From contig NC_052400.1 in assembly GCF_009389715.1 (NCBI RefSeq), positions 186,001 to 250,000 of the forward strand: a DNA stretch of 64,000 nt, in the 5' to 3' direction. Positions 1 through 64,000 of the stretch are shown piece after piece; the first letter of the stretch is position 1; each line of letters begins with the position of its first letter. Below the pieces are notes generated by a model. That model searched no databases. It saw only the letters and a program-made list of their open reading frames with translations, and had not been told where the DNA came from. The stretch is from Phoenix dactylifera (lineage: Eukaryota > Streptophyta > Magnoliopsida > Arecales > Arecaceae). A program made the translations under genes and the position numbers.

Positions 1-88
1 ATTTTGGGAAAAAGTCGGTTTTACCCCTCCCAACAGTCCAATAACGGCTGAATTGAGGGGTATTTTGGAAAAAAAATTTTTGGGCTTC

Positions 89-96
89 TATAAATA
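89..96 (+). promoter_or_regulatory. TATA box of hAT transposase, copy 1
   Basis: TATAAATA lies about 300 bp before the transposase start. The same box is at 47494-47501 in hAT copy 2, in the same surrounding sequence. Transcription probably starts 25-35 bp downstream, giving a long leader. This is inferred from the motif and its conservation between the two copies. Confidence 0.55.
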
Positions 97-396
97 GCCC
101 TTTCCTCCCTCATTCTCACCACACCAAACCAACTATTCTCTCCTTCTCTAATACTATTATTTCTCTCTTCTAAAGTGCTCTTCTAGCAATTTAATTTTTA
201 GTTTGCATTTAGCAAGTGTTCAAGTGCTACACAAGAGGAGGTTCCTGTTGAGAAGAGAATGTCACTCCTGTTGAGAGCATAAGAGGAAGCTCAGAATCTC
301 GGCTCTGCGGCTCTGCCTCTGCCCTCCGACCCTCTACTCAATTCCTCCAATCCTCATTGTGGTTAGTTTTTATTTTTTTAATTCATCAATTTAGAT

Positions 397-2264
397 ATGT
401 CATCTTTTGAGGAAAGTCAGTTTGGCATTTCTCCTGTTTCTGAGGGAGAAGAAACTAATCCCCAACCCCATGTTCCTAGTTCCTCTAGAACTAGTGAATC
501 GAGTGAAGATCAAACCTCTTCTCGTAAGAGGACTAGTGCTGTATGGACTGAATTTGATAGAGTTATGGTTGATGGAGTCTGGAAAGCTAAATGTAAAAAA
601 TGTGCCAAACTTTATAGTTGTAGTAGTAGTGGGGGAACAGGGCATTTAAAAAGACATCAAGAGAGTCATAGGATGCATGATTCTCATGCTCAAACTCAAA
701 GTACCCTTAATATACAAGGAGGATTACTTGTAGGTAATTTTGCATATAATCATGAAAATCAAAGAAAAGCACTTGTAAAATGGATAGTTAAGGATGAATT
801 ACCTTTTAGTTTATGTGAATCTTTTAATTTTGAAGAATATGTTCAATTAAACCTACAACCTGCTTACAAAAGAACTAGTAGGCGTACATTTAGAAGAGTA
901 GCTATGACTAACTTTTTAGCAATGAAACAAAGTTTAATTGAATCACTTTCTACTTTAAATGTAAAAATTTCATTAACTTCTGATATTTGGTCAGCATCTG
1001 TAGGTAGTAATTGTTTTATTGCCATTACTGCTCATTATATTGATAATGATTGGCAATTAAATAAACGTATTCTTGCTTTTCGTGCGTTTGATTTTCCACA
1101 TTCTGGGCAACAAATTTCAAATATCATTTATCAAACTGCATGTTCATATAATATTAATGATAAAATTATGTCTATTACTTTTGATAATGCATCTAATAAT
1201 AATTCTGCTGTTGCATTATTAAAAGACTTATTGCATCCCATGTTAGATGGAAATTTATTGCATATTAGATGTGCATGTCATATCTTAAATCTTTCTGTTC
1301 AGGCTGGCATGGGTATGATTCAAGATGTGATTGGTAAAATTAGAAATGCAGTTTCTTTTATTCATGCTTCAAGATCAAGACTTCAAGAATTTAAGGAACT
1401 ATGTATAAATCATGGTAAACGTTTTAAAAAATTTAAACTTGATGTAATTACTCGTTGGAACTCAACATATAGCATGATACATGATGCATACCCATATAGA
1501 AACTTATTAAGTGCATATATTAATGATCGTGGATTAGGCTTTACATTGACTGAAACTGATTGGAATAAAGAAAAAATTTTGGAAGATTTTTTGCTTAGTT
1601 TTTATAATGCTACCAATGTTCTTTCTGGTATTTATTATCCAACTTCATGTTCATTTTTACACAAGCATATATAATTAGTCAAAAATTTGCAGAACATAGA
1701 TATGATGATGTTTTAATGCCTATTATTGACCTAATGGAATCTAAATGGAATGAGTATTGGGACAAGATATGTCCTATGCATAACTTAGCTGCTGTATTTG
1801 ATCCTAGAGTTAAATTAAATGGCGTGCTAATTTTACTTGATGCATACTGTGAAAATATGATTAAAGATCCTGAACCTGCTAAAAATGAGGTAAAACAGTC
1901 TTCATCTTTAAGTAGTGAACTAGAATTTTATTTACGAAATGATCTTCAGTCTGCATATGATGAAAATCAAATAGAGAATCTAGATGTATTATCTTGGTGG
2001 AAGAGTGTTAGAAATCAATATCCTGTTATGTCTGCAATTGCACGCGATATTTTAGCTGTGCCGATGTCCACGGTAGCATCGGAATCCGCTTTTAGTGCAG
2101 GTCGGCGTGTTCTTGACGAAAAGAGAAGTAGGATGACGGGCGAAACGGTGGAGATGCTTCTCTGCTTCAAAGATTGGTTGGATGCTGAGGCAAGACTTCA
2201 AGATAAAGGTGGACATAATACAACATCCTCTGATGATGATGATACAAACACTACTGAAGACTGA
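397..2264 (+). pseudogene. hAT transposase (BED finger, RNase H-like core, dimerisation domain), one frameshift
   Basis: This encodes a RICESLEEPER/Ac-type transposase in two overlapping frames, 397-1674 and 1647-2264. Residues 48-91 of the first part are a BED zinc finger with C66, C69, H87 and H91. Further on are the RNase H-like core stretches LTSDIW and SITFDNASNN and a CACHILNL motif. The second part ends in the hAT dimerisation domain, with LSWWKS and PMSTVASESAFS. The break is a 1-nt deletion near 1663: copy 2 reads TTACAACAAGC where this copy reads TTACACAAGC. An in-frame loss of about 170 bp follows near 1893. Otherwise the frame is open, so this is a recently damaged transposase that probably gives no full-length protein. 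Confidence 0.88.
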
Positions 2265-2569
2265 AGAGTGAATACTGATTCACTGAATCACTGATGATTA
2301 GTAAGATTTCTTAATTTTTTATAATTGTACATTTTTATTGTATTCTGGAGGTCAGACCGAGGTCCAAACCTCGGCCCTTTGGCCCCTTTCTTATTGTATT
2401 CTGAAGGTCAGACCAAGGTCCAAACCTCCCTTCATGTACCATTTTGATTTAAATTAATAAACTGGTAGGGGTCTATGCCAAACCCCCCACCATTAAGGTG
2501 GCTTTATATTCATAAATCCTTAATTTTCAATATTTATTAATTTATTAAAAAAATTTATGAAGCATTAAT

Positions 2570-2909
2570 TTTTATCGGGCCGGGCCGGGCCCAGGCCCGG
2601 ACCGTGCCAGGCCCGCGGGCCAGCCCGGCCCAGGCCCTGATGGGCCGTGCTGGGCTGGCCCGCGGGCCGTGCCGTGCTTGGCCCGCGGGCCTAGAGCGGG
2701 CCGTGCCGGCCCAGGCCCGAAGCGGGCCGTGCCTGGGTCGGCCCGCGGGCCAGTAACCTGTGACCCGGCACGGCCCCTTTAAATGGGCCGTGCCAGGCAC
2801 GGCCCCTTTAAATGGGCCGTGCCAGGCACGGCCTGGCACTGTAGCTATCGGGCCGTGCCAGGCATGGCCCTCTTCGTGCCGCCACGGCCCGGCCCAGTGC
2901 CCAACTCTA
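2570..2909 (+). repeat. GC-rich subterminal repeat array of hAT copy 1
   Basis: Dense copies of GGGCCGTGCC and its inverse GGCACGGCCC often abut as short palindromes, including a near-perfect tandem pair around 2777-2838. The same motif fills both ends of hAT copy 2 (47119-47390 and 50090-50280). In hAT elements such subterminal arrays are typically transposase-binding sites; that role is inferred here. The open frames that cross the array are compositional artefacts. Confidence 0.75.
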
Positions 2910-5044
2910 GCACTAGGATTGGTGGCAACTTGCATGCTTCATTTCATTTTGGGCGAGTATATAGTGTAATAAAAAAAAGATTTGCACATAATGGTGAAGT
3001 GATCCAAATATACTTCCTTATTTCCATGAAATTAAAACCAGAAGAGGTGTTTATTCAATTGTCTGGTGTATTAACTGCATCCCAGAATTCAATATGCAAA
3101 ATAATATACAAATACTCTAAAATCAATCCTTTTATTTATTTTGCTGATGTCGGACCTCGGACTCTAGATAGCGTATTGGGTTGTTTCATTTCTTTTTTCT
3201 AGAACCTTTCTGATTCCTTGACGAAGAATAAGAGTAGACTTGCATAAATGAAATGACACATAAAGGCATCACAGTTTGAGCTATGGAATATATATTTTAG
3301 CATCAGATTCCTCTCCCTTCTCGATTCCTTCTCTCCTCTCTTCCCTCTACGAGAAATAAGTTGCAATCATTTTGCAATATTGGTAAGTGCCAGGACAAAC
3401 AAGGCCATATAATTACTAGCAAATACTTGCCTGATCCCTAAGTTCTTTGTTAAAGGAGTGACGATTTGCAAATTAGAGTACGCATTGATTTGCTTCTAAG
3501 GTCCACAGTTCGCAATTCCGGATTTTCAAGCACCAACTTCAGCAGAGGTTTGGTAAGAAACTTCAAAGTCTGTATACTCTGATATATGTAGTAGCTTATG
3601 ATGCATTTGTATATGTGTACATTCATAAAAATATAAATATTCCCTCGTAAGCATTGAATGGTTCACGGATTGATGTTACAAAGTTCTTGACCATATAAGA
3701 TTTAGGAAACTCAAGTAGAATTGCTTACAATGAAAAAGTTTAACAAGTCAAATGAAAGCACGACTCAATGTTTTCATATATGGAATAAACAATAGAGCAT
3801 ATCGACTTTCTTTGCATTTGCCCATCGGTCACCATCTGATAAGCAAGATTGAGCAGGTATAACTTGCGTACTGCAACAAGGTTAATTCAGAGGAAAAGAG
3901 AGAGAGAAAAGAAAGAAAGAAAGAGAAGAGAAGAAAAAAGAAGACCAAGGGGTCATCTGCAAGTGAAGATAGCATAGAATTTGAAGGGAAAGATTACAAG
4001 TTATATCCAACCATGACAAGGCCCTAGGATTCATAGTAACCAGGAAATTTCATCTCTGAACAACATTTAAATTGCTGTCAATCATCGAAGTCATAGGAAT
4101 AATGGACCACCAAGAGCAGATAATGATTAGCAGTGAGCGTTGCGGCCAGAATGCCTTATATTAATATATACCCAGTTGTAGGAGTGATTATGCAAAAACA
4201 AAGTATGAAGTGGCTTGATATTACCTGCTTGATTGTCACATTAAATACTCAGAGCTGATTCATGAACCAGAAACTTTTGAGAAGCAAAGAGACTACTTAG
4301 GGTTAAAAAACTGATCCTGCCTAAATAAAAAATTATGCAAGCAATGTATAGATTTGTTAATTCGCATTAGCAGCCAAGTTTGAACTCTCCAAAGAAAAAG
4401 ACAAAATTAATTTTTCAAGGAAGTCTCCTTAAATTTGTATCATCCCAACATCGACATCATTAAGCTGATATAAGCCTGAGCTGGCAAGAGTAGCAGAAAC
4501 CCAGGTTGGAGGAAAGCAAGAAAAGCAACATGGTGAAATACTGGTTTGCTTTGCACCAAACTCACCCTACCTAGCTTCTCAGGATGGTATCTCCCTGTCC
4601 AAATTTCCTACATCAAGGAGCAAATCTAGTATAATATGACAACCAAAAGGTTTTCCTAGACTTCAGTTTCCAAAGGTCATGTATTTTGATCTCTATGCTG
4701 TGGAGCTATTTCATCTGATTAACAAAAGCAATTGTTTGAGGAGTCAGCCTCCCCACAAGGACAAGTTTATTATATCACACATGATATTTTGTTAGTGCAT
4801 GAGAAAGACAGTGAAATACTTGAGGACAAGAAACTCAAAAGCAAGTTAATTTCCCGATTCCAACAAATATGGGAGGAAAAAGTATATTTCATAACTTTTT
4901 TAAGAATAATTTATTCAATAATATAACAACCGAGGATGCTGCCTACCTACATATCATGGTGAGAGACATGCAGACACCAATGTCAGAGGATTTGTAAAAA
5001 GAGGTTTTCGAAAAATGGTTGGTCCAACATACAACTGAGAGAGC

Positions 5045-5088
<44 letters not shown>

Positions 5089-5094
5089 ACAATA
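2910..5094. other. Intergenic region upstream of the NLR
   Basis: I find no convincing gene or mobile element here. The sequence is AT-rich with purine tracts near 3897-3945. It must contain the NLR promoter and leader, but no single TATA box stands out. A short open stretch at 4732-4926 resembles nothing I recognise. Confidence 0.5.
5057..5088 (+). repeat. (GA)n microsatellite in the presumed 5' leader of the NLR
   Basis: About 16 GA repeats end just upstream of the NLR start codon at 5095, preceded by a short (CA)n. Plant 5' leaders often carry GA/CT repeats. No function can be shown from sequence alone. Confidence 0.85.
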
Positions 5095-7845
5095 ATGGCA
5101 GGCAGTGCTCTACAGTTTGCACTCCAGAAGTTGGATTCTTTGCTGGTGAACGAACAACAATTGTTGAGAGGGGTAGACACAGGAGTCAAAGATATCAGAG
5201 ATGAGCTTGAGTGCATAAAATCATTTTTGAGAGAAGCAGATGCTAGAGAAGATAGAGATGGCATGAGAACATGGGTGAATCAAGTACGAGAGATAGCGTA
5301 TGACATTGAGGATGTTCTTGATGAGTTTGTGCTCCACTTTAACCGGCCTCATGGGCATGGATTTTCTGGCTTCCTTCATAGAGGTATTCACTACATCAAG
5401 CATCTGGGTACTCACCATCGGATAGCTTCTGCAATACAAGAAATCAAAAAACAGGTCCATAACATCTCACAGAGAAAAGATATGTATACTATCAAGTTTA
5501 TTGACAATGGAACTTCTAATGCTACTACAGATAGATTGCATGATCGTCACATGGCTGCTCTTTTTATTGAGGAAGCTGAACTAGTGGGCATTGAAAAGCC
5601 CAAAGAAGAACTGATTGGGTGGTTAGTAAAAGGAGAATCACAGCTGAAGGTGATTTCAGTAGTCGGCATGGGTGGTTTGGGCAAAACTACTCTTGTCAGG
5701 AAAGTCTATGACCATGAAAGAGTGAAGGGATGGTTCAGCTGTCATGCTTGGATTACTGTGACACAATTGTTCACAATTGACGAACTCCTGAGAAGCATCC
5801 TAAATCAATTCTACAGGGAAAGAAATGAAATATTTCCTGGAAGAATTGATGCAATGGAAGGCATTCAGCTGATAGAGACACTTCGCCATTTCCTACGGGA
5901 TAGAAGGTACGTGGTTGTTTTAGATGATCTCTGGCACATACAAGAATGGGATTATTTAAAATATGCATTACCTGTTAATAATTGTGGTAGTAGAGTTTTA
6001 GTTACAACACGAATTAGGGATGTGGGTCTCTCATGCCTTGAAACATGCGGTCACGTCTGCAATCTTCAACCACTACCTCCAGCAAAGGCTTGGTCTCTGT
6101 TTTGTAAAAAGGCTTTTCGATCCATCCCGGGGGGGACCTGCCCTCCAGAGCTCGAAGATATTTCTCATGATATTGTCAGCATATGTGATGGATTGCCTCT
6201 TGCAATCGTGGCAATAGCTGGTCTCCTGTCCAAAAAAGAGAGCAGTGTTTTAGAATGGAGGACATTGCTAGATAATCTTCATGCAGAGTTAGCCAACAAT
6301 CCTAAACTTGAGCCTATCAAGAGAATATTATTATTAAGCTACAATGATTTGCCTCACTTCCTTAAATCTTGTTTCTTGTATTTTAGCATTTTCCCCAAGG
6401 ATTATCCAGTCAAGCGCATCACTTTGATTCGACTGTGGATTGCTGAAGGGTTTATAGAAAGTGAGAAGGGTGAGACAATGGAGCAGGTTGCAGTGGACTA
6501 CCTCAATGACCTCATTGATCGAAACATGGTTCAAGTGGCAGAGCATTATGATTACGGAAGAGTACGAAGTTGTCGTGTACATGATCTTATCTATGAGACT
6601 ATTCTCTTGAAATCAAAGGAGGAGAATTTCAGCATGTCTCTTGTCAGAAAGAAAACACATATGCACGGAAGGATTCGACGCCTGTCAATACATAACGCTG
6701 GTGAGGATGTTCTACAAAATACAAGCTTGTCTCACCTTCGTGCTCTGTTCATGTTTGGTGTTAATGCCCTCTCAGCCTCTTCTATGGGCAATCTATTTTA
6801 CAGCTTTAGATTATTGAAGGTCTTGGATTTGGAAGGTGCACCAATTGAGAGGTTTCCAATAGAATTTGGGAAGCTCCTCCACTTAAGGTACTTGAGTTTG
6901 CGAAATACAAGGATCAACAAACTCTCAAAATCCTTGGGAAAGCTCGAGAACCTAGAAACCTTAGATCTGAAGGGCACCTATGTTTCTGAATTGCCGACAA
7001 AGATCCTCAAACTCCAAAGTTTACGCCATCTTCTTGCATATCACTATTACACTGGTCGCCACCCACCTTTCTATCATACAAATGGTGTGAAGGTACCTCA
7101 GGGGATAGGCAGATTAAGAGATTTGCAGAAGCTCACATACATAGAGGCAAATCAGGACAGTGGCATAGTTAGAGAACTCGGATACCTAACTCAACTGAGG
7201 AGGTTGGGCATAGTAAAATTGAGAAAAGAAGATGGGGTAAACCTTTGTGCTTCCATTGAGAGGATGAACAACCTTCGCTCTATCTCAGTGACATCAATTG
7301 GAATGGATGAGGTTCTTGACCTGCAATATTTAAAATCTCCCCCTTCAGATCTACAACGTCTATATTTGAGAGGACCCTTGGAGACTTTACCAAATTGGAT
7401 TTCCACTCTTCAAAACCTTGTTAGAATGCGCCTAAGATGGTCTAAATTGAAAGAGGATTCACTCAGAGTTCTTCAAGTTCTTCCAAATCTGGTAGAACTC
7501 ACACTTATTCGTGCATATGATGGTGTTCAATTATATTATCAAAAAGGAGGATTTCAAAAGCTGAAAATTTTGGATTTAGAACAGTTGGATAATTTGAATT
7601 ATGTAATGCTAGATGGAGCGATGCCAAATCTTCAAAAGATGTACATTAGGCAGTGTGTGCAGTTGAAGGCGGTGCCTCTCGGCATTGAGCAACTAGTAAA
7701 CCTCAAAGAGCTCCACTTATTTGATATGCCTGAAGTGTTTGTGCAAAATTTACGGAGACATGAAGGGGCAGATAGACCGAAAGTGAACCACATTCCAATA
7801 GTGAGATCATATGATCATGAAGATCGGGTGTACGAAGAACTTTAA
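5095..7845 (+). CDS. CC-NB-LRR disease resistance protein, RPM1-like
   Basis: This is a single-exon, 916-residue intracellular immune receptor. Residues 1-130 form an Rx-type coiled-coil domain with an EDVID-type motif, EDVLDEF (72-78), and an N-terminus that partly fits the MADA pattern (M1, A2, F8, K12, L13, L16, L17, E20). The NB-ARC domain has the P-loop GMGGLGKTT (191-199), kinase-2 VVVLDDLW (273-280), RNBS-B GSRVLVTTR (298-306), GLPLA (366-370), RNBS-D near 426-440, and VHD (494-496) in the MHD position. Leucine-rich repeats fill about 530-900. The start is the first ATG after the (GA)n tract and matches the family N-terminus. Length and motif order are normal, with no internal damage. 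Such proteins bind ADP or ATP and oligomerise at the plasma membrane when a pathogen effector is sensed. The recognised effector is unknown. Confidence 0.95.
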   Translation: MAGSALQFALQKLDSLLVNEQQLLRGVDTGVKDIRDELECIKSFLREADAREDRDGMRTWVNQVREIAYDIEDVLDEFVLHFNRPHGHGFSGFLHRGIHYIKHLGTHHRIASAIQEIKKQVHNISQRKDMYTIKFIDNGTSNATTDRLHDRHMAALFIEEAELVGIEKPKEELIGWLVKGESQLKVISVVGMGGLGKTTLVRKVYDHERVKGWFSCHAWITVTQLFTIDELLRSILNQFYRERNEIFPGRIDAMEGIQLIETLRHFLRDRRYVVVLDDLWHIQEWDYLKYALPVNNCGSRVLVTTRIRDVGLSCLETCGHVCNLQPLPPAKAWSLFCKKAFRSIPGGTCPPELEDISHDIVSICDGLPLAIVAIAGLLSKKESSVLEWRTLLDNLHAELANNPKLEPIKRILLLSYNDLPHFLKSCFLYFSIFPKDYPVKRITLIRLWIAEGFIESEKGETMEQVAVDYLNDLIDRNMVQVAEHYDYGRVRSCRVHDLIYETILLKSKEENFSMSLVRKKTHMHGRIRRLSIHNAGEDVLQNTSLSHLRALFMFGVNALSASSMGNLFYSFRLLKVLDLEGAPIERFPIEFGKLLHLRYLSLRNTRINKLSKSLGKLENLETLDLKGTYVSELPTKILKLQSLRHLLAYHYYTGRHPPFYHTNGVKVPQGIGRLRDLQKLTYIEANQDSGIVRELGYLTQLRRLGIVKLRKEDGVNLCASIERMNNLRSISVTSIGMDEVLDLQYLKSPPSDLQRLYLRGPLETLPNWISTLQNLVRMRLRWSKLKEDSLRVLQVLPNLVELTLIRAYDGVQLYYQKGGFQKLKILDLEQLDNLNYVMLDGAMPNLQKMYIRQCVQLKAVPLGIEQLVNLKELHLFDMPEVFVQNLRRHEGADRPKVNHIPIVRSYDHEDRVYEEL

Positions 7846-8954
7846 CAACTTATTAACTGCTGACAGAATTGAGGAGTTCCAACTAGTGATTCTGGTGAGT
7901 GCCAATACCTTCCTTTTTGTGTATCACCTGTTGTCATTTGTTCTTGTATCTTTGTAAAGATTAAACTCTACATGCATTGTGTGGCTACCAAGTCCAAAAT
8001 GAATTATCACTGTGGGGGGAAGCTTCTGGAAAATATCAAACTTGGTTTTCATAAAGTTTTTTTTTTATACAAAAAGGGGCATTTTCCACTTAACCCACTT
8101 TTCCAAAAAGAGAACATTTATCGCTGCTCATGGGGAGGCTCAGGTAGGCGAAGGTTGTTTTTTAAATAGGTTACATCTATAGATTATTTAGAAGCTATAT
8201 CCAGTTCAATATCACAATTAATGAGATAGACTCAAAGTTAGCAATCCATTCACTTATAGAAGTTAGAAGTTAAAGGTCGAAATATTTATCTGGTGAATAC
8301 TTCATATTTATTTATTTTTCTTAATTTTCCATCAACACCATGGTCTCATTTCCATCAACATTAAGGTGGTTGTGTGTAAGTAGAGTTGTAATATACCAAG
8401 GGCGGCATGAGAACTTTACAGACTTATGAATATAGGGACAGGGGTTGCAAAATGAAAATCCAAAGCAATGAATGTGATCAACAAGCTCCAGAATGCCTAA
8501 AACAAAAAGTCAATGTATATATCATGCCTATGCATCAAGTCATCCCAAAACTAAAACATTGAATTTTACCATTAGAACTCTTGACTTGGGATGACTTGAC
8601 ACATGGTAAGGGACTGAGGGGTCTCCAACAGATATGAAATCTTGCTTATGGGCATTTAAGTATTGTATATCACATCCAAAGGTTTAGATTTTCATTTTGC
8701 AACTCTGTCTTTGAATTTGGCTATGGGTTTAAACTCCAGTCCTTTTAACTTGTTTTTAATGAAACATGTTGCATCTACTACTTCAACTTCCTTAAATGTG
8801 TACCCAACTCTAATTTCACTTTTAACCATAATGAACTGCAATTCATTTTGATACCTGCCACAAAACAGTCATACATTTTACTTCATAAAAGAAGGAAAGA
8901 AACATAGATCAACATGGGTGAATAATTCTACAAATACTATATAGCAAGGTCCGC
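7846..8954. other. Downstream and intergenic sequence after the NLR
   Basis: This AT-rich stretch includes the presumed 3' UTR. I see no further exon, RNA gene or mobile-element end. Short open frames near 7972 and 8663 have no recognisable domain. Confidence 0.5.
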
Positions 8955-9240
8955 AATCACAGTAACAGGTACTGTCTCGGTACGATACGGTATACTTCTG
9001 TACCGAAATAGCTGTCTAACCATTTTTCTCAATTTTTATCTCAGTACATCTCGGTATAGACCGATATGCACCTAGGTACGGACTGGTACGCACCTCAGTG
9101 CGTCTAGGTACGGGTCGGTATGTCTCGGTAGAGGTGGTACGCGGCTTGTACCAACTTGAAGGGATGTTTTGTACCGATTTTCTTTCGGTACGATACGGTA
9201 CGCTCCGTACCAGGCGGTACGATAGACCATGTTTTATAGC
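8955..9240. repeat. GTACC/GGTAC-rich degenerate repeat
   Basis: Many imperfect copies of CGGTACGATACGGTAC and its inverse occur, so both strands carry the motif and hairpins are likely. The block contrasts sharply with the AT-rich flanks, which suggests an inserted non-autonomous element. I could not fix terminal inverted repeats or a target duplication. Related composition recurs at 9460-9860 and 10850-11015. Confidence 0.5.
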
Positions 9241-9459
9241 TTAGGCTGCAGATAATTTTATTTGACTTTTTTTCTAGAATTATACTGTTTACATAAATAT
9301 CTAGAAAGCTGAAAAAAATATCAGCTTAAGTGCTTTAATGTTCTCCAAAACTCAAATTATATTGGTATCAGTTAAGTTTCATTTCATCGGCATGGAATAA
9401 GTTTGCAAATTAAACTGAAAGTTTTCATAGACAAATAACAAGAAAAATTTGATTTGCTA

Positions 9460-9860
9460 AAATTTGGCCCATACCGGCCAGTTCAGGCCGTACCGGACCG
9501 GTGCGGTCTTTGACCGGTTTGGTTCCGCAGTGAAAAACGGTTCCGGCCCCATTGGGGTAGGAACCGAGCAGTATAGGGCCCATATCGGCCTGAACCGGCG
9601 GGTACAAGAGCGAACCGGACCGGTTCTGCCCGGTTTGGCCAGTGCCAACCAGCAAATGCCACAGCCACAGAGTGGCGTTTACAGAAATGCCACATAGTGG
9701 CGTTTGGCATTGTGGCTGTGCCACGGTGCGCGCAGCGCGCACTGTGGTTGCGCCGTTGGCCGGTTCAATACCGGTACAAACTAGTTCGAACCGGTACTGT
9801 ACCAGTCCGGTAGGCGACCAGTACGCCTATCAGTACCAGTACGGCATATCTTGGTTCAAA
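9460..9860. repeat. CCGG/GTACC-rich repeat block
   Basis: A GC-rich block of alternating ACCGG, CCGGT and GTACC words runs in both orientations. A pair of inverted copies of CAAATGCCACAGCCACA-like text lies near 9652-9670 and 9707-9722. Overlapping open frames on both strands arise from composition. It is probably an unclassified MITE or hAT-like non-autonomous element, without proven ends. Confidence 0.45.
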
Positions 9861-10849
9861 TATTCACTAATGCTTCCTAAATTTTTTTTTCTCTATATGA
9901 AATGCATCTAACAAATTTCTAGATCTTCCTTGGGTGCCCTTTAGCCTTTGCCTCAAATTGTTGTCCAGGTTGCAGCAGAAGCTCAGATAATATATTCCTT
10001 TCAGACATCCAATTACAAGCTTCAGCCAATTAAAGACACATCATATTGAAGATGTGTTTCAAAAATGTTCTGGCATCTTTTAAGTGTTCTTTTCCACCCC
10101 CAGATGTGTTGTTATGACTGTCCAGAAAATTTTCTGCACTCTTGGAGTTGATGTAGAAGAGTTTAAATCCTAAGTTGTTCTCTGTTAATACAGAAAGTCT
10201 GTTATATGTATGTCAGATATGCTGACAATGTGGCATGTCTGCATTGACTAAGTATTTCTAGAGTTTTTCTTTTGTATGCGTGTTTTGAACAGTTTTAATT
10301 CTAAATTGTTCTTTGCTGAAATTACAAAAAGTCAAAGTCTGTTATGCGCATTTCAAGGAATACTGGAAATAGTATCTTGAAGCTGACATGACTGCATTTA
10401 CCAAGCATATCTACAGTTGTTTGTTTGTTCTAACTAAACTTTCTAGCATCAAGGAGTTAAACCTTTAATGCCATTAGTTGACAAAAGTTCCAGTAAACAA
10501 CCAAGCTCTTACCATAGCAAGTTTTATAAGTGAAATGCATATTTAAAACTTCAAATTGAAGCATGGCTTTGTCTAACAGGACAATATCGCATTATTCATG
10601 AAATTAAAGCACAGAACTTGCCTTCACAAAACATAATTTTTATTCTTTGCGTATGAATCAAATCAGTCTCCATGATTCCATAGAAAAATAAGGCATGCAA
10701 TGAACTAACATAGAGGTGATATGACTTCATATCCATAACATATTAAAAAGAGCAAGTTGGCCTGTGTATCTAGGAGTCATTTCTAATAAAACTACCATTA
10801 GTTTGTTTTAAGTGAAATTTCATTCATAAATTAATCCCAACCAGCGTTT

Positions 10850-11015
10850 TAAAAATCGATATTGGAGGGTGTAGCAGTTTTTTTAAAAATTGGAACGGTG
10901 CAGGTACCAACACATGGTACAGGATGTAGTCTCATACCGACATACATTGCACTGGTCTAGTTTTCTGCTGGAACAGTATGGTACTGCTTGTACCATTCCA
11001 ATCTAGTGGTTTTTA
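10850..11015. repeat. Possible MITE with imperfect terminal inverted repeats
   Basis: The left edge GTTTTAAAAATCGATATTGG resembles the reverse complement of the right edge, GATTTAAAAACCACTAGATT. The interior again carries GGTAC/GTACC words. The match is imperfect and no clean target duplication is visible, so this is a weak call. Confidence 0.35.
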
Positions 11016-13814
11016 AATCATTGATTCTAATATAAATTATTATATATATTAAAAACAAATGATGTCCAGCTAACAATCTCTTGTCTGTTTATCTTTTACT
11101 GGTGTTATCTATTTCTGAGGTCTAACCCAAGTCAGATTCTCTTGATCTTGTCATGACTCCTATTTTTCTCCGCCCTACACCCATTTCTGCAGTTATTTCA
11201 CTTTAAAAGAAAACCATAATTTTTGCCTCTTATTAATAATTTTACCTTTTCTTCTCCTTTTTGACTTAATATACATGCAATGCGCATGTCGACTGGACTA
11301 GGAGTCAAACTCTGGCTGATGCAAATACATATCAAATGACAGAAATGTTGGGATAACTGCAACATATTTGCTGAACATGCCAAAGTGATAATCTTTTCTT
11401 CCACCTTATTTGACTTCTTTTTGGGTCTGGAAGTCTTTAGATTCCAAGTAGATTATTGGGTCTATGTGCAATGGAGACCAAGGAAATCATATGTTTGGGT
11501 CTAAATGTCTTTGAGGTGGAGACTAATTTTTTTATCGATTTTTCTGTTCTTTCCATTATTATCATTTCAGCCATATTACTTTTGTGATAAGTCTGTCTTA
11601 GTACTTTCTCCATCATCAATGAAATCTACAACATGTGTTTTTGACATCTCCTTTGCAAGTGTCCCTAAATAATATAACTACAAGTACGGATCATACTAAT
11701 GAAGAATGGGAAAGAGTTACTTTCCTAAATTTAAGAAAGCAATACAAAAACATGAAAGACAAGCTATAAATATACAGAATAAGCTCAAGGGGTCAATATA
11801 GAAACAATTTTGCCTCCCGCTTGACATGGCACTGATGAAGTGCTAGCTACTCCATTTGTTAGGACAAGGCATGCTATGGATTTATCACTGGAATATTGTG
11901 AATAGTCAGATATAACACTGTAGCAATCCTGGAGTAACTGCTTAGCCTTTTGAGCAAATTGACATTTGCAAGGAAGCTGATATTCTCAGTTCCTTCTGCA
12001 ATGTATATAGAGGTTGGAGACAGGAGCACATGACTGCCATGATGCTTTGGAGATGGTTATACCGTTGGACATTCAAGGTCTGGAGGTGATTAAGAGCCTA
12101 TTTAGGTAAGAATAATCATCTATGAAATTCAAATTGAGGCAATCAAGAGCTATAAGAAGAAAAAGTGGCATGAGAAGAATTAGAGCTCATTAAGAATCCA
12201 AGTGCCAAATAGTTATTGGATAAGAAAAGCATTCTAGGGCTTTTAGAGAAAAATCTCAATATGAAAGATTGGAGAAAAAGACCATTCAGAATTTATGCAC
12301 CTTGGCACCTCCTAGCATTCAAAACTTGTTAGTTTGATTTTTATGAAGATTTTTCAGCTTTTGTTTGTTAAATGGGAAAGTGGTAGTTCAACCATGGTAG
12401 CATAAGTTCATTGCTTCGTTCTTAGTTGTAGTTTCTTCCAAAGACTTAAAAGTGTTTCTTCCTGATTTCATGTTTTCTAAAACACTATATTATATATATA
12501 ATATGAATTTTTATGCATTTTCTTACTTACGATATTGTCTGTTATAGGTTAATGATTTCTCATTTCTTACTTCTAATTCCTTTTTAGACATAACAGGATG
12601 AAAATTACTTATTAGAGGGTTTGATCTACTTTCCTTTTGTCAATTGTGCAGGTTTGTCAAGTCCCCTCGTAGTCCAGTTTATCCAAAAAATTATCATGGA
12701 CTCTGCATGTCAAACAAGAACTACATGGGAAATAACAATTTAGAAGAACAAAGGATTTACCTCGTGAGGTACATTGAAATTGGAAAATGACAAACGAAAA
12801 CCAGAAAAGATAGAACATGCTCTTCATGTAGGCCGTATTGCCTAACTTGATGCCCGTCCAACATCTCCCATCAAAGGAGTAATAACTCCGTTCTCCGTCA
12901 TATTCTCAACTTTTCCCTACTCCAACAAGCATACTTCAATTTCCTTCACTGTCCTGACAGCTCTTTGACTTCATTCTTCTCTCCCACCAATTGCGCATTC
13001 CGTCAAGCACCTGGTACTCGTTCCGCCTCTGTGCATCAGACCAGCCCCAACGAACTTCCCTCGTTAGTTCGACACCACGGTGTTCATCTTGACACGATCC
13101 TGTCCCCACGCCTGTGGTTTGATCTCAAAGTCAGAATCTTTTCAAGACCCAATCCCGGTCTTCCCATCAAGAAATGCATTGAAGTCCAACGCACTAGAAG
13201 AAATCAGATACTAAACTTGGATACGAACGCGGACAGCGATAAAGATATTTATATTTATAGTTTACTAATTTTTTTTGAATACAAATATATTTGGTATAGT
13301 TATTTTTACTTTAAAAAAATGAATATGGATGTCGATAAAGAAAGTAGTAGTTATAGTAAAGATAGTGAAAAAAGTGGTAGTATAGATGGCAACTCTACTG
13401 TTACAAAATAGTCAATTAGCAACAAAATATTTTTCTGCAAATCATAATTTATTGATAGTAAGTACCATAACGCAATGAAATGAAAAGTTTGTTGTGAAAT
13501 ATCTCTTGAATAATATTTTTTGTGGCGAAATATAGTCTCGTTGCTAGTTTTTGTAATCAGGTGTGACAATTTAATACTTTTTGCAACAAGATACCATTGT
13601 TGTAAATACCACGATGATATATTCTAGTCACTAATAAGTTATTAATTTAATAACGTTATTAGAATCATTTCCAAATATATATTTGTAGATATAAAAAGTA
13701 AAAAAAGTAACTATATTTTTTTGCTTTTAGGTGATAAAAGTATTGTTGCTAATGCTTTTATATTTAGTGTCAAATAGTTTTCATCATAAATAGATTTTGA
13801 TTTTTTGACAAGGA
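11016..13814. other. Gene-poor intergenic sequence
   Basis: I find no supported gene. An open frame at 12965-13411 has no recognisable domain and runs into low-complexity text. From about 13350 the sequence becomes very AT-rich with recurring TTGCTAA and TTGTTAC words, like the start of segment X. Confidence 0.45.
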
Positions 13815-16458
13815 TAATATTTTATTGCTAAATGTTTATTTGTTGATAACTTTTACTATTCTTGTCACCAAACATAGACTATTTAATGATAAAGTGTGTT
13901 TTGTTACCAATACTTCATTGTGTAAATTTATGATAAAATAGTTTCTCATTGCTAATTATTTATATAATTTTTAGTGATAATGATATATCATTGTTAGATA
14001 AATGTTTACCGGCAGCATATTTAATTTTATTGGAGAATACTAAATACTTGGCAGTCAACTAACTTTTGTCACCTATATTTCATTTTATAACTTTTATGAT
14101 AAAACAGTTTTTACTACTAATTATTTATAATTTATTTTTATGAAGAGCGATAAATTAATTTAATTTTTTGAAAAATATTTTAAATTTTTTGATGATGATA
14201 ATATTTTTGACTAAATATTTATTTGTTAGAGATATAAAAGATTTTGTTGCGAAATATAGGCTATTTGCACTGATTAGGTTTCGCCATGCTTTCTTGTATT
14301 ATTCTATTACTGATTACTTATGGATTTTTTTAGATGAGTTAGTTACATCAATGATATCAAATTTTACTTTTCTTTTTTTCTGCGACAAATTCCTTTTCGC
14401 TCCAACTGAATTTGATTTTAACAAAGATAACATTTTCATCACTTAAGATAAAATTTTATGCTGTCTCGTTACTCAAATTTTTCTTTCAATTACTCAATTA
14501 TGTTTTTAAAAAAATAACTAGATTAAATGTCCTATTTTACTCAAATCTGATCCAATTCGTTTATTAAACAAGTTGCAGAAGTCATGTTTGGTTAAGATTA
14601 ATTTTTTTTTTTTTTTTTAGTTTTAGGAGGGAACCTATGTGGAGATTCCACAGAGACGAAGATGTGCGGAAGGTTACAAGCGTACGTGTTTCGTCCAGTG
14701 CAAGACTTTAGTGGTCTCGTTCTCATTCATGGCCTCTGAAAGGATTGATCTCCTAATTTTCTTCTGGGTGGAACATTGACTAGTTCCAGCCAACCAGCTT
14801 TGCATGAAACTACGGGCTCCACTACATGACAAGTAGCCTAAATTTGGATGGGGCCCACGGGAAGAACGCTGCACTTTGGAAATAGCTTGTTCTTGTAGCG
14901 TGGAACTTCTAAATTTTGGAAAACTTTTGTTTAATGGATAGAGTGCATGCGGATGAGGGCCATCCAATTACCGGTGCTTTCTCTTCTCTCTGCCATACAA
15001 AGGTAGAAAGAAGATCCACAATCTCTCTATGCTATACTGTCTGCATACCAGAATGCTATACAACGCCTGATGGCCGTCATCAAGTGATGAATATCAACAG
15101 CGATATGTTATGTATGCCACTCAAAGCTCTAAAAAAACCAATATACCCTTTTCACTTAATTTTTCTCTTCCTCTTCTGTGTCTTCTTCAACCTCTTTTGT
15201 GTCTTCTTCATTTTTTTTTTCTTTTTTTTTGCTTTAACATGATGCCTAATATAAAGCCAATGCAATAGATAAAAAATGTATCAGATGCTATTGATTATTA
15301 TTCTTTTAGCTTCGATTATGTGGAGAATCTGGATAGTAGCATATGGAGGGGGACATCTGGATTGTATGCACAGAGATGTTAACTTTGTGTAGGGACATCT
15401 TAATTGCGTGCACAAAGATGTTAACCATTTGGAGAATTACTTAGGTTCTTAATGTTATTATCTTTCTATTTTTTATTTCATTAGCAGGCAAATAAAATCT
15501 CCGATTTCAACGTTTGGAAGTAGGAGCGGTATCATCTCATTTTCTTAGCATTTAAATAAATTTTGGGTGCCCAAGGCTGATTCATGGTGATATTTAAATT
15601 CGTTTAGAGATCCTCATCTCATACAGCGGAGCGGTATAATACGAGACCATAACCTTTTTTTACATTGAATTTAACTAAATGATCAATATTTAGAATACTT
15701 GAGCACTGACCCACCGAGGCAAAGATTTAAGGCTTTAGTTCAAGCCCATCATGCAGGATTCAGCCGACATAACCAAGTATGAGATTGGTAGCTCATCATC
15801 TTTTTATTTAATAACTTAGTTTGCAAAATTCATTATCAATAAAAATTTCTAATTTGCATTTCTTGCATTTCATTATACCCATCTTTTTTCCAATAAATGA
15901 ATAATGGTTTAGGATCACCCCTTCTTCTTGCGCCAAAGATCTTACATTTCCGAAGGAATTGGAGCTACATTTCTTTTCAATTTCCATTCAAGAGTTCCTA
16001 TGTGTTTCCACGCCCTTTTTTTGAGACCTCGAAAAATAATGAAATGGACAAATTCCTTTTCTTAGGAACACATACAAGAAAAAGGATAATGGTAACCCCA
16101 CCATTAACTACTTCATTTTCATTTATTAATTTAATAGTAATAGAAATACATGTCCTACCGAGACAGAATTTGTAACTTGCTATCCTCTTGCCTAGCAGGC
16201 AAAAATTTATCTCTGTTCAAAGACTGATTGATTTAACAACAACTAGTGGTCCTCTAAGCACCAAGACGGAGTGTTTCACTTAGTTAGCCCACTAGCATAA
16301 TTTTTTATGCAAGCATCATGAGTACATGAACATCGTGGGAATTAGAGGACATAGAAGTCTCCATTTGGTCACTGATATGATGGTCTTCTCGTCAACCCAA
16401 TGTCTCGGCCGAGCTCTCGCCAGCGCAGACAAGTCTCCGTAGTCAGCCGCTGTCGTCC

Positions 16459-16509
16459 AACAAAGTCATTTTTTTTTTTTGATTTGGAACAAAGGAACAA
16501 AGTCATTTT
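16459..16509 (-). mobile_element. 23-bp poly(A)-tailed micro-retroposon
   Basis: Unit 1 carries 23 extra bases (16473-16495) flanked by two copies of AACAAAGTCATTTT (16459-16472 and 16496-16509). Unit 3 has one copy and no insert near 59207-59220. On the minus strand the insert reads CCTTTGTTCCAAATC followed by eight A. A poly(A) tail plus a 14-bp target duplication is the signature of target-primed reverse transcription of a severely 5'-truncated RNA. Confidence 0.65.
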
Positions 16510-16689
16510 CTTGGATGGAAATACCACGCGCATGCGACGTTCAAAGCCATGTTGGTGACTGTACAACCTACTCGGGCAATCCTCGTATTACATTCGCATC
16601 GACCGTCTAAACCAGACATGAAATAGGAATGAACCCGATTTTCTTCATCGTTTTTGGATCTCTTAAAATGCTCGTAGGTAGCGTGTATT

Positions 16690-17039
16690 TTATTTTAAAA
16701 ACATTTGCTCACACAGTTCTTGCATTAATACAGCCAACAGTCATGAGAAAAAAAAAAATAGCAGAGAGAATGAGCAACTACATAACTTTTCCATAGGATC
16801 TCTTTTGAGTGCCGAGCAACAAAGGAGGTAATCTAGTTTGCGGTTTTGTTTGCCTTCCTATACACATGAGCGGCCTGAAAGGAGCCACAATTTCTCACTA
16901 GCTTGCGAATATTATAGAGCAACAAATGTCCATCTCTATACCTATGCTTGTTCCATATCCACTCGATCACCAATACAGAGTATCCTTTAAGGCAAATGCT
17001 ATCCGCACTCAAAATACGTCCTGCATTTATGATATCCTC
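16690..17039 (-). mobile_element. LINE 3' fragment with RNase H domain, part 1
   Basis: Read on the minus strand, this encodes the end of an L1-type plant LINE RNase H domain, including a HVYRKAN stretch equal to the family HIYREAN signature, then a tail ending in A-rich sequence. The rest of the domain lies at 27277-27473, beyond an LTR-element fossil inserted with target duplication TCCTC. The paralogous fragment in unit 3 is 59332-59640. It contains stop codons and is not functional. Confidence 0.7.
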
Positions 17040-17491
17040 TGTTGTCCAATTTTTGTTTATCTAAAAATACGCTAAATAGATCGTTGTTAGAACTGACAAA
17101 CAAAGTTTAATTTAATTTTACTCTTACCTTTTCTACTCGAAGAATAGTGGTCGTAAGAGGTCGATCCGTTGGGACGCGCTGAAGACGTGGGGACGGCGTT
17201 GGCAGCGACGCGGACGAACGCCTGATGTGGAAGGCTGGCTGAGATGTGCCGGCTGGTTGCTTGCATGGCACGGGAGAGCTGGCTCGGTGGGGATGCAGGC
17301 TGGACGTGGAGACGTGCTGGAAAGCTGGCTGGCATGCTGGGATGAGTTGAGCTCAAACCCAATGTTATTGGGTCTCTTGGATTACTTGCATTCAAACACA
17401 AATATAACGTTAATTAGTTAATTTTATCATTAATGATTAGCTATAATACTAATTCAGATGGTACGATGATTGCACTTTTGTGCTCTCATCA
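17040..17491 (-). repeat. Left (3') LTR of the gypsy-type fossil
   Basis: On the minus strand it starts TGATGAGAGC and ends TTGGACAACA, giving TG...CA ends. It is much shorter than its partner at 25431-27276, but both ends of the two LTRs align well. Confidence 0.78.
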
Positions 17492-17500
17492 TACCCCCCA
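17492..17500 (-). promoter_or_regulatory. Polypurine tract of the gypsy-type fossil
   Basis: On the minus strand the bases just before the 3' LTR read TTGGGGGGTA, the usual place and composition of a plus-strand primer tract. Confidence 0.55.
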
Positions 17501-19142
17501 ACTAGCTTATTGCTAGTCTCTAGTAATTTAGTGCGAAAATGATAAAATGAGAGTGCAAAAGTTTTATTTTTATTTTTAGTATTAATTATTATATAGATAT
17601 ATATGAACTAAAATAAATACTCACTTTCGTAGAGCATTACGATTGCACTTAGCACGTGCAACAAGCCTTTAAAACCATAGGTTACCCTAGTGGACGAGTG
17701 TTGTCTCGTGAGGGTTTGCAGTGAAGTTACCCACAAACTTCAATCCCAAAATAAAATTTGTTTTATGAAATGAAAGTCTAATTTCAAGTACATAAATGAT
17801 AAGAATTTCAAAAATACACAAAGTTTTAATTACTAAGTAGCCCAAATTCTAGATTAATATGCAATTTAAGTTGAAGTCATTAAGTTTTCCATTAGGGAGT
17901 TGTAAGACTTATTTATACTTGAGTGCTCAGAGAAGTCTGGACCATCCACAAGTTAAGGTTTTGGATCTCCAAAATATCGCTAATGCTAGTAGTTTTTAAG
18001 AATTGGTTGGACAAGACCTATTTGCTGATTCAAAATCATCTTATCTGCAGGATTTCGAGAGCTGTGGATGTTTACTTTAATACCTCATGGGCTTTATTTG
18101 TAATATTCTAGTTTACTCGAATTTTTGCAACGATGGCTTTCACACTATTGTCTTTCTTAAGGTCAATATACATAATTTTTTTTTCTTTCAAGAAACATGA
18201 TAATGTATATATTGTGCACTTTTACTCCTGTGATGATTCCTCCATGTAGCGAGCAATTAGTCGACAATTTTCACACCAGTTGGCATGAGGTGTCGGGCAT
18301 CAAGACTCCCCTACAAATCTATGCTCGGGTTCCTCATCACAAGCCCGCTGACCTTTGACAATAGGTAGCCCTTTTCGATGTACCTGACTAAATCCACCAT
18401 TTTATTTTTTATTTATTATTTATTATTATTATTATTATTTTTTTGTGAATCAGAAAAAGATGGTTCATCAGGATTCGAGGTTGCTACCATATTCTCAACA
18501 CAATGTCGAACCTATACCTTAGAAATGCAGGTCAGATGTGTTGTGAAATTCAAAACACTAATTAGCTTACAGCTCACTAAAAGAAACTTAATAAAAAGAA
18601 CTTACTTTGCACTACTTTCGACTAGTCATTGGGCTCTTAGATTTTATATACCTTGTGTGTTGTACAGAAATAATATTTTTTTTATTTTGGATTTTTTTAT
18701 TTTAAATGTTTAAAAACACCCCCAAACCTAAATCTAACATTGTCCTCAATCTTAAAAAAAATTTAAAGCAGTAATAGAACAGAGAAGAAGTTACCTGATA
18801 TGGGTAGGTAAATTGGCAATTGGGGCAAAAACCCTCAAACCTGCATGTTAGTAATTTATTGAATTTTTTATTATTATTATATTTTTTTATTTTTTTATTT
18901 TTTTATAATATTTATATGTTGGGTTGCCTCCCAAGAGCGCTAAGTTTTATATTTTCAGCCAGACAAAATGTAAATTCATTTATTTTTCAACCATTATCTA
19001 AGAATGGTTTTGGAAGAGTCCGAGGAAAAATAGTCGGCTGATAACGATTTATGCTCATAAGGGAAACAGAATTAGGGAGCGCATGCTCGACCCCTTCCTC
19101 GAAATGGGCAAGGTAAGCCTCTAAAGGGTCCTTACTATAAGT
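17501..19142 (-). other. Internal non-coding part of the gypsy-type fossil
   Basis: No coding domain is recognisable between the polypurine tract and the protease-like part. The stretch is AT-rich, with a (TTA)n microsatellite near 18415-18440 and T-rich runs near 18870-18910. Confidence 0.45.
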
Positions 19143-19808
19143 TTATAAGAAAGTCTCCTGAACCAGACTTTCAATCATGTCAACTTCATTGATTTCTTCA
19201 TCGTCTGGTGGTTGTTTATTTATGTTGAAGATATTAAGCTCGACTTTCATGTTGCCAAAAGATAACTTCAGCATGCCATTTCGACAATTTATCACAGCAT
19301 CTGCTGTGGCTAAAAAATGTCTACCTAAAATTATAGGTGTGTGACTGTCTGGATGTATTATAGGTTTGGTCTCAAGGATAACGAAGTCCACAGGATAGTG
19401 AAACTCGTTTACCTTCACTATTACATCCTTCACAATCCTCTTGGGATACTTCACCGTCCTATCTGCTAAGGAAAGGATAATATTTGTGGGCTTTAATTTT
19501 TCCAAACCTAACTTTTGGTACACATAGTAGGGAAGTAGGTTCACACTGGCTCCTAAATCTAATAGGGCTCTCTGGATGATCGTCTCTCCTATTTTTATTT
19601 CAATGGTGGGGCAACCAAGGTCTTTGAATTTTGGGGCAATCTGTTGTTGAATGAGAGATGAGGCTTGTGCAGCCATAACAGCTTGCCTAGGAATGCTGGT
19701 TTTTCTTTTGACCTTGGTGAGGTATTTCAAGAATTTTGTATAGGAGGAAATTTGTCTTATGGCATCGAGAAAAGGTATATTTATTTGAACAGTTTTAAAG
19801 ACTTCCAT
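19143..19808 (-). pseudogene. Retroviral-type aspartic protease part of the gypsy-type fossil
   Basis: A retropepsin-like domain with LLDLGASVNLLP in the active-site position, ILGRHFLATADA near the second conserved motif, and an ILSLADRTVKYP stretch typical of plant Athila/Tat-type gag-protease proteins. It belongs to the fossil at 17040-27276. Confidence 0.75.
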
Positions 19809-20234
19809 TATTTCATCAAAGTTAGATTGTTTCTTAGAGTCCTAAAGTCTACCGGGAAAGGGAACCTTAGGTTTGTATGTTTCTATGGGTTCTTCCTTTT
19901 TTTTTTCTGTTCTTGACCCCTTTTTGAATAGGGTTCTTATTTGATTCATTCTTATTTTCTTTTACGTGTTCAGAAAGTTGGACTTTCTTATTCACTTGCT
20001 TGTCAGACCTTAAAGTAATAATTGCCTGGACTTCATGGGTCGAATTAATTTCCACTGACCTCTCTGACCTTGATTTTGTTGTCTACTAGGGTTAGACACT
20101 GGTTGACTAGGTAGTTCACCTTTCTTCCTATCCCCTAGAGAGTTTGCTATTTGGCTTAGACTAACTTCAAGTTTTGCAATTGCTTGCGTATAGAATTGGT
20201 TAGTCTGGGCTTGGGCTATATTGGTCTGTTGTTG

Positions 20235-20902
20235 TTACTCGATAAAATCTTGTTGTTGTTTCATCATATTAACCATCATGGTTTCTAATGGTGAAGGTTG
20301 CTGTAGGATAGGGGCATTATAAGAAGGTACAGATGGAACCAAAGGTTGGTTCATTTGTGATGGACCTATCCTGCGGAAGTTGTTCTGAAAATCTGGTAGA
20401 CCACCTTGATGTTGAATAGGTTCATTTTGCTTATATGAGAAATTTGGGTGGAACCTATTATCAGGGTGGTAAACTGGGTTGAACGAGTTGGGAGTGGGCT
20501 TCTTGAAGGCACTATATGAATTTAGAGCATTTGCTTGCTCGGCCTTTATGGTGGGCAGATTAGGGCAGCACTCCACTAGATGTTCCGGACTGTTACACAA
20601 GACACATAAACTATGTGACTCGTGATCCACTTTCATGATGAGATTTAGCTCTTTATATAAACTCGAACTAGTGGAAACAGTGAAAACATCAAATTTTTTA
20701 CTTAAATTGTTCACTCCAGTATCCAGATTGAATATGACATTTTTGAGGTCTGGGTCTGTTTTTATTTCATAATTATCTGGTTTTCTAGACCCGAACTCAT
20801 CTCTGTTTACTTCCTCACCATAGCTATTTTGGGCGTTCTTGGCTAAGTCAACAAGAAATTCATAGGCTTGATCCGGGGTTTGGTTCATGAACCTACCCTT
20901 GT
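20235..20902 (-). pseudogene. Gag C-terminal part with zinc knuckle, gypsy-type fossil
   Basis: A gag-like part with MNQTPDQAYEFL and a CxxC...H...C zinc-knuckle-like stretch (LCVLCNSPEHLVECCP), followed by a proline- and glutamine-rich tail. It lies immediately beyond the nested solo LTR and belongs to the same fossil as the gag part at 23646-24248. Confidence 0.7.
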
Positions 20903-23583
20903 TGATAGTCAACTTTAAAGACCACGCAATAGCACGTATCTAGTAGGATAGTGATTACGGGTATCGATCCACAGGGATTGGGGTACAGTTATTTTTCTTA
21001 AAAATAAAAATATTTAAAAGGAAGAGTTTGTGAAGAAAATTAAGCTAAGAAATTTAATAAAAGAAAATGCAATTAAAAGGATATCAGTTTAGAGAATCTA
21101 GGGCAAGGAATTCACCACTAACATCGGAACAAGGGTTATTTATATTTTATTTCGTTCTTGGATTAACATGCAAATTGGCTACAAGCCTAATAAACATTTA
21201 AATAAAAATTCACAAAAGTAATTTGGGCATAATCCATCTTCAGTTGGCATGAAATATCTACCCTAATCTAAGGTGGCAGCACATCGCATCTTCCCTAAGC
21301 ATGGACTATCTTATATTTACTTAGTGATCATGAAGAACAGTTGTATAAACATCATATTTAAAATCACAGAAATTAAATATGAGATGAAATAAAATATTCA
21401 TTAGAAGCAAAATAAGGTTTATACAACTCCAAGAATAGAAATCAAAATATAAAACCCTTGGCCCTTTGCTAGGGCTACATCCGGCCCTAGTGAGGAATTT
21501 AAGCTTCCATGCAGTGGAGGATGGCAGCAGCAGCACAGCAGCGGGCTCCCGTCACTTTCTTCTCTTCCTCTTGTGATTCCCCTGAGATCGATTCCTTTCT
21601 TTGGGAAATCATTCCCAAAATGCCCAGAAACTCTTCTCCCTCCTCTGTCTTCTGCGGGATTTTGGCCTCCGAAGAGCTTGCCGAAGAGGAGTTGGGAACA
21701 GCCCCCGGTGGGGGAAGAGGGATGCCCCCCCGATGGGGAAGGAGGAATGAATCGACTCCCTTTTTATAGCCTGCCCACGTCTCTCTCCTCCCCTCTTTTG
21801 AATCAAGGATAAGGATGCAGAGGATCATGTGGACGTTGGGAGATTACATGGAATCAAGCCGGAAGAGGATGGGATCCCGTGGATTATGCAAAGGATTTGG
21901 CTTTGTTTCTTAACAAGGCCCTGTTCGTTGGACGCAGGAGATCACCCATGGTTGGCTGGGTCAATCCGGGAGAAGAGGAGAGTCAGGAGATAATCAGTCT
22001 AAAATGATGGGAAGAAGTTGGGAGTCGTTGGATTCATCAAGGTTGGGTGGATAGGCTGGCACTCTAAGGCTCTGTTCCGAAACAGGGGAGGAGGATGAAT
22101 CTTTGATTTGCGGTTGTGGATAAGCTCAATCCGGAACACTGACTGGTTCGGAGCTAGGATCTGGGGTGAATACGTGGATGAGGCTGAATACAAGCGGCTG
22201 TTGGCTTGGTTCATGGCCGTGGAAGGTGAACACGGGCACGAGGGAAATCTGGGAAGGTTCACTGGCTTGATCCACGGGTGATGGAATTCCGTTCCAAATG
22301 GGATAAGATCTAGGAAGATGATGTGGATGCTGGGGAGATTGGTTTCGTTCATGGGATACGGGAGGAAAGGAAGACGGTTGGGATGCTGGGTTTATCCGTG
22401 GGAGGATGGAGTGGACCATGGTCGCTGAGACTTTGCTCTGTTTTTGGACACAGGGGATCCCATGCGAATGTGGAGCAAGGGAGATGATTTGTGAGAAGAA
22501 ATCTGGAACGATGGGGCGGTAATCTTTGAGTTCGGTTAAGGAAGAGATGCTCACTGGCTGGGAAGAAGTTGTTCCGCAGATGATTCGGGAGGATGAAGAT
22601 GAATACGGAGACGTGGAAGCTAGGGAGATATTTGCGGATGGGAAGGAAACAGAGGAGGCTGTGAACGGTGGATAAGAATTGAAGTTGGTTGGGAGATGAT
22701 AGGATGTTATCCGGAGTGATATTGGCTCATGGAAAGAAGGAAATGGCTGGGAGATGATGAGGTTTCGGATGCTGAACCGGACGCGTGGGAAGATGAGCTG
22801 GGACATTGAAGAGGATGTGAGGATGGCTGCTGGGACGTTGGGATAAGGTTGATTGCAAGAACAGGGGAGATACCGTGTGAGATTTCTCATGTGGATGGTT
22901 GAATCAGGCATATCCGAACGCGAACGGGATGAAGGGAATTCGGATAAGGAATACCCTGATATGCTGGGAGGAATCCGGGATGATGGAGTTGGGATGAGGA
23001 TGCAGATGGGCTTTGTTTGGTAAGAAAACGTGGGAGGGATGATTTGCTTGGCATGCATCGCGGGAGAAGCTGACTTGGTTTTGTGGGACACGGGATGCTA
23101 TCCTGGCTGGCAGCGGGATATGGATGAAACGAATCCGAAAGAAGATGAAGTTGCTGGGATTTTGTGGAAGTCTTTGTAGGGTGCTTGGATGCGGAACAGG
23201 GGTTGTGTTTGGGTGTGGGAAGATGTTGTGTGACGAAGGGAATGGGCGCCTGGGACTTGGATTTGATCATGGGATGAAGATGAATTGCGGATGCTGGGGA
23301 TGCCGTGAGTTGGTTTAAGTCCGCGAGGGGGCGTGGTGCTTGCTCTGTTCTTTGGACATGGGAGGGGGAGTGTCGTGGACACGGGTTCAGCTGTAAACGC
23401 GACCTGCACACATTAGACTAGACCAGTAAAATCAAGCAAACTCGAATTATTTCTAATAATTTATTAAAATGCAATGATATAGGAGATTGAATTTTCTTAT
23501 GTTTAAATTTAAAATATATGCGTAAAAATAATGATAAGTGCTATAAGTAAGATATTAATTTATGTATTATTTAGCACTTATCA
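20903..23583 (-). mobile_element. Solo LTR of a related gypsy-type element, nested in gag of another fossil
   Basis: On the minus strand it starts TGATAAGTGC and ends GTTGACTATCA. It is flanked by 5-bp target duplications CTTGT (20898-20902 and 23584-23588). A TATA box (CTATAAAAAG) reads on the minus strand near 21757-21771, placing the promoter in a GC-rich half. No internal region or second LTR is present, so it is a solo LTR of about 2.7 kb. The overlapping long open frames here are compositional. Its layout resembles the LTRs of the element it landed in. Confidence 0.8.
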
Positions 23584-23645
23584 CTTGTGCATGGACTTGA
23601 TCATGTTCCTATGTACTGGAGGTAATCCTTTGTAAAAAAAATGTA

Positions 23646-24248
23646 CTAGATCAGTTTTGTCAAGCCCATGGTGCGGGCACTTGACCAAAAGATCGTGAAA
23701 TCTTTCCCAAAGTTGGAAAATTCTTCCTCAGATTTTTCTCTAAAAGTTCTGATGACATCCTTAATTTTTTCAGTCTTTACCATGGGATAGAATTTAACCA
23801 TGAACTTCCTAGACAGTTGTTCCCATGATGTGATGGAATTAGAAGCAAGAGAATACAACCATGCAGCGGCACGATCCTCTAAAGTCATGGGAAACAACCT
23901 TAATTTAATACCCTCTTCATCTAAGTTTTGATTTCTAAACGTTTGACAGATTGTCAAAAATTTGTTTAGATGAATATACGGTTGTTCCCTCTCAAACCCA
24001 TGAAATTTGGGTAACATGTTTATTGTTGCAGCCCGAATCTCGAATTGGGCTGCATTATTAATTGGTAATACTATGCAAGTAGGGGGACTAGCAGATGCGG
24101 GTGCGAACAACTCATTCAAAGTTCTAATATGTTCACCCATTGTAGAGATTGATGGTTGGTTTACAGTTCGCAGGTTGTGATGAAAAGTTCTGTCAATCTC
24201 AGGATCAAATGGGGTTAACTTATCCCTTAATGACCTTCTACCATGCAT
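23646..24248 (-). pseudogene. Gag N-terminal part, gypsy-type fossil
   Basis: A retrotransposon gag domain with LPKFHGFEREQPYIHL, an RAAAWLYSL stretch and WEQLSRKFMVKFYP, all hallmarks of plant Ty3/gypsy gag. It is the first coding part after the leader of the fossil at 17040-27276. Confidence 0.75.
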
Positions 24249-25409
24249 ACATTATCAACAATTCATTAGATTTGACTCCTAAAATGAACGAAATCCTAAG
24301 AGAAAAGAAGAAGGGCTAGACCAAGATGACCACAATCAACACCACACAACGGATTGGCTCTTTAATCTTGAGATTAAAGAAGGTTTAGTAGCTTTTAATC
24401 TAGTTGCACAGAGATTAATCAGGTTAAAAAGTTTCTGAAATTCTCTCCTAGATTAGACAGCTCCTAATCTCCTTTTCAGATTAAGCTTGAGCTTACCAGT
24501 TAAGCGATCCAGTAACCAGTGACCAGAAAAGTCCCGGGGTGTGTGGTGGTGCCAGAAGGGATACACCGATACTACAATACCCGTAACAGTTCTTACTGTT
24601 GTAAAACTTTTCTATACATCATCAATTACTAAATTCTCACTAGAGTGGCTTTCAGCCGCTTCTTTCTAAGAGCCTAATTGAGCTCGAAAACCCTAAGGCC
24701 AACGTCTAATTGATTTTAATTTAATTTGGCTTAGAATATGTATGCAAGGTGGTGATTTTTGGGCTAAGGACAGGTAATGACTTTCCGACCTTATCTTTTT
24801 AATGAATTTTGCCCTTAAATTATTTTATGCAAATACTTAATACTAAATGCAGCAAATATTCAATGATTTTTTAAAGTTTATGGAATGTCATTAGGTTGTA
24901 CTGATTAAATGAGCAAGCAAAAAAAAATTATATATTTTTTTAATTTTATATTTTTTAAAAGAAATTTATATAGGAATAACTTGAATTAAACTAAAAACTA
25001 ATCCTTATGCATCAGTCAATCTCCGAATGCCCGTTGAATAAGCTCTGGAGATTACTCCGTGAGGAGCCCCAATAGAGGTATGATAACCTCGGGGGATTGC
25101 ACCCTATCGATTACTAGCATTTTTTTTTTAAATTTCAAATTTTGAATTTTAGAATTCAAATTTTGAATTTAAATTTTTAAATTTTAGAATTTTGGAATTT
25201 TTTTGAATTTTTAATTTTTTTTGAATTTTATTTTTGAATTTTAAATTTTAAATTTCAGAATTTAATAACTACGAAATTATTAACTAAAAATAATCAAAAT
25301 AAGAGAAATTAATAGAAATAAAAAAAACTTACTACCGGAGTGTGTTCACTCCGGGCATCTAAAATTCGATTTGATCTTCGTGATCGTTCTTACTTTTCGA
25401 TTTGCCTTT
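24249..25409 (-). other. Leader region of the gypsy-type fossil
   Basis: This non-coding sequence lies between the primer-binding site and gag. 25105-25270 is low-complexity TTTGAATTT/AAATTTT text. I see no domain. Confidence 0.5.
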
Positions 25410-25424
25410 CCGGCAACGGCGCTA
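25410..25424 (-). promoter_or_regulatory. Primer-binding site, tRNA-Asp type
   Basis: The minus strand reads TAGCGCCGTTGCCGG just inside the 5' LTR. This is near-complementary to the 3' end of plant tRNA-Asp (CCGGCAACGGCGCCA), as used by Athila/Tat-type elements. Confidence 0.7.
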
Positions 25425-25430
25425 AAATTT

Positions 25431-27276
25431 TATTGTCCAATTCCTGTTTACCTCAAAATACGCTAAACAGATCGTTGTTAGAACCGACAAACAAAGTTTA
25501 ATTTAATTTTACTCTTACCTTTTCTACTTGAAGAATAGTGGTCGTAAGAGGTCAATCCACAGGGAGGCAATTGGAGTTGCATAAAAATTAAAACATTCAC
25601 TCGGATTCAAAATCGATTTTTGAATAACAAAAGAAAAAAACATTATGTGGGGAATGTTGAATGATTCTCTGGTCTACCAGAGAATGTTTTCTAATTGAAA
25701 CTAACTAAAAGACAAGTACTTAGATTCGAAAAGCATTTATATATTTAATTAATCAAAGAAGAGCTTTGGCATAAATTAAAATGGATGAAACTAAGAAGAT
25801 TGAAGCGAACATAAATTGCATAAAAGAAGATTTAATGTATTGCATAAAAGAAATTAAAATTGCAGCATAAATAAAATCTTAAAAGTAAAACTCTCTGCCA
25901 AAATAAAACTCTCTAAAGTTAAAACTTAAAACAAAACACATTGCTCTCAATTAAAATTCAAACTAAAAACAACACATTGCTCTTCTATAAAATAAAACAT
26001 AAAAACAAAAAAGAAAAAAAACACAAAACTTATCTTTCTTCTTCTCCCCTATTTTTTATTCTTTCTTTTCAAACCAAAACAGAGCATTTCTTTTTTTTTT
26101 TCCTCTCTTCTCTCCCAAACCGAACCCTCTTCCCCTGTTTCTTGGCCCAATCGACCTCCACCTCCGACCAGCCGAGAGCCTCCCTTCTCCTCTCCTCTCT
26201 TCCTCCTCTTTTATAGATCGCCCCCACCCCTTGAAGCCGGCGATGGATCCCCTGATGGAGGGGTAACGGACGCGGGTCTTGGGAGTTTTTGCCGGGACAC
26301 AGAGCGACCGCGGGATGAGCTGGCCGCGGGATTGCTTGGATGCGGAAACGGCTGGATCATGGGAGGAAGGCGTGATCCGTGGAGCACCGGATTGATTGCA
26401 GATGGCCGGATCAAGGGAGCTGGCTGCTGGGATTCCGGGAGGTTGACGTGCGAACGGAAGAAGATGAGATGGGAGGTTGAGATGCGTTGTGGAACGGGTG
26501 CTGTGGGATCGACGGAAGGAGAAACGGATGCTGGGATTTCCTTCTTTGGGTGCCGGATTGGAAGCGAGAATCCTTGGATGCATTACTCGTGGAAGCTTGA
26601 TCCGTGGAAGTGAATACGGACAGGAGAAGAGGAGCTGGTCGCGGGATCGACGGAATGGAGCTGGGAGGAGGGGCTGGCCGCGGGATTACTGAGGAGCCGG
26701 GAGCGTGATCGACGGGAGGAAGAAGCTGGGAGAAGAAACGGATGATGGGATCACAGCTTGAAATCGGAAGGAAGGAGAAGACGGGCGCGGGATCCTTTCT
26801 TCCCCCCCTGTTTCCGCACGGGATGAAGCTGGATCTGATTTGGAAGATGGACGGCCGTGATGCACTGCGGGAGGAAGAAGAAGATGGCTGGATTGCGTTC
26901 GAAACGGGCACCGGAATGGAAGGCGATCGGGGACGTGGCATGGACGTGGTAGGGACGCGGTTGGGACGCGCACAGGGATGGCGCTGGCAGCGACGCGGAC
27001 GAACGCCTGATGCGGAAGGCTGGCTGAGACGTGCCGGCTGGTTGCTTGCACGGCGCGGGAGAGCTGGCTCGGTGGGGACGCGGGCTGGACGTGGAGACAT
27101 GCTGGAAAGCTGGCTGGCATGCTGGGATGAGCTGATCTTAAACCCAATGTTATTGGGTCTCTTGGATTACTTGCACTCAAACACAAATACAACGTTAATT
27201 AGTTAATTTTATCATTAATGATTAGCTATAATACTAATTAAGATGGTACGACGATTGCACTTTTGTGCTCTCATCA
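25431..27276 (-). repeat. Right (5') LTR of the gypsy-type fossil
   Basis: An LTR of about 1.85 kb with the same ends as the left copy. A TATA box (CTATAAAAGAGG) lies on the minus strand near 26206-26218, within a GC-rich section that creates many spurious open frames. The outer flank is TCCTC. Confidence 0.78.
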
Positions 27277-27473
27277 TCCTCATATGCAGCTCTCAACTCA
27301 GCCTCAATAGACCAATTACATGTTTTTCCAAGATGTTTTCAGCAAAAATAGTAACCATTTTAATACGTCAGATTTTTCGTGAGAACTCACATATTCAAAC
27401 TTTTCCCTTAAGCCTATAAGCTTAATTCAAGAAGTTTGGTGCTCAGACCACAGACCATATTAATTAAGTCTCT
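27277..27473 (-). mobile_element. LINE 3' fragment with RNase H domain, part 2
   Basis: On the minus strand the sequence abutting the LTR fossil encodes ELRAAYE, the central RNase H motif. It continues directly in the fragment at 16690-17039. The join across the 5-bp duplication shows that the LTR element inserted into this LINE. Confidence 0.65.
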
Positions 27474-27644
27474 CGTACATCGTCAAGGCAAGATCAACAA
27501 AATAGGTAGTTGAGTGATTGCAACACCAACCTACTCCATTGTCGGTCATAATAATAAGCAAACACCACATTCTACACAAATATTTGAAGTCCTCATAATA
27601 AAAACTAGCAAGCAAAGGGATGATCGATCCCAATGATCCGTAGT

Positions 27645-28390
27645 TTACAGGATGGAACAAACGTTGGGGTTCGAATAAATATTGGGATCCTCGTACACTA
27701 CCACGGGCGGAGCTGGCGGGTAACCATACCATGCAAAGTTAGGCTCAACCTTTGGTTCTTTTGATTCTTCATCATCTTTCTTCACTTCCGCCACTTTAAC
27801 TATGACAGAATGGCCTATCTTCTTCCTCAAAATGCCTGTCAAGATAACAGGATCGGCTTCTCCGACAACAACCAACTGGTTCTTCTCCCCGTCCACCTTA
27901 ACAGAATCAACGCCTGTCGTATTAAAAAGAAAAAAATTGTATCAGTTGGAGCTCGGCATCTTGGGAGTCCATATATTTGGGGCATGATAGTCATAATTAT
28001 ATATATTTTATCTGATTTCTAATTTATATATTCAGCAAAGATGAGCCTCAAGAATCTGGTAATCTACCACCTGCTGATGCAGCCAACTGCATGGCCTTGC
28101 TCCGGCACTTCTCGCAGTTCATCTGCACGTTGATCACCATCTCCTTCTGCAAACACAAAATATATGCATGTATATATCACCATGTAAGAATTGCTATCAG
28201 CTGACGAAACTAAATTCAATTTTAGCGATTAACTGTGGCATGGTGTTGAGTTGATCCAATAGCAAACAAAGAGAAGTGCATATACCCTAAGAAAATAGTA
28301 CTGCCATTCGACAAGCAGTATGTTTTCATATATGTGGCATCAGAATAAAAATATAAAGAAAAAAGGCGAGTTGGCCGTACGTACCTTCAT
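27645..28390 (-). CDS. Heavy-metal-associated isoprenylated small protein (HIPP), copy 1
   Basis: Three exons on the minus strand: 28385-28390 (ATG AAG), 28071-28146 and 27645-27913. All introns are GT-AG, giving 116 residues. The HMA domain begins MKKEMVINVQ and holds the copper-chaperone-like metal motif MNCEKC. A charged linker (VKKDDEESKEPKVEP), a tyrosine/proline segment (WYGYPPAPP) and a C-terminal CaaX box CSIL follow; the last residue L favours geranylgeranylation. HIPPs bind metals or partner proteins and attach to membranes through the lipid. The exon structure matches copies 2 and 3 exactly. I give no family-member number. Real expression is likely but not shown. Confidence 0.9.
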
Positions 28391-28492
28391 GTTTTTTCTA
28401 GTTCTTTGTCGAAGGGTATGGAAGGATCGGTCTTGGTGCTGAACAGATGAGAAGTTAACTCTGATAGAGGGAGAGAGATGAGAGGAGGTCTC

Positions 28493-28500
28493 TTTAAATA
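28493..28500 (-). promoter_or_regulatory. TATA box of HIPP copy 1
   Basis: TATTTAAA on the minus strand lies about 105 bp upstream of the ATG, followed by a CT-rich leader. It is conserved in copies 2 (43229-43236) and 3 (60627-60634). Confidence 0.65.
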
Positions 28501-28859
28501 GGAGCTTGTTGGGCTTTTTTTTTTTTTTTTTTTGGTAATATGGTTATTGTGCATTTAAGAAGGAAAGGTCTTCCAAGAATCTTCAAATCTTCCACCAACT
28601 CTAGAAAGCCGTAAAATTTCAGCAATTCGTTTCCTACAAATTTGAAGGCCGCGGTTTCTGGACCAAGTCGTGGTGAATCAATGGCATCAACTGCAGCTGA
28701 GGTCCCCCCACCGCATGGTAAGTTCGTTTCTTTTTTTTTTTTTGATAAATAGGGGAAAAATTACTTTATTTTACTGTAAATATATACATCCATGGAAATC
28801 ACAAAATAAGATATTCAAAAATTTAAACAATAAAATAGCTGTAGAATTTTATAAAATAG

Positions 28860-29530
28860 TTTCTATATGGTTTGCTACATAAGATGCCATTGAATCTCCT
28901 ACACAGCACAAAAGAAAACAAATTACTTGTCATTTACAAACAATATTGTAGAATAGAATGAGAATTAGGTTCTAGAGTAAGTGAAGTTAATAACCATTTG
29001 ATAATTGCAGTAGATGAGTAGAATCTCTTATATATAAAATATGTGAAGTCCTCGATATCTGTCCCTTCTAAGCTGCATATAGCTCCACTTAGAATTGTTG
29101 AATTAAAAACTCGAACTCCACCTATAGCAAGTAGAATACTACTAGGACTTCTGATTATAAACTTTGCTCCACCAAAAACACCTCTCTCGTATAGGCTATT
29201 GTCGAAGTTAATTTTAAGAAAGCAAGAGATGGTGGTTCCTAAGAAAAATAAATAAGCTAAGAGGACCATAATCTACAAAGGAAGGGTCAAGAGCCATAAC
29301 TTATTCTTACTATCAATGGATCCTCCAAATTCTTGAGGATGAGTGGATATTCTAAAAAGAATCATTCTAACACTCTATTTCTTACTTCAAAAATACATTT
29401 ATTTCTAGCCAAGGAAGTCGTCGGTGGATGGTGTAGAAATAATGTCTGAATCATGAAGGGGGGCCAATTTCTACGCACGTGATGCCACTCTTTAAACGGT
29501 AAGTTTCTTTCAACGTAACTCCAGCAAGGT
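28860..29530 (-). mobile_element. Degenerate LINE remnant (zinc-finger and RNase H region)
   Basis: On the minus strand, FLKINFDNSLYERG, GGAKFIIRSPSS and LLAIGGVRVFN match the start of a plant LINE RNase H domain. Upstream text such as ARNKCIFE matches the region before it. Paralogous remnants lie near 43550-44110 and 60990-61640, so the insertion predates the segmental duplication. Stops and frameshifts are present. Confidence 0.6.
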
Positions 29531-30011
29531 ACCATCAGACCCGTTTGAACACAAAAAACCTTAAGTTTCATTTTTTATGGCCCTTGGAGAATACGTATAC
29601 ATTAGAAAAATTAAACTTGACTTACCATAAAAAAAAAAAAGGCAACTTGACCTACCAACAAAAAAAAAAAGAAAAAGGCTTGACTAGACTTTTTAGAGGT
29701 CTTCTCCTCTCTCTTTTTTTTTTTTTTTTTTTTTTCTGTGGCGAAAGGGCAAGGGGGAGGAAAGGACAAGCCCTTAGAGGTCTTCTCTTTGGTAGCTTTG
29801 CCCATGAATTCTACCAAAAACAATAACATCAAAGTCAAAAGCTCGCCCGCTATTTTTGTACCTAGGTTTACTTGACTTAAAGACTCAAACGTGAATGAGA
29901 ATTTTAGAAGTTTTTTAATATTTTTGTATTATTACTTTTCATAGGTGATGCGGTGATTGTTTACCAATATTTTCCTATATTGACGATGGTAGCGAACAAA
30001 GGAACGACCGG

Positions 30012-30112
30012 ATCTTCGAAGACATTGATAAAATTGGAATGATACAGGGAAGATTAGCATGCCCTTACGCAAAGATGACACGCATAAATTGAGAAATAAA
30101 TCTAAATTTTTT
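30012..30112 (+). pseudogene. U6 snRNA pseudogene, unit 1
   Basis: The stretch ATAAAATTGGAATGATACAG, then AGATTAGCATG, GATGACACGCATAAATTGAG and a final T run, follows spliceosomal U6 snRNA in order. The invariant ACAGAGA box reads ACAGGGA, the 5' stem is altered, and I see no plant upstream sequence element. It is inherited with segment B (paralogs at 45454-45557 and 63761-63862). Confidence 0.75.
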
Positions 30113-30821
30113 AAACCAAAAAAATAAAAAAAGGAGCGACCAAGAACTGCCAAAATTGTATGTGATTTTTATAAGACTCCGAGTCACTCATACCCACTCA
30201 ACCTGGTCCTGCCGAGTCTAAGCCCAGACGCGTTCATATGGACTTGTAAATAACCAAATTGACTATGAACGTGATAGAGTACGAGACTTATAATTTAGCT
30301 CCAATAGATGGTTCAACTACTGCTTGGAATTGGGGTCAATTGGAGCCAATAGCCCTGTCGGTTATTAAACAAAGCAACCCAATTAAACACGGTGATGTGC
30401 CCTTTCTGAAGACCTGAGGCCTTTCTAGTTTGCTGAAAATTTTTTTCTCACTAAATTATTTTTTAATTAATAAAAAATAGTATATTTTAGAATGTTTATA
30501 TTTAATTGAATATTTATTTTTTAAAAAATAGTATAAAATATTAATTTTAATTTTAATAAAAAAAATCTTATCCGGCTGGATGGGGTGATAAACTTGAGGC
30601 CATTTTAGCCAGGACTACAGGAGCAATGGGACCCGTTTATGGACAACATTGACTTGCGGTCAATCTTGCTTTTGAAAGAATCAAACTCTTTTTAACCAAA
30701 GGAGGAAGAGACATCACTGTCCTTTTGTAAAAGTGGAATTCTACTTTACCAAAGCCATAATTGATTAGAAAGACTTTTCCTCGAAACCTACGGTCTTTTA
30801 AAATATGAACTAATGAACCAA

Positions 30822-32706
30822 CACTACAAGAAAAAGGAGCTTTGGCGACGCTTTTTGAGGCTTTTACCGACGCTTATAAGCGTCGGTAATTTTCTTTCCG
30901 ACGCTTTTCAAAGCGTCACCAAAGCGTCGGCTATGTCGGAGTGGAAAAAAAATTGCTGACGCGTTTGAAAAGCGTCGCTAAAGGTTATTTTTAGCGACGC
31001 TTTTAAGCGTCGCTAAAATTCCTCAACCAGTTCAATTAGCGACGCTTTAAAGCGTCGTCATAAATTTTTTTATGAAAAAAAATATAAAAATACCCAAGAA
31101 AACCTTGCTGTCCCCTGTAAATTAAAAAGAAAAAAAAATTACTAGGCGGCCTCAGCGATGGTGCTGTTGGCACAGAAGTCGTCGCGGGTGGCGCCGTTGC
31201 CGCCAGGGATGAGGAAGTGGGCCAGCTGGCCGGTGTTGGCGACGAGATTCTCGTTGCAGAGGAACTCCTCGCTGCACACCCGCTCCACCTCGCGCTCGTA
31301 GTCGTGGACCAGCACGTCGGTGGGCCCCGGGCCGGCGGAGCGGGCCATCACCGCTGCCGTGAAGATGGCGGACATCCTCCCGGGGGAGGTGGAGGCGTAG
31401 CCGCGGGGCCCGTCCATGAGGATGACGTCCCAGGGGATGTCGTAGAGGGCGTTGGGGAGGTCGTTGAGGGCGAGGCGGCAGTCGGAGAAGAGGAGGTTCT
31501 GGACGGGGCGGCAGTCCCCCCGGCGGCCGCGGCGAGCGGCGGCGATGAGGTCGGGCATCTCTCGGGCCTTGGTGGTGTAGGCGATGTCGTAGGCCTCGAG
31601 GCCCGGGAGGCGGCCCTCGAGGTGCGCGATGTAGTACTCGTTCTCGTCGAGAAAGACGGTGCCGCCGTGGTTGAGGGCGCGCCAGAGAGGGGTCTCGTGG
31701 CCGAGGCCAAAGACGAGGAATTTGCAGGGAGCGCGGCGGCGGAGCACGGCGGCGATGGTGCGGAGGTCGGCGTCTCCCATCTTGCCGCTGGAATTTGAGG
31801 CGGCGGCGTAGTTGACGAGGGCGTCAAAGACGGGGTCGGGGAGACGGGAGTTGTGTCGGAAGGAAGAAGGGGCACGGGCAAATTGGTTAGAGGAGGAGAG
31901 GCCGGGGTCTCGAGGGGTGGTGGTAGTGGTGACGAAGGCGAGGAGGGCGGTGAAGGTGAAGAAGGAGGCGAAGGCGATGAGCCAGAGACGGTGATGAGAC
32001 CCCAGGAGATACAACATGGGCGCCGCCGTGGATCCACCGCCGGCGCCGGCGCCGCCTCCGCCACCTGCCTGCTTGGAGGACTGCAGGAGGATGAGCTTGG
32101 CGTTGTTGATTCCCTTCATCTCTTTTGTGCGCTGCTCTAATTTACAATAGGAGGAGGGATCGGGGGCTTGGGTGGCCTGAGAAGGCATGAAGCCGACGCC
32201 GGAGAAGAGGGAGGAAGCTCCATCGAACTCCATCGACGCCGGAGAAGAGGGATCGGGGGCCTGGGTGGCCGCTCTCTCTCTCTCTCTCATGCTTCTTGGA
32301 AGGAATCTAATCAAGAATCGGGAGGGGGTTAGAGATTTGTAAGGGAGGGGGTTTGAGGGATCGGGAGAGGGGAGGGGATTTGTAGAGAGGAGGGGGGAGG
32401 GGGCGAGCGGCGGAGAGAGAAGGAGAGGGGGGCGGCTGGATTGGTTAGGGATCGGGAGGAATTTGCAGGGAGGAGGGCAAGGGGGGATAATGGCCTCCGA
32501 CGACGCTTTCTAAAGCATCGTTGGGAGGAAAAAAATAAAAAAAAAAAGAATTTTTGCTTCCGCCGACGCTTAAAAGCGTCGGCCCAAGCTACGGGTTTCA
32601 ACGACGCTTATAAGCGTCGGCGGAAGCCAGACTTCCTAAAAAATTACCGATGCTTCTACTTAGCGTCAGCAGACAAAAGTCAGGAAAGATAGTTTTTCTT
32701 GTAGTG
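30822..32706 (-). mobile_element. Pack-CACTA transposon carrying an IRX15-like gene
   Basis: The ends are CACTACAAGAAAAA and TTTTTCTTGTAGTG, a 14-bp CACTA terminal inverted repeat, flanked by the 3-bp duplication CAA (30819-30821 and 32707-32709). Paralogous unit 2 has the uninterrupted site near 46228 (GAACCAGCATCC). Subterminal GCGACGCTT/AAGCGTC repeats in both orientations fill 30840-31060 and 32490-32665, as expected for transposase-binding sites. No transposase is encoded. The cargo is a GC-rich DUF579 coding sequence at 31142-32119. The element therefore moved by trans-acting transposase after unit 1 separated from unit 2. Confidence 0.88.
31142..32119 (-). CDS. IRX15-like DUF579 protein, captured inside a CACTA element
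   Basis: This is an uninterrupted 325-residue frame. The start was chosen at MKGINNAKLILL because IRX15 proteins begin this way; the frame is open further upstream to 32314 but that part reads as leader sequence. Features are a short cytosolic N-terminus, a single membrane anchor (about 45-63, LWLIAFASFFTFTALLAFV), then a luminal DUF579 domain with FLVFGLGHETPLW (134-146), DENEYY (158-163) and DGPRGY (236-241). IRX15 and IRX15-L are Golgi proteins needed for normal secondary-wall xylan; the sister GXM clade are glucuronoxylan 4-O-methyltransferases. IRX15 genes are normally single-exon, so retrocopying need not be invoked. It lies between CACTA termini, so it is a transduplicate. Whether it is expressed is unknown. 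Confidence 0.82.
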   Translation of the reverse strand: MKGINNAKLILLQSSKQAGGGGGAGAGGGSTAAPMLYLLGSHHRLWLIAFASFFTFTALLAFVTTTTTPRDPGLSSSNQFARAPSSFRHNSRLPDPVFDALVNYAAASNSSGKMGDADLRTIAAVLRRRAPCKFLVFGLGHETPLWRALNHGGTVFLDENEYYIAHLEGRLPGLEAYDIAYTTKAREMPDLIAAARRGRRGDCRPVQNLLFSDCRLALNDLPNALYDIPWDVILMDGPRGYASTSPGRMSAIFTAAVMARSAGPGPTDVLVHDYEREVERVCSEEFLCNENLVANTGQLAHFLIPGGNGATRDDFCANSTIAEAA

Positions 32707-33055
32707 CAAGTATCCGGCCTTCAAATATTCTTCACGCCTTTAAAAAAAAAAAATCAGCCTCCAATTGTCATTTGTAATCTTATTATTATAGGTCCTTGGT
32801 TTTAGTTTATTTTTTTTTGCATCGGGAGTTATGTTGATGATAAAAAATACGAAAATATGATGACCAGAAAGCGACCTAACTACGTTCTTGCTTCTTTTTT
32901 TTTTTTTTTTTGAGAACTAAATAAGTTCTTGTTAATTAAAGTTTAAAACTCGAATATTTTTACGCAATTGGCTGGCGTTTATTATTTCTTAAACAATTAC
33001 TTTACGTTAATAAAGAGGTAGCAAGAGTGACCTAACTACGTTTCTTGTCAACTCT
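32707..33055. repeat. End of segment B1
   Basis: This aligns with about 46232-46560 of unit 2. It is AT-rich with homopolymer runs and has no gene. Homology to unit 2 stops near 33055, where a LINE block begins. Confidence 0.7.
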
Positions 33056-34190
33056 TAGTAGATTGCCGGTGACGGTGGACACGGCGAGGATAGCTGGCCT
33101 CAGGGTCAGAGATCTGATGGAGCCGGAGGGAGGACGATGGAGAGAGGAGCTGATTCAGAAGGTGTTTGGGGTGCAGCTGGCAGAGATGGTACTGGCTCTA
33201 CCTGTTCTTGCCCGAGAGAGGCCAGACAGACTAGTCTGGGTGCCTACAGGGAGGTCGCAGGTGCGCGCTAGGGATATTCATCAGTTGATGAGCCGAGAGC
33301 CAGGCCGGCAGATAGAGGGGGGATGGATTTAGAGGATGCAGATTCATCCGCGTGTGGCGCTCTTCATTTGGAAGGTGGCATGGGGTTGCTTACCGATCAG
33401 GAGCTTGTTAGCACGGCGTGGGATGAGGATCACTCAGGGTTGCGAGGTGTGCATAGATACTGAGGAGACTATTGATCATGTTCTACTGCAGAGTCCCAGA
33501 GCCAGGGAGATTTGGAGGAGATCACCGGACCTATTGCCCCACTCAGTCGAGTCGGTACAGGATTTGATTCATTGGTTGAGGGTCTCCATGCGAAGGCCTA
33601 GTACTGCTGATGCAGGGATTCGCTGGGCATATTTGGCTTGTTATATTTGGTTGGATAGGAATGCTGGCTTGTTTGAGGGTAGGAAGTTGCCACCGAGGAT
33701 GGTGGTGGATAGAGCGATACGTTATGCGAGGGAGATCACCACAGTTGCGGCGAGGTTCTCTTCTGGGATGGCCGGGGACATCTCGGGTACTCCTTTCGCT
33801 GTTACAGCGCCCAGGTTCGCCCTTGTTTCTTGGGTACCCCCACCCTCCGGTTATCTCAAGGTGAACTTCGATGGTAGTATGTCGGCGGACGGAGTGTTCA
33901 GAGGCGTTGGCTTTGTGATCAGAGATCATCTCGGAAGGATGATAGCAGCTGGTGGTCGTCGTACGCCGGGACATACTGCTGTTGGGATGGAGCTGCGGGC
34001 AGCTTGGGAAGGAATATCCTTTGCTAGGCAGATATTGGGTGCTGAGCGTCTATGTCTTGAGGGGGACTCCTCTGTGGTGATTGACTGGGTGCGAGGACTG
34101 ACAGATATGGTGATGGCTATCCTCTTATCCGCGACACTCGTAGGTTGGCTCAGGAGTTTTTAAGAAAAAATCATATTGTGAGGAAATTAG
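33056..34190 (+). mobile_element. LINE fragment: zinc-finger (zf-RVT) and RNase H domains
   Basis: Two open stretches, 33045-33332 and 33336-34163, encode the C-terminal part of an L1-type plant LINE ORF2. The zf-RVT domain has HPRVALFIWKVAWG and CEVCIDTEETIDH. The RNase H domain follows, with VNFDGSMSADG, VGMELRAAWEG and LEGDSSVVIDWV. The catalytic D, E and D are visible. The reverse transcriptase is missing upstream, and a stop separates the two stretches. It diverges clearly from the LINE pair at 34746-41270. Confidence 0.78.
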
Positions 34191-34745
34191 TTGAAATATT
34201 CAACAGAGGAGTTGCTGTTGTGCCATCAAGATCTTCGACTACAGCCAACAACCATCTTCAAAGCTTCTGATCTATATTTATTATTTCATTTACTTTAAAG
34301 CTTCGTTTACATAGTTGCAGTATTTATTACATATTTTTAAACTCTGTTGTAACGGTTTTATTTGCTCTAAAATTGATAATGGTTCTTCCAAATCTTAATT
34401 GGAAGTTGTTGAATCAGGAGATTCAACAAGGTTTAAGGTTTTGATTGGTGAGCCTGTGAAAACCAGCTAGATTGTTTGTGAGCCCGAAAAAACAAATGTG
34501 TAAACATTTTGGTTGGTGAGCCTATGAAAACCAGCTGGATTATTTGTCAGCCCAGAAAACAAACGGGTTAAGGTTGTGGTTGGTGATCTTGAAAAAACTG
34601 ATTGGATTCGTTGTGATTCCAAAAAAACAGCGAGTTGGGTTATGAGCTCGAAAAACAACCATAGTGTAATCAGAGTAGTTATAGTAAAATTTTCAAGAGT
34701 CTTGAAGAGTGGATGTAGGTGTGGGTTACACCAAACCACTATAAA
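34191..34745 (+). mobile_element. Copia-type LTR fragment (fossil)
   Basis: The sequence closely follows the R/U5 part of copia (SIRE-like) LTRs, with repeated GTGAGCC...AAAACCAGC phrases and a closing GGATGTAGGTGTGGGTTACA. A similar passage occurs in the solo LTR at 38053-39575. It is a broken piece lying directly against LINE sequence, with no ends of its own visible. Confidence 0.55.
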
Positions 34746-36933
34746 TTTTCTTGTCTCAGGCACTGCGGGGCGCGTGTACGAATCGAGAGTTGGAGGCTTA
34801 CGTTCTAGCCTTAGAGGTCTGGCCCATCTCTCATTTACTCTTTGCCGATGATTGTCTTTTGTTGGCCAGGGCAGGGGTAACGGATGCTCAGGTCCTTAGG
34901 GGCGTGCTAGCGGATTATTGTGCAGCATCAGGGCCGAGAATAAACCTCCAGAAGTCAACCATCTCCTTCAGCCCTAGCACGGAGCACAGGGTTAGACGAG
35001 AGATTCAGAGGATTCTGGAGATGCCAGAGCAGGACGAGACTTGGAGCTACCTAAGTGTACCCATCACAGGTAGGAGGTTGAGGATGGTTGAGTGCTCTGG
35101 TCTGGTGCCGCGTGTGCAGAGCAGACTGGAGGGATGGAGGACGTCGTCTCTTTCTATAATGGGCAGATTAACACTGATTAGATTGGTGCTAGGCTCCATG
35201 CTCGTCTACCTCATGGCAAACATGGTGGTACCAAAGACAGTGCTGATAAGGATCGAGCAACTAATTCGGATCTTCTTGTGGGGGTCATATGGAGGGGGAC
35301 ATTGGATGCATTTAGTGGCATAGGAGAGTGTTTGCCTACCCTTGAGTGAGGGCGGCCTTGGGGTGTTTTCTCTCCTAGAGAGGCGTGAGGTGCTCATTGC
35401 TCGACATGCAGTTCAATTTAATGCTGGAGACACAGGGATTCTAGGGTCAGATTATGACAGCTAAATATGGCCGGGCAAGCCCTAAGGGGGTGGCCCAGAG
35501 TGGGCGCAAATGTTCCTTCATGTGGCGAGAGGCACCTGCCAATTGTTTCGGCAAATACTAGATGACTGATAGGTGATGGGAAAAGCATCGAGATGGCCGA
35601 CGATCCGTGGGTGGATGCCCTCCCTTTAAGGCTCTAGCCAACTACGGTTAATGTAGAGGCAGTGAAGGGACTATGGGTATGCGACCTCCTCGACCCAAGG
35701 GGGGCAACGTGGGACGATGCCAGGTTGGGTCAAGTTTTTGGAGTACATCTTGCTGAGAGGGTCTGGTCTCTTTCGGTACTGGGGTGTGCAGGACCAGATA
35801 TCCGGATTTGGAGCACATCATGTAGAACCGGCATCAGGGTGGTGGATCTCTCCCGCGTGTTCCAGTGGGAGCATGAGCCAGGGCCGGAGTGTGCTTGGAT
35901 CTGGTGCTTGGGCCTTCACCCGAGGGTAGCACTATTCTTATGGATGGTGGTCTGGGATCGGCATCCAACGAGAGCTGTACTCAGCGGACGAGGTTTGAGA
36001 ATTTCTTCAGAGTGCGGGGTGTGCGGTGTTGACGAGATGGTGGACCATGCGTTGTTTAGTGCACATAGACGAGGGTGACTTGGCAGTTGGCAGAAATTCT
36101 ATGGGTGGCTTGGAGTTAGAGGGACCAGTTCTTACGGACCATCCGTCGGTGGTCGAGCTGCCCACTGACACGCTAGGAGGTTGTTAGAGCGACTTGCACA
36201 ACATAGTAGATCTGGCTGGTAAGGAATGTTCAAACTTTTGGTGAGCACAACATGTCGCCAAGGCTCGTAGCGGAGAGCGCTTGGGCGCAGGCGGTGGAGA
36301 TTAGTCATGTTTCCTTCTCAGAAACGCCATTGACAGCTCGAGATATCTGGAGTTCCCATTCTGCCCAGGCAGCACTTTGTATAGTATTTTTATCTAGAAG
36401 CTCCCACCCAAGCTTCCTCAAGGTCAACTTCGATGTGTCTGTTTTAGATGGAGGCACGAGGAGAGGTGCGGTTTTCGTCATCAGTGACCCAAATTCTAGG
36501 GTAGTGGCAGCGGGCGACTGTCAGTTATTCGACATCACGATATTCGGTGTGGAGTTGAGGGCTGCATGGGTGAGCCGTCGACATGCTCGGCGAGTGCTAC
36601 TAGCTAGTTCAGTCATCCTGGAGGGTGACTCAGCCACAGTCATCAGTAGGATCCAAAGGGGTTCGAGGGCTGCCGACTGCGACCATCCCTTGCTTCAAGA
36701 CATCTGGATGATGATGCGGGATAGAGAGGTTGTCCAGGCTAAGTATGTATTTAGAGAAGCCAACGGATTGGATGGTTGCCAATGTGGCCAGCTATGCTGT
36801 TAGCACCTTGTCGACTGGGGATGGGAGCTGCCTCGAGAGCTCCGCGACATTCTATTTTCTGATTTTATTAGGTGCATTCATACACGTATTGTATGAACTA
36901 CCTGTCCTAGCCAAAAGAAAGAAAGAAAGAAAG
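34746..36933 (+). mobile_element. L1-type LINE, copy A, 5'-truncated
   Basis: The order is the reverse transcriptase C-terminus with the FADD catalytic box (34841-34852), a thumb-like region (34751-35323), zf-RVT with HPRVALFLWMVVW and CGVCGVDEMVDHALF (35662-36078), RNase H with VNFDVS, VELRAAW and LEGDSATVI (36252-36803), and a 3' tail of (AAAG)n at 36911-36933. Stops separate these parts (for example TAG at about 35321), so it is dead. Copy B at 37493-41270 shares the same lesions, showing that the element was inactive before the local duplication. Confidence 0.82.
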
Positions 36934-37395
36934 AATTAACCCTCGATTCAAATTTTGGGTCGGATTCCATAGCCCAAAACCCGAATCCAACCTTCATCTT
37001 TTTCCCCAAGCCACCGACCCAAAAAGAGGAGAAGGGGGCAAAACCGGTGGCCCCTTCTCGCCCAAACGGTGGCGGCGACGGCCGCCTCCTCCCCAAACCG
37101 CGCCGCTCCCTCCGGGCGGGAGGAGAACCGACGAGAAGGAGAAGACCCCTCCCCACCCCCCGCGCCACTTTCTTCTTTCACGGCGGCGTGGCCCTTGCGG
37201 CCTCCGGTGTCTTCTCGGGCCACCACATGAGAGGAAGGGACGGCAGCGGAAGCCTGAACGTTGCCGTCCTTCATCTTCATCCCTCCTTTTTTTTTTTCTT
37301 TCCTTCGCCCGCGGTGGCCATGGCAGCCACGGCGGGTCGCAGCCGCTGCAACTCGCCGGGGCGGCGGGCCGCGGCCTCTGCCGGCGAGCACTTAT
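36934..37395. repeat. GC-rich flank duplicated with the LINE, copy A
   Basis: This is unclassified GC-rich sequence directly after the LINE tail. It is nearly identical to 41271-41700, so it was duplicated with the LINE as one unit of about 2.65 kb. The long open frames on both strands are compositional. Identity ends within GCAGCCGCTGC near 37356. Confidence 0.7.
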
Positions 37396-37492
37396 ATCTT
37401 TCAAATTAAAATTATAGTTTATCTGCTGTATTTAATTAAAAAATTTTAAAAACCAATTCACCCCCTCTTGGGCTGCATATCTGGGCAACAAA
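37396..37492 (+). mobile_element. 3' terminal piece of a copia-type LTR (fossil)
   Basis: It ends TTCACCCCCTCTTGGGC... and GGGCAACA, matching the 3' end of the solo LTR at 38053-39575. It abuts reverse transcriptase coding sequence of LINE copy B, and its 5' part is absent. Confidence 0.6.
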
Positions 37493-40400
37493 GTCCACCA
37501 TGGGGCTTAGACAGGAATGTCCTTTATCCCCGTATTTGTTCATTATTTGCCCTGATGTCTTGTCTTAGGCACTGCGGCCGTGTGTACGAATCAGGAGCTG
37601 GAGGCTTACGTTCTAGCCTCAGAGGTCTGGCCCATCTCTCATTTACTCTTTGCTGATGATTATCTTTTTTTGGCCAGGACAGGGGTAACGGATGCTCAGG
37701 TCCTTAGGGGCGTGTTAGCGGATTATTGTGCAGCATCAAGGCCGAGAATAAACCTCCAGAAGTCAACCATCTCCTTCAGCCCTAGCACGGAGCGCAGGGT
37801 TAGACGAGAGATTCAGAGGATTCTGGAGATGCCAGAGCACGACGAGACTTGGAGCTACCTAAGTGTACCCATCACAGGTAGGAGGTTGAGGATGGTTGAG
37901 TGCTCTGATCTGGTGCCGCATGTACAGAGCAGATTGGAGGGATGGAGGACGTCGTCTCTCTCTATAATGGGCAGATTAACGCTGATTAGATTGGTGCTAG
38001 GCTCCATGCTCGTCTACCTCATGGCAAACATGGTGGTACCAAAGACAGTGCTTGTTGACCCCCTAATGGATTTTGATGAATACAAAACACTAGAGTATAA
38101 TTCCATTTATCTTAACAATTTACTTGAGGATTTCATGTGTTTAATTAAGAATATTGTTAAAAAATGTCTAGGCAAGTTTCCATAATTTTATGAATTTATT
38201 GAAGAATTTTTGAGCTGAAGAAAACAGATCAGGGACAGCCGAGACGTCTCCGGGTTGTCTCAGAGACGTCTCTGGCACAAACAGGAAGAACTGGCACGAC
38301 TGGAGACGTCCCCGGCACCTGCCGAGTCGTCCCCGCGATAGCGGAGTCGACTCTCTCAGTAGCGGAGTCGACTCTCTCAGTAGCGGAGTCGACTCTCTCA
38401 GAGGCGGCAGAAAGGCCGATTTCAAGTGATATGCGCGAGTCGTCTCCACAGTAAGCGGAGTCGTCCCCGCAAGTAAAAAGTAAACCTCCCGAGTCGTCCC
38501 CGAGGTAGCGGAGTCGGCTCTCTCAGGGTTTTCCAGAGGATGTCTTTTTCGGTGTTAAGGCAGCGGAGACGTCCCCTGAAAGAGCGGAGTCGACTCTCTC
38601 AGAGAATTCCAGAAGACATGTTTTTCGGAGATATAACAGCGGAGTCGACCCCGAAGCAGCGGAGTCGTCCCCATGCAAAAAGCGCAAACAAGCCGAGACG
38701 TCCCCATAAAGCGCCGAGTCGACCCCAAACAACGTCAAAAGTAAAATCTTACAGCCGAGACGTCTCGCGTTGAAGCGGAGACGTCTCCGGAGCGCCTGGG
38801 ACGCGACTGACACCTTTTTGCAGGATGTTTTGAATTTCAAATCTCTTTAACTTTATCTCTAACGGCTATATTTGCTTTTTGGGCTATAAAAGGGACCTCT
38901 TAAGTGCTTCTCAACAACTTCTCACCAACCCAACACAAGATCATTCAAGAGAGAAGCAAGAGAGAGAGGTTCAAGGGAGTTAGTGCATTCAAGTGAAGAA
39001 ATCAAGTGCCTTCAAGCTTCCCAACTGATTTCAAGCTCAACTACTCTCTTCCGCTCGGGATTCAAAGCTCACACTCAAGCCAACGCGATCCACATCGGAA
39101 GAACCATCATCTCCCACGCTTCCAACAGCTAAAAGGGTTCTTCCGGGTTCTATTGCTTATCATTGTTATATTTGCTTATTTAGAGCTTTTAAATCCTTGT
39201 AAAACTTTTTCAATATTGTGCTTGTTCCAGTCAAGGGACTTGGAACAAGGAAAATGCGTCCCAAGCCTAGGTTAAATTGGGGGTTATAGGGTTCGTTGTT
39301 AGCCCGGTGTAAAACAACGAGTTGGGTAGTGCACTCGCAAAACTACCGGACTGTAATCTTGGATTATAGTGGAAATTTCCAAAGGTGCTTTGGGGAGTGG
39401 ATGTAGGAGCAGTGGAAGCTCCGAACCACTATAAAACCTCGTGTTTGCGATTGACTGTTCTCATCCCTCCATCTTTACTTTAGTTCATACATCTGCGTGT
39501 TTTATTTTTTAAATAGTCAAAAAGTTTTAAAACATCCAATTCACCCCCCTCTTGGGTGACCATCTCTGGGCAACAGTGCTGATAAGGATCGAGCAACTAA
39601 TTCGGAGCTTCTTGTGGGGGTCGTATGGAGGGGGACATTGGATGCATTTAGTGGCATAGGAGAGTGTTTGCCTACCCTTGAGTGAGGGCGGCCTTGGGGT
39701 GTTTTCTCTCCTAGAGAGGCGTGAGGTGCTCATTGCTCGACATGCAGTTCAATTTAATGCTGGAGACACAGGGATTCTAGGGTCAGATTATGACAGCTAA
39801 ATATGGTCGGGCAAGCCCTAAGGGGGTGGCCCAGAATGGGCGCAAATGTTCCTTCATGTGGCGAGAGGCACTGCCAATTGTTTCGGCAAATACTAGATGA
39901 CTTATAGGTGATGGGCAAAGCATCGAGATGGCCGACGACCCGTGGGTGGATGCCCTCCCTTTAAGGCTCTAGCCGACTACGGTTAATGTAGAGGCAGTGA
40001 AGGGACTATGGGTATGCGACCTCCTCGACCCTAGGGGGGCAACGTGGGACGATGCCAGGTTGGGTCAAGTTTTTGGAGTACATCTTGCTGAGAGGGTCTG
40101 GTCTCTTCCGGTACTAGGGTGTGCAGGACCAGATATCCGGATTTGGAGCACATCATGTAGAACCGGCATCAGGGTGGTGGATCTCTCCCGCGTGTTCCAG
40201 TGGGAGCATGAGCCAGGGCCGGAGTGTGCTTGGATCCAGTGCTTGGGCCTTCACCCGAGGGTAGCACTATTCTTATAGAAGGTGGTCTGGGATCGGCATC
40301 CAACGAGAGCTGTACTCGGCGGACGAGGTTTGAGAATTTCTTCAGAGTGCGAGGTGTGCGGTGTTGACGAGACGGTGGACCATGCGCTGTTTAGTGCACA

Positions 40401-41270
40401 TAGACGAGGGTGACTTGGCAGTTGGCAGAAATTCTATGGGTGGCTTGGAGTTAGAGGAAACAGTTCTTACGGACTATCCGTCGGTGGTCGAGCTGCCCAC
40501 TGACACGCTAGGAGGTTGTTAGAGCGACTTGCACAACATAGTAGATCTGGCTGGTAAGGAATGTTCAAACTTTTGGTGAGCACAACATGTCGCCGAGGCT
40601 CGTAGCGGAGAGCGCTTGGGCGCAGGCGGTGGAGATTAGTCATGTTTCCTTCTCAGAAGCGCCATTGACAGCTCGAGATATCCGGAGTTCCCATTCTGCC
40701 CAGGCAGCACTTTGTATAGTGTTTTTATCTGGAAGCCCCCACCGAAGCTTCCTCAAGGTCAACTTCGATGTGTCTGTTTTGGATGGAGGCACGAGGAGAG
40801 GTGCGGTTTTCGTCATCAGGGACCCAAATTCTAGGGTAGTGGCAGCGAGCAACTGTCAGTTATTCGACATCACGATATTCGGTGTGGAGTTGAGGGCTGC
40901 CTGGGTGAGCCTTCGACATGCTCGGCGAGTGCTACTAGCTAGTTCAGTCATCATGGAGGGTGACTCGGCCACAGTCATCAGTAGGATCCAAAGGGGTCCG
41001 AGGGCTGCCGACTGCGACCATCCCTTGCTTCAAGACATCTGGATGATGATGCGGGATGCAGAGGTTGTCCAGGCTAAGTATGTATTTAGAGAAGCCAACG
41101 GATTGGATGGTTGCCAATGTGGCCAGCTATGCTGTTAGCACCTTGTCGACTGGGGATGGGAGCTGCCTCGAGAGCTCCGCGACATTCTATTTTCTGATTT
41201 TATTAGGTGCATTCATACACGTATTGTATGAACTACCTGTCCTAGCCAAAAGAAAGAAAGAAAGAAAGAA
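37493..41270 (+). mobile_element. L1-type LINE, copy B, interrupted by a solo LTR
   Basis: A tandem paralog of copy A, about 98% identical by eye, extending slightly further 5' into the reverse transcriptase (GLRQECPLSPYLF). Coding parts are at 37580-38052 (FADD box), 39997-40278 (zf-RVT) and 40587-41138 (RNase H), with the (AAAG)n tail at about 41251-41270. It shares the internal stops of copy A and is not functional. A solo LTR (38053-39575) sits in the reverse transcriptase region and is absent from copy A, so it arrived after the duplication. Confidence 0.82.
38053..39575 (+). mobile_element. Solo LTR of a copia-type element inserted in LINE copy B
   Basis: It starts TGTTGACCCCC, ends CTGGGCAACA, and is flanked by the 5-bp duplication GTGCT (38048-38052 and 39576-39580). 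LINE copy A has the uninterrupted site near 35234. A TATA box (GCTATAAAAGGG) at about 38882-38893 marks the promoter. 38230-38810 is filled with short GAGACGTC and GAGTCGAC-type repeats. No internal region remains. It is young relative to the LINE duplication. Confidence 0.82.
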
Positions 41271-41700
41271 TTAACCCTCGATTCAAATTTTGGGTCGGAT
41301 TCCATAGCCCAAAACCCGAATCCAACCTTCATCTTTTTCCCCAAGCCACCGACCCAAAAAGAGGAGAAGGGGGCAAAACCGGTGGCCCCTTCTCGCCCAA
41401 ATGGTGGCGGCGATGGCCGCCTCCTCCCCAAACCGCGCCGCTCCCTCCGAGCGGGAGGAGAACTGACGAGAAGGAGAAGACCCCTCCCCCTCCCCCCCCC
41501 CCCCCCCCCCCCCGCGCCACTTTCTTCTTTCACGGCGGCGTGGCCCTTGCAGCCTCCGGTGTCTTCTCGGGCCACCACATGAGAGGAAGGGACGGCGGCG
41601 GAAGCCTGAACGTTGCCGTCCTTCATCTTCATCCCTCCTTTTTTTTTCTTTCCTTCGCCCGCGGTGGCCATGGCAGCCACGGCGGGTCGCAGCCGCTGCC
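41271..41700. repeat. GC-rich flank duplicated with the LINE, copy B
   Basis: Paralog of 36934-37395. It contains a run of 22 C at 41492-41513 that is only a few bases long in copy A. No gene is supported. Confidence 0.7.
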
Positions 41701-42204
41701 GGGGAGGCCATGGAGGCGGCGGCCATGGCTGCCTCCTCTTGTTTTCTAAGCATGGCAGCGGGTTGAAGGGATGGGTTTAGTTTGTTTATGAGCCGGAGGG
41801 CGGCTCTGATATAGCATAAATATTTTTTACTAACCTTCGGTCATTATTAAATTAAGCATAATCAAGCACATGCACCAACGACAGACAGAAAAGAAGAAGA
41901 GACCTACAGGAGAGAGGAAGAGGAGGGGAGATTCGGAGCTTCCAACTTATGTAAGACTTGAGTACCTTAGGTGATAGATTCACAGACTATTTATAATACT
42001 ATGTTAGGGATCCGGATCTTTATCTTTAAGGTTTATCTCTAATTAGTTTCCATCCATCACAGGAACTACATGATAAGATAAACTCTGAATAATCTCTAAT
42101 CAGATTGGATTAAATCACCATTTAAACGAGGTTGTGTTTATTCTGATGTGGGTAAACTTGATCAGGTGAGCCAGTCTCCTAAAATCAAGAGACATGCTAA
42201 CATC
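41701..42204. other. Unclassified sequence before unit 2
   Basis: I see no gene, RNA or clear element ends. It joins the LINE block to the start of homology with unit 1 at about 42205. Confidence 0.45.
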
Positions 42205-42372
42205 TTGTACGTCGTCAAGGCAAGATCAACAAAATAGGTAGTTGAGTGGTTGCAACACCAACCTACTCCATTGTCGGTCATAATAAAAAGCAAACACACC
42301 ATTCTACACAAATATTTGAAGTCCTCATAATAAAAACTAGCAAGCAAAGGGATGATCCCAATGATCCATAGT

Positions 42373-43126
42373 TTACAGGATGGAACAAACGTTGGGGTTC
42401 GAATAATTACAGGGATCCTCGTACACTACCACGGGCGGAGCGGGCGTGTAACGATACCATGCAAAGTTAGGCTCGACCTTAGTTTCTTTTGATTTCGCTT
42501 CATCATCTTTCTTCACGTCCGCCACTTTAACTATGTCAGAATGGCCTATCTTCTTCCTCAAAATGGCTGTCAAGATAACAGGATCGACTTCTCCAACAAC
42601 AACCAACTGGTTCTTCTCCCCATCTACCTTAACAGAATCAACGCCTGTCGTATTAAAAAGAAAAAAATTGTATCAGTTGCAGCTCGGCATCTTGAGAGTC
42701 CATATATTTGCGACATGATAGTAATAATTATATATGTTTTTATTTGATTTCTGATTTATATATTCAGCAAAGATGAGCCTCAAGAATCTGGTAATCTACC
42801 ACCTGCTGATGCAGCCAACTGCATGGCCTTGCTCCGGGACTTCTCGCTGTGCATCTGCACGTTGATCACCATCTCCTTCTGCAAACACAAAATATATGCA
42901 TGTATATATATATCACCATGTAAGAATTGCTATCAGCTGACGAAACTAAATTCAATTTTAGCGATTAACTGTGGCATGGTGTTGAGTTGATCCAATAGCA
43001 AACAAAGAGAAGTGCATATACCCTAAGAAAATAGTACTGCCATTCGACAAGCAGTATGTTTTCATACATGTGGCATCAGAATAAAAATATAAAGAAAAAA
43101 GGCGAGTTGGCCGTACGTACCTTCAT
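42373..43126 (-). CDS. HIPP-like small protein, copy 2, metal-binding cysteines lost
   Basis: Three exons at 43121-43126, 42803-42878 and 42373-42644 on the minus strand give 117 residues, with intact GT-AG sites and a conserved TATA box. The protein is collinear with copies 1 and 3 and keeps the CaaX box CSIL. The metal motif, however, reads MHSEKS instead of MNCEKC: both cysteines are serine and N is H. Other changes are scattered (WYRYTPAPP for WYGYPPAPP). HMA folds without CxxC occur in plants and can still bind proteins, so this copy probably cannot coordinate metal by the usual motif but may keep a scaffold role. A decaying pseudogene is the alternative, though nothing else is broken. 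Confidence 0.82.
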
Positions 43127-43228
43127 GTTTTTTCTAGTTCTTTGTCGAAGGGTATGGAAGGATCGGTCTTGATGCTGAACAGATGAGAAGTTAACTCTGA
43201 TAGAGGGAGAGAGATGACAGGAGGTCTC

Positions 43229-43236
43229 TTTAAATA
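43229..43236 (-). promoter_or_regulatory. TATA box of HIPP copy 2
   Basis: TATTTAAA on the minus strand, at the same distance from the ATG as in copies 1 and 3, with the same CT-rich leader after it. Confidence 0.6.
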
Positions 43237-43249
43237 GGAGCTTGTTGGG

Positions 43250-44304
43250 CTTTTTTTTTTTTTTTTGGTAGCACGGTTATTGCGCATTCAAGAAGGAAAG
43301 GTCTTCCAAGAATCTTCAAATCTTCCACCAACTCCAGTAATCCGCTGCAGCTGAGGTCCCCCCCACCGCATGGTAAGTTCATTTCTTCTTTTTTAGTAAA
43401 TAGGGAAAAAAATAACATTATTTTACTATAAATACATCCATGGAAATCATAAAATAAGATATTCAAAAAATTGGATGGTAAAGTAGCCGTAGAATTTTAT
43501 AAAATAGTTTTCTGTATGGTTTGCTATATAAGATGTCATCGAATTAGCTTCTCTGCAAATATGAGATGCTTCAAAAGAAAACAAATTGCTTGTCATCTAC
43601 CAACAATCTTGTAGAATAGAATGAGAATTAGCCTCTAGAGAAGGTGAAGCTAAGAACCATTTGATAATTGCAGTAAATGAGTAGAATTTCCTTATATATA
43701 ACTATATGAGGTTCTCAATATCTGTGTAGCATACGTCAATCTCTTCTAAGCTACATACAGTTCCACTTAGAACTGTTAAATGAAAAACTCGAACTCCACC
43801 TGTAGCTAGTAGAACACTATTAAGATTTCTGATTATAAAATTTGTTCCACCAAAAACACCTCTCTCATATAGGCTATTGCCAAAGTTGATTTTGAAAGAA
43901 AAAAAAGTGGTGGCTCATAAGAAAAATAAATAACCTAAGATGACTAGAATCTACAAAGGAAGACCCACAGTTTATTCCTACCATCAGAGGATCCTCCAAA
44001 TTTTTGAGCATGAGCGAATATCTAAAAAGAATCGTTCCAGCACTCTATTTCGTACTTCAAAAATACATTTATTCTTGGCCAAGAAAATCATCAGTGGATA
44101 GTGCAGAAATAATGTCTGAACCATGAAAAGAGGCTAATTTCAAGGCTTAACTAGGCTTTTTAGAGGTTCCCTTTGGTAGCCGTCCAATTAAAAAATTGTA
44201 CGAAAGGAAAATGCAAGGCGTCAGTACTTCGTTCATTGAGGCCAATACGGCAATGAACGAGCTTTGTGTTCATCTTAAAAAAGCGTTGCGGGTATATCTT
44301 TTGC

Positions 44305-44371
<67 letters not shown>

Positions 44372-45453
44372 CAACGGTTAGAAAAAAAATTTGAATTGTA
44401 CTTTTTTTAAATAAAAAATTATTTTTTAGAATACTAATTATTAATTGCATCACATCAATTTTTTTCACGTCACTTCGCATGAAGTGATCATTGCATCATT
44501 TAATGGTCCATGTCATGATGCAGGTGAATCATTATTTTGCATAAAAGGTACAATTGGAACCTTTTATTAAAGTTAGGGTGATGTAGTAGCACACTTTAAT
44601 AAAAGGTACAATTCGAACCTTTTAAAAAAAATATCTCAAGGCAAAATCTGACTAATATATTTAATATTTTAACATGGGATGCTGTAGCAGATATTTTAAC
44701 TGAGTCTAGACCATCAATCTCTCTCCTCTTTGGCCAAACAGCTGAGACGATACTTATCTACTACTTTAAATTCTTCTTACCTTCTTTGAAATCTTCTTTT
44801 CCTTATTGCATTCCTTATCCCTATTCTATGTATTTTACCCCTTCTTAATAAAATTTTGGTGACTAATCCAGGTTCCTAGCTCCTTAGCCTCCATTTTCAT
44901 TACCATATATATCAAAACACACATGTATACATACATACATATACACACATACGTATATAGGTAGTTGCCCCAAGACCATGGTCTCCAAAGCATGGGCCAC
45001 GCCGGGACTAAGATAAGCTAATTCATGTAAATCAAACCAAAATTAATTTTTAAAGTGGATGCATCTTATGGGGATATGAACCAAGACTTTTTTTCAAAAA
45101 AAGCTACAATATTTCAGCTACCAACTCATCCGCAAGGGCCAACAATTGGTATACACGGCATAAGAACAAGTCAAAAGCTTTGCCCATGAATTCTACCAAA
45201 AAAAAAAAAAAAATCAAAGTCAAAAGCTCGCCTGCTATTTTTGTACCTAGGTTGACATGACTTGAAGACTCAAACATGGATGAATATAAATACACGTGAA
45301 TGAGAATTTTAGGAAAAAAAATATTTTTGTAGAAGAAAACAGAATTGATTACTAATTAATCTCACTTAAAAATGGTCATTACTCTTCATAGATGCGGTGA
45401 TCGTTTACCAATATTCTCCTATATCGACGATGTTAGCGAACAAAGGAACGACC
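43250..45453. repeat. Segment B2: upstream of HIPP2
   Basis: This is non-genic. It holds a degenerate LINE piece on the minus strand (about 43550-44110) and a (TAA)n run at 44305-44368 that is absent from unit 3. It also holds the empty site of the unit 3 SINE at 44713-44731. Confidence 0.7.
44305..44368 (+). repeat. (TAA)n microsatellite, about 21 repeats
   Basis: A pure trinucleotide run in segment B2. The equivalent position in unit 3 (about 62260) has only a T run, so the expansion is specific to this copy. Confidence 0.9.
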
Positions 45454-45557
45454 ATCTCTTCGGAGACATCAATAAAATTGGAACGATACAGAAAAGATTA
45501 GCAAGCCCTTACGCAAAAATGACACGCATAAATCGAGAAATAATCTAAATTTTTTTA
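45454..45557 (+). pseudogene. U6 snRNA pseudogene, unit 2
   Basis: This is the closest of the three copies to genuine U6. CTTCGGAGACATC, AAAATTGGAACGATACAG, AGATTAGCA, ATGACACGCATAAATCGAGA and a final T run are all in order. The ACAGAGA box reads ACAGAAA and several bases are missing from the stems. I see no snRNA-type promoter upstream. Confidence 0.78.
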
Positions 45558-46570
45558 AACCAAAAAAAAAAAGGAGCGACCAAGAACTGCCAAAATTGTA
45601 TGTGATTTTTATAAGACTCCAAGTCACTTGTACCCACTCAACCTGGTCCTGCCGAGTCTAAGCCAAGACGCGTTCATATGGACTTGTAAATAACCAAATT
45701 GACTATGAACGTGATAGAGTACGAGCCTTATAATTTAGCTCCACTTGATGGTTCAACTACTGCTTGGACTTAGAGCCAACAGCCCTCTCGGTTATTAAAC
45801 AAACCAACCCAATTAGACGCGGTGATGTGCCCTTCTAGGAGAATTGAGGCCTTTATAGTTTGCTGAAATCTTTTTTCTCACTAAAATATTTTTTAATTAA
45901 TAAAAAAATTATATTTTAGAATGATTTATATTTAATTGAATATTTATTTTAAAAAAATATTATAAAATATTAATTTTAATTTTAATAAAAAATTTTATCC
46001 GAACGGGGTGATAAACTTGGGGCCATTTTAGCCGAGCAATGGGACCCGTTTATGGATAACATTGACTTGGGGTCAATCTTGCTTTTGAGAGAATTCAAAC
46101 TCTTTTTAACCAAAGGAAGAAGAGACATCACTGTCCTTTTTATAAAGTGGAATTCTACTTTACCAAAGTAAGCCATAATTGATGAGAAGGCCGTTCCCTT
46201 GAAACCCTACGGTTTTCTCAAATATGAACCAGCATCCAGCCTTCAAATATTCTTCACTCCTTTGAAAAAAAAAAAAAATCAGCCTCCAATTGTCATTTGT
46301 AATCTTATTATTATAGGTCTTTGGTTTTAATTTAATTTTTTTTTGCACCGGGAGTTATGTTGATGATAAAAAATAAAAAATTATGATGACTAGGAAGCGA
46401 CCTAACTACGTTCTTGCTTTTTTTTTTCTTTTTGAGAACTAAATAAGTTCTTGTTAATTAAAGTTTAAAACTCGAATATTTTTACGCAATTGGCTGGCGT
46501 TTATTATTTCTTAAACAACTTACTTTACGTTAAAGAGGTAGCAAGAGTGGGCTCAACTCTTAAAGAAAGC

Positions 46571-47108
46571 ACCGGAAAAACATGTTTGAAGGTCAAATTC
46601 CGAAAGGAATGAGAGGTGCATCGAGAAAGTGAAATAAAGCCCATGCATCGGTACTTCTTGGTGAAAGTAAAAACATTTGTTGTCCACTAGTGTAGATTGA
46701 GAATTTAGGAAAGTGAGAGAGGAACGCAGTTAAATGGATCAAATACACCCTTTAGGTCAATGAGTCAACTTATTTTAAACACCGTGCCACCTCTTAGGTC
46801 AATGATTCAACCTATTTTAAACACCGGATTAACCTCAAAGAAGGAGAAATTCTACTCTAATACTATATGGACCACATAATAGTGCACCACACCAATCATG
46901 CATCTCAGACCCTGCAGACTATTCATCATGTCATCAATGGGGATTGCCGTCCATATATATTCTAGCAGGATTGTGTTGAACTATTCGTGTATACGCATAT
47001 ACATACATACATACATATACATACACATATATATATATACACACACATGTGGATTACTTGGGTTTAGTGAGTGTTGGACCTTGAATTTTCTCTCATAGCA
47101 CTTCCAAG
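46571..47108. other. Sequence between unit 2 and hAT copy 2
   Basis: AT-rich with a (CATA)n/(CA)n tract near 46995-47047. No gene is seen. It ends in the hAT target site CTTCCAAG (47101-47108). Confidence 0.5.
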
Positions 47109-47493
47109 TAGACATGGGCATCGGGCCGTGCCGGGCCGGCCCGGCCCAGGCCCACCGGGCCACAGAATAAACGGGTCGTGCCTAGCCCGGCCTGTTACTA
47201 AATGGGCCGTGCCAAGCACGGCCCGCTTAGCCTAAAAGCTGAGCCCGGCCCAGCCCTAGGCCCGTAGGGTGGCGGGCCGTGCCGGCTCCTAGCACGAGAC
47301 GGGCCGTGCCTGGCACGGCCCTTATGGCAAAAAAAAAATAGCCGTTACGGGCCGTGCCTGGCACGGCCCGTCTGGCCAAAAAAAAGAACGGTTCCATAAC
47401 GGCTAATTTTTGGTTTTTACCCAAAATACCCCTCCCAACAATCATAAAATGGCTAATTTGAGGGATATTTTGGGAAAAAAATATTTGGAGTCC

Positions 47494-47501
47494 TATAAAT
47501 A
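47494..47501 (+). promoter_or_regulatory. TATA box of hAT transposase, copy 2
   Basis: TATAAATA in the same context as at 89-96 in copy 1. Confidence 0.5.
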
Positions 47502-47768
47502 CCCCTTTCCTCCCTCATTCTCACCACACCAAACCAACTCTTCTCTCCTTCTCTACTACTACTATTTCTCTCTTCTAGCAATATTTAGCAAGTGCTCTTC
47601 TAGCAATTTAATTTTTAGTTTGCATTTAGCAAGTGTTCAAGTGCTACACAAGAGGAGGTTCTTGTTGAGAGCACAAGAGCAAGCTCACAAATCTCGGCTC
47701 TATCTCTGGTCCTCTACTCAATTCCTCCTTGTGGTTAGTTTTTATTTTTTGCATTCATCAATTTAGAT

Positions 47769-49785
47769 ATGTCATCTTTTGAGGAAAGTCATTTTGGCAT
47801 TCCTCCTGTTTTTGAGGGAGAAGAAACTAATCCCCAACCTCTGTTCCTAGTTCCCCTAGAACTAGTGAACCGAGTGAAGATCAAACCTCTTCTCGTAAGA
47901 GGACTAGTTCTGTATGGAATGAATTTGATAGAATTATGGTTAATGGAGTCTGGAAAGCAAAATGTAAAAAATATGCCAAACTTTATAGTTGTAGTAGTAG
48001 TGGGGGAACAGGCCATTTAAAAAGATATCAAGAGAGTCATAGGATGCATGATTCTCGTCTTCAAAGTACCCTTAATATACAAGGATGATCACTTTTAGGT
48101 AATTTTGCATATAATCATGAAAATCAAAGAAAAACACTTGTAAAATAGATAGTTAAGGATGAATTACCTTTTAGTTTATGTGAATCTTTTAATTTTGAAG
48201 AATATGTTCAATTAAACCTACAACCTGCTTACAAAAGAACAAGTAGGCATACATTTAGAAGAGTAGCTATAACTAACTTTTTAGCAATGAGACAAAATTT
48301 AATTGAAACACTCTCTACTTTAAATGTAAAAGTTTCATTAACTTCTGATATTTAGTCAGCATCTGTAGGTAGTAATTGTTTTATTGCTATTACTGCTCAT
48401 TATATTGATAATGATTGGCAATTAAATAAACGTATTCTTGCTTTTCGTGCTTTTGATTTTTCATATTCTGGGCAACAAATTTCAAATGCCATTTATCAAA
48501 CTGCATGTTCATATAATATTAATGATAAAATTATGTCTATTACTTTTGATAATGCATCTAATAATAATTTTGTTGTTACATTATTAAAAAACTCATTGTA
48601 TCCCATGTTAAATAGAAATTTATTGCATATTAGATGTGCATGTCATATCTTAAATCTTTCTGTTCAAGATGGCATGGGCATGATTCAAGATGTCATTTCA
48701 AAATTTAGAAATGCAGTTTCTTTTATTCATGCTTCAAGATCAAGACTTTAAGAATTTAAGGAACTATGTATAAATCATGGTAAACGTTTTAAAAAATTTA
48801 AACTTGATGTAATTACTCGTTGGAACTCAACATATAGCATGATACATGATGCATACCCATATAAAAACTTATTAAGTTCATATATTAATGATCGTGGATT
48901 AGGCTTTACATTGACTGAAATTGATTGGAATAAAGAAAAAATTTTGGAAGATTTTTTGCTTAGTTTTTATAATGCTACTAATGTTCTTTCTAGTATTTAT
49001 TATCCAACTTCATGTTCCTTTTTACAACAAGCATATATGATTAGTCAAAAATTTACAGAACATAGATATAATGATGTTTTAATGCCTATTATTGAACAAA
49101 TGGAATCTAAATGGAATGAGTATTGGGACAAGATCTGTCCTATGCATAACTTAGCTGCTGTATTTGATCCAGGAGTTAAATTGAATGGCGTACTAATTTT
49201 ACTTGATGCATATTGTGAAAATACGATTCAAGATCCTGAACCTGCTAAAATTGAGGTAAAACAACTTCTTTATGATATTTATGCTATATATGATGAAAAA
49301 ATTCGTGGATCTAGATTTTCTGTACAAAGCTCTATTTCTTTTTCTAGTAGTTCTCGTTCGTCATCTATTTTTTCATTCATTGCATAGAGAAAACACACAC
49401 ATGCTTCAAGTTCATCTTCATCTTCTTCATCTTTAAGTAGTGAACTAGAATTTTATTTACGAAATGATCTTCAGTCTGCATATGATGAAAATCAAATAGA
49501 GAGTCTAGATGTATTATCTTGGTGGAAGAGTGTAAAAAATCAATATCATGTTATGTCTGCAATTGCACGCGATATTTTAGCTGTGCCGATGTCCACAGTA
49601 GCATCGGAATCCGCTTTTAGTGCAGGTCGGCGTGTTCTTGACGAAAAGAGAAGTAGGATGACTGGCGAAACGGTTGAGATGCTTCTCTGCTTCAAAGATT
49701 GGTTGGATGCTTAGGCGAGATTTCAAGATAAAGGTGGACATGATACAACATCCTCTGATGATGATGATACAAACACTACTGAATA
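47769..49785 (+). pseudogene. hAT transposase, inactivated by several stops and a frameshift
   Basis: This aligns throughout with 397-2264. Lesions include a 1-nt loss near 47840 that shifts the early frame, and stops where copy 1 has Trp or Gln codons (near 48147, 48352, 48749, 49385 and 49711). The BED finger is also lost: the second Cys and one His are Tyr. Domains remain recognisable, including CACHILNLS and the dimerisation domain PMSTVASESAFS. Copy 2 keeps a serine-rich stretch of about 170 bp (about 49262-49430) that is missing from copy 1. Confidence 0.88.
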
Positions 49786-50288
49786 GTGAATACTGATGTT
49801 TAGTAAGATTTTGATTATTTATTTTTATTTCTTAATTTTTTATAATTGTACATTTTTATTTTTTTAATTGTTAAAGTGAGTCATCTCTATTTTTTTCCTT
49901 TCTTATTGTATTCTGGAGGTCAGACCAAGTTCCAAACCTCCCTTCATGTACCATTTTGATTTAAATTAATAAACTGGTAGGGGTCTATGCCAAACCCCCC
50001 ACCATTAAGGTGGCTTTATATTAATAAATCCTTAGTTTCCAATATTTATTAATTTATTAAAAAAAATTTATTTTCATTTATTTTAAGGGGGACGAGCCGG
50101 CCCAGGCCCGGTTCAGGCCCTTATGGGCCGTTCCAGGCTGGCCCGCGGGCCGTGCCGTGCTTGGCCCACGAATCGTGCCAGCCCAGGCCCTTATGGGCCG
50201 GGCCGGGCTCGGCCCGCGGACCAGAAATTCATTTAGCACGGCCCGCTTCGTGCCGGGCCGGGCCGGGCCGCCCATCTCTACTTCCAAG

Positions 50289-51289
50289 AGAGCGAAAGAA
50301 GTTTGAAGAGGAAGAAAAATTAAATTATCTAACTTCTGAAAACTTGGTTGGTATCAACCTAAAAAATTTTCAGTACTTGAAATCAGCTTTCAGATGAAAT
50401 TTCTTTAAACCAGTTGTTTAGGTTTCTATGATCGGCAAGCTCTCAATTTCTCAATCCTGCTTTTTTTCTATATTATTATAATAATATTTTATAAAAAATA
50501 TAGAGAGTTTATTTTTCATAAAACTTATTTTCAATTTTCATAACAGATTTGTGGAGGGCAACCAGACAACATTTTCGTAAAACTTATTCCTTTTAAGTTT
50601 TATGTAAATTTATTTTAGGGAAACTCCCTGATCAAACAAGATCATAGATTATTTCTTAAGACAAGGTGGTTGTGAAACCGGACAACACCTAAATGAAGGT
50701 GGGAAAGATAAATTCATGGAAAAATTAAACCAAACAAGATACCTGCCTAACATACCTAACCAATCTGACTATATTTCTAGTTGATAAGGTTATGATCAAG
50801 ATAAAACAACTCTAGTGAACCCACAAGGCTAGAACAAAGAGATTATTTAAATTAAACAATTATCGGAGCCAAATTATAGACCTCTCTCAGAAGCAAACCC
50901 TCATGAGAAGGGTGCCAACCACTGGACGGAAAATCTTGTTGGTCATTAATGTGCTTTTTTTTTTTCTTTGATGGACCGGGTGGTCAAAGACCCCGAGAAA
51001 CAAAACTAAATAGAACAAAACTGGCACAACCCACAGTATCATATTGAATTGAGCGAAAATCTAACTACGATTACAAGTTCTTTTGTTCCTCACAATGCTG
51101 ATCAGCTTGATATTTGTTTTATAAACAAAATGGCATAGAAATAAAAATGACAAGGCCATTATATGGAGAACACTCAAGTTGGGTCGGGTTTCAGGCTACG
51201 CCCGAAAGAGAGCAAACCGGATTTGTGCTTAGAGCCTATTTATTTTTCGGGAAGCCATTGCGGATATATCTTTCGCACGAAACAAAAAA
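50289..51289. other. Sequence right of hAT copy 2
   Basis: This continues the pre-insertion sequence across the hAT target site. AT-rich; I find no gene, RNA or mobile-element ends. Confidence 0.45.
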
Positions 51290-52371
51290 AAAATAATAGT
51301 TAGGAAATAATTTGAATTGTACCTTTTGCAGCAAAAAAAAATTGATTTTTTTTTTTTTTTTTACAACGCCAATTACTGAATCACATCTCAAATAGATATC
51401 AAGGCACCTCCAATTTTTCTTTCATCAGCCCGCAAGAATCTTGAAGTTTGTATCATATAATGGTTGATGTTATGATGCAGGTGAATCATTATTTTGCGAT
51501 ACAATCCGAACTCTTTAGTGAATGAGTGGTGATGTGGCAGCACACTTTATTACAATCTAGAAAAATATCTCGAGGCAAAAGCAGACTAGTATAATTAATA
51601 TTTTAACATGAGATGCTTTAACAGAAATTTCAACTAAGTCCAGACCATCAATCTCTCTCCTCTCCTCAGTAATCTCACTTAAAAATAGTCATTATTCTTC
51701 ATAGGTGATGCGGTGATGGTTTCACAATGTTGGCGAACAAGGGAGCAATCAAGAACTGCCAAAATTGTGTGTGATTTTTCGTAGTACTGATGCAATATAA
51801 GACTTCGAGTCACTCATACGCGAGTCTAAGCCAAGACGCGTTCATATGGACTTGTAAATAGAGTACGAGCCTTATAATTTAGCTCCACTAGATGGTCCAA
51901 CTACGGCTTGGAATTGGGGTAAATTAGAGCCAACGGCCCTCTCGGTTATTAAACAAACCAACCCAATTAGACGCGGTGATGTGCCCTTCTAGGAGAATTG
52001 AGGCCTTTCTAGTCAGGATTCAAGGAGCGATGGGAGTCTACATCAACCCGTGCTGAACACGTTGATGGGTAATGTTGACTTGGCGTCAATCCCGTTTTTG
52101 AAAGAATCAACTCTATTCGTACCAAATGAACGAAGAGAAAGGGTCACCTCATCTTTTTCTTTGAGAATTTTTTCAAGTTTTTAGAAAAAAAAATTTCTCA
52201 CCAAAATATTTTTTTAAGTAATGATAAAAAAATAATATATTCAAAGTAACTTATATTTGATTGAATATTTATTTTTTAAAAAATATATTATAAAATAATA
52301 ATTATATTTTTAATTAAAAAATCTTATCGAGATACACACAGCGATAAACTTGAGGCCCTTCTAGCAGGATT
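51290..52371. repeat. Partial copy of segment B
   Basis: Pieces align in order with segment B of units 1-3, such as the TTAATATTTTAACATG and GACGCGTTCATATGGACTTG phrases. Large parts are missing, including all of the U6-like sequence. It joins segment X3 near ATTTTATTGCTAAATG (52372). This suggests that the units arose by repeated unequal exchange with later deletion. Confidence 0.7.
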
Positions 52372-54007
52372 CTATTTTATTGCTAAATGTTTATTTGTTG
52401 ATAACTTTTACTATTCTTGTCACCAAACATAGACTATTTAATGATAAAGAATGTTTTGTTACCACTTCTTCATTGTGTAAATTTATGATAAAATAGTTTC
52501 TCATTGCTAATTATTTATATAATTTTTAGTAATAATAATATATCATTGTTAGATAAATGTTTACTGGCAACATATCAAGTTTTATTGAAGAATACTAAAT
52601 ACTTGGCGGTCAACTAACTTTTGTCATCTATATTTCATTTTATAACTTTTATGATAAAACAGTTTTTACTACTAATTATTTATAATTTATTTTAATGAAG
52701 AGCGATTAATTAATTTAATTTATTGTAAAATATTTTAAATTTTTTGATGATGATAATATTTTTGACTAAATATTTATTTGTTAGAGATATAAAAGATTTT
52801 GTTGCGAAATATAGGTTATTTGCACTGATTAGGTTTCGCCGTGCTTTCTTGTATTATTCTATTACTGATTACTTATGGATTTTTGTAGATGAATTAGTTA
52901 CATCAATGATATCAAATTTTACTTTTCTTTTTTTCCGTGACAAATTCCCTTTTGCTCCAACTGAATTTGATTTTAACAAAGATAACATTTTCGTCACTTA
53001 AGATAAAATTTTATGTTGTCTCGTTACTCAAATTTTTCTTTCAATTACTCAATTATGTTTTTAAGAAAATAACTAGATTAAATGTTCTATTTTACTCAAA
53101 TCTGATCCAATTCGTTTATTAAACAAATTGCAGAAGTCATGTTTGGTTAAGATTAAAATATATTTTTTTTTTTAGTTTTACGAGGGAACCTATGTGGAGA
53201 TTCCACAGAGACGAAGACACTACCAGAAAACACGCGTATAGTGACGGAGATTCCCGTCACTATACCGTGTTTCCGGTTACTAATATGGAATTTGTGACCG
53301 GAGCTCCCGTCACTGACTTCGTTACAAAAACACGCGTCGCTAAATTCTCCGTGACGGCGGCGATTCCCGTCACTAACCTCCGTGACAGAACCGCCGTCAC
53401 TAAGCCGTTACAAATTCAAGAATTAAATATTTAAGAAATTATGTATTTCCCGTCACTATCCAGTTGCGGAGTTAGTGACGAAGGCAACTTGGTCACTGAT
53501 TTTGTCACAGAATGCGGTCACAAGTTTGGTCACTAATCTGTCACGACCTTTAGTGACAGATTTAGTCGTCACAGACATGGTCACACATTTTGTCACTACA
53601 TTTGTCATTAATCCCGTCACTGACCTAGTGATAAGTTTACGGTCACTAATTGGTTACAAACGCGCTGAGCAAAATCAATTTTTATTGACCAAAATCCTGT
53701 CACTAAGTTTATGACTGCTCGTCACAATAGTTGGTAAACAATTTAGTAACCAAAATTTGGTCACCGATCACAATCTAATAACCTGGTACATTTGGTACAT
53801 TGATTGGCACATAATAATAATAACAATAATATCATTAATAGCAAAGGCATTCAACATTACGCAAAAATTATTTTAAATGTCATTCAAAATTGGCATCAAC
53901 ATGTCCTGAATCCATCAAAATCAAAGTCTAAAAATATGTCATAAAGATCAACAGAGATTTCATTCCTCCTAGGAATGCAAAGACCTATCATCTAAGGCAA
54001 AAACAAT

Positions 54008-55674
54008 TATAATGAAGCATGATCAGCAGAACCAGAATCACCATTACTCCCCCGATCTGCATGCCTTGGTCCAAAGCCAATCTCTTCTCTCATCTTTTGA
54101 AGAACCTCCTCTTGCCATTTTTTCTTTTCCTGCTCAAGAATATGTAGAAGGTCTTCATGAGTGTACAGCTCTGGAGCTTGACTTGTAGAGGTGGAAGCAG
54201 ATGATGATTGCCCAATAATTCCAGTGAGATCCTCTAGGGGACTAAAGCCATAGACATGGCCATGGTTGGGACACCAGTTGCCTCAAACCACAAGTCATAA
54301 TCACGTGGAGGAGCATCTGAGGTGGAGGCATCACCATATTTTTTGGAGTATTCAGCTGAATACTTTGCCTGCCAGTTGATTTAAAAGAAGAGAAAAACAT
54401 TATGGTGGATCAAACAAGAGATAAACATGAGCAAGCTCAATAATATTTATGAATCATAAAAAAATTATACTTACCATGACAGCTTCACTTCTCTTATCTA
54501 CATATCCTCCCATGCCTTGCTTTGTCTTATGCGTCCGATTAAAAGATTCAACTATTGTTGGCTCCCTGCCTAACTTTAATTTCTACAAAAGAGAAAAGAA
54601 AAAATTCATTAACATATAATGGGCTAATTTAAGATGACTGAACAATAATATAAAAATTATTATAGAAATCTAATTGAATAAAGATATGTACCAATCGTTC
54701 GTCATGATTGACAAATGTGATTGATCCTCCACAGTGTTTAGAGATGCTACCGTTCTTCATGGTGTTTCTATTATTTTTGTTGGCTTCTGATTTCTTCTTC
54801 CATTTTGGGGAGATCCAAATATCAATTAGCTTATTCCAATTTTCTCTAGAGATCCAATTAGGGGGTTTATCACGGGCTTTGTTTAAATCTCCTTTTGCTT
54901 CCAGAAGCTTTTGGCTTCTGACCTTCCCTAATGAGGTTGTCAATCGTCGCTGACAATGCTTGTTCCAAACTTCATGCACATGATGCAATTGTCCTGGAAG
55001 AATTGTGTGTATCTCCTAACAATATATAGATCGCAAGTAATCAGACTTACTATTTGTTAAGGGCAAAAGTTAATGATAAGAAATATAAATTAATTACATC
55101 ACCTCAAATTTGTTCCACATTCCAACTTTAGCATGTGTAGGGACCTCCCTCCATGACAATCACGGACCATTAAAAAATTGGCGCATGATAGCAACAGCTT
55201 TGTGACTGACCTCATAATCAAGAAACCTGCAATTTAAAAAATATTCATTAGAAAATAAATTAAATACTTTAAATGCAACAAACACATAAATTCAAATTAG
55301 TGATATAAGAAAGTGATATTTTCATACATTCCTCTTTTGCACCTGACAATCACTTTTCCATTTGCATCAACAGGGGCTTTAAGGGTTGGTTCTGGGCCAT
55401 TGCTCTGTCTTGGATCAATTCCAAGTTCATCATTCATCTGATCCTCATTCATTGTATCCTCATGATTTTGCACTGCACCATTCATTTCTTCATCATTTAT
55501 TTCTTCATTTGCATCCAACTCTTCAATCATGTCCCCATCAGGAATGTAATCATCATCATCATGACATTCCTCGACACGCTCAGGCAACCTAGGAGGTTGA
55601 GGAGGAACTTGAGTAGCAGCCAGTATTAAAGCTGCTTTTCCATTACCTATTGCTTTCCCTTTTTTCTTGGCCAT
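54008..55674 (-). pseudogene. TNPA-like Ptta/En/Spm plant transposase (Transposase_24), two lesions
   Basis: Five exons with GT-AG sites on the minus strand: 55328-55674, 55103-55226, 54692-55015, 54475-54582 and 54008-54368. The product has an acidic N-terminal region (HDDDDYIPDGDMIEELD), then KAPVDANGKVIVRCKRG, LDYEVSHKAV, HHVHEVWNKHCQRR and KPPNWISRENWNKLID, FNRTHKTKQGMGGYVDKRSE, and a charged C-terminus rich in Glu and Lys. In CACTA elements this accessory protein binds subterminal repeats. There is a stop (TGA) in exon 2 after RQFFNGP and a 1-nt shift in the last exon near 54262, so the copy is probably inactive though recently intact. Confidence 0.8.
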
Positions 55675-55756
55675 AACTGCATAATAAAAATAATATCGTA
55701 AGAATAAATCAAGTGAAAGTCTAATTTATTATTATATTTATGAATTTACAGCTCAC

Positions 55757-55856
55757 ATATGATCTAAACCAAGCCGGAAACTCCATTTCGCGTCGTCTTT
55801 CCAAATCAATTTGGCTTATATTTGGACAAGATTGCCGGATATAATCATCAAAATAC
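55757..55856 (-). pseudogene. Remnant exon of the CACTA main transposase (TNPD-type)
   Basis: A 100-bp exon between good splice sites encodes YFDDYIRQSCPNISQIDLER and then MEFPAWFRSYV, text typical of the part of En/Spm TNPD proteins that precedes DUF4216. The rest of that gene is missing, showing that this element is an internal deletion derivative. Confidence 0.6.
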
Positions 55857-56539
55857 CTACAAGACAAAAAATTAATTTTACAGCTCACATATGAATAACA
55901 TGACGAAAAAATTAAAATCCATGAACTTTACATAATCCCAACCCATCAACCCTCAAAATTACAACAATAATCAGTGAAGCAGTCTAAATATATGCAAACC
56001 ATTGGTAGGACTAACAAATGTGTCAGAATAAAAATGCATAATATTAAGGAGCTCCTCAAGTACAACATTATTTTTGTCTATTTTAGCAACAGTAAATTCA
56101 ACACAGTGCCCGTATCATGATTTACCCAACCAAGTGATGTGTCCAAGTATCATAATAAAAGCAGCTACTCAGATATATCAAATTTTCTTTCGTCTATTTT
56201 AGCAAAAAAAAAAAAAATCCCTCCTCTCTTTCTCTGTCTCCCGTCTCCACCCAAAACAAAACCACTGTCCCCACTCCCCACTCTCCCACTGTTCCGAGCT
56301 GTCTCGCTGCCCCACCACCTCTCTCTCTCTCTCTCTTTCTCTCTCCGGGCTTGGGCAAAATCTACCGGGATCGAGCTTGAAGAGGAGGAGGAGGAGGAGA
56401 AAACTCTTACCGGTGACTGTGAGTCGGTGACCGGAGCCGCGGAGGTTGCCGTCCGGGGGAGAAGGACGCGAAGAGCCACCGGCCGGTCGTTGAAGAGGCG
56501 ACGACACCGAGAGGAGGCGGCTATCAGGCTCTCAGCGAG

Positions 56540-56940
56540 GGAAAAGGGGGGGCGGGGGCGGCGGCGGCGGCGGCTCTCAACGAGGGAGGGGGGCCGGCGA
56601 CGGCGGCTCTCAGCGAGGGAGGGGAGGCAGCGGCGGCTCTCAGCGAGGGAGGGGGGGTGCGGCGGCGGCTCTCAGCGAGGGGGTGCGGCGGCGGCTCTCA
56701 GCGAGGGAGGGCGGCGACGGCTCTCAGCGAGGGAGGGGGGCCGGCGGCGGCGGCTCTCAGCGAGGGAGGGGAGGCAGCGGCGGCTCTCAGCGAGGGAGGG
56801 GGGGTGCGGCGGCGGCTCTCAGCGAGGGGGTGCGGCGACGGCTCTCAGCGAGGGAGGGCGGCGACGGCTCTCAGCGAGGGAGGGGGGGCGAGGGAGTGGG
56901 GGGGGGGCGGCTGCTCTCAGCGAGGGACGGGAAGGGAAGG
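56540..56940 (+). repeat. GC-rich minisatellite with higher-order structure inside the CACTA element
   Basis: Units of about 26-33 bp begin CTCTCAGCGAGGGAGGG and vary in a GGC-rich tail. Five successive unit types (tails GGCCGGCGACGG, GAGGCAGCGG, GGGTGCGGCGG, a short GGTGCGGC form, and CGGCGACGG) repeat in the same order twice. This gives a higher-order period of about 150 bp at 56572-56737 and 56738-56880. The G-rich strand could form quadruplexes. The long open frames across it are artefacts. Confidence 0.8.
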
Positions 56941-57724
56941 GAAGGGAAAGGTTAGGGTTTTGGTATTTAAGTCGGTTTGCAAGCCAAATTGTATATAGGC
57001 TGATTTGGGCTAAATCGTGATTTGGGCTAAATCGGTTTGCAAGCCAAATTTCATATCAAATTTTTTTTTTATTTATAAGGCTGATTGGATGGGACTTGCA
57101 AGGCAAAAATATTTTTGAACTATAAAGTATGGTAAAAAAATTCTATAAAGCAGGAAACTTGCAATAGGGGTGCAAATGGGTCATGGCCGACACCATGAGA
57201 TTTTAAAATGAGAAAAAGAAATTTGAGTTTTATAGAGAGCGATTGGAATTTGGATTATCGAAGAAATTTGGACGGAACGGCGGGCACACTTAGTTTCATT
57301 TTGGATATTCCTCCTTTTATTTTTTCTTTTAATTTAGGTTTACTCAAAAATAATATTTTTAATATTTTTGGAATTAAAAATTAAATTTGGTGACAGAAAT
57401 TTTTGTCAATAATCTGTTACTGCCAAAAATAATCTTCTAAAAATTTATAAATACTAGGGTTACTATATTTGTGACGGCTGCATTTGTCACTGTCTGGTTG
57501 CAATTTTGGTTATCATATTGCTGACAGATACCCCGTCACTATGATGGTCACTAAGGTTTGGCGCCCATCCTACCCGCGCATTCTGTGACCGGTCTGTCAC
57601 TAAACGGTCACTAAGTTTACACCACGGTGACCAAATTTCTGTCGGTCACTAATCCGTCACAAATAGTAACTGATAACGGTCCGTCACTAATTTTCCGTCA
57701 CTATACGCGTGTTTTCTGGTAGTG

Positions 57725-59331
57725 AGATGCGCGGAAGGTTACAAGCGTACGTGTTTCGTCCAGTGCAAGACTTTAGTGCATGGTCTCGTTCTCATTCATG
57801 ACCTCTGAAAGGATTGATCTCCTAATTTTCTTCTGGGTGGAACATTGACTAGTTCCAGCCAACCAGCTTTGCATGAAACTACGTACGGGCTTCCCTACGG
57901 ATAAGGGTATCCATGGCGGCGGGAAGAACGTAGGACTTTGGAAATGGCTTGCTCTTGTAGCGTGGAACTTCTAAATTTTGGAAAACTTTTGTTTAATGGA
58001 TAGAGTGCATGTGGATGAGGGCCATCCAATTATCGGTGCTTTCTTTTCTCTCTGCCATACAAAGGTAGAAAGAAGATCCAGAATCCTCGATGCTATACTG
58101 TATGCATCGCAGAATGCTATACAACGCTTGATGGCCGTCATCAAGTGATGAATGACTATCAATAGCGATATGTTATGTATGGCACTCAAAGCTCTAAAAA
58201 AACCAATTAATGTATCCTTTTTCACTTAATTTTTCTCTTCCTCTTCTGTGTCTTCTTCAACCTCTTTTGTGTCTTCTTCATTATGTTTTCTTTTTTTTGC
58301 TTTAACATGATACCTAATATAAAGCCAATGCAATAGATAAAAAATGTAATCAGATGCTATTGACTATTATTCTTTTAGCTTCGATTATGTGGAGAATCTG
58401 GATAGTAGCATGAGGAGGGGGACATCTGGATTGTATGCACAGAGATGTTAACTTTGTGTAGGGACATCTTAATTGTGTACACAAAGATGCTAACTATTTG
58501 GAGAATTACTTAGGTTCTTAATGTTATTATCTTTCTATTTTTTATTTCATTAGCAGGCAAATAAAATCTCCGATTTCAACGTTTGGAAGTAGGAGCGGTA
58601 TCATGTCATTTCCTTAGCATTTAAATAAATTTTGGGTCCCCAAGGCTGATTCATGGTGATATTTAAATTCATCTAGAGATCCTCATCTCATACAGCAGAG
58701 CAGTATAATACGAGACCATAACCTTTTTTTACATTGAATTTAACTAATGATCAATATTTAGAATACTTGAGCACTGACCCACCGAGGCAAAGATTTAAGG
58801 CTTTAGTTCAAGCCCATCATGCAGGATTCAGCCGACATAACCAAGTATGAGATTGGTAGCTCATCATCTTTTTATTTAATGACCTAGTTTGCAAAATTCA
58901 TTATCAATAAAAATTTCTAATTTGCATTTCTTGCATTTCATTATACACATCTTTTTTCCAAAAAATTAATAATGGTTTATCTAACAACAACTAGTGGTCC
59001 TCTAAGCACCAAGACGGAGTGTTTGACTTAGTTAGCCCACTAGCATAATTTTTTATGCAAGCATCATGAGTACATGAACATCGTGGGAATTAGAGGACAT
59101 ACAAGTCTCCATTTGGTCACTGATATGATGGTCTTCTCGTCAACTCATTGTCTCGGCCGAGCTCTCGCCAGCGCAGACAAGTCTCCGTCTGCAGCCGCTG
59201 TCGTCCAACAAAGTCATTTTCTTGGATGGATATACGAAGCGCATGCGCCGTTCAAAGTCCTGCTGGTGACTGTTCCACCTACTCGGGCATTCCTCGTATT
59301 CGATCCCTTAAAATACTCGAAGGTAGCATGT
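57725..59331. repeat. Segment X3, right part
   Basis: Continues the paralog of X1 after the CACTA insertion and aligns with about 14655-16689. It lacks the 310-bp stretch present at 15911-16225 of X1 and the 23-bp micro-retroposon. No gene is supported, including the 90-residue open frame at 59074-59346. Confidence 0.7.
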
Positions 59332-59640
59332 ATTTTTTTTTTTTAAACGGCCGTTTACACAGACTTGCATTAGTACAGCCAGCACAGTCATGAGAAAAAA
59401 AAATTAGTGAAGAGAAGGAGCAAATACATAACCCTTTCAAAGAAGCTCTTTTGAGTACTGAGCAGCAAAGGAGGCAATCTAGTTCGCAGTCTCGTTTGCC
59501 TTCCGGCACACATGAGCGGGCTGAAAGAAGTCACAATTTCTTACTAACCCGCGAATATCATAGAGCAGCGGATGTCCATCCCCGTACCTATGCAAAGGGT
59601 TAGCAGCGGATGTCCATCCCCGTACCTATGCAAAGGGTTA
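59332..59640 (-). mobile_element. LINE 3' fragment, RNase H end, unit 3
   Basis: On the minus strand, GDGHPLLYDIRGLVRNCDFF and PAHVCRKANETAN match the end of a plant LINE RNase H domain, then a tail ending in an A run (T run at 59332-59345 on the plus strand). Paralog of 16690-17039. It contains an in-frame stop. Confidence 0.65.
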
Positions 59641-59780
59641 TACGGGTAGTTGAGTGATTGCAACACCAACCTACTCCATTGTCGGTCATAATAACAAGCA
59701 AACACAACATTCTACACAAATATTTGAAGTCCTCATAATAAAAACTAGCAAGCAAAGGGATGATCCCAATGATCCATAGT

Positions 59781-60524
59781 TTACAGGATGGAACAAACGT
59801 TGGGGTTCGAATAATTATTGGGATCCTCGTACGCTACCACGGGCGGGGCGCGCGTGTAACCATACCATGCAAAGTTAGGCTCGACCTTAGGTTCTTCTGA
59901 TTTCGTTTCATCATCTTTCTTCACGTCCGCCACTTTAACTATTTCAGAATGGCCTATCTTCTTCCTCAAATTGTCTGTCAAGATAACAGGATCGACTTCT
60001 CCGACAACAACCAACTGGCTCTTCTCCCCATCTACCTTAACAGAATCAACGCCTGTCGTATTAAAAAGAAAAAAATTGTATCAGTTGGAGCTCGGCATCT
60101 TGGGAGTCCATATATTTGTGACATCATAGTAATAATTATATATATTTTTATCTGATTTCTAATTATATATTCAGCAAAGATGAGCCTCAAGAATCTGGTA
60201 ATCTACCACCTGCTGATGCAGCCAACTGCATGGCCTTGCTCCGGCACTTCTCGCAGTTCATCTGCACGTTGATCACCATCTCCTTCTGCAAACACAAAAT
60301 ATATGCATGTATATATCACCATGTAAGAGTTGCTATCAGCTGACGAAACTAAAATCAATTTTAGCGATTAACTGTGGCATGGTGTTGAGTTGATCCAATA
60401 GCAAACAAAGAGAAGTGCATATACCCTAAGAAAATAGTACTGCCATTCGACAAGCAGTATGTTTTCATGTGGCATCAGAATAAATATATAAAGAAAAAGC
60501 CGAGTTGGCCGTACGTACCTTCAT
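59781..60524 (-). CDS. Heavy-metal-associated isoprenylated small protein (HIPP), copy 3
   Basis: Exons at 60519-60524, 60210-60285 and 59781-60052 on the minus strand give 117 residues. The metal motif MNCEKC and the CaaX box CSIL are intact. It differs from copy 1 mostly in the linker (VKKDDETKSEEPKVEP) and the aromatic/proline segment (WYGYTRAPP). Splice sites and promoter are conserved with the other copies. Its role would be as for copy 1: metal binding or partner binding at membranes. Three tandem genes with one altered metal site suggest functional divergence after duplication. Confidence 0.9.
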
Positions 60525-60626
60525 GTTTTTTCTAGTCCTTTGCCGAAGGGTATGGAAGGATCGGTCTTGGTGCTGAACAGATGAGAAGTTAACTCTGATA
60601 GAGGGAGAGAGATGAGAGGAGGTCTC

Positions 60627-60634
60627 TTTAAATA
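60627..60634 (-). promoter_or_regulatory. TATA box of HIPP copy 3
   Basis: TATTTAAA on the minus strand, in the same position as in the two paralogs. Confidence 0.6.
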
Positions 60635-60639
60635 GGAGC

Positions 60640-61854
60640 TTGTTGGGCTTTTCTTTTTTTTTTTTTTTGGTAGTATGGTTATTGCGCATTCAAGAAGGAA
60701 GGTCTTCCAAGAATCTTCAAATCTTCCACCAACTCCAGTAATCCGTAAAATTTCAGCAATTCCTTGCCTACAAATTTGAACCACGCGGTTTGTGGACCAA
60801 GTCGTCGTGAAACAAATATGGCAACAACTGCAGCTGAGGTCCCCCCACCGCATGATAAGTTCGTTTCTTTTTTTTTGATAAATAGGGGAAAATTACATTA
60901 TTTTACTATAAATACATCCATGGAAATCACAAAATAAGATATTCAAAAATTTAGACGGTAAAATAGCCGTAGAATTTCATAAAATAGTTTCTATATGATT
61001 TGCTACATAAGATGTCATTGAATCTCCTACACAGCTTAAAAGAAAACAAATTACTTGTCATTTACAAACAATCTTGTAGAATAGAATGAGAATTAACCTC
61101 TAGAGAAAGTGAAGTTAATAACCATTTGATAAATACAGTAGATGAGTAGAATCCCTTATATATAAAATATGTGCAAGTCTTCGATATCTGTCCCTTCTAA
61201 GCTGCATACAACTCCATTTAGAATTGTTGAATTAAAAACTCGAACTCCACCTATAGCTAGTAGAATATTACTAGGACTTCTGATTATAAAATTTGCTCCA
61301 TCAAAAATACTATTCTCATATAGGCTATTGTCGAAGTTGATTTTAAGGAAGCAAAAGATGGTGGCTCCTAAGAAAAATAAATAAGCTAAGAGGACCAGAA
61401 TCTACAAAGGAAGAGTCAAGAGCCATAATTTATTCTTATTATCAATGGATCCTCCAAATTCTTGAGGATGAGTGGATATTCTAAAAAGAATCATTCTAAC
61501 GCTTTATTTCTTACTTCAAAAATACATTTATTTCTAGCCAAGAAAGTCATCGGTGGATGGTGTAGAAATAATGTCTGAATCATGAAGAGGGGCTAATTTC
61601 TCCGCACGTGATGCCACTCTTTAAACGGTAAGTTTCTTTCAACGTAACTCCAGCAAGATACTATCAGATCCGTTTGAACGCAAAAAATCTTAAATTTTAT
61701 TTTTTATGGCCCTCGGAGAATACGTGTACACTAGAAAAATTAAACTTGACTTACCATAAAAAAAAAAAAAAAAAGACTACTTGACTTGCCAACAAAAAAA
61801 AAAAAAAAGGCTTGACTAGACTTTTTAGAGGTCTTCTCTTCTTCTTTTTCTTTT

Positions 61855-61912
<58 letters not shown>

Positions 61913-62595
61913 GGCGAAAGGGGAAGGGGAGGAAAGGACAAGCCCTTAGAGGTCTTCTCTTTGGTAGCTTCAAGCCCTTAGAGGTCTTCTCTTTGGTAGC
62001 TTTGGTAGCCGTCCAATTGAGAAATTGTACTGAAGGAAAATGCCAGGCGTCAATATTTCTTTCGTTGCTGCCAATACGACAATGAACGCGTCTGTCGGCT
62101 CTCTGAAACTGAGAAATTATGTCCTTCACCGGCCACCGCATGCGCCATGTGCAGACTACACGGCCATATAATGTTGACCGTATAGGATATAATTTTTTTT
62201 CTGAAAATGCCCAAAACTCAACCCATATTATACCAAACCCTTTGTGTTCACAGAAAAAATCGTTGCAGATATTTTTTTTTTTAATGATAAATATTTTTTA
62301 GAATACTAATTATTAAATTGCATCTTAAAGCACATCAATTTTTTTTTCACGTCACTTCGCATGAAGTGATCATTGCATCATTTAATGGTCGCTGTCATGA
62401 TACAGGTGAATCATTATTTTGCATAAAAGGTACAATTCGAACCTTTTATTAAAGTTATGGTGATGTAGTAGCACACTTTAATAAAAGGTACAATTCGAAC
62501 CTTTTAAAAAAAAATCTCAAGGCAAAATCTGACTAATATATTTAATATTTTAACATGAGATGCTGTAGCAGATATTTTAACTGAGTCTAGACCAT
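60640..62595. repeat. Segment B3, left part
   Basis: Paralog of B1 and B2. It contains a LINE remnant on the minus strand (about 60990-61640), a T run of about 61 bases (61857-61917) and a short tandem duplication of the CAAGCCCTTAGAGGTCTTCT phrase near 61939-61990. No gene is seen. Confidence 0.7.
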
Positions 62596-62604
62596 CAATC
62601 TCTC

Positions 62605-62612
<8 letters not shown>

Positions 62613-62648
<36 letters not shown>

Positions 62649-63033
62649 AAAAAAAGGGGTAGGGGGGAGGGACAAGCCCACCCCGCGTAGCAACCCCAAC
62701 CGGGCCCCGCCCCCGCCAGGACTATGTTCGATTCGGGCAGAATGGCCGTTTGGTATAGGCCCAGCTCACCAGGCCCCAGCCATATATTACTCATACCCTC
62801 CCCACCCGTGACCCCGGCTCGGCTACCCCTCTGGGCTCCGGCTCGAGAACCAGGTGTGAGTACGTCACACCTGGCACCACCAAGGCTACCAGCCGACCAG
62901 TAGCACTTCTAGACCCCGTGTCCAGGCTAGGGGCATCCGGTCCCCACATTTAATCGACGCCCGCGCGTTTCGAACCTGGAACCACTTGGTTAGAAGCCGA
63001 GCTCCGTTCCAACTGAGCTACCGCCTTGGCGGC
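62613..63033 (-). mobile_element. tRNA-derived SINE
   Basis: Read on the minus strand, it starts GCCGCCAAGGCGG. It then has the pol III A box TAGCTCAGTTGG (63009-63020) and B box GGTTCGAAACG (62966-62976), a GC-rich body of about 300 bp, and a poly(A) tail (T run to 62644 on the plus strand). It is flanked by the 17-bp duplication CAATCTCTCTCCTCTTT (62596-62612 and 63034-63050). Unit 2 has the empty site with one copy at about 44715. The head resembles a tRNA-Arg-like molecule, but I am unsure of the isotype. At about 420 bp it is long for a SINE. Confidence 0.88.
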
Positions 63034-63050
63034 CAATCTCTCTCCTCTTT

Positions 63051-64000
63051 GGCCAAACAGCTGAGACGATATTTTTCTACTACTTTAAATTCTTCTTACC
63101 TTCTTTGAAATCTTCTTTTCCTTATTACAGTCCTTATCCCTATTCTATGTATTTTACCTCTTCTTAATAAAATTTTGGTGACTAATCCAGATTCCTTTGC
63201 AATATATATCAAAAACACACATGCATACATACATACATACATACATACACACATATACGTATATAGGTAGTTGCCCCAAGACCATGGTCTCCAAAGCATG
63301 GGCCACGCCGGGACTAAGATAAACTAATTCATGTAAATCAAACCAAAATTAATTTTTAAAGTGGATGCATCTTATGGGGATATGAACCAAGACATTTTTT
63401 CAAAAAAAGCTACAATATTTCAGCTACCAACTCATCCGCAAGGGCCAACAATTGGTATACACGGCATAAGAACAAGTCAAAAGCTTTGCCCATGAATTCT
63501 ACCAAAAAAAAAAAAAATCAAAATCAAAAGCTCGCCTGCTATTTTTGTACCTAGGTTGACTTGACTTGAAGACTCAAACATGAATGAATATAAATACACG
63601 TGAATGAGAATTTTAGAAAAAAAAATATTTTTGTAGAAGAAAACAGAATTGATTGCTAATTAATCTCACTTAAAAATGGTCATTACTCTTCATAGGTGAT
63701 GCGGTGATCGTTTACCAATATTCTCCTATATCGACGATGTTAGCGAATAAAGGAACGACCATCTCTTCGGAGACATCAATAAAATTGGAACGATATAGGA
63801 AAGATTAGCATGCCCTTACGCAAAAATGACATGCATAAATCGAGAAATAATCTAAATTTTTGTAACTCAAAAAAAAAGGGAGCGACCAAGAACTGCCAAA
63901 ATTGTATGTGATTTTTATAAGACTCCGAGTCACTTGTACCCACTCAACCTGGTCCTGCCGAGTCTAAGCCAAGACGCGTTCATATGGACTTGTAAATAAC
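63051..64000. repeat. Segment B3, right part
   Basis: Continues the paralog of B2 (about 44730-45690). It contains CATA repeats near 63222-63255 and the U6 pseudogene, and runs off the window. No gene is seen. Confidence 0.65.
63761..63862 (+). pseudogene. U6 snRNA pseudogene, unit 3
   Basis: Same U6-derived text as in units 1 and 2. CTTCGGAGACATC, AAAATTGGAACGATA, AGATTAGCATG and ATAAATCGAGA are present. The ACAGAGA box is changed to ATAGGAA and the terminal T run is interrupted. Confidence 0.74.

Follow-up and report, generated by a model that had tools for sequence, protein, structure and literature searches.

The 1,885-bp element described here is very probably a non-autonomous Pack-CACTA transposon belonging to a large date-palm family, with a fused RPA32-IRX15-like cargo that travels as a mobile, decaying chimeric passenger. 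It lies in the window, a stretch of 64,000 nucleotides (C9:186001-250000) of a date-palm genome that was searched as 773 Mb in 2,391 contigs. The initial annotation had proposed a Pack-CACTA element with a captured IRX15-like gene, and this proposal is borne out by the ends, the target duplication, an empty site and a donor locus elsewhere in the genome. The structural features of the element are as follows.

30822..32706, no strand assigned: complete Pack-CACTA element, 1,885 bp, with perfect ends and 7 further IRX15-like-bearing copies in the genome
30819..30821, no strand assigned: left target-site duplication CAA, read from the sequence
32707..32709, no strand assigned: right target-site duplication CAA, read from the sequence
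30822..30835, plus strand: left terminal inverted repeat CACTACAAGAAAAA, 14 bp
32693..32706, minus strand: right terminal inverted repeat TTTTTCTTGTAGTG, 14 bp
30845..31058, no strand assigned: left subterminal repeats of the GCGACGCTT type, arranged as inverted pairs, from repeat positions
32501..32619, no strand assigned: right subterminal CGACGCTT/AAGCGTCG repeats, from repeat positions
46220..46240, no strand assigned: empty site in paralogous unit 2, from the unit alignment and the junction alignment

The two CACTA ends of the element are alike at 14 of 14 bases, and CAA flanks each of them, so that both the 1.9-kb element with 14-bp inverted repeats and the CAA duplication described initially are found in the sequence. 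Two CACTA-type pairs with 14-bp inverted ends and a matching 3-bp duplication occur in the window, at 30822-32706 and 53218-57724, and no such pair was seen in 100 first-order Markov resamples of the window. The subterminal repeats that had been claimed are also specific to the element. GACGCTT occurs eight times per strand in the window, every time within 30822-32706, and the longer repeat GCGACGCTT occurs 3 and 2 times on the two strands window-wide. The Pfam scan of the long minus-strand frame, the one frame of the element that was scanned, gave the IRX15 match and one unrelated family below cut-off and no transposase domain, in agreement with the earlier statement that the element carries none. 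There is little room for a transposase, since the 1.9 kb is filled by other identified sequence.

The window contains three diverged repeat units, 27471-30254, 42203-46549 and 59645-64000, about 79-95% alike over parts. The element sits in unit 1 and is missing from unit 2; the corresponding site of unit 3 is beyond the window. As had been reported, the site in unit 2 is empty: the unit alignment is at 84% over 1,397 columns, and the junction alignment shows the flanks of the element continuous at about 46229/46231. This is one empty site out of one testable paralogous site, as unit 3 is cut off by the end of the window ahead of the site, and a partial relative, at about 51.4-52.4 kb, stops short of it.

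Several other features of the window were seen. The second CACTA element, 53218-57724, is 4,507 bp long and of a different family, with ends CACTACCAGAAAACACGCGTATAGTGACGG (31 bp alike), the duplication AGA, and a paralogous counterpart that is empty at the site, near 14660. It contains a Transposase_24 remnant, 54632-55015 on the minus strand, and a minisatellite of short-period direct repeats at 56550-56932 that gives rise to low-complexity frames. An NLR gene at 5095-7845 is unbroken (916 aa, Rx_N/NB-ARC/LRR, RPM1-like) and has an oil palm relative at 83%. Frames of hAT-type transposase lie in related stretches at 397-2264 and 48839-49387, the latter being shorter. RVT_1, RVT_3 and zf-RVT frames (reverse-transcriptase and RNase H-like) occupy the partly duplicated stretches 33336-36803 and 37580-41138, on a scan of all frames up to the last two.

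The interior of the element holds the following features.

31142..32119, minus strand: IRX15-like frame, 325 aa, from the ORF, Pfam and the copy alignment
31660..31661, minus strand: position at which the Arg codon is lost (GGRTVFLDE -> GGTVFLDE), common to C9, C11a and C1358
31102..32145, minus strand: captured IRX15-like block, made up of the single-exon frame in full, 26 nt ahead of its ATG and about 40 nt after its stop, with GGT microhomology at the 3' edge, from the C22 alignment and junctions
32146..32148, minus strand: 3-nt filler ATT at the RPA32/IRX15-like junction, seen when the element is compared with native C22 and with RPA32-only elements
32149..32233, minus strand: coding piece of RPA32 exon 1, MEFDGASSLFSGVGFMPSQATQAPDPSS, whose reading frame is that of the IRX15-like sequence, from database matches and the C177 comparison
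31142..32233, minus strand: fused RPA32-IRX15-like frame, 363 aa if the start is MEFDG, from the ORF
32234..32269, minus strand: rearranged partial second RPA32 exon piece with 14-base repeats, found likewise in relatives, e.g. L018, L019 and L024
32270..32490, minus strand: C/T-rich stretch ahead of the fused frame, common to relatives

IRX15 and IRX15-LIKE are DUF579 proteins (PMC6508755). The longer frame around 31142-32119 matches Pfam IRX15_IRX15L_GXM with E 4e-77 over profile positions 2-189 of 189. The FGLGHE and DGPRGY motifs are both found, and the structure model (mean pLDDT 75.9) predicts a helix at 41-64 that is consistent with the membrane anchor, so these three features of the initial description stand, the anchor as a prediction. 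In all of these respects the window frame resembles IRX15/IRX15-LIKE; it differs from them in the missing Arg of GGRTVFLDE and in a possible N-terminal RPA32 extension. The top-ranked solved relatives of the model fold are COMT-like methyltransferases, with low TM-scores of 0.26-0.52 among the 50 matches listed, and a PDB sequence search gave 6 matches, none convincing, with a best E of 0.041. Among the best 120 of 680 database matches, the top relatives are from palms, the date-palm protein P0002 (96%) and the oil palm proteins P0003 (89%) and P0004 (82%).

The frame was also called intact, which holds in so far as it is open over 325 aa. However, an Arg that is otherwise invariant, that of GGRTVFLDE, is gone from the window copy, six of the eight copies are broken, and the substitutions look neutral. 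The full-length family domain is there with one of its expected residues missing. Every one of the 120 aligned database relatives keeps this Arg: the three palm rows and 117 of 117 further rows, of which the named ones are non-palm and some are unnamed. In the model, the gap falls just ahead of strand 154-158. A private CAG>TAG change ends the window frame one codon early, and CpG in the frame is not depleted (observed/expected 1.05).

The parental locus was looked for by alignment, as had been suggested, and is found on C22. C22:98345-99386 aligns to positions 281-1324 of the element query only, at 98% identity, and this native IRX15-like locus lies between 5' and 3' flanks of its own and lacks the termini. 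The captured block begins 26 nt before the ATG, right after the ATT filler, and ends in GGT, which is common to donor and element. Relative to the copies, C22 has one private synonymous and no nonsynonymous substitution. Its frame has a 1-bp deletion in the GGCCGCCGGGGGACTG G run, which reads 5 G and breaks the frame in the assembly, and for this reason C22 is possibly not functional as a gene. The extra G is aligned in all eight element copies, and the pattern search reads 6 G in seven of the eight, C11a being unread. The simpler reading of the C22 deletion is a homopolymer error of the assembly. P0002 was at first the best candidate for the parent gene, at 96%, and was ruled out because it is the frame of the C299 element. 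Retroposition was considered as well, but no poly(A) tail follows the captured sequence at its 3' edge, and filler and microhomology mark the junctions. Introns are uninformative on this point, as the native frame is a single exon.

By its sequence, the RPA32 piece is a second capture, which was overlooked in the initial annotation. A database search with just residues 1-66 of the longer frame P0001 gave 10 matches up to E 10, all 10 of them RPA32-like, the best at E 0.029; the weakness of these E-values reflects the short length of the piece, and the evidence lies in the uniformity of the matches. A native RPA32 on C177 has the same exon, with 63 of 71 bases alike and followed by GT, a splice site assigned by sequence and not by annotation. 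Since this is the best native match, the RPA32 source is approximate. A second RPA32 candidate, on C17, is 84% alike over 56 bases. The C177 match is restricted to the coding piece, with none over the leader or the C/T-rich region. Both cargo pieces thus have native counterparts elsewhere, the IRX15-like gene on C22 and the RPA32 exon on C177.

In the window element, the splice donor is lost and the IRX15-like sequence continues in frame, reading MEFDGASSLFSGVGFMPSQATQAPDPSS-YCKLEQRTKE-MKGINN. The joined RPA32-IRX15-like frame is retained in seven of the eight copies, and C8 carries one extra base. The RPA32 contribution is a fragment, the exon-1 piece, as the OB-fold and RPA_C domains are absent from the element. 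In single elements of the family, L067 and L025-L028, the RPA32 exon piece is present two or more times.

A search of the genome for other copies with the same ends and cargo, also proposed at the outset, gave seven more IRX15-like-bearing copies. They lie on C11 (two), C1358, C299, C921, C8 and C1, at 93-98% identity; the C1 copy is split in two pieces, the smaller at 90%. In this nucleotide search with the element, 40 of 1,143 first-look candidates were scored, and among them were also relatives that align over the ends and the RPA32 side alone. The RPA32/IRX15-like junction pattern, with up to 3 mismatches allowed, occurs 8 times in the genome (5 exact and 3 with one mismatch), and the control gave 0. 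Furthermore, a protein search of the genome with the oil-palm relative, in which 29 of 29 candidates were scored, recovered the 8 copies, some in pieces, together with native C22, and the other DUF579 matches were at 58% or less. Exact 3-bp duplications flank six of the eight copies (CAA, TGC, CAG, GAA, GTG and CTG); the C921 copy is without a duplication, and the C8 copy has a decayed end. A tree of the eight copies and C22 has 6 inner branches, none of them supported.

The catalogued date-palm "IRX15-LIKE-like" protein, P0002, is identical over 325 aa to the frame of the C299 element, showing that the catalogued protein is encoded by a transposon copy. The columns hit by the changes between P0002 and the window frame are more conserved than those of the palm changes common to both (10 vs 22 columns, one-sided p 0.007), which agrees with the origin of P0002 from a transposon copy.

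Unbroken IRX15-like frames are found in two copies, C9 (the window) and C299. The C11a frame has lost 4 bp close to its end, and that of C1358 has frameshifts along with a 21-bp deletion. C11b runs into a stop after 145 codons, C921 and C1 both do so after 12, and C8 has many indels. The Arg deletion is common to C9, C11a and C1358, and thus the defect has been propagated. Private changes counted in seven copies (C8 was excluded for its frameshifts) are 34 nonsynonymous and 15 synonymous, where 31.1 : 17.9 is expected without selection from the observed spectrum, and a deficit of nonsynonymous changes has p 0.85. Counted per column, there are 56 private changes, of which 41 are C>T/G>A, and 25 of these 41 are in CG context, compared with 33% of the available sites (p 2e-4). 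Compared pairwise with C22, the window copy has a dN/dS of 0.33, from 3 S and 3 N changes, and the other copies range over 0.33-1.23; the changes are too few for an argument from dN/dS, and weak constraint may be at work. Judged from these alignments, the cargo substitutions look neutral and the decay looks CG-biased.

The first 30 bases of the element have 124 occurrences in the genome at up to 3 mismatches, with 0 in the control, and 26 relatives (L018-L028, L062-L074, L078 and L080), a non-random sample, were examined. The RPA32 piece without IRX15-like sequence is present in 18 of the 26, and 15 of these 18 have a splice donor, GTA, directly after the exon end. Four (L073, L074, L078 and L080) have an AP2/ERF frame and, on one side, two short IRX15-like remnants, which are about 37-38 bp. 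The other four (L020-L023) have neither piece. In seven frames scanned with Pfam, the cargo was AP2 (L073), MYB (L024), BPS1 (L062, L064 and L072) and none in L018, and the L020 frame gave a TPR match below the curated cut-offs. Since the AP2/ERF relatives keep IRX15-like remnants, they would most simply descend from an IRX15-like-bearing element through a later change of cargo. No autonomous partner was recognised by eye in the reading frames of two long loci with the same left end, one of which is an AP2/ERF relative. Four left ends of the family lie on one strand of C11 (G000 C11:14029037, 14038642, 14048283 and 14057959) at a spacing of about 9.6 kb, perhaps a tandem array that contains the element end.

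We propose the following history of the element. The RPA32-only form would have preceded the IRX15-like-bearing form. The native single-exon IRX15-like gene would then have been placed behind the RPA32 exon with the frame preserved, leaving the ATT filler on one side and the GGT microhomology on the other. The filler and microhomology suggest microhomology-guided template switching during repair, and a single capture event is simplest, as the 5' junction is common to all eight copies. The element may then have spread by means of a transposase supplied in trans. Its copies are probably methylated and silenced, and the window copy is likely to be without a role in the cell wall.

A different origin, in which two unrelated CACTA ends happen to enclose a gene native to this site, would make the window locus itself the parental one. 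Nothing was found in its favour. The 1.8-1.9-kb unit recurs whole at seven other places, and at five of these it has a duplication of its own; moreover, the native gene, lacking the termini, lies elsewhere, and the site in unit 2 is empty. We regard this origin as ruled out by the whole-unit recurrence and the independent duplications, and its probability as negligible. It is also very unlikely that C22 is truly broken and that the only unbroken frames of the lineage are those on the CACTA elements, C299 and the chimeric C9, in which case the element would have outlived and replaced the gene.

As regards function, the window copy could be a working extra IRX15-like gene, driven from upstream of the RPA32 exon, whose putative Golgi-anchored protein alters wall-gene dosage. 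The open 325-aa frame, the anchor helix and methyltransferase-like fold of the model, the undepleted CpG of the frame (observed/expected 1.05), and the RPA32 exon piece and C/T-rich region upstream are in keeping with this. However, the otherwise invariant Arg is absent just before strand 154-158, the Arg-less form has been propagated to three copies, and the substitution pattern of the copies looks neutral, so we give a working gene very little weight. Somewhat less improbable, though still unlikely, is that the copies act mainly through RNA, with methylated similar copies feeding putative small RNAs directed against the native IRX15-like gene or RPA32. The eight copies, the stretch of about 1 kb in which the window cargo and C22 are 98% identical, and the CG-biased changes, which suggest methylation, would suit such a role, and PMC13317346 and PMC1947982 discuss expression of captured fragments. 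Against this, C22 has 1 private substitution only and no sign of like decay. The reading we prefer is that of a decaying chimeric passenger on a Pack-CACTA element.

Pack-TYPE elements, including Pack-CACTA transposons, have been described in Arabidopsis, rice and maize (PMC8903248). The date-palm element resembles them in its CACTACAA ends, its target duplication, the lack of a detected transposase, its genic cargo from more than one locus and the interior position of the later cargo, and differs in that the cargo includes a single-exon reading frame in full. Its capture edges, a filler and a 3-bp microhomology within older cargo, do not on their own demonstrate the neighbouring-insertion model given there, though this model may still apply. 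On wheat chromosome 3B, PMC4290129 counts 140 CACTA capture events, with 46% of the captured genes likely functional in structure and 17 potentially arising by exon shuffling, which means that there are precedents for large or chimeric captures. Purifying selection is reported for most of the wheat captures, and 19 of them for expression together with a dN/dS below 0.4; the date-palm copies, unlike most of these, show no sign of purifying selection. Soybean Tgm-Express1 (PMC1947982) is a CACTA element inside a host gene with five host gene fragments, introns included. It likewise combines unrelated host gene pieces, which can form chimeric transcripts, whereas the date-palm element joins one complete frame directly to one exon. 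Judged by titles and the openings of abstracts, none of the open-access papers surveyed describes IRX15 in a CACTA element or a Pack-TYPE element in a palm; among them, PMC10613528 (a barley transcriptome) mentions both IRX15 and CACTA, and PMC4717578 contains the terms for gene capture in date palm.

Gene capture by CACTA elements, including chimeras and captured genes that are fairly complete, is thus already known, and what is unusual here is how readable the history is. With the IRX15-like donor at hand, the capture can be read base by base, and one Pack-CACTA family would give an ordered cargo series, from an RPA32 exon to a whole IRX15-like frame to an AP2/ERF gene over IRX15-like remnants. 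The catalogue entry P0002 could mislead family counts, expression studies and work on the palm cell wall.
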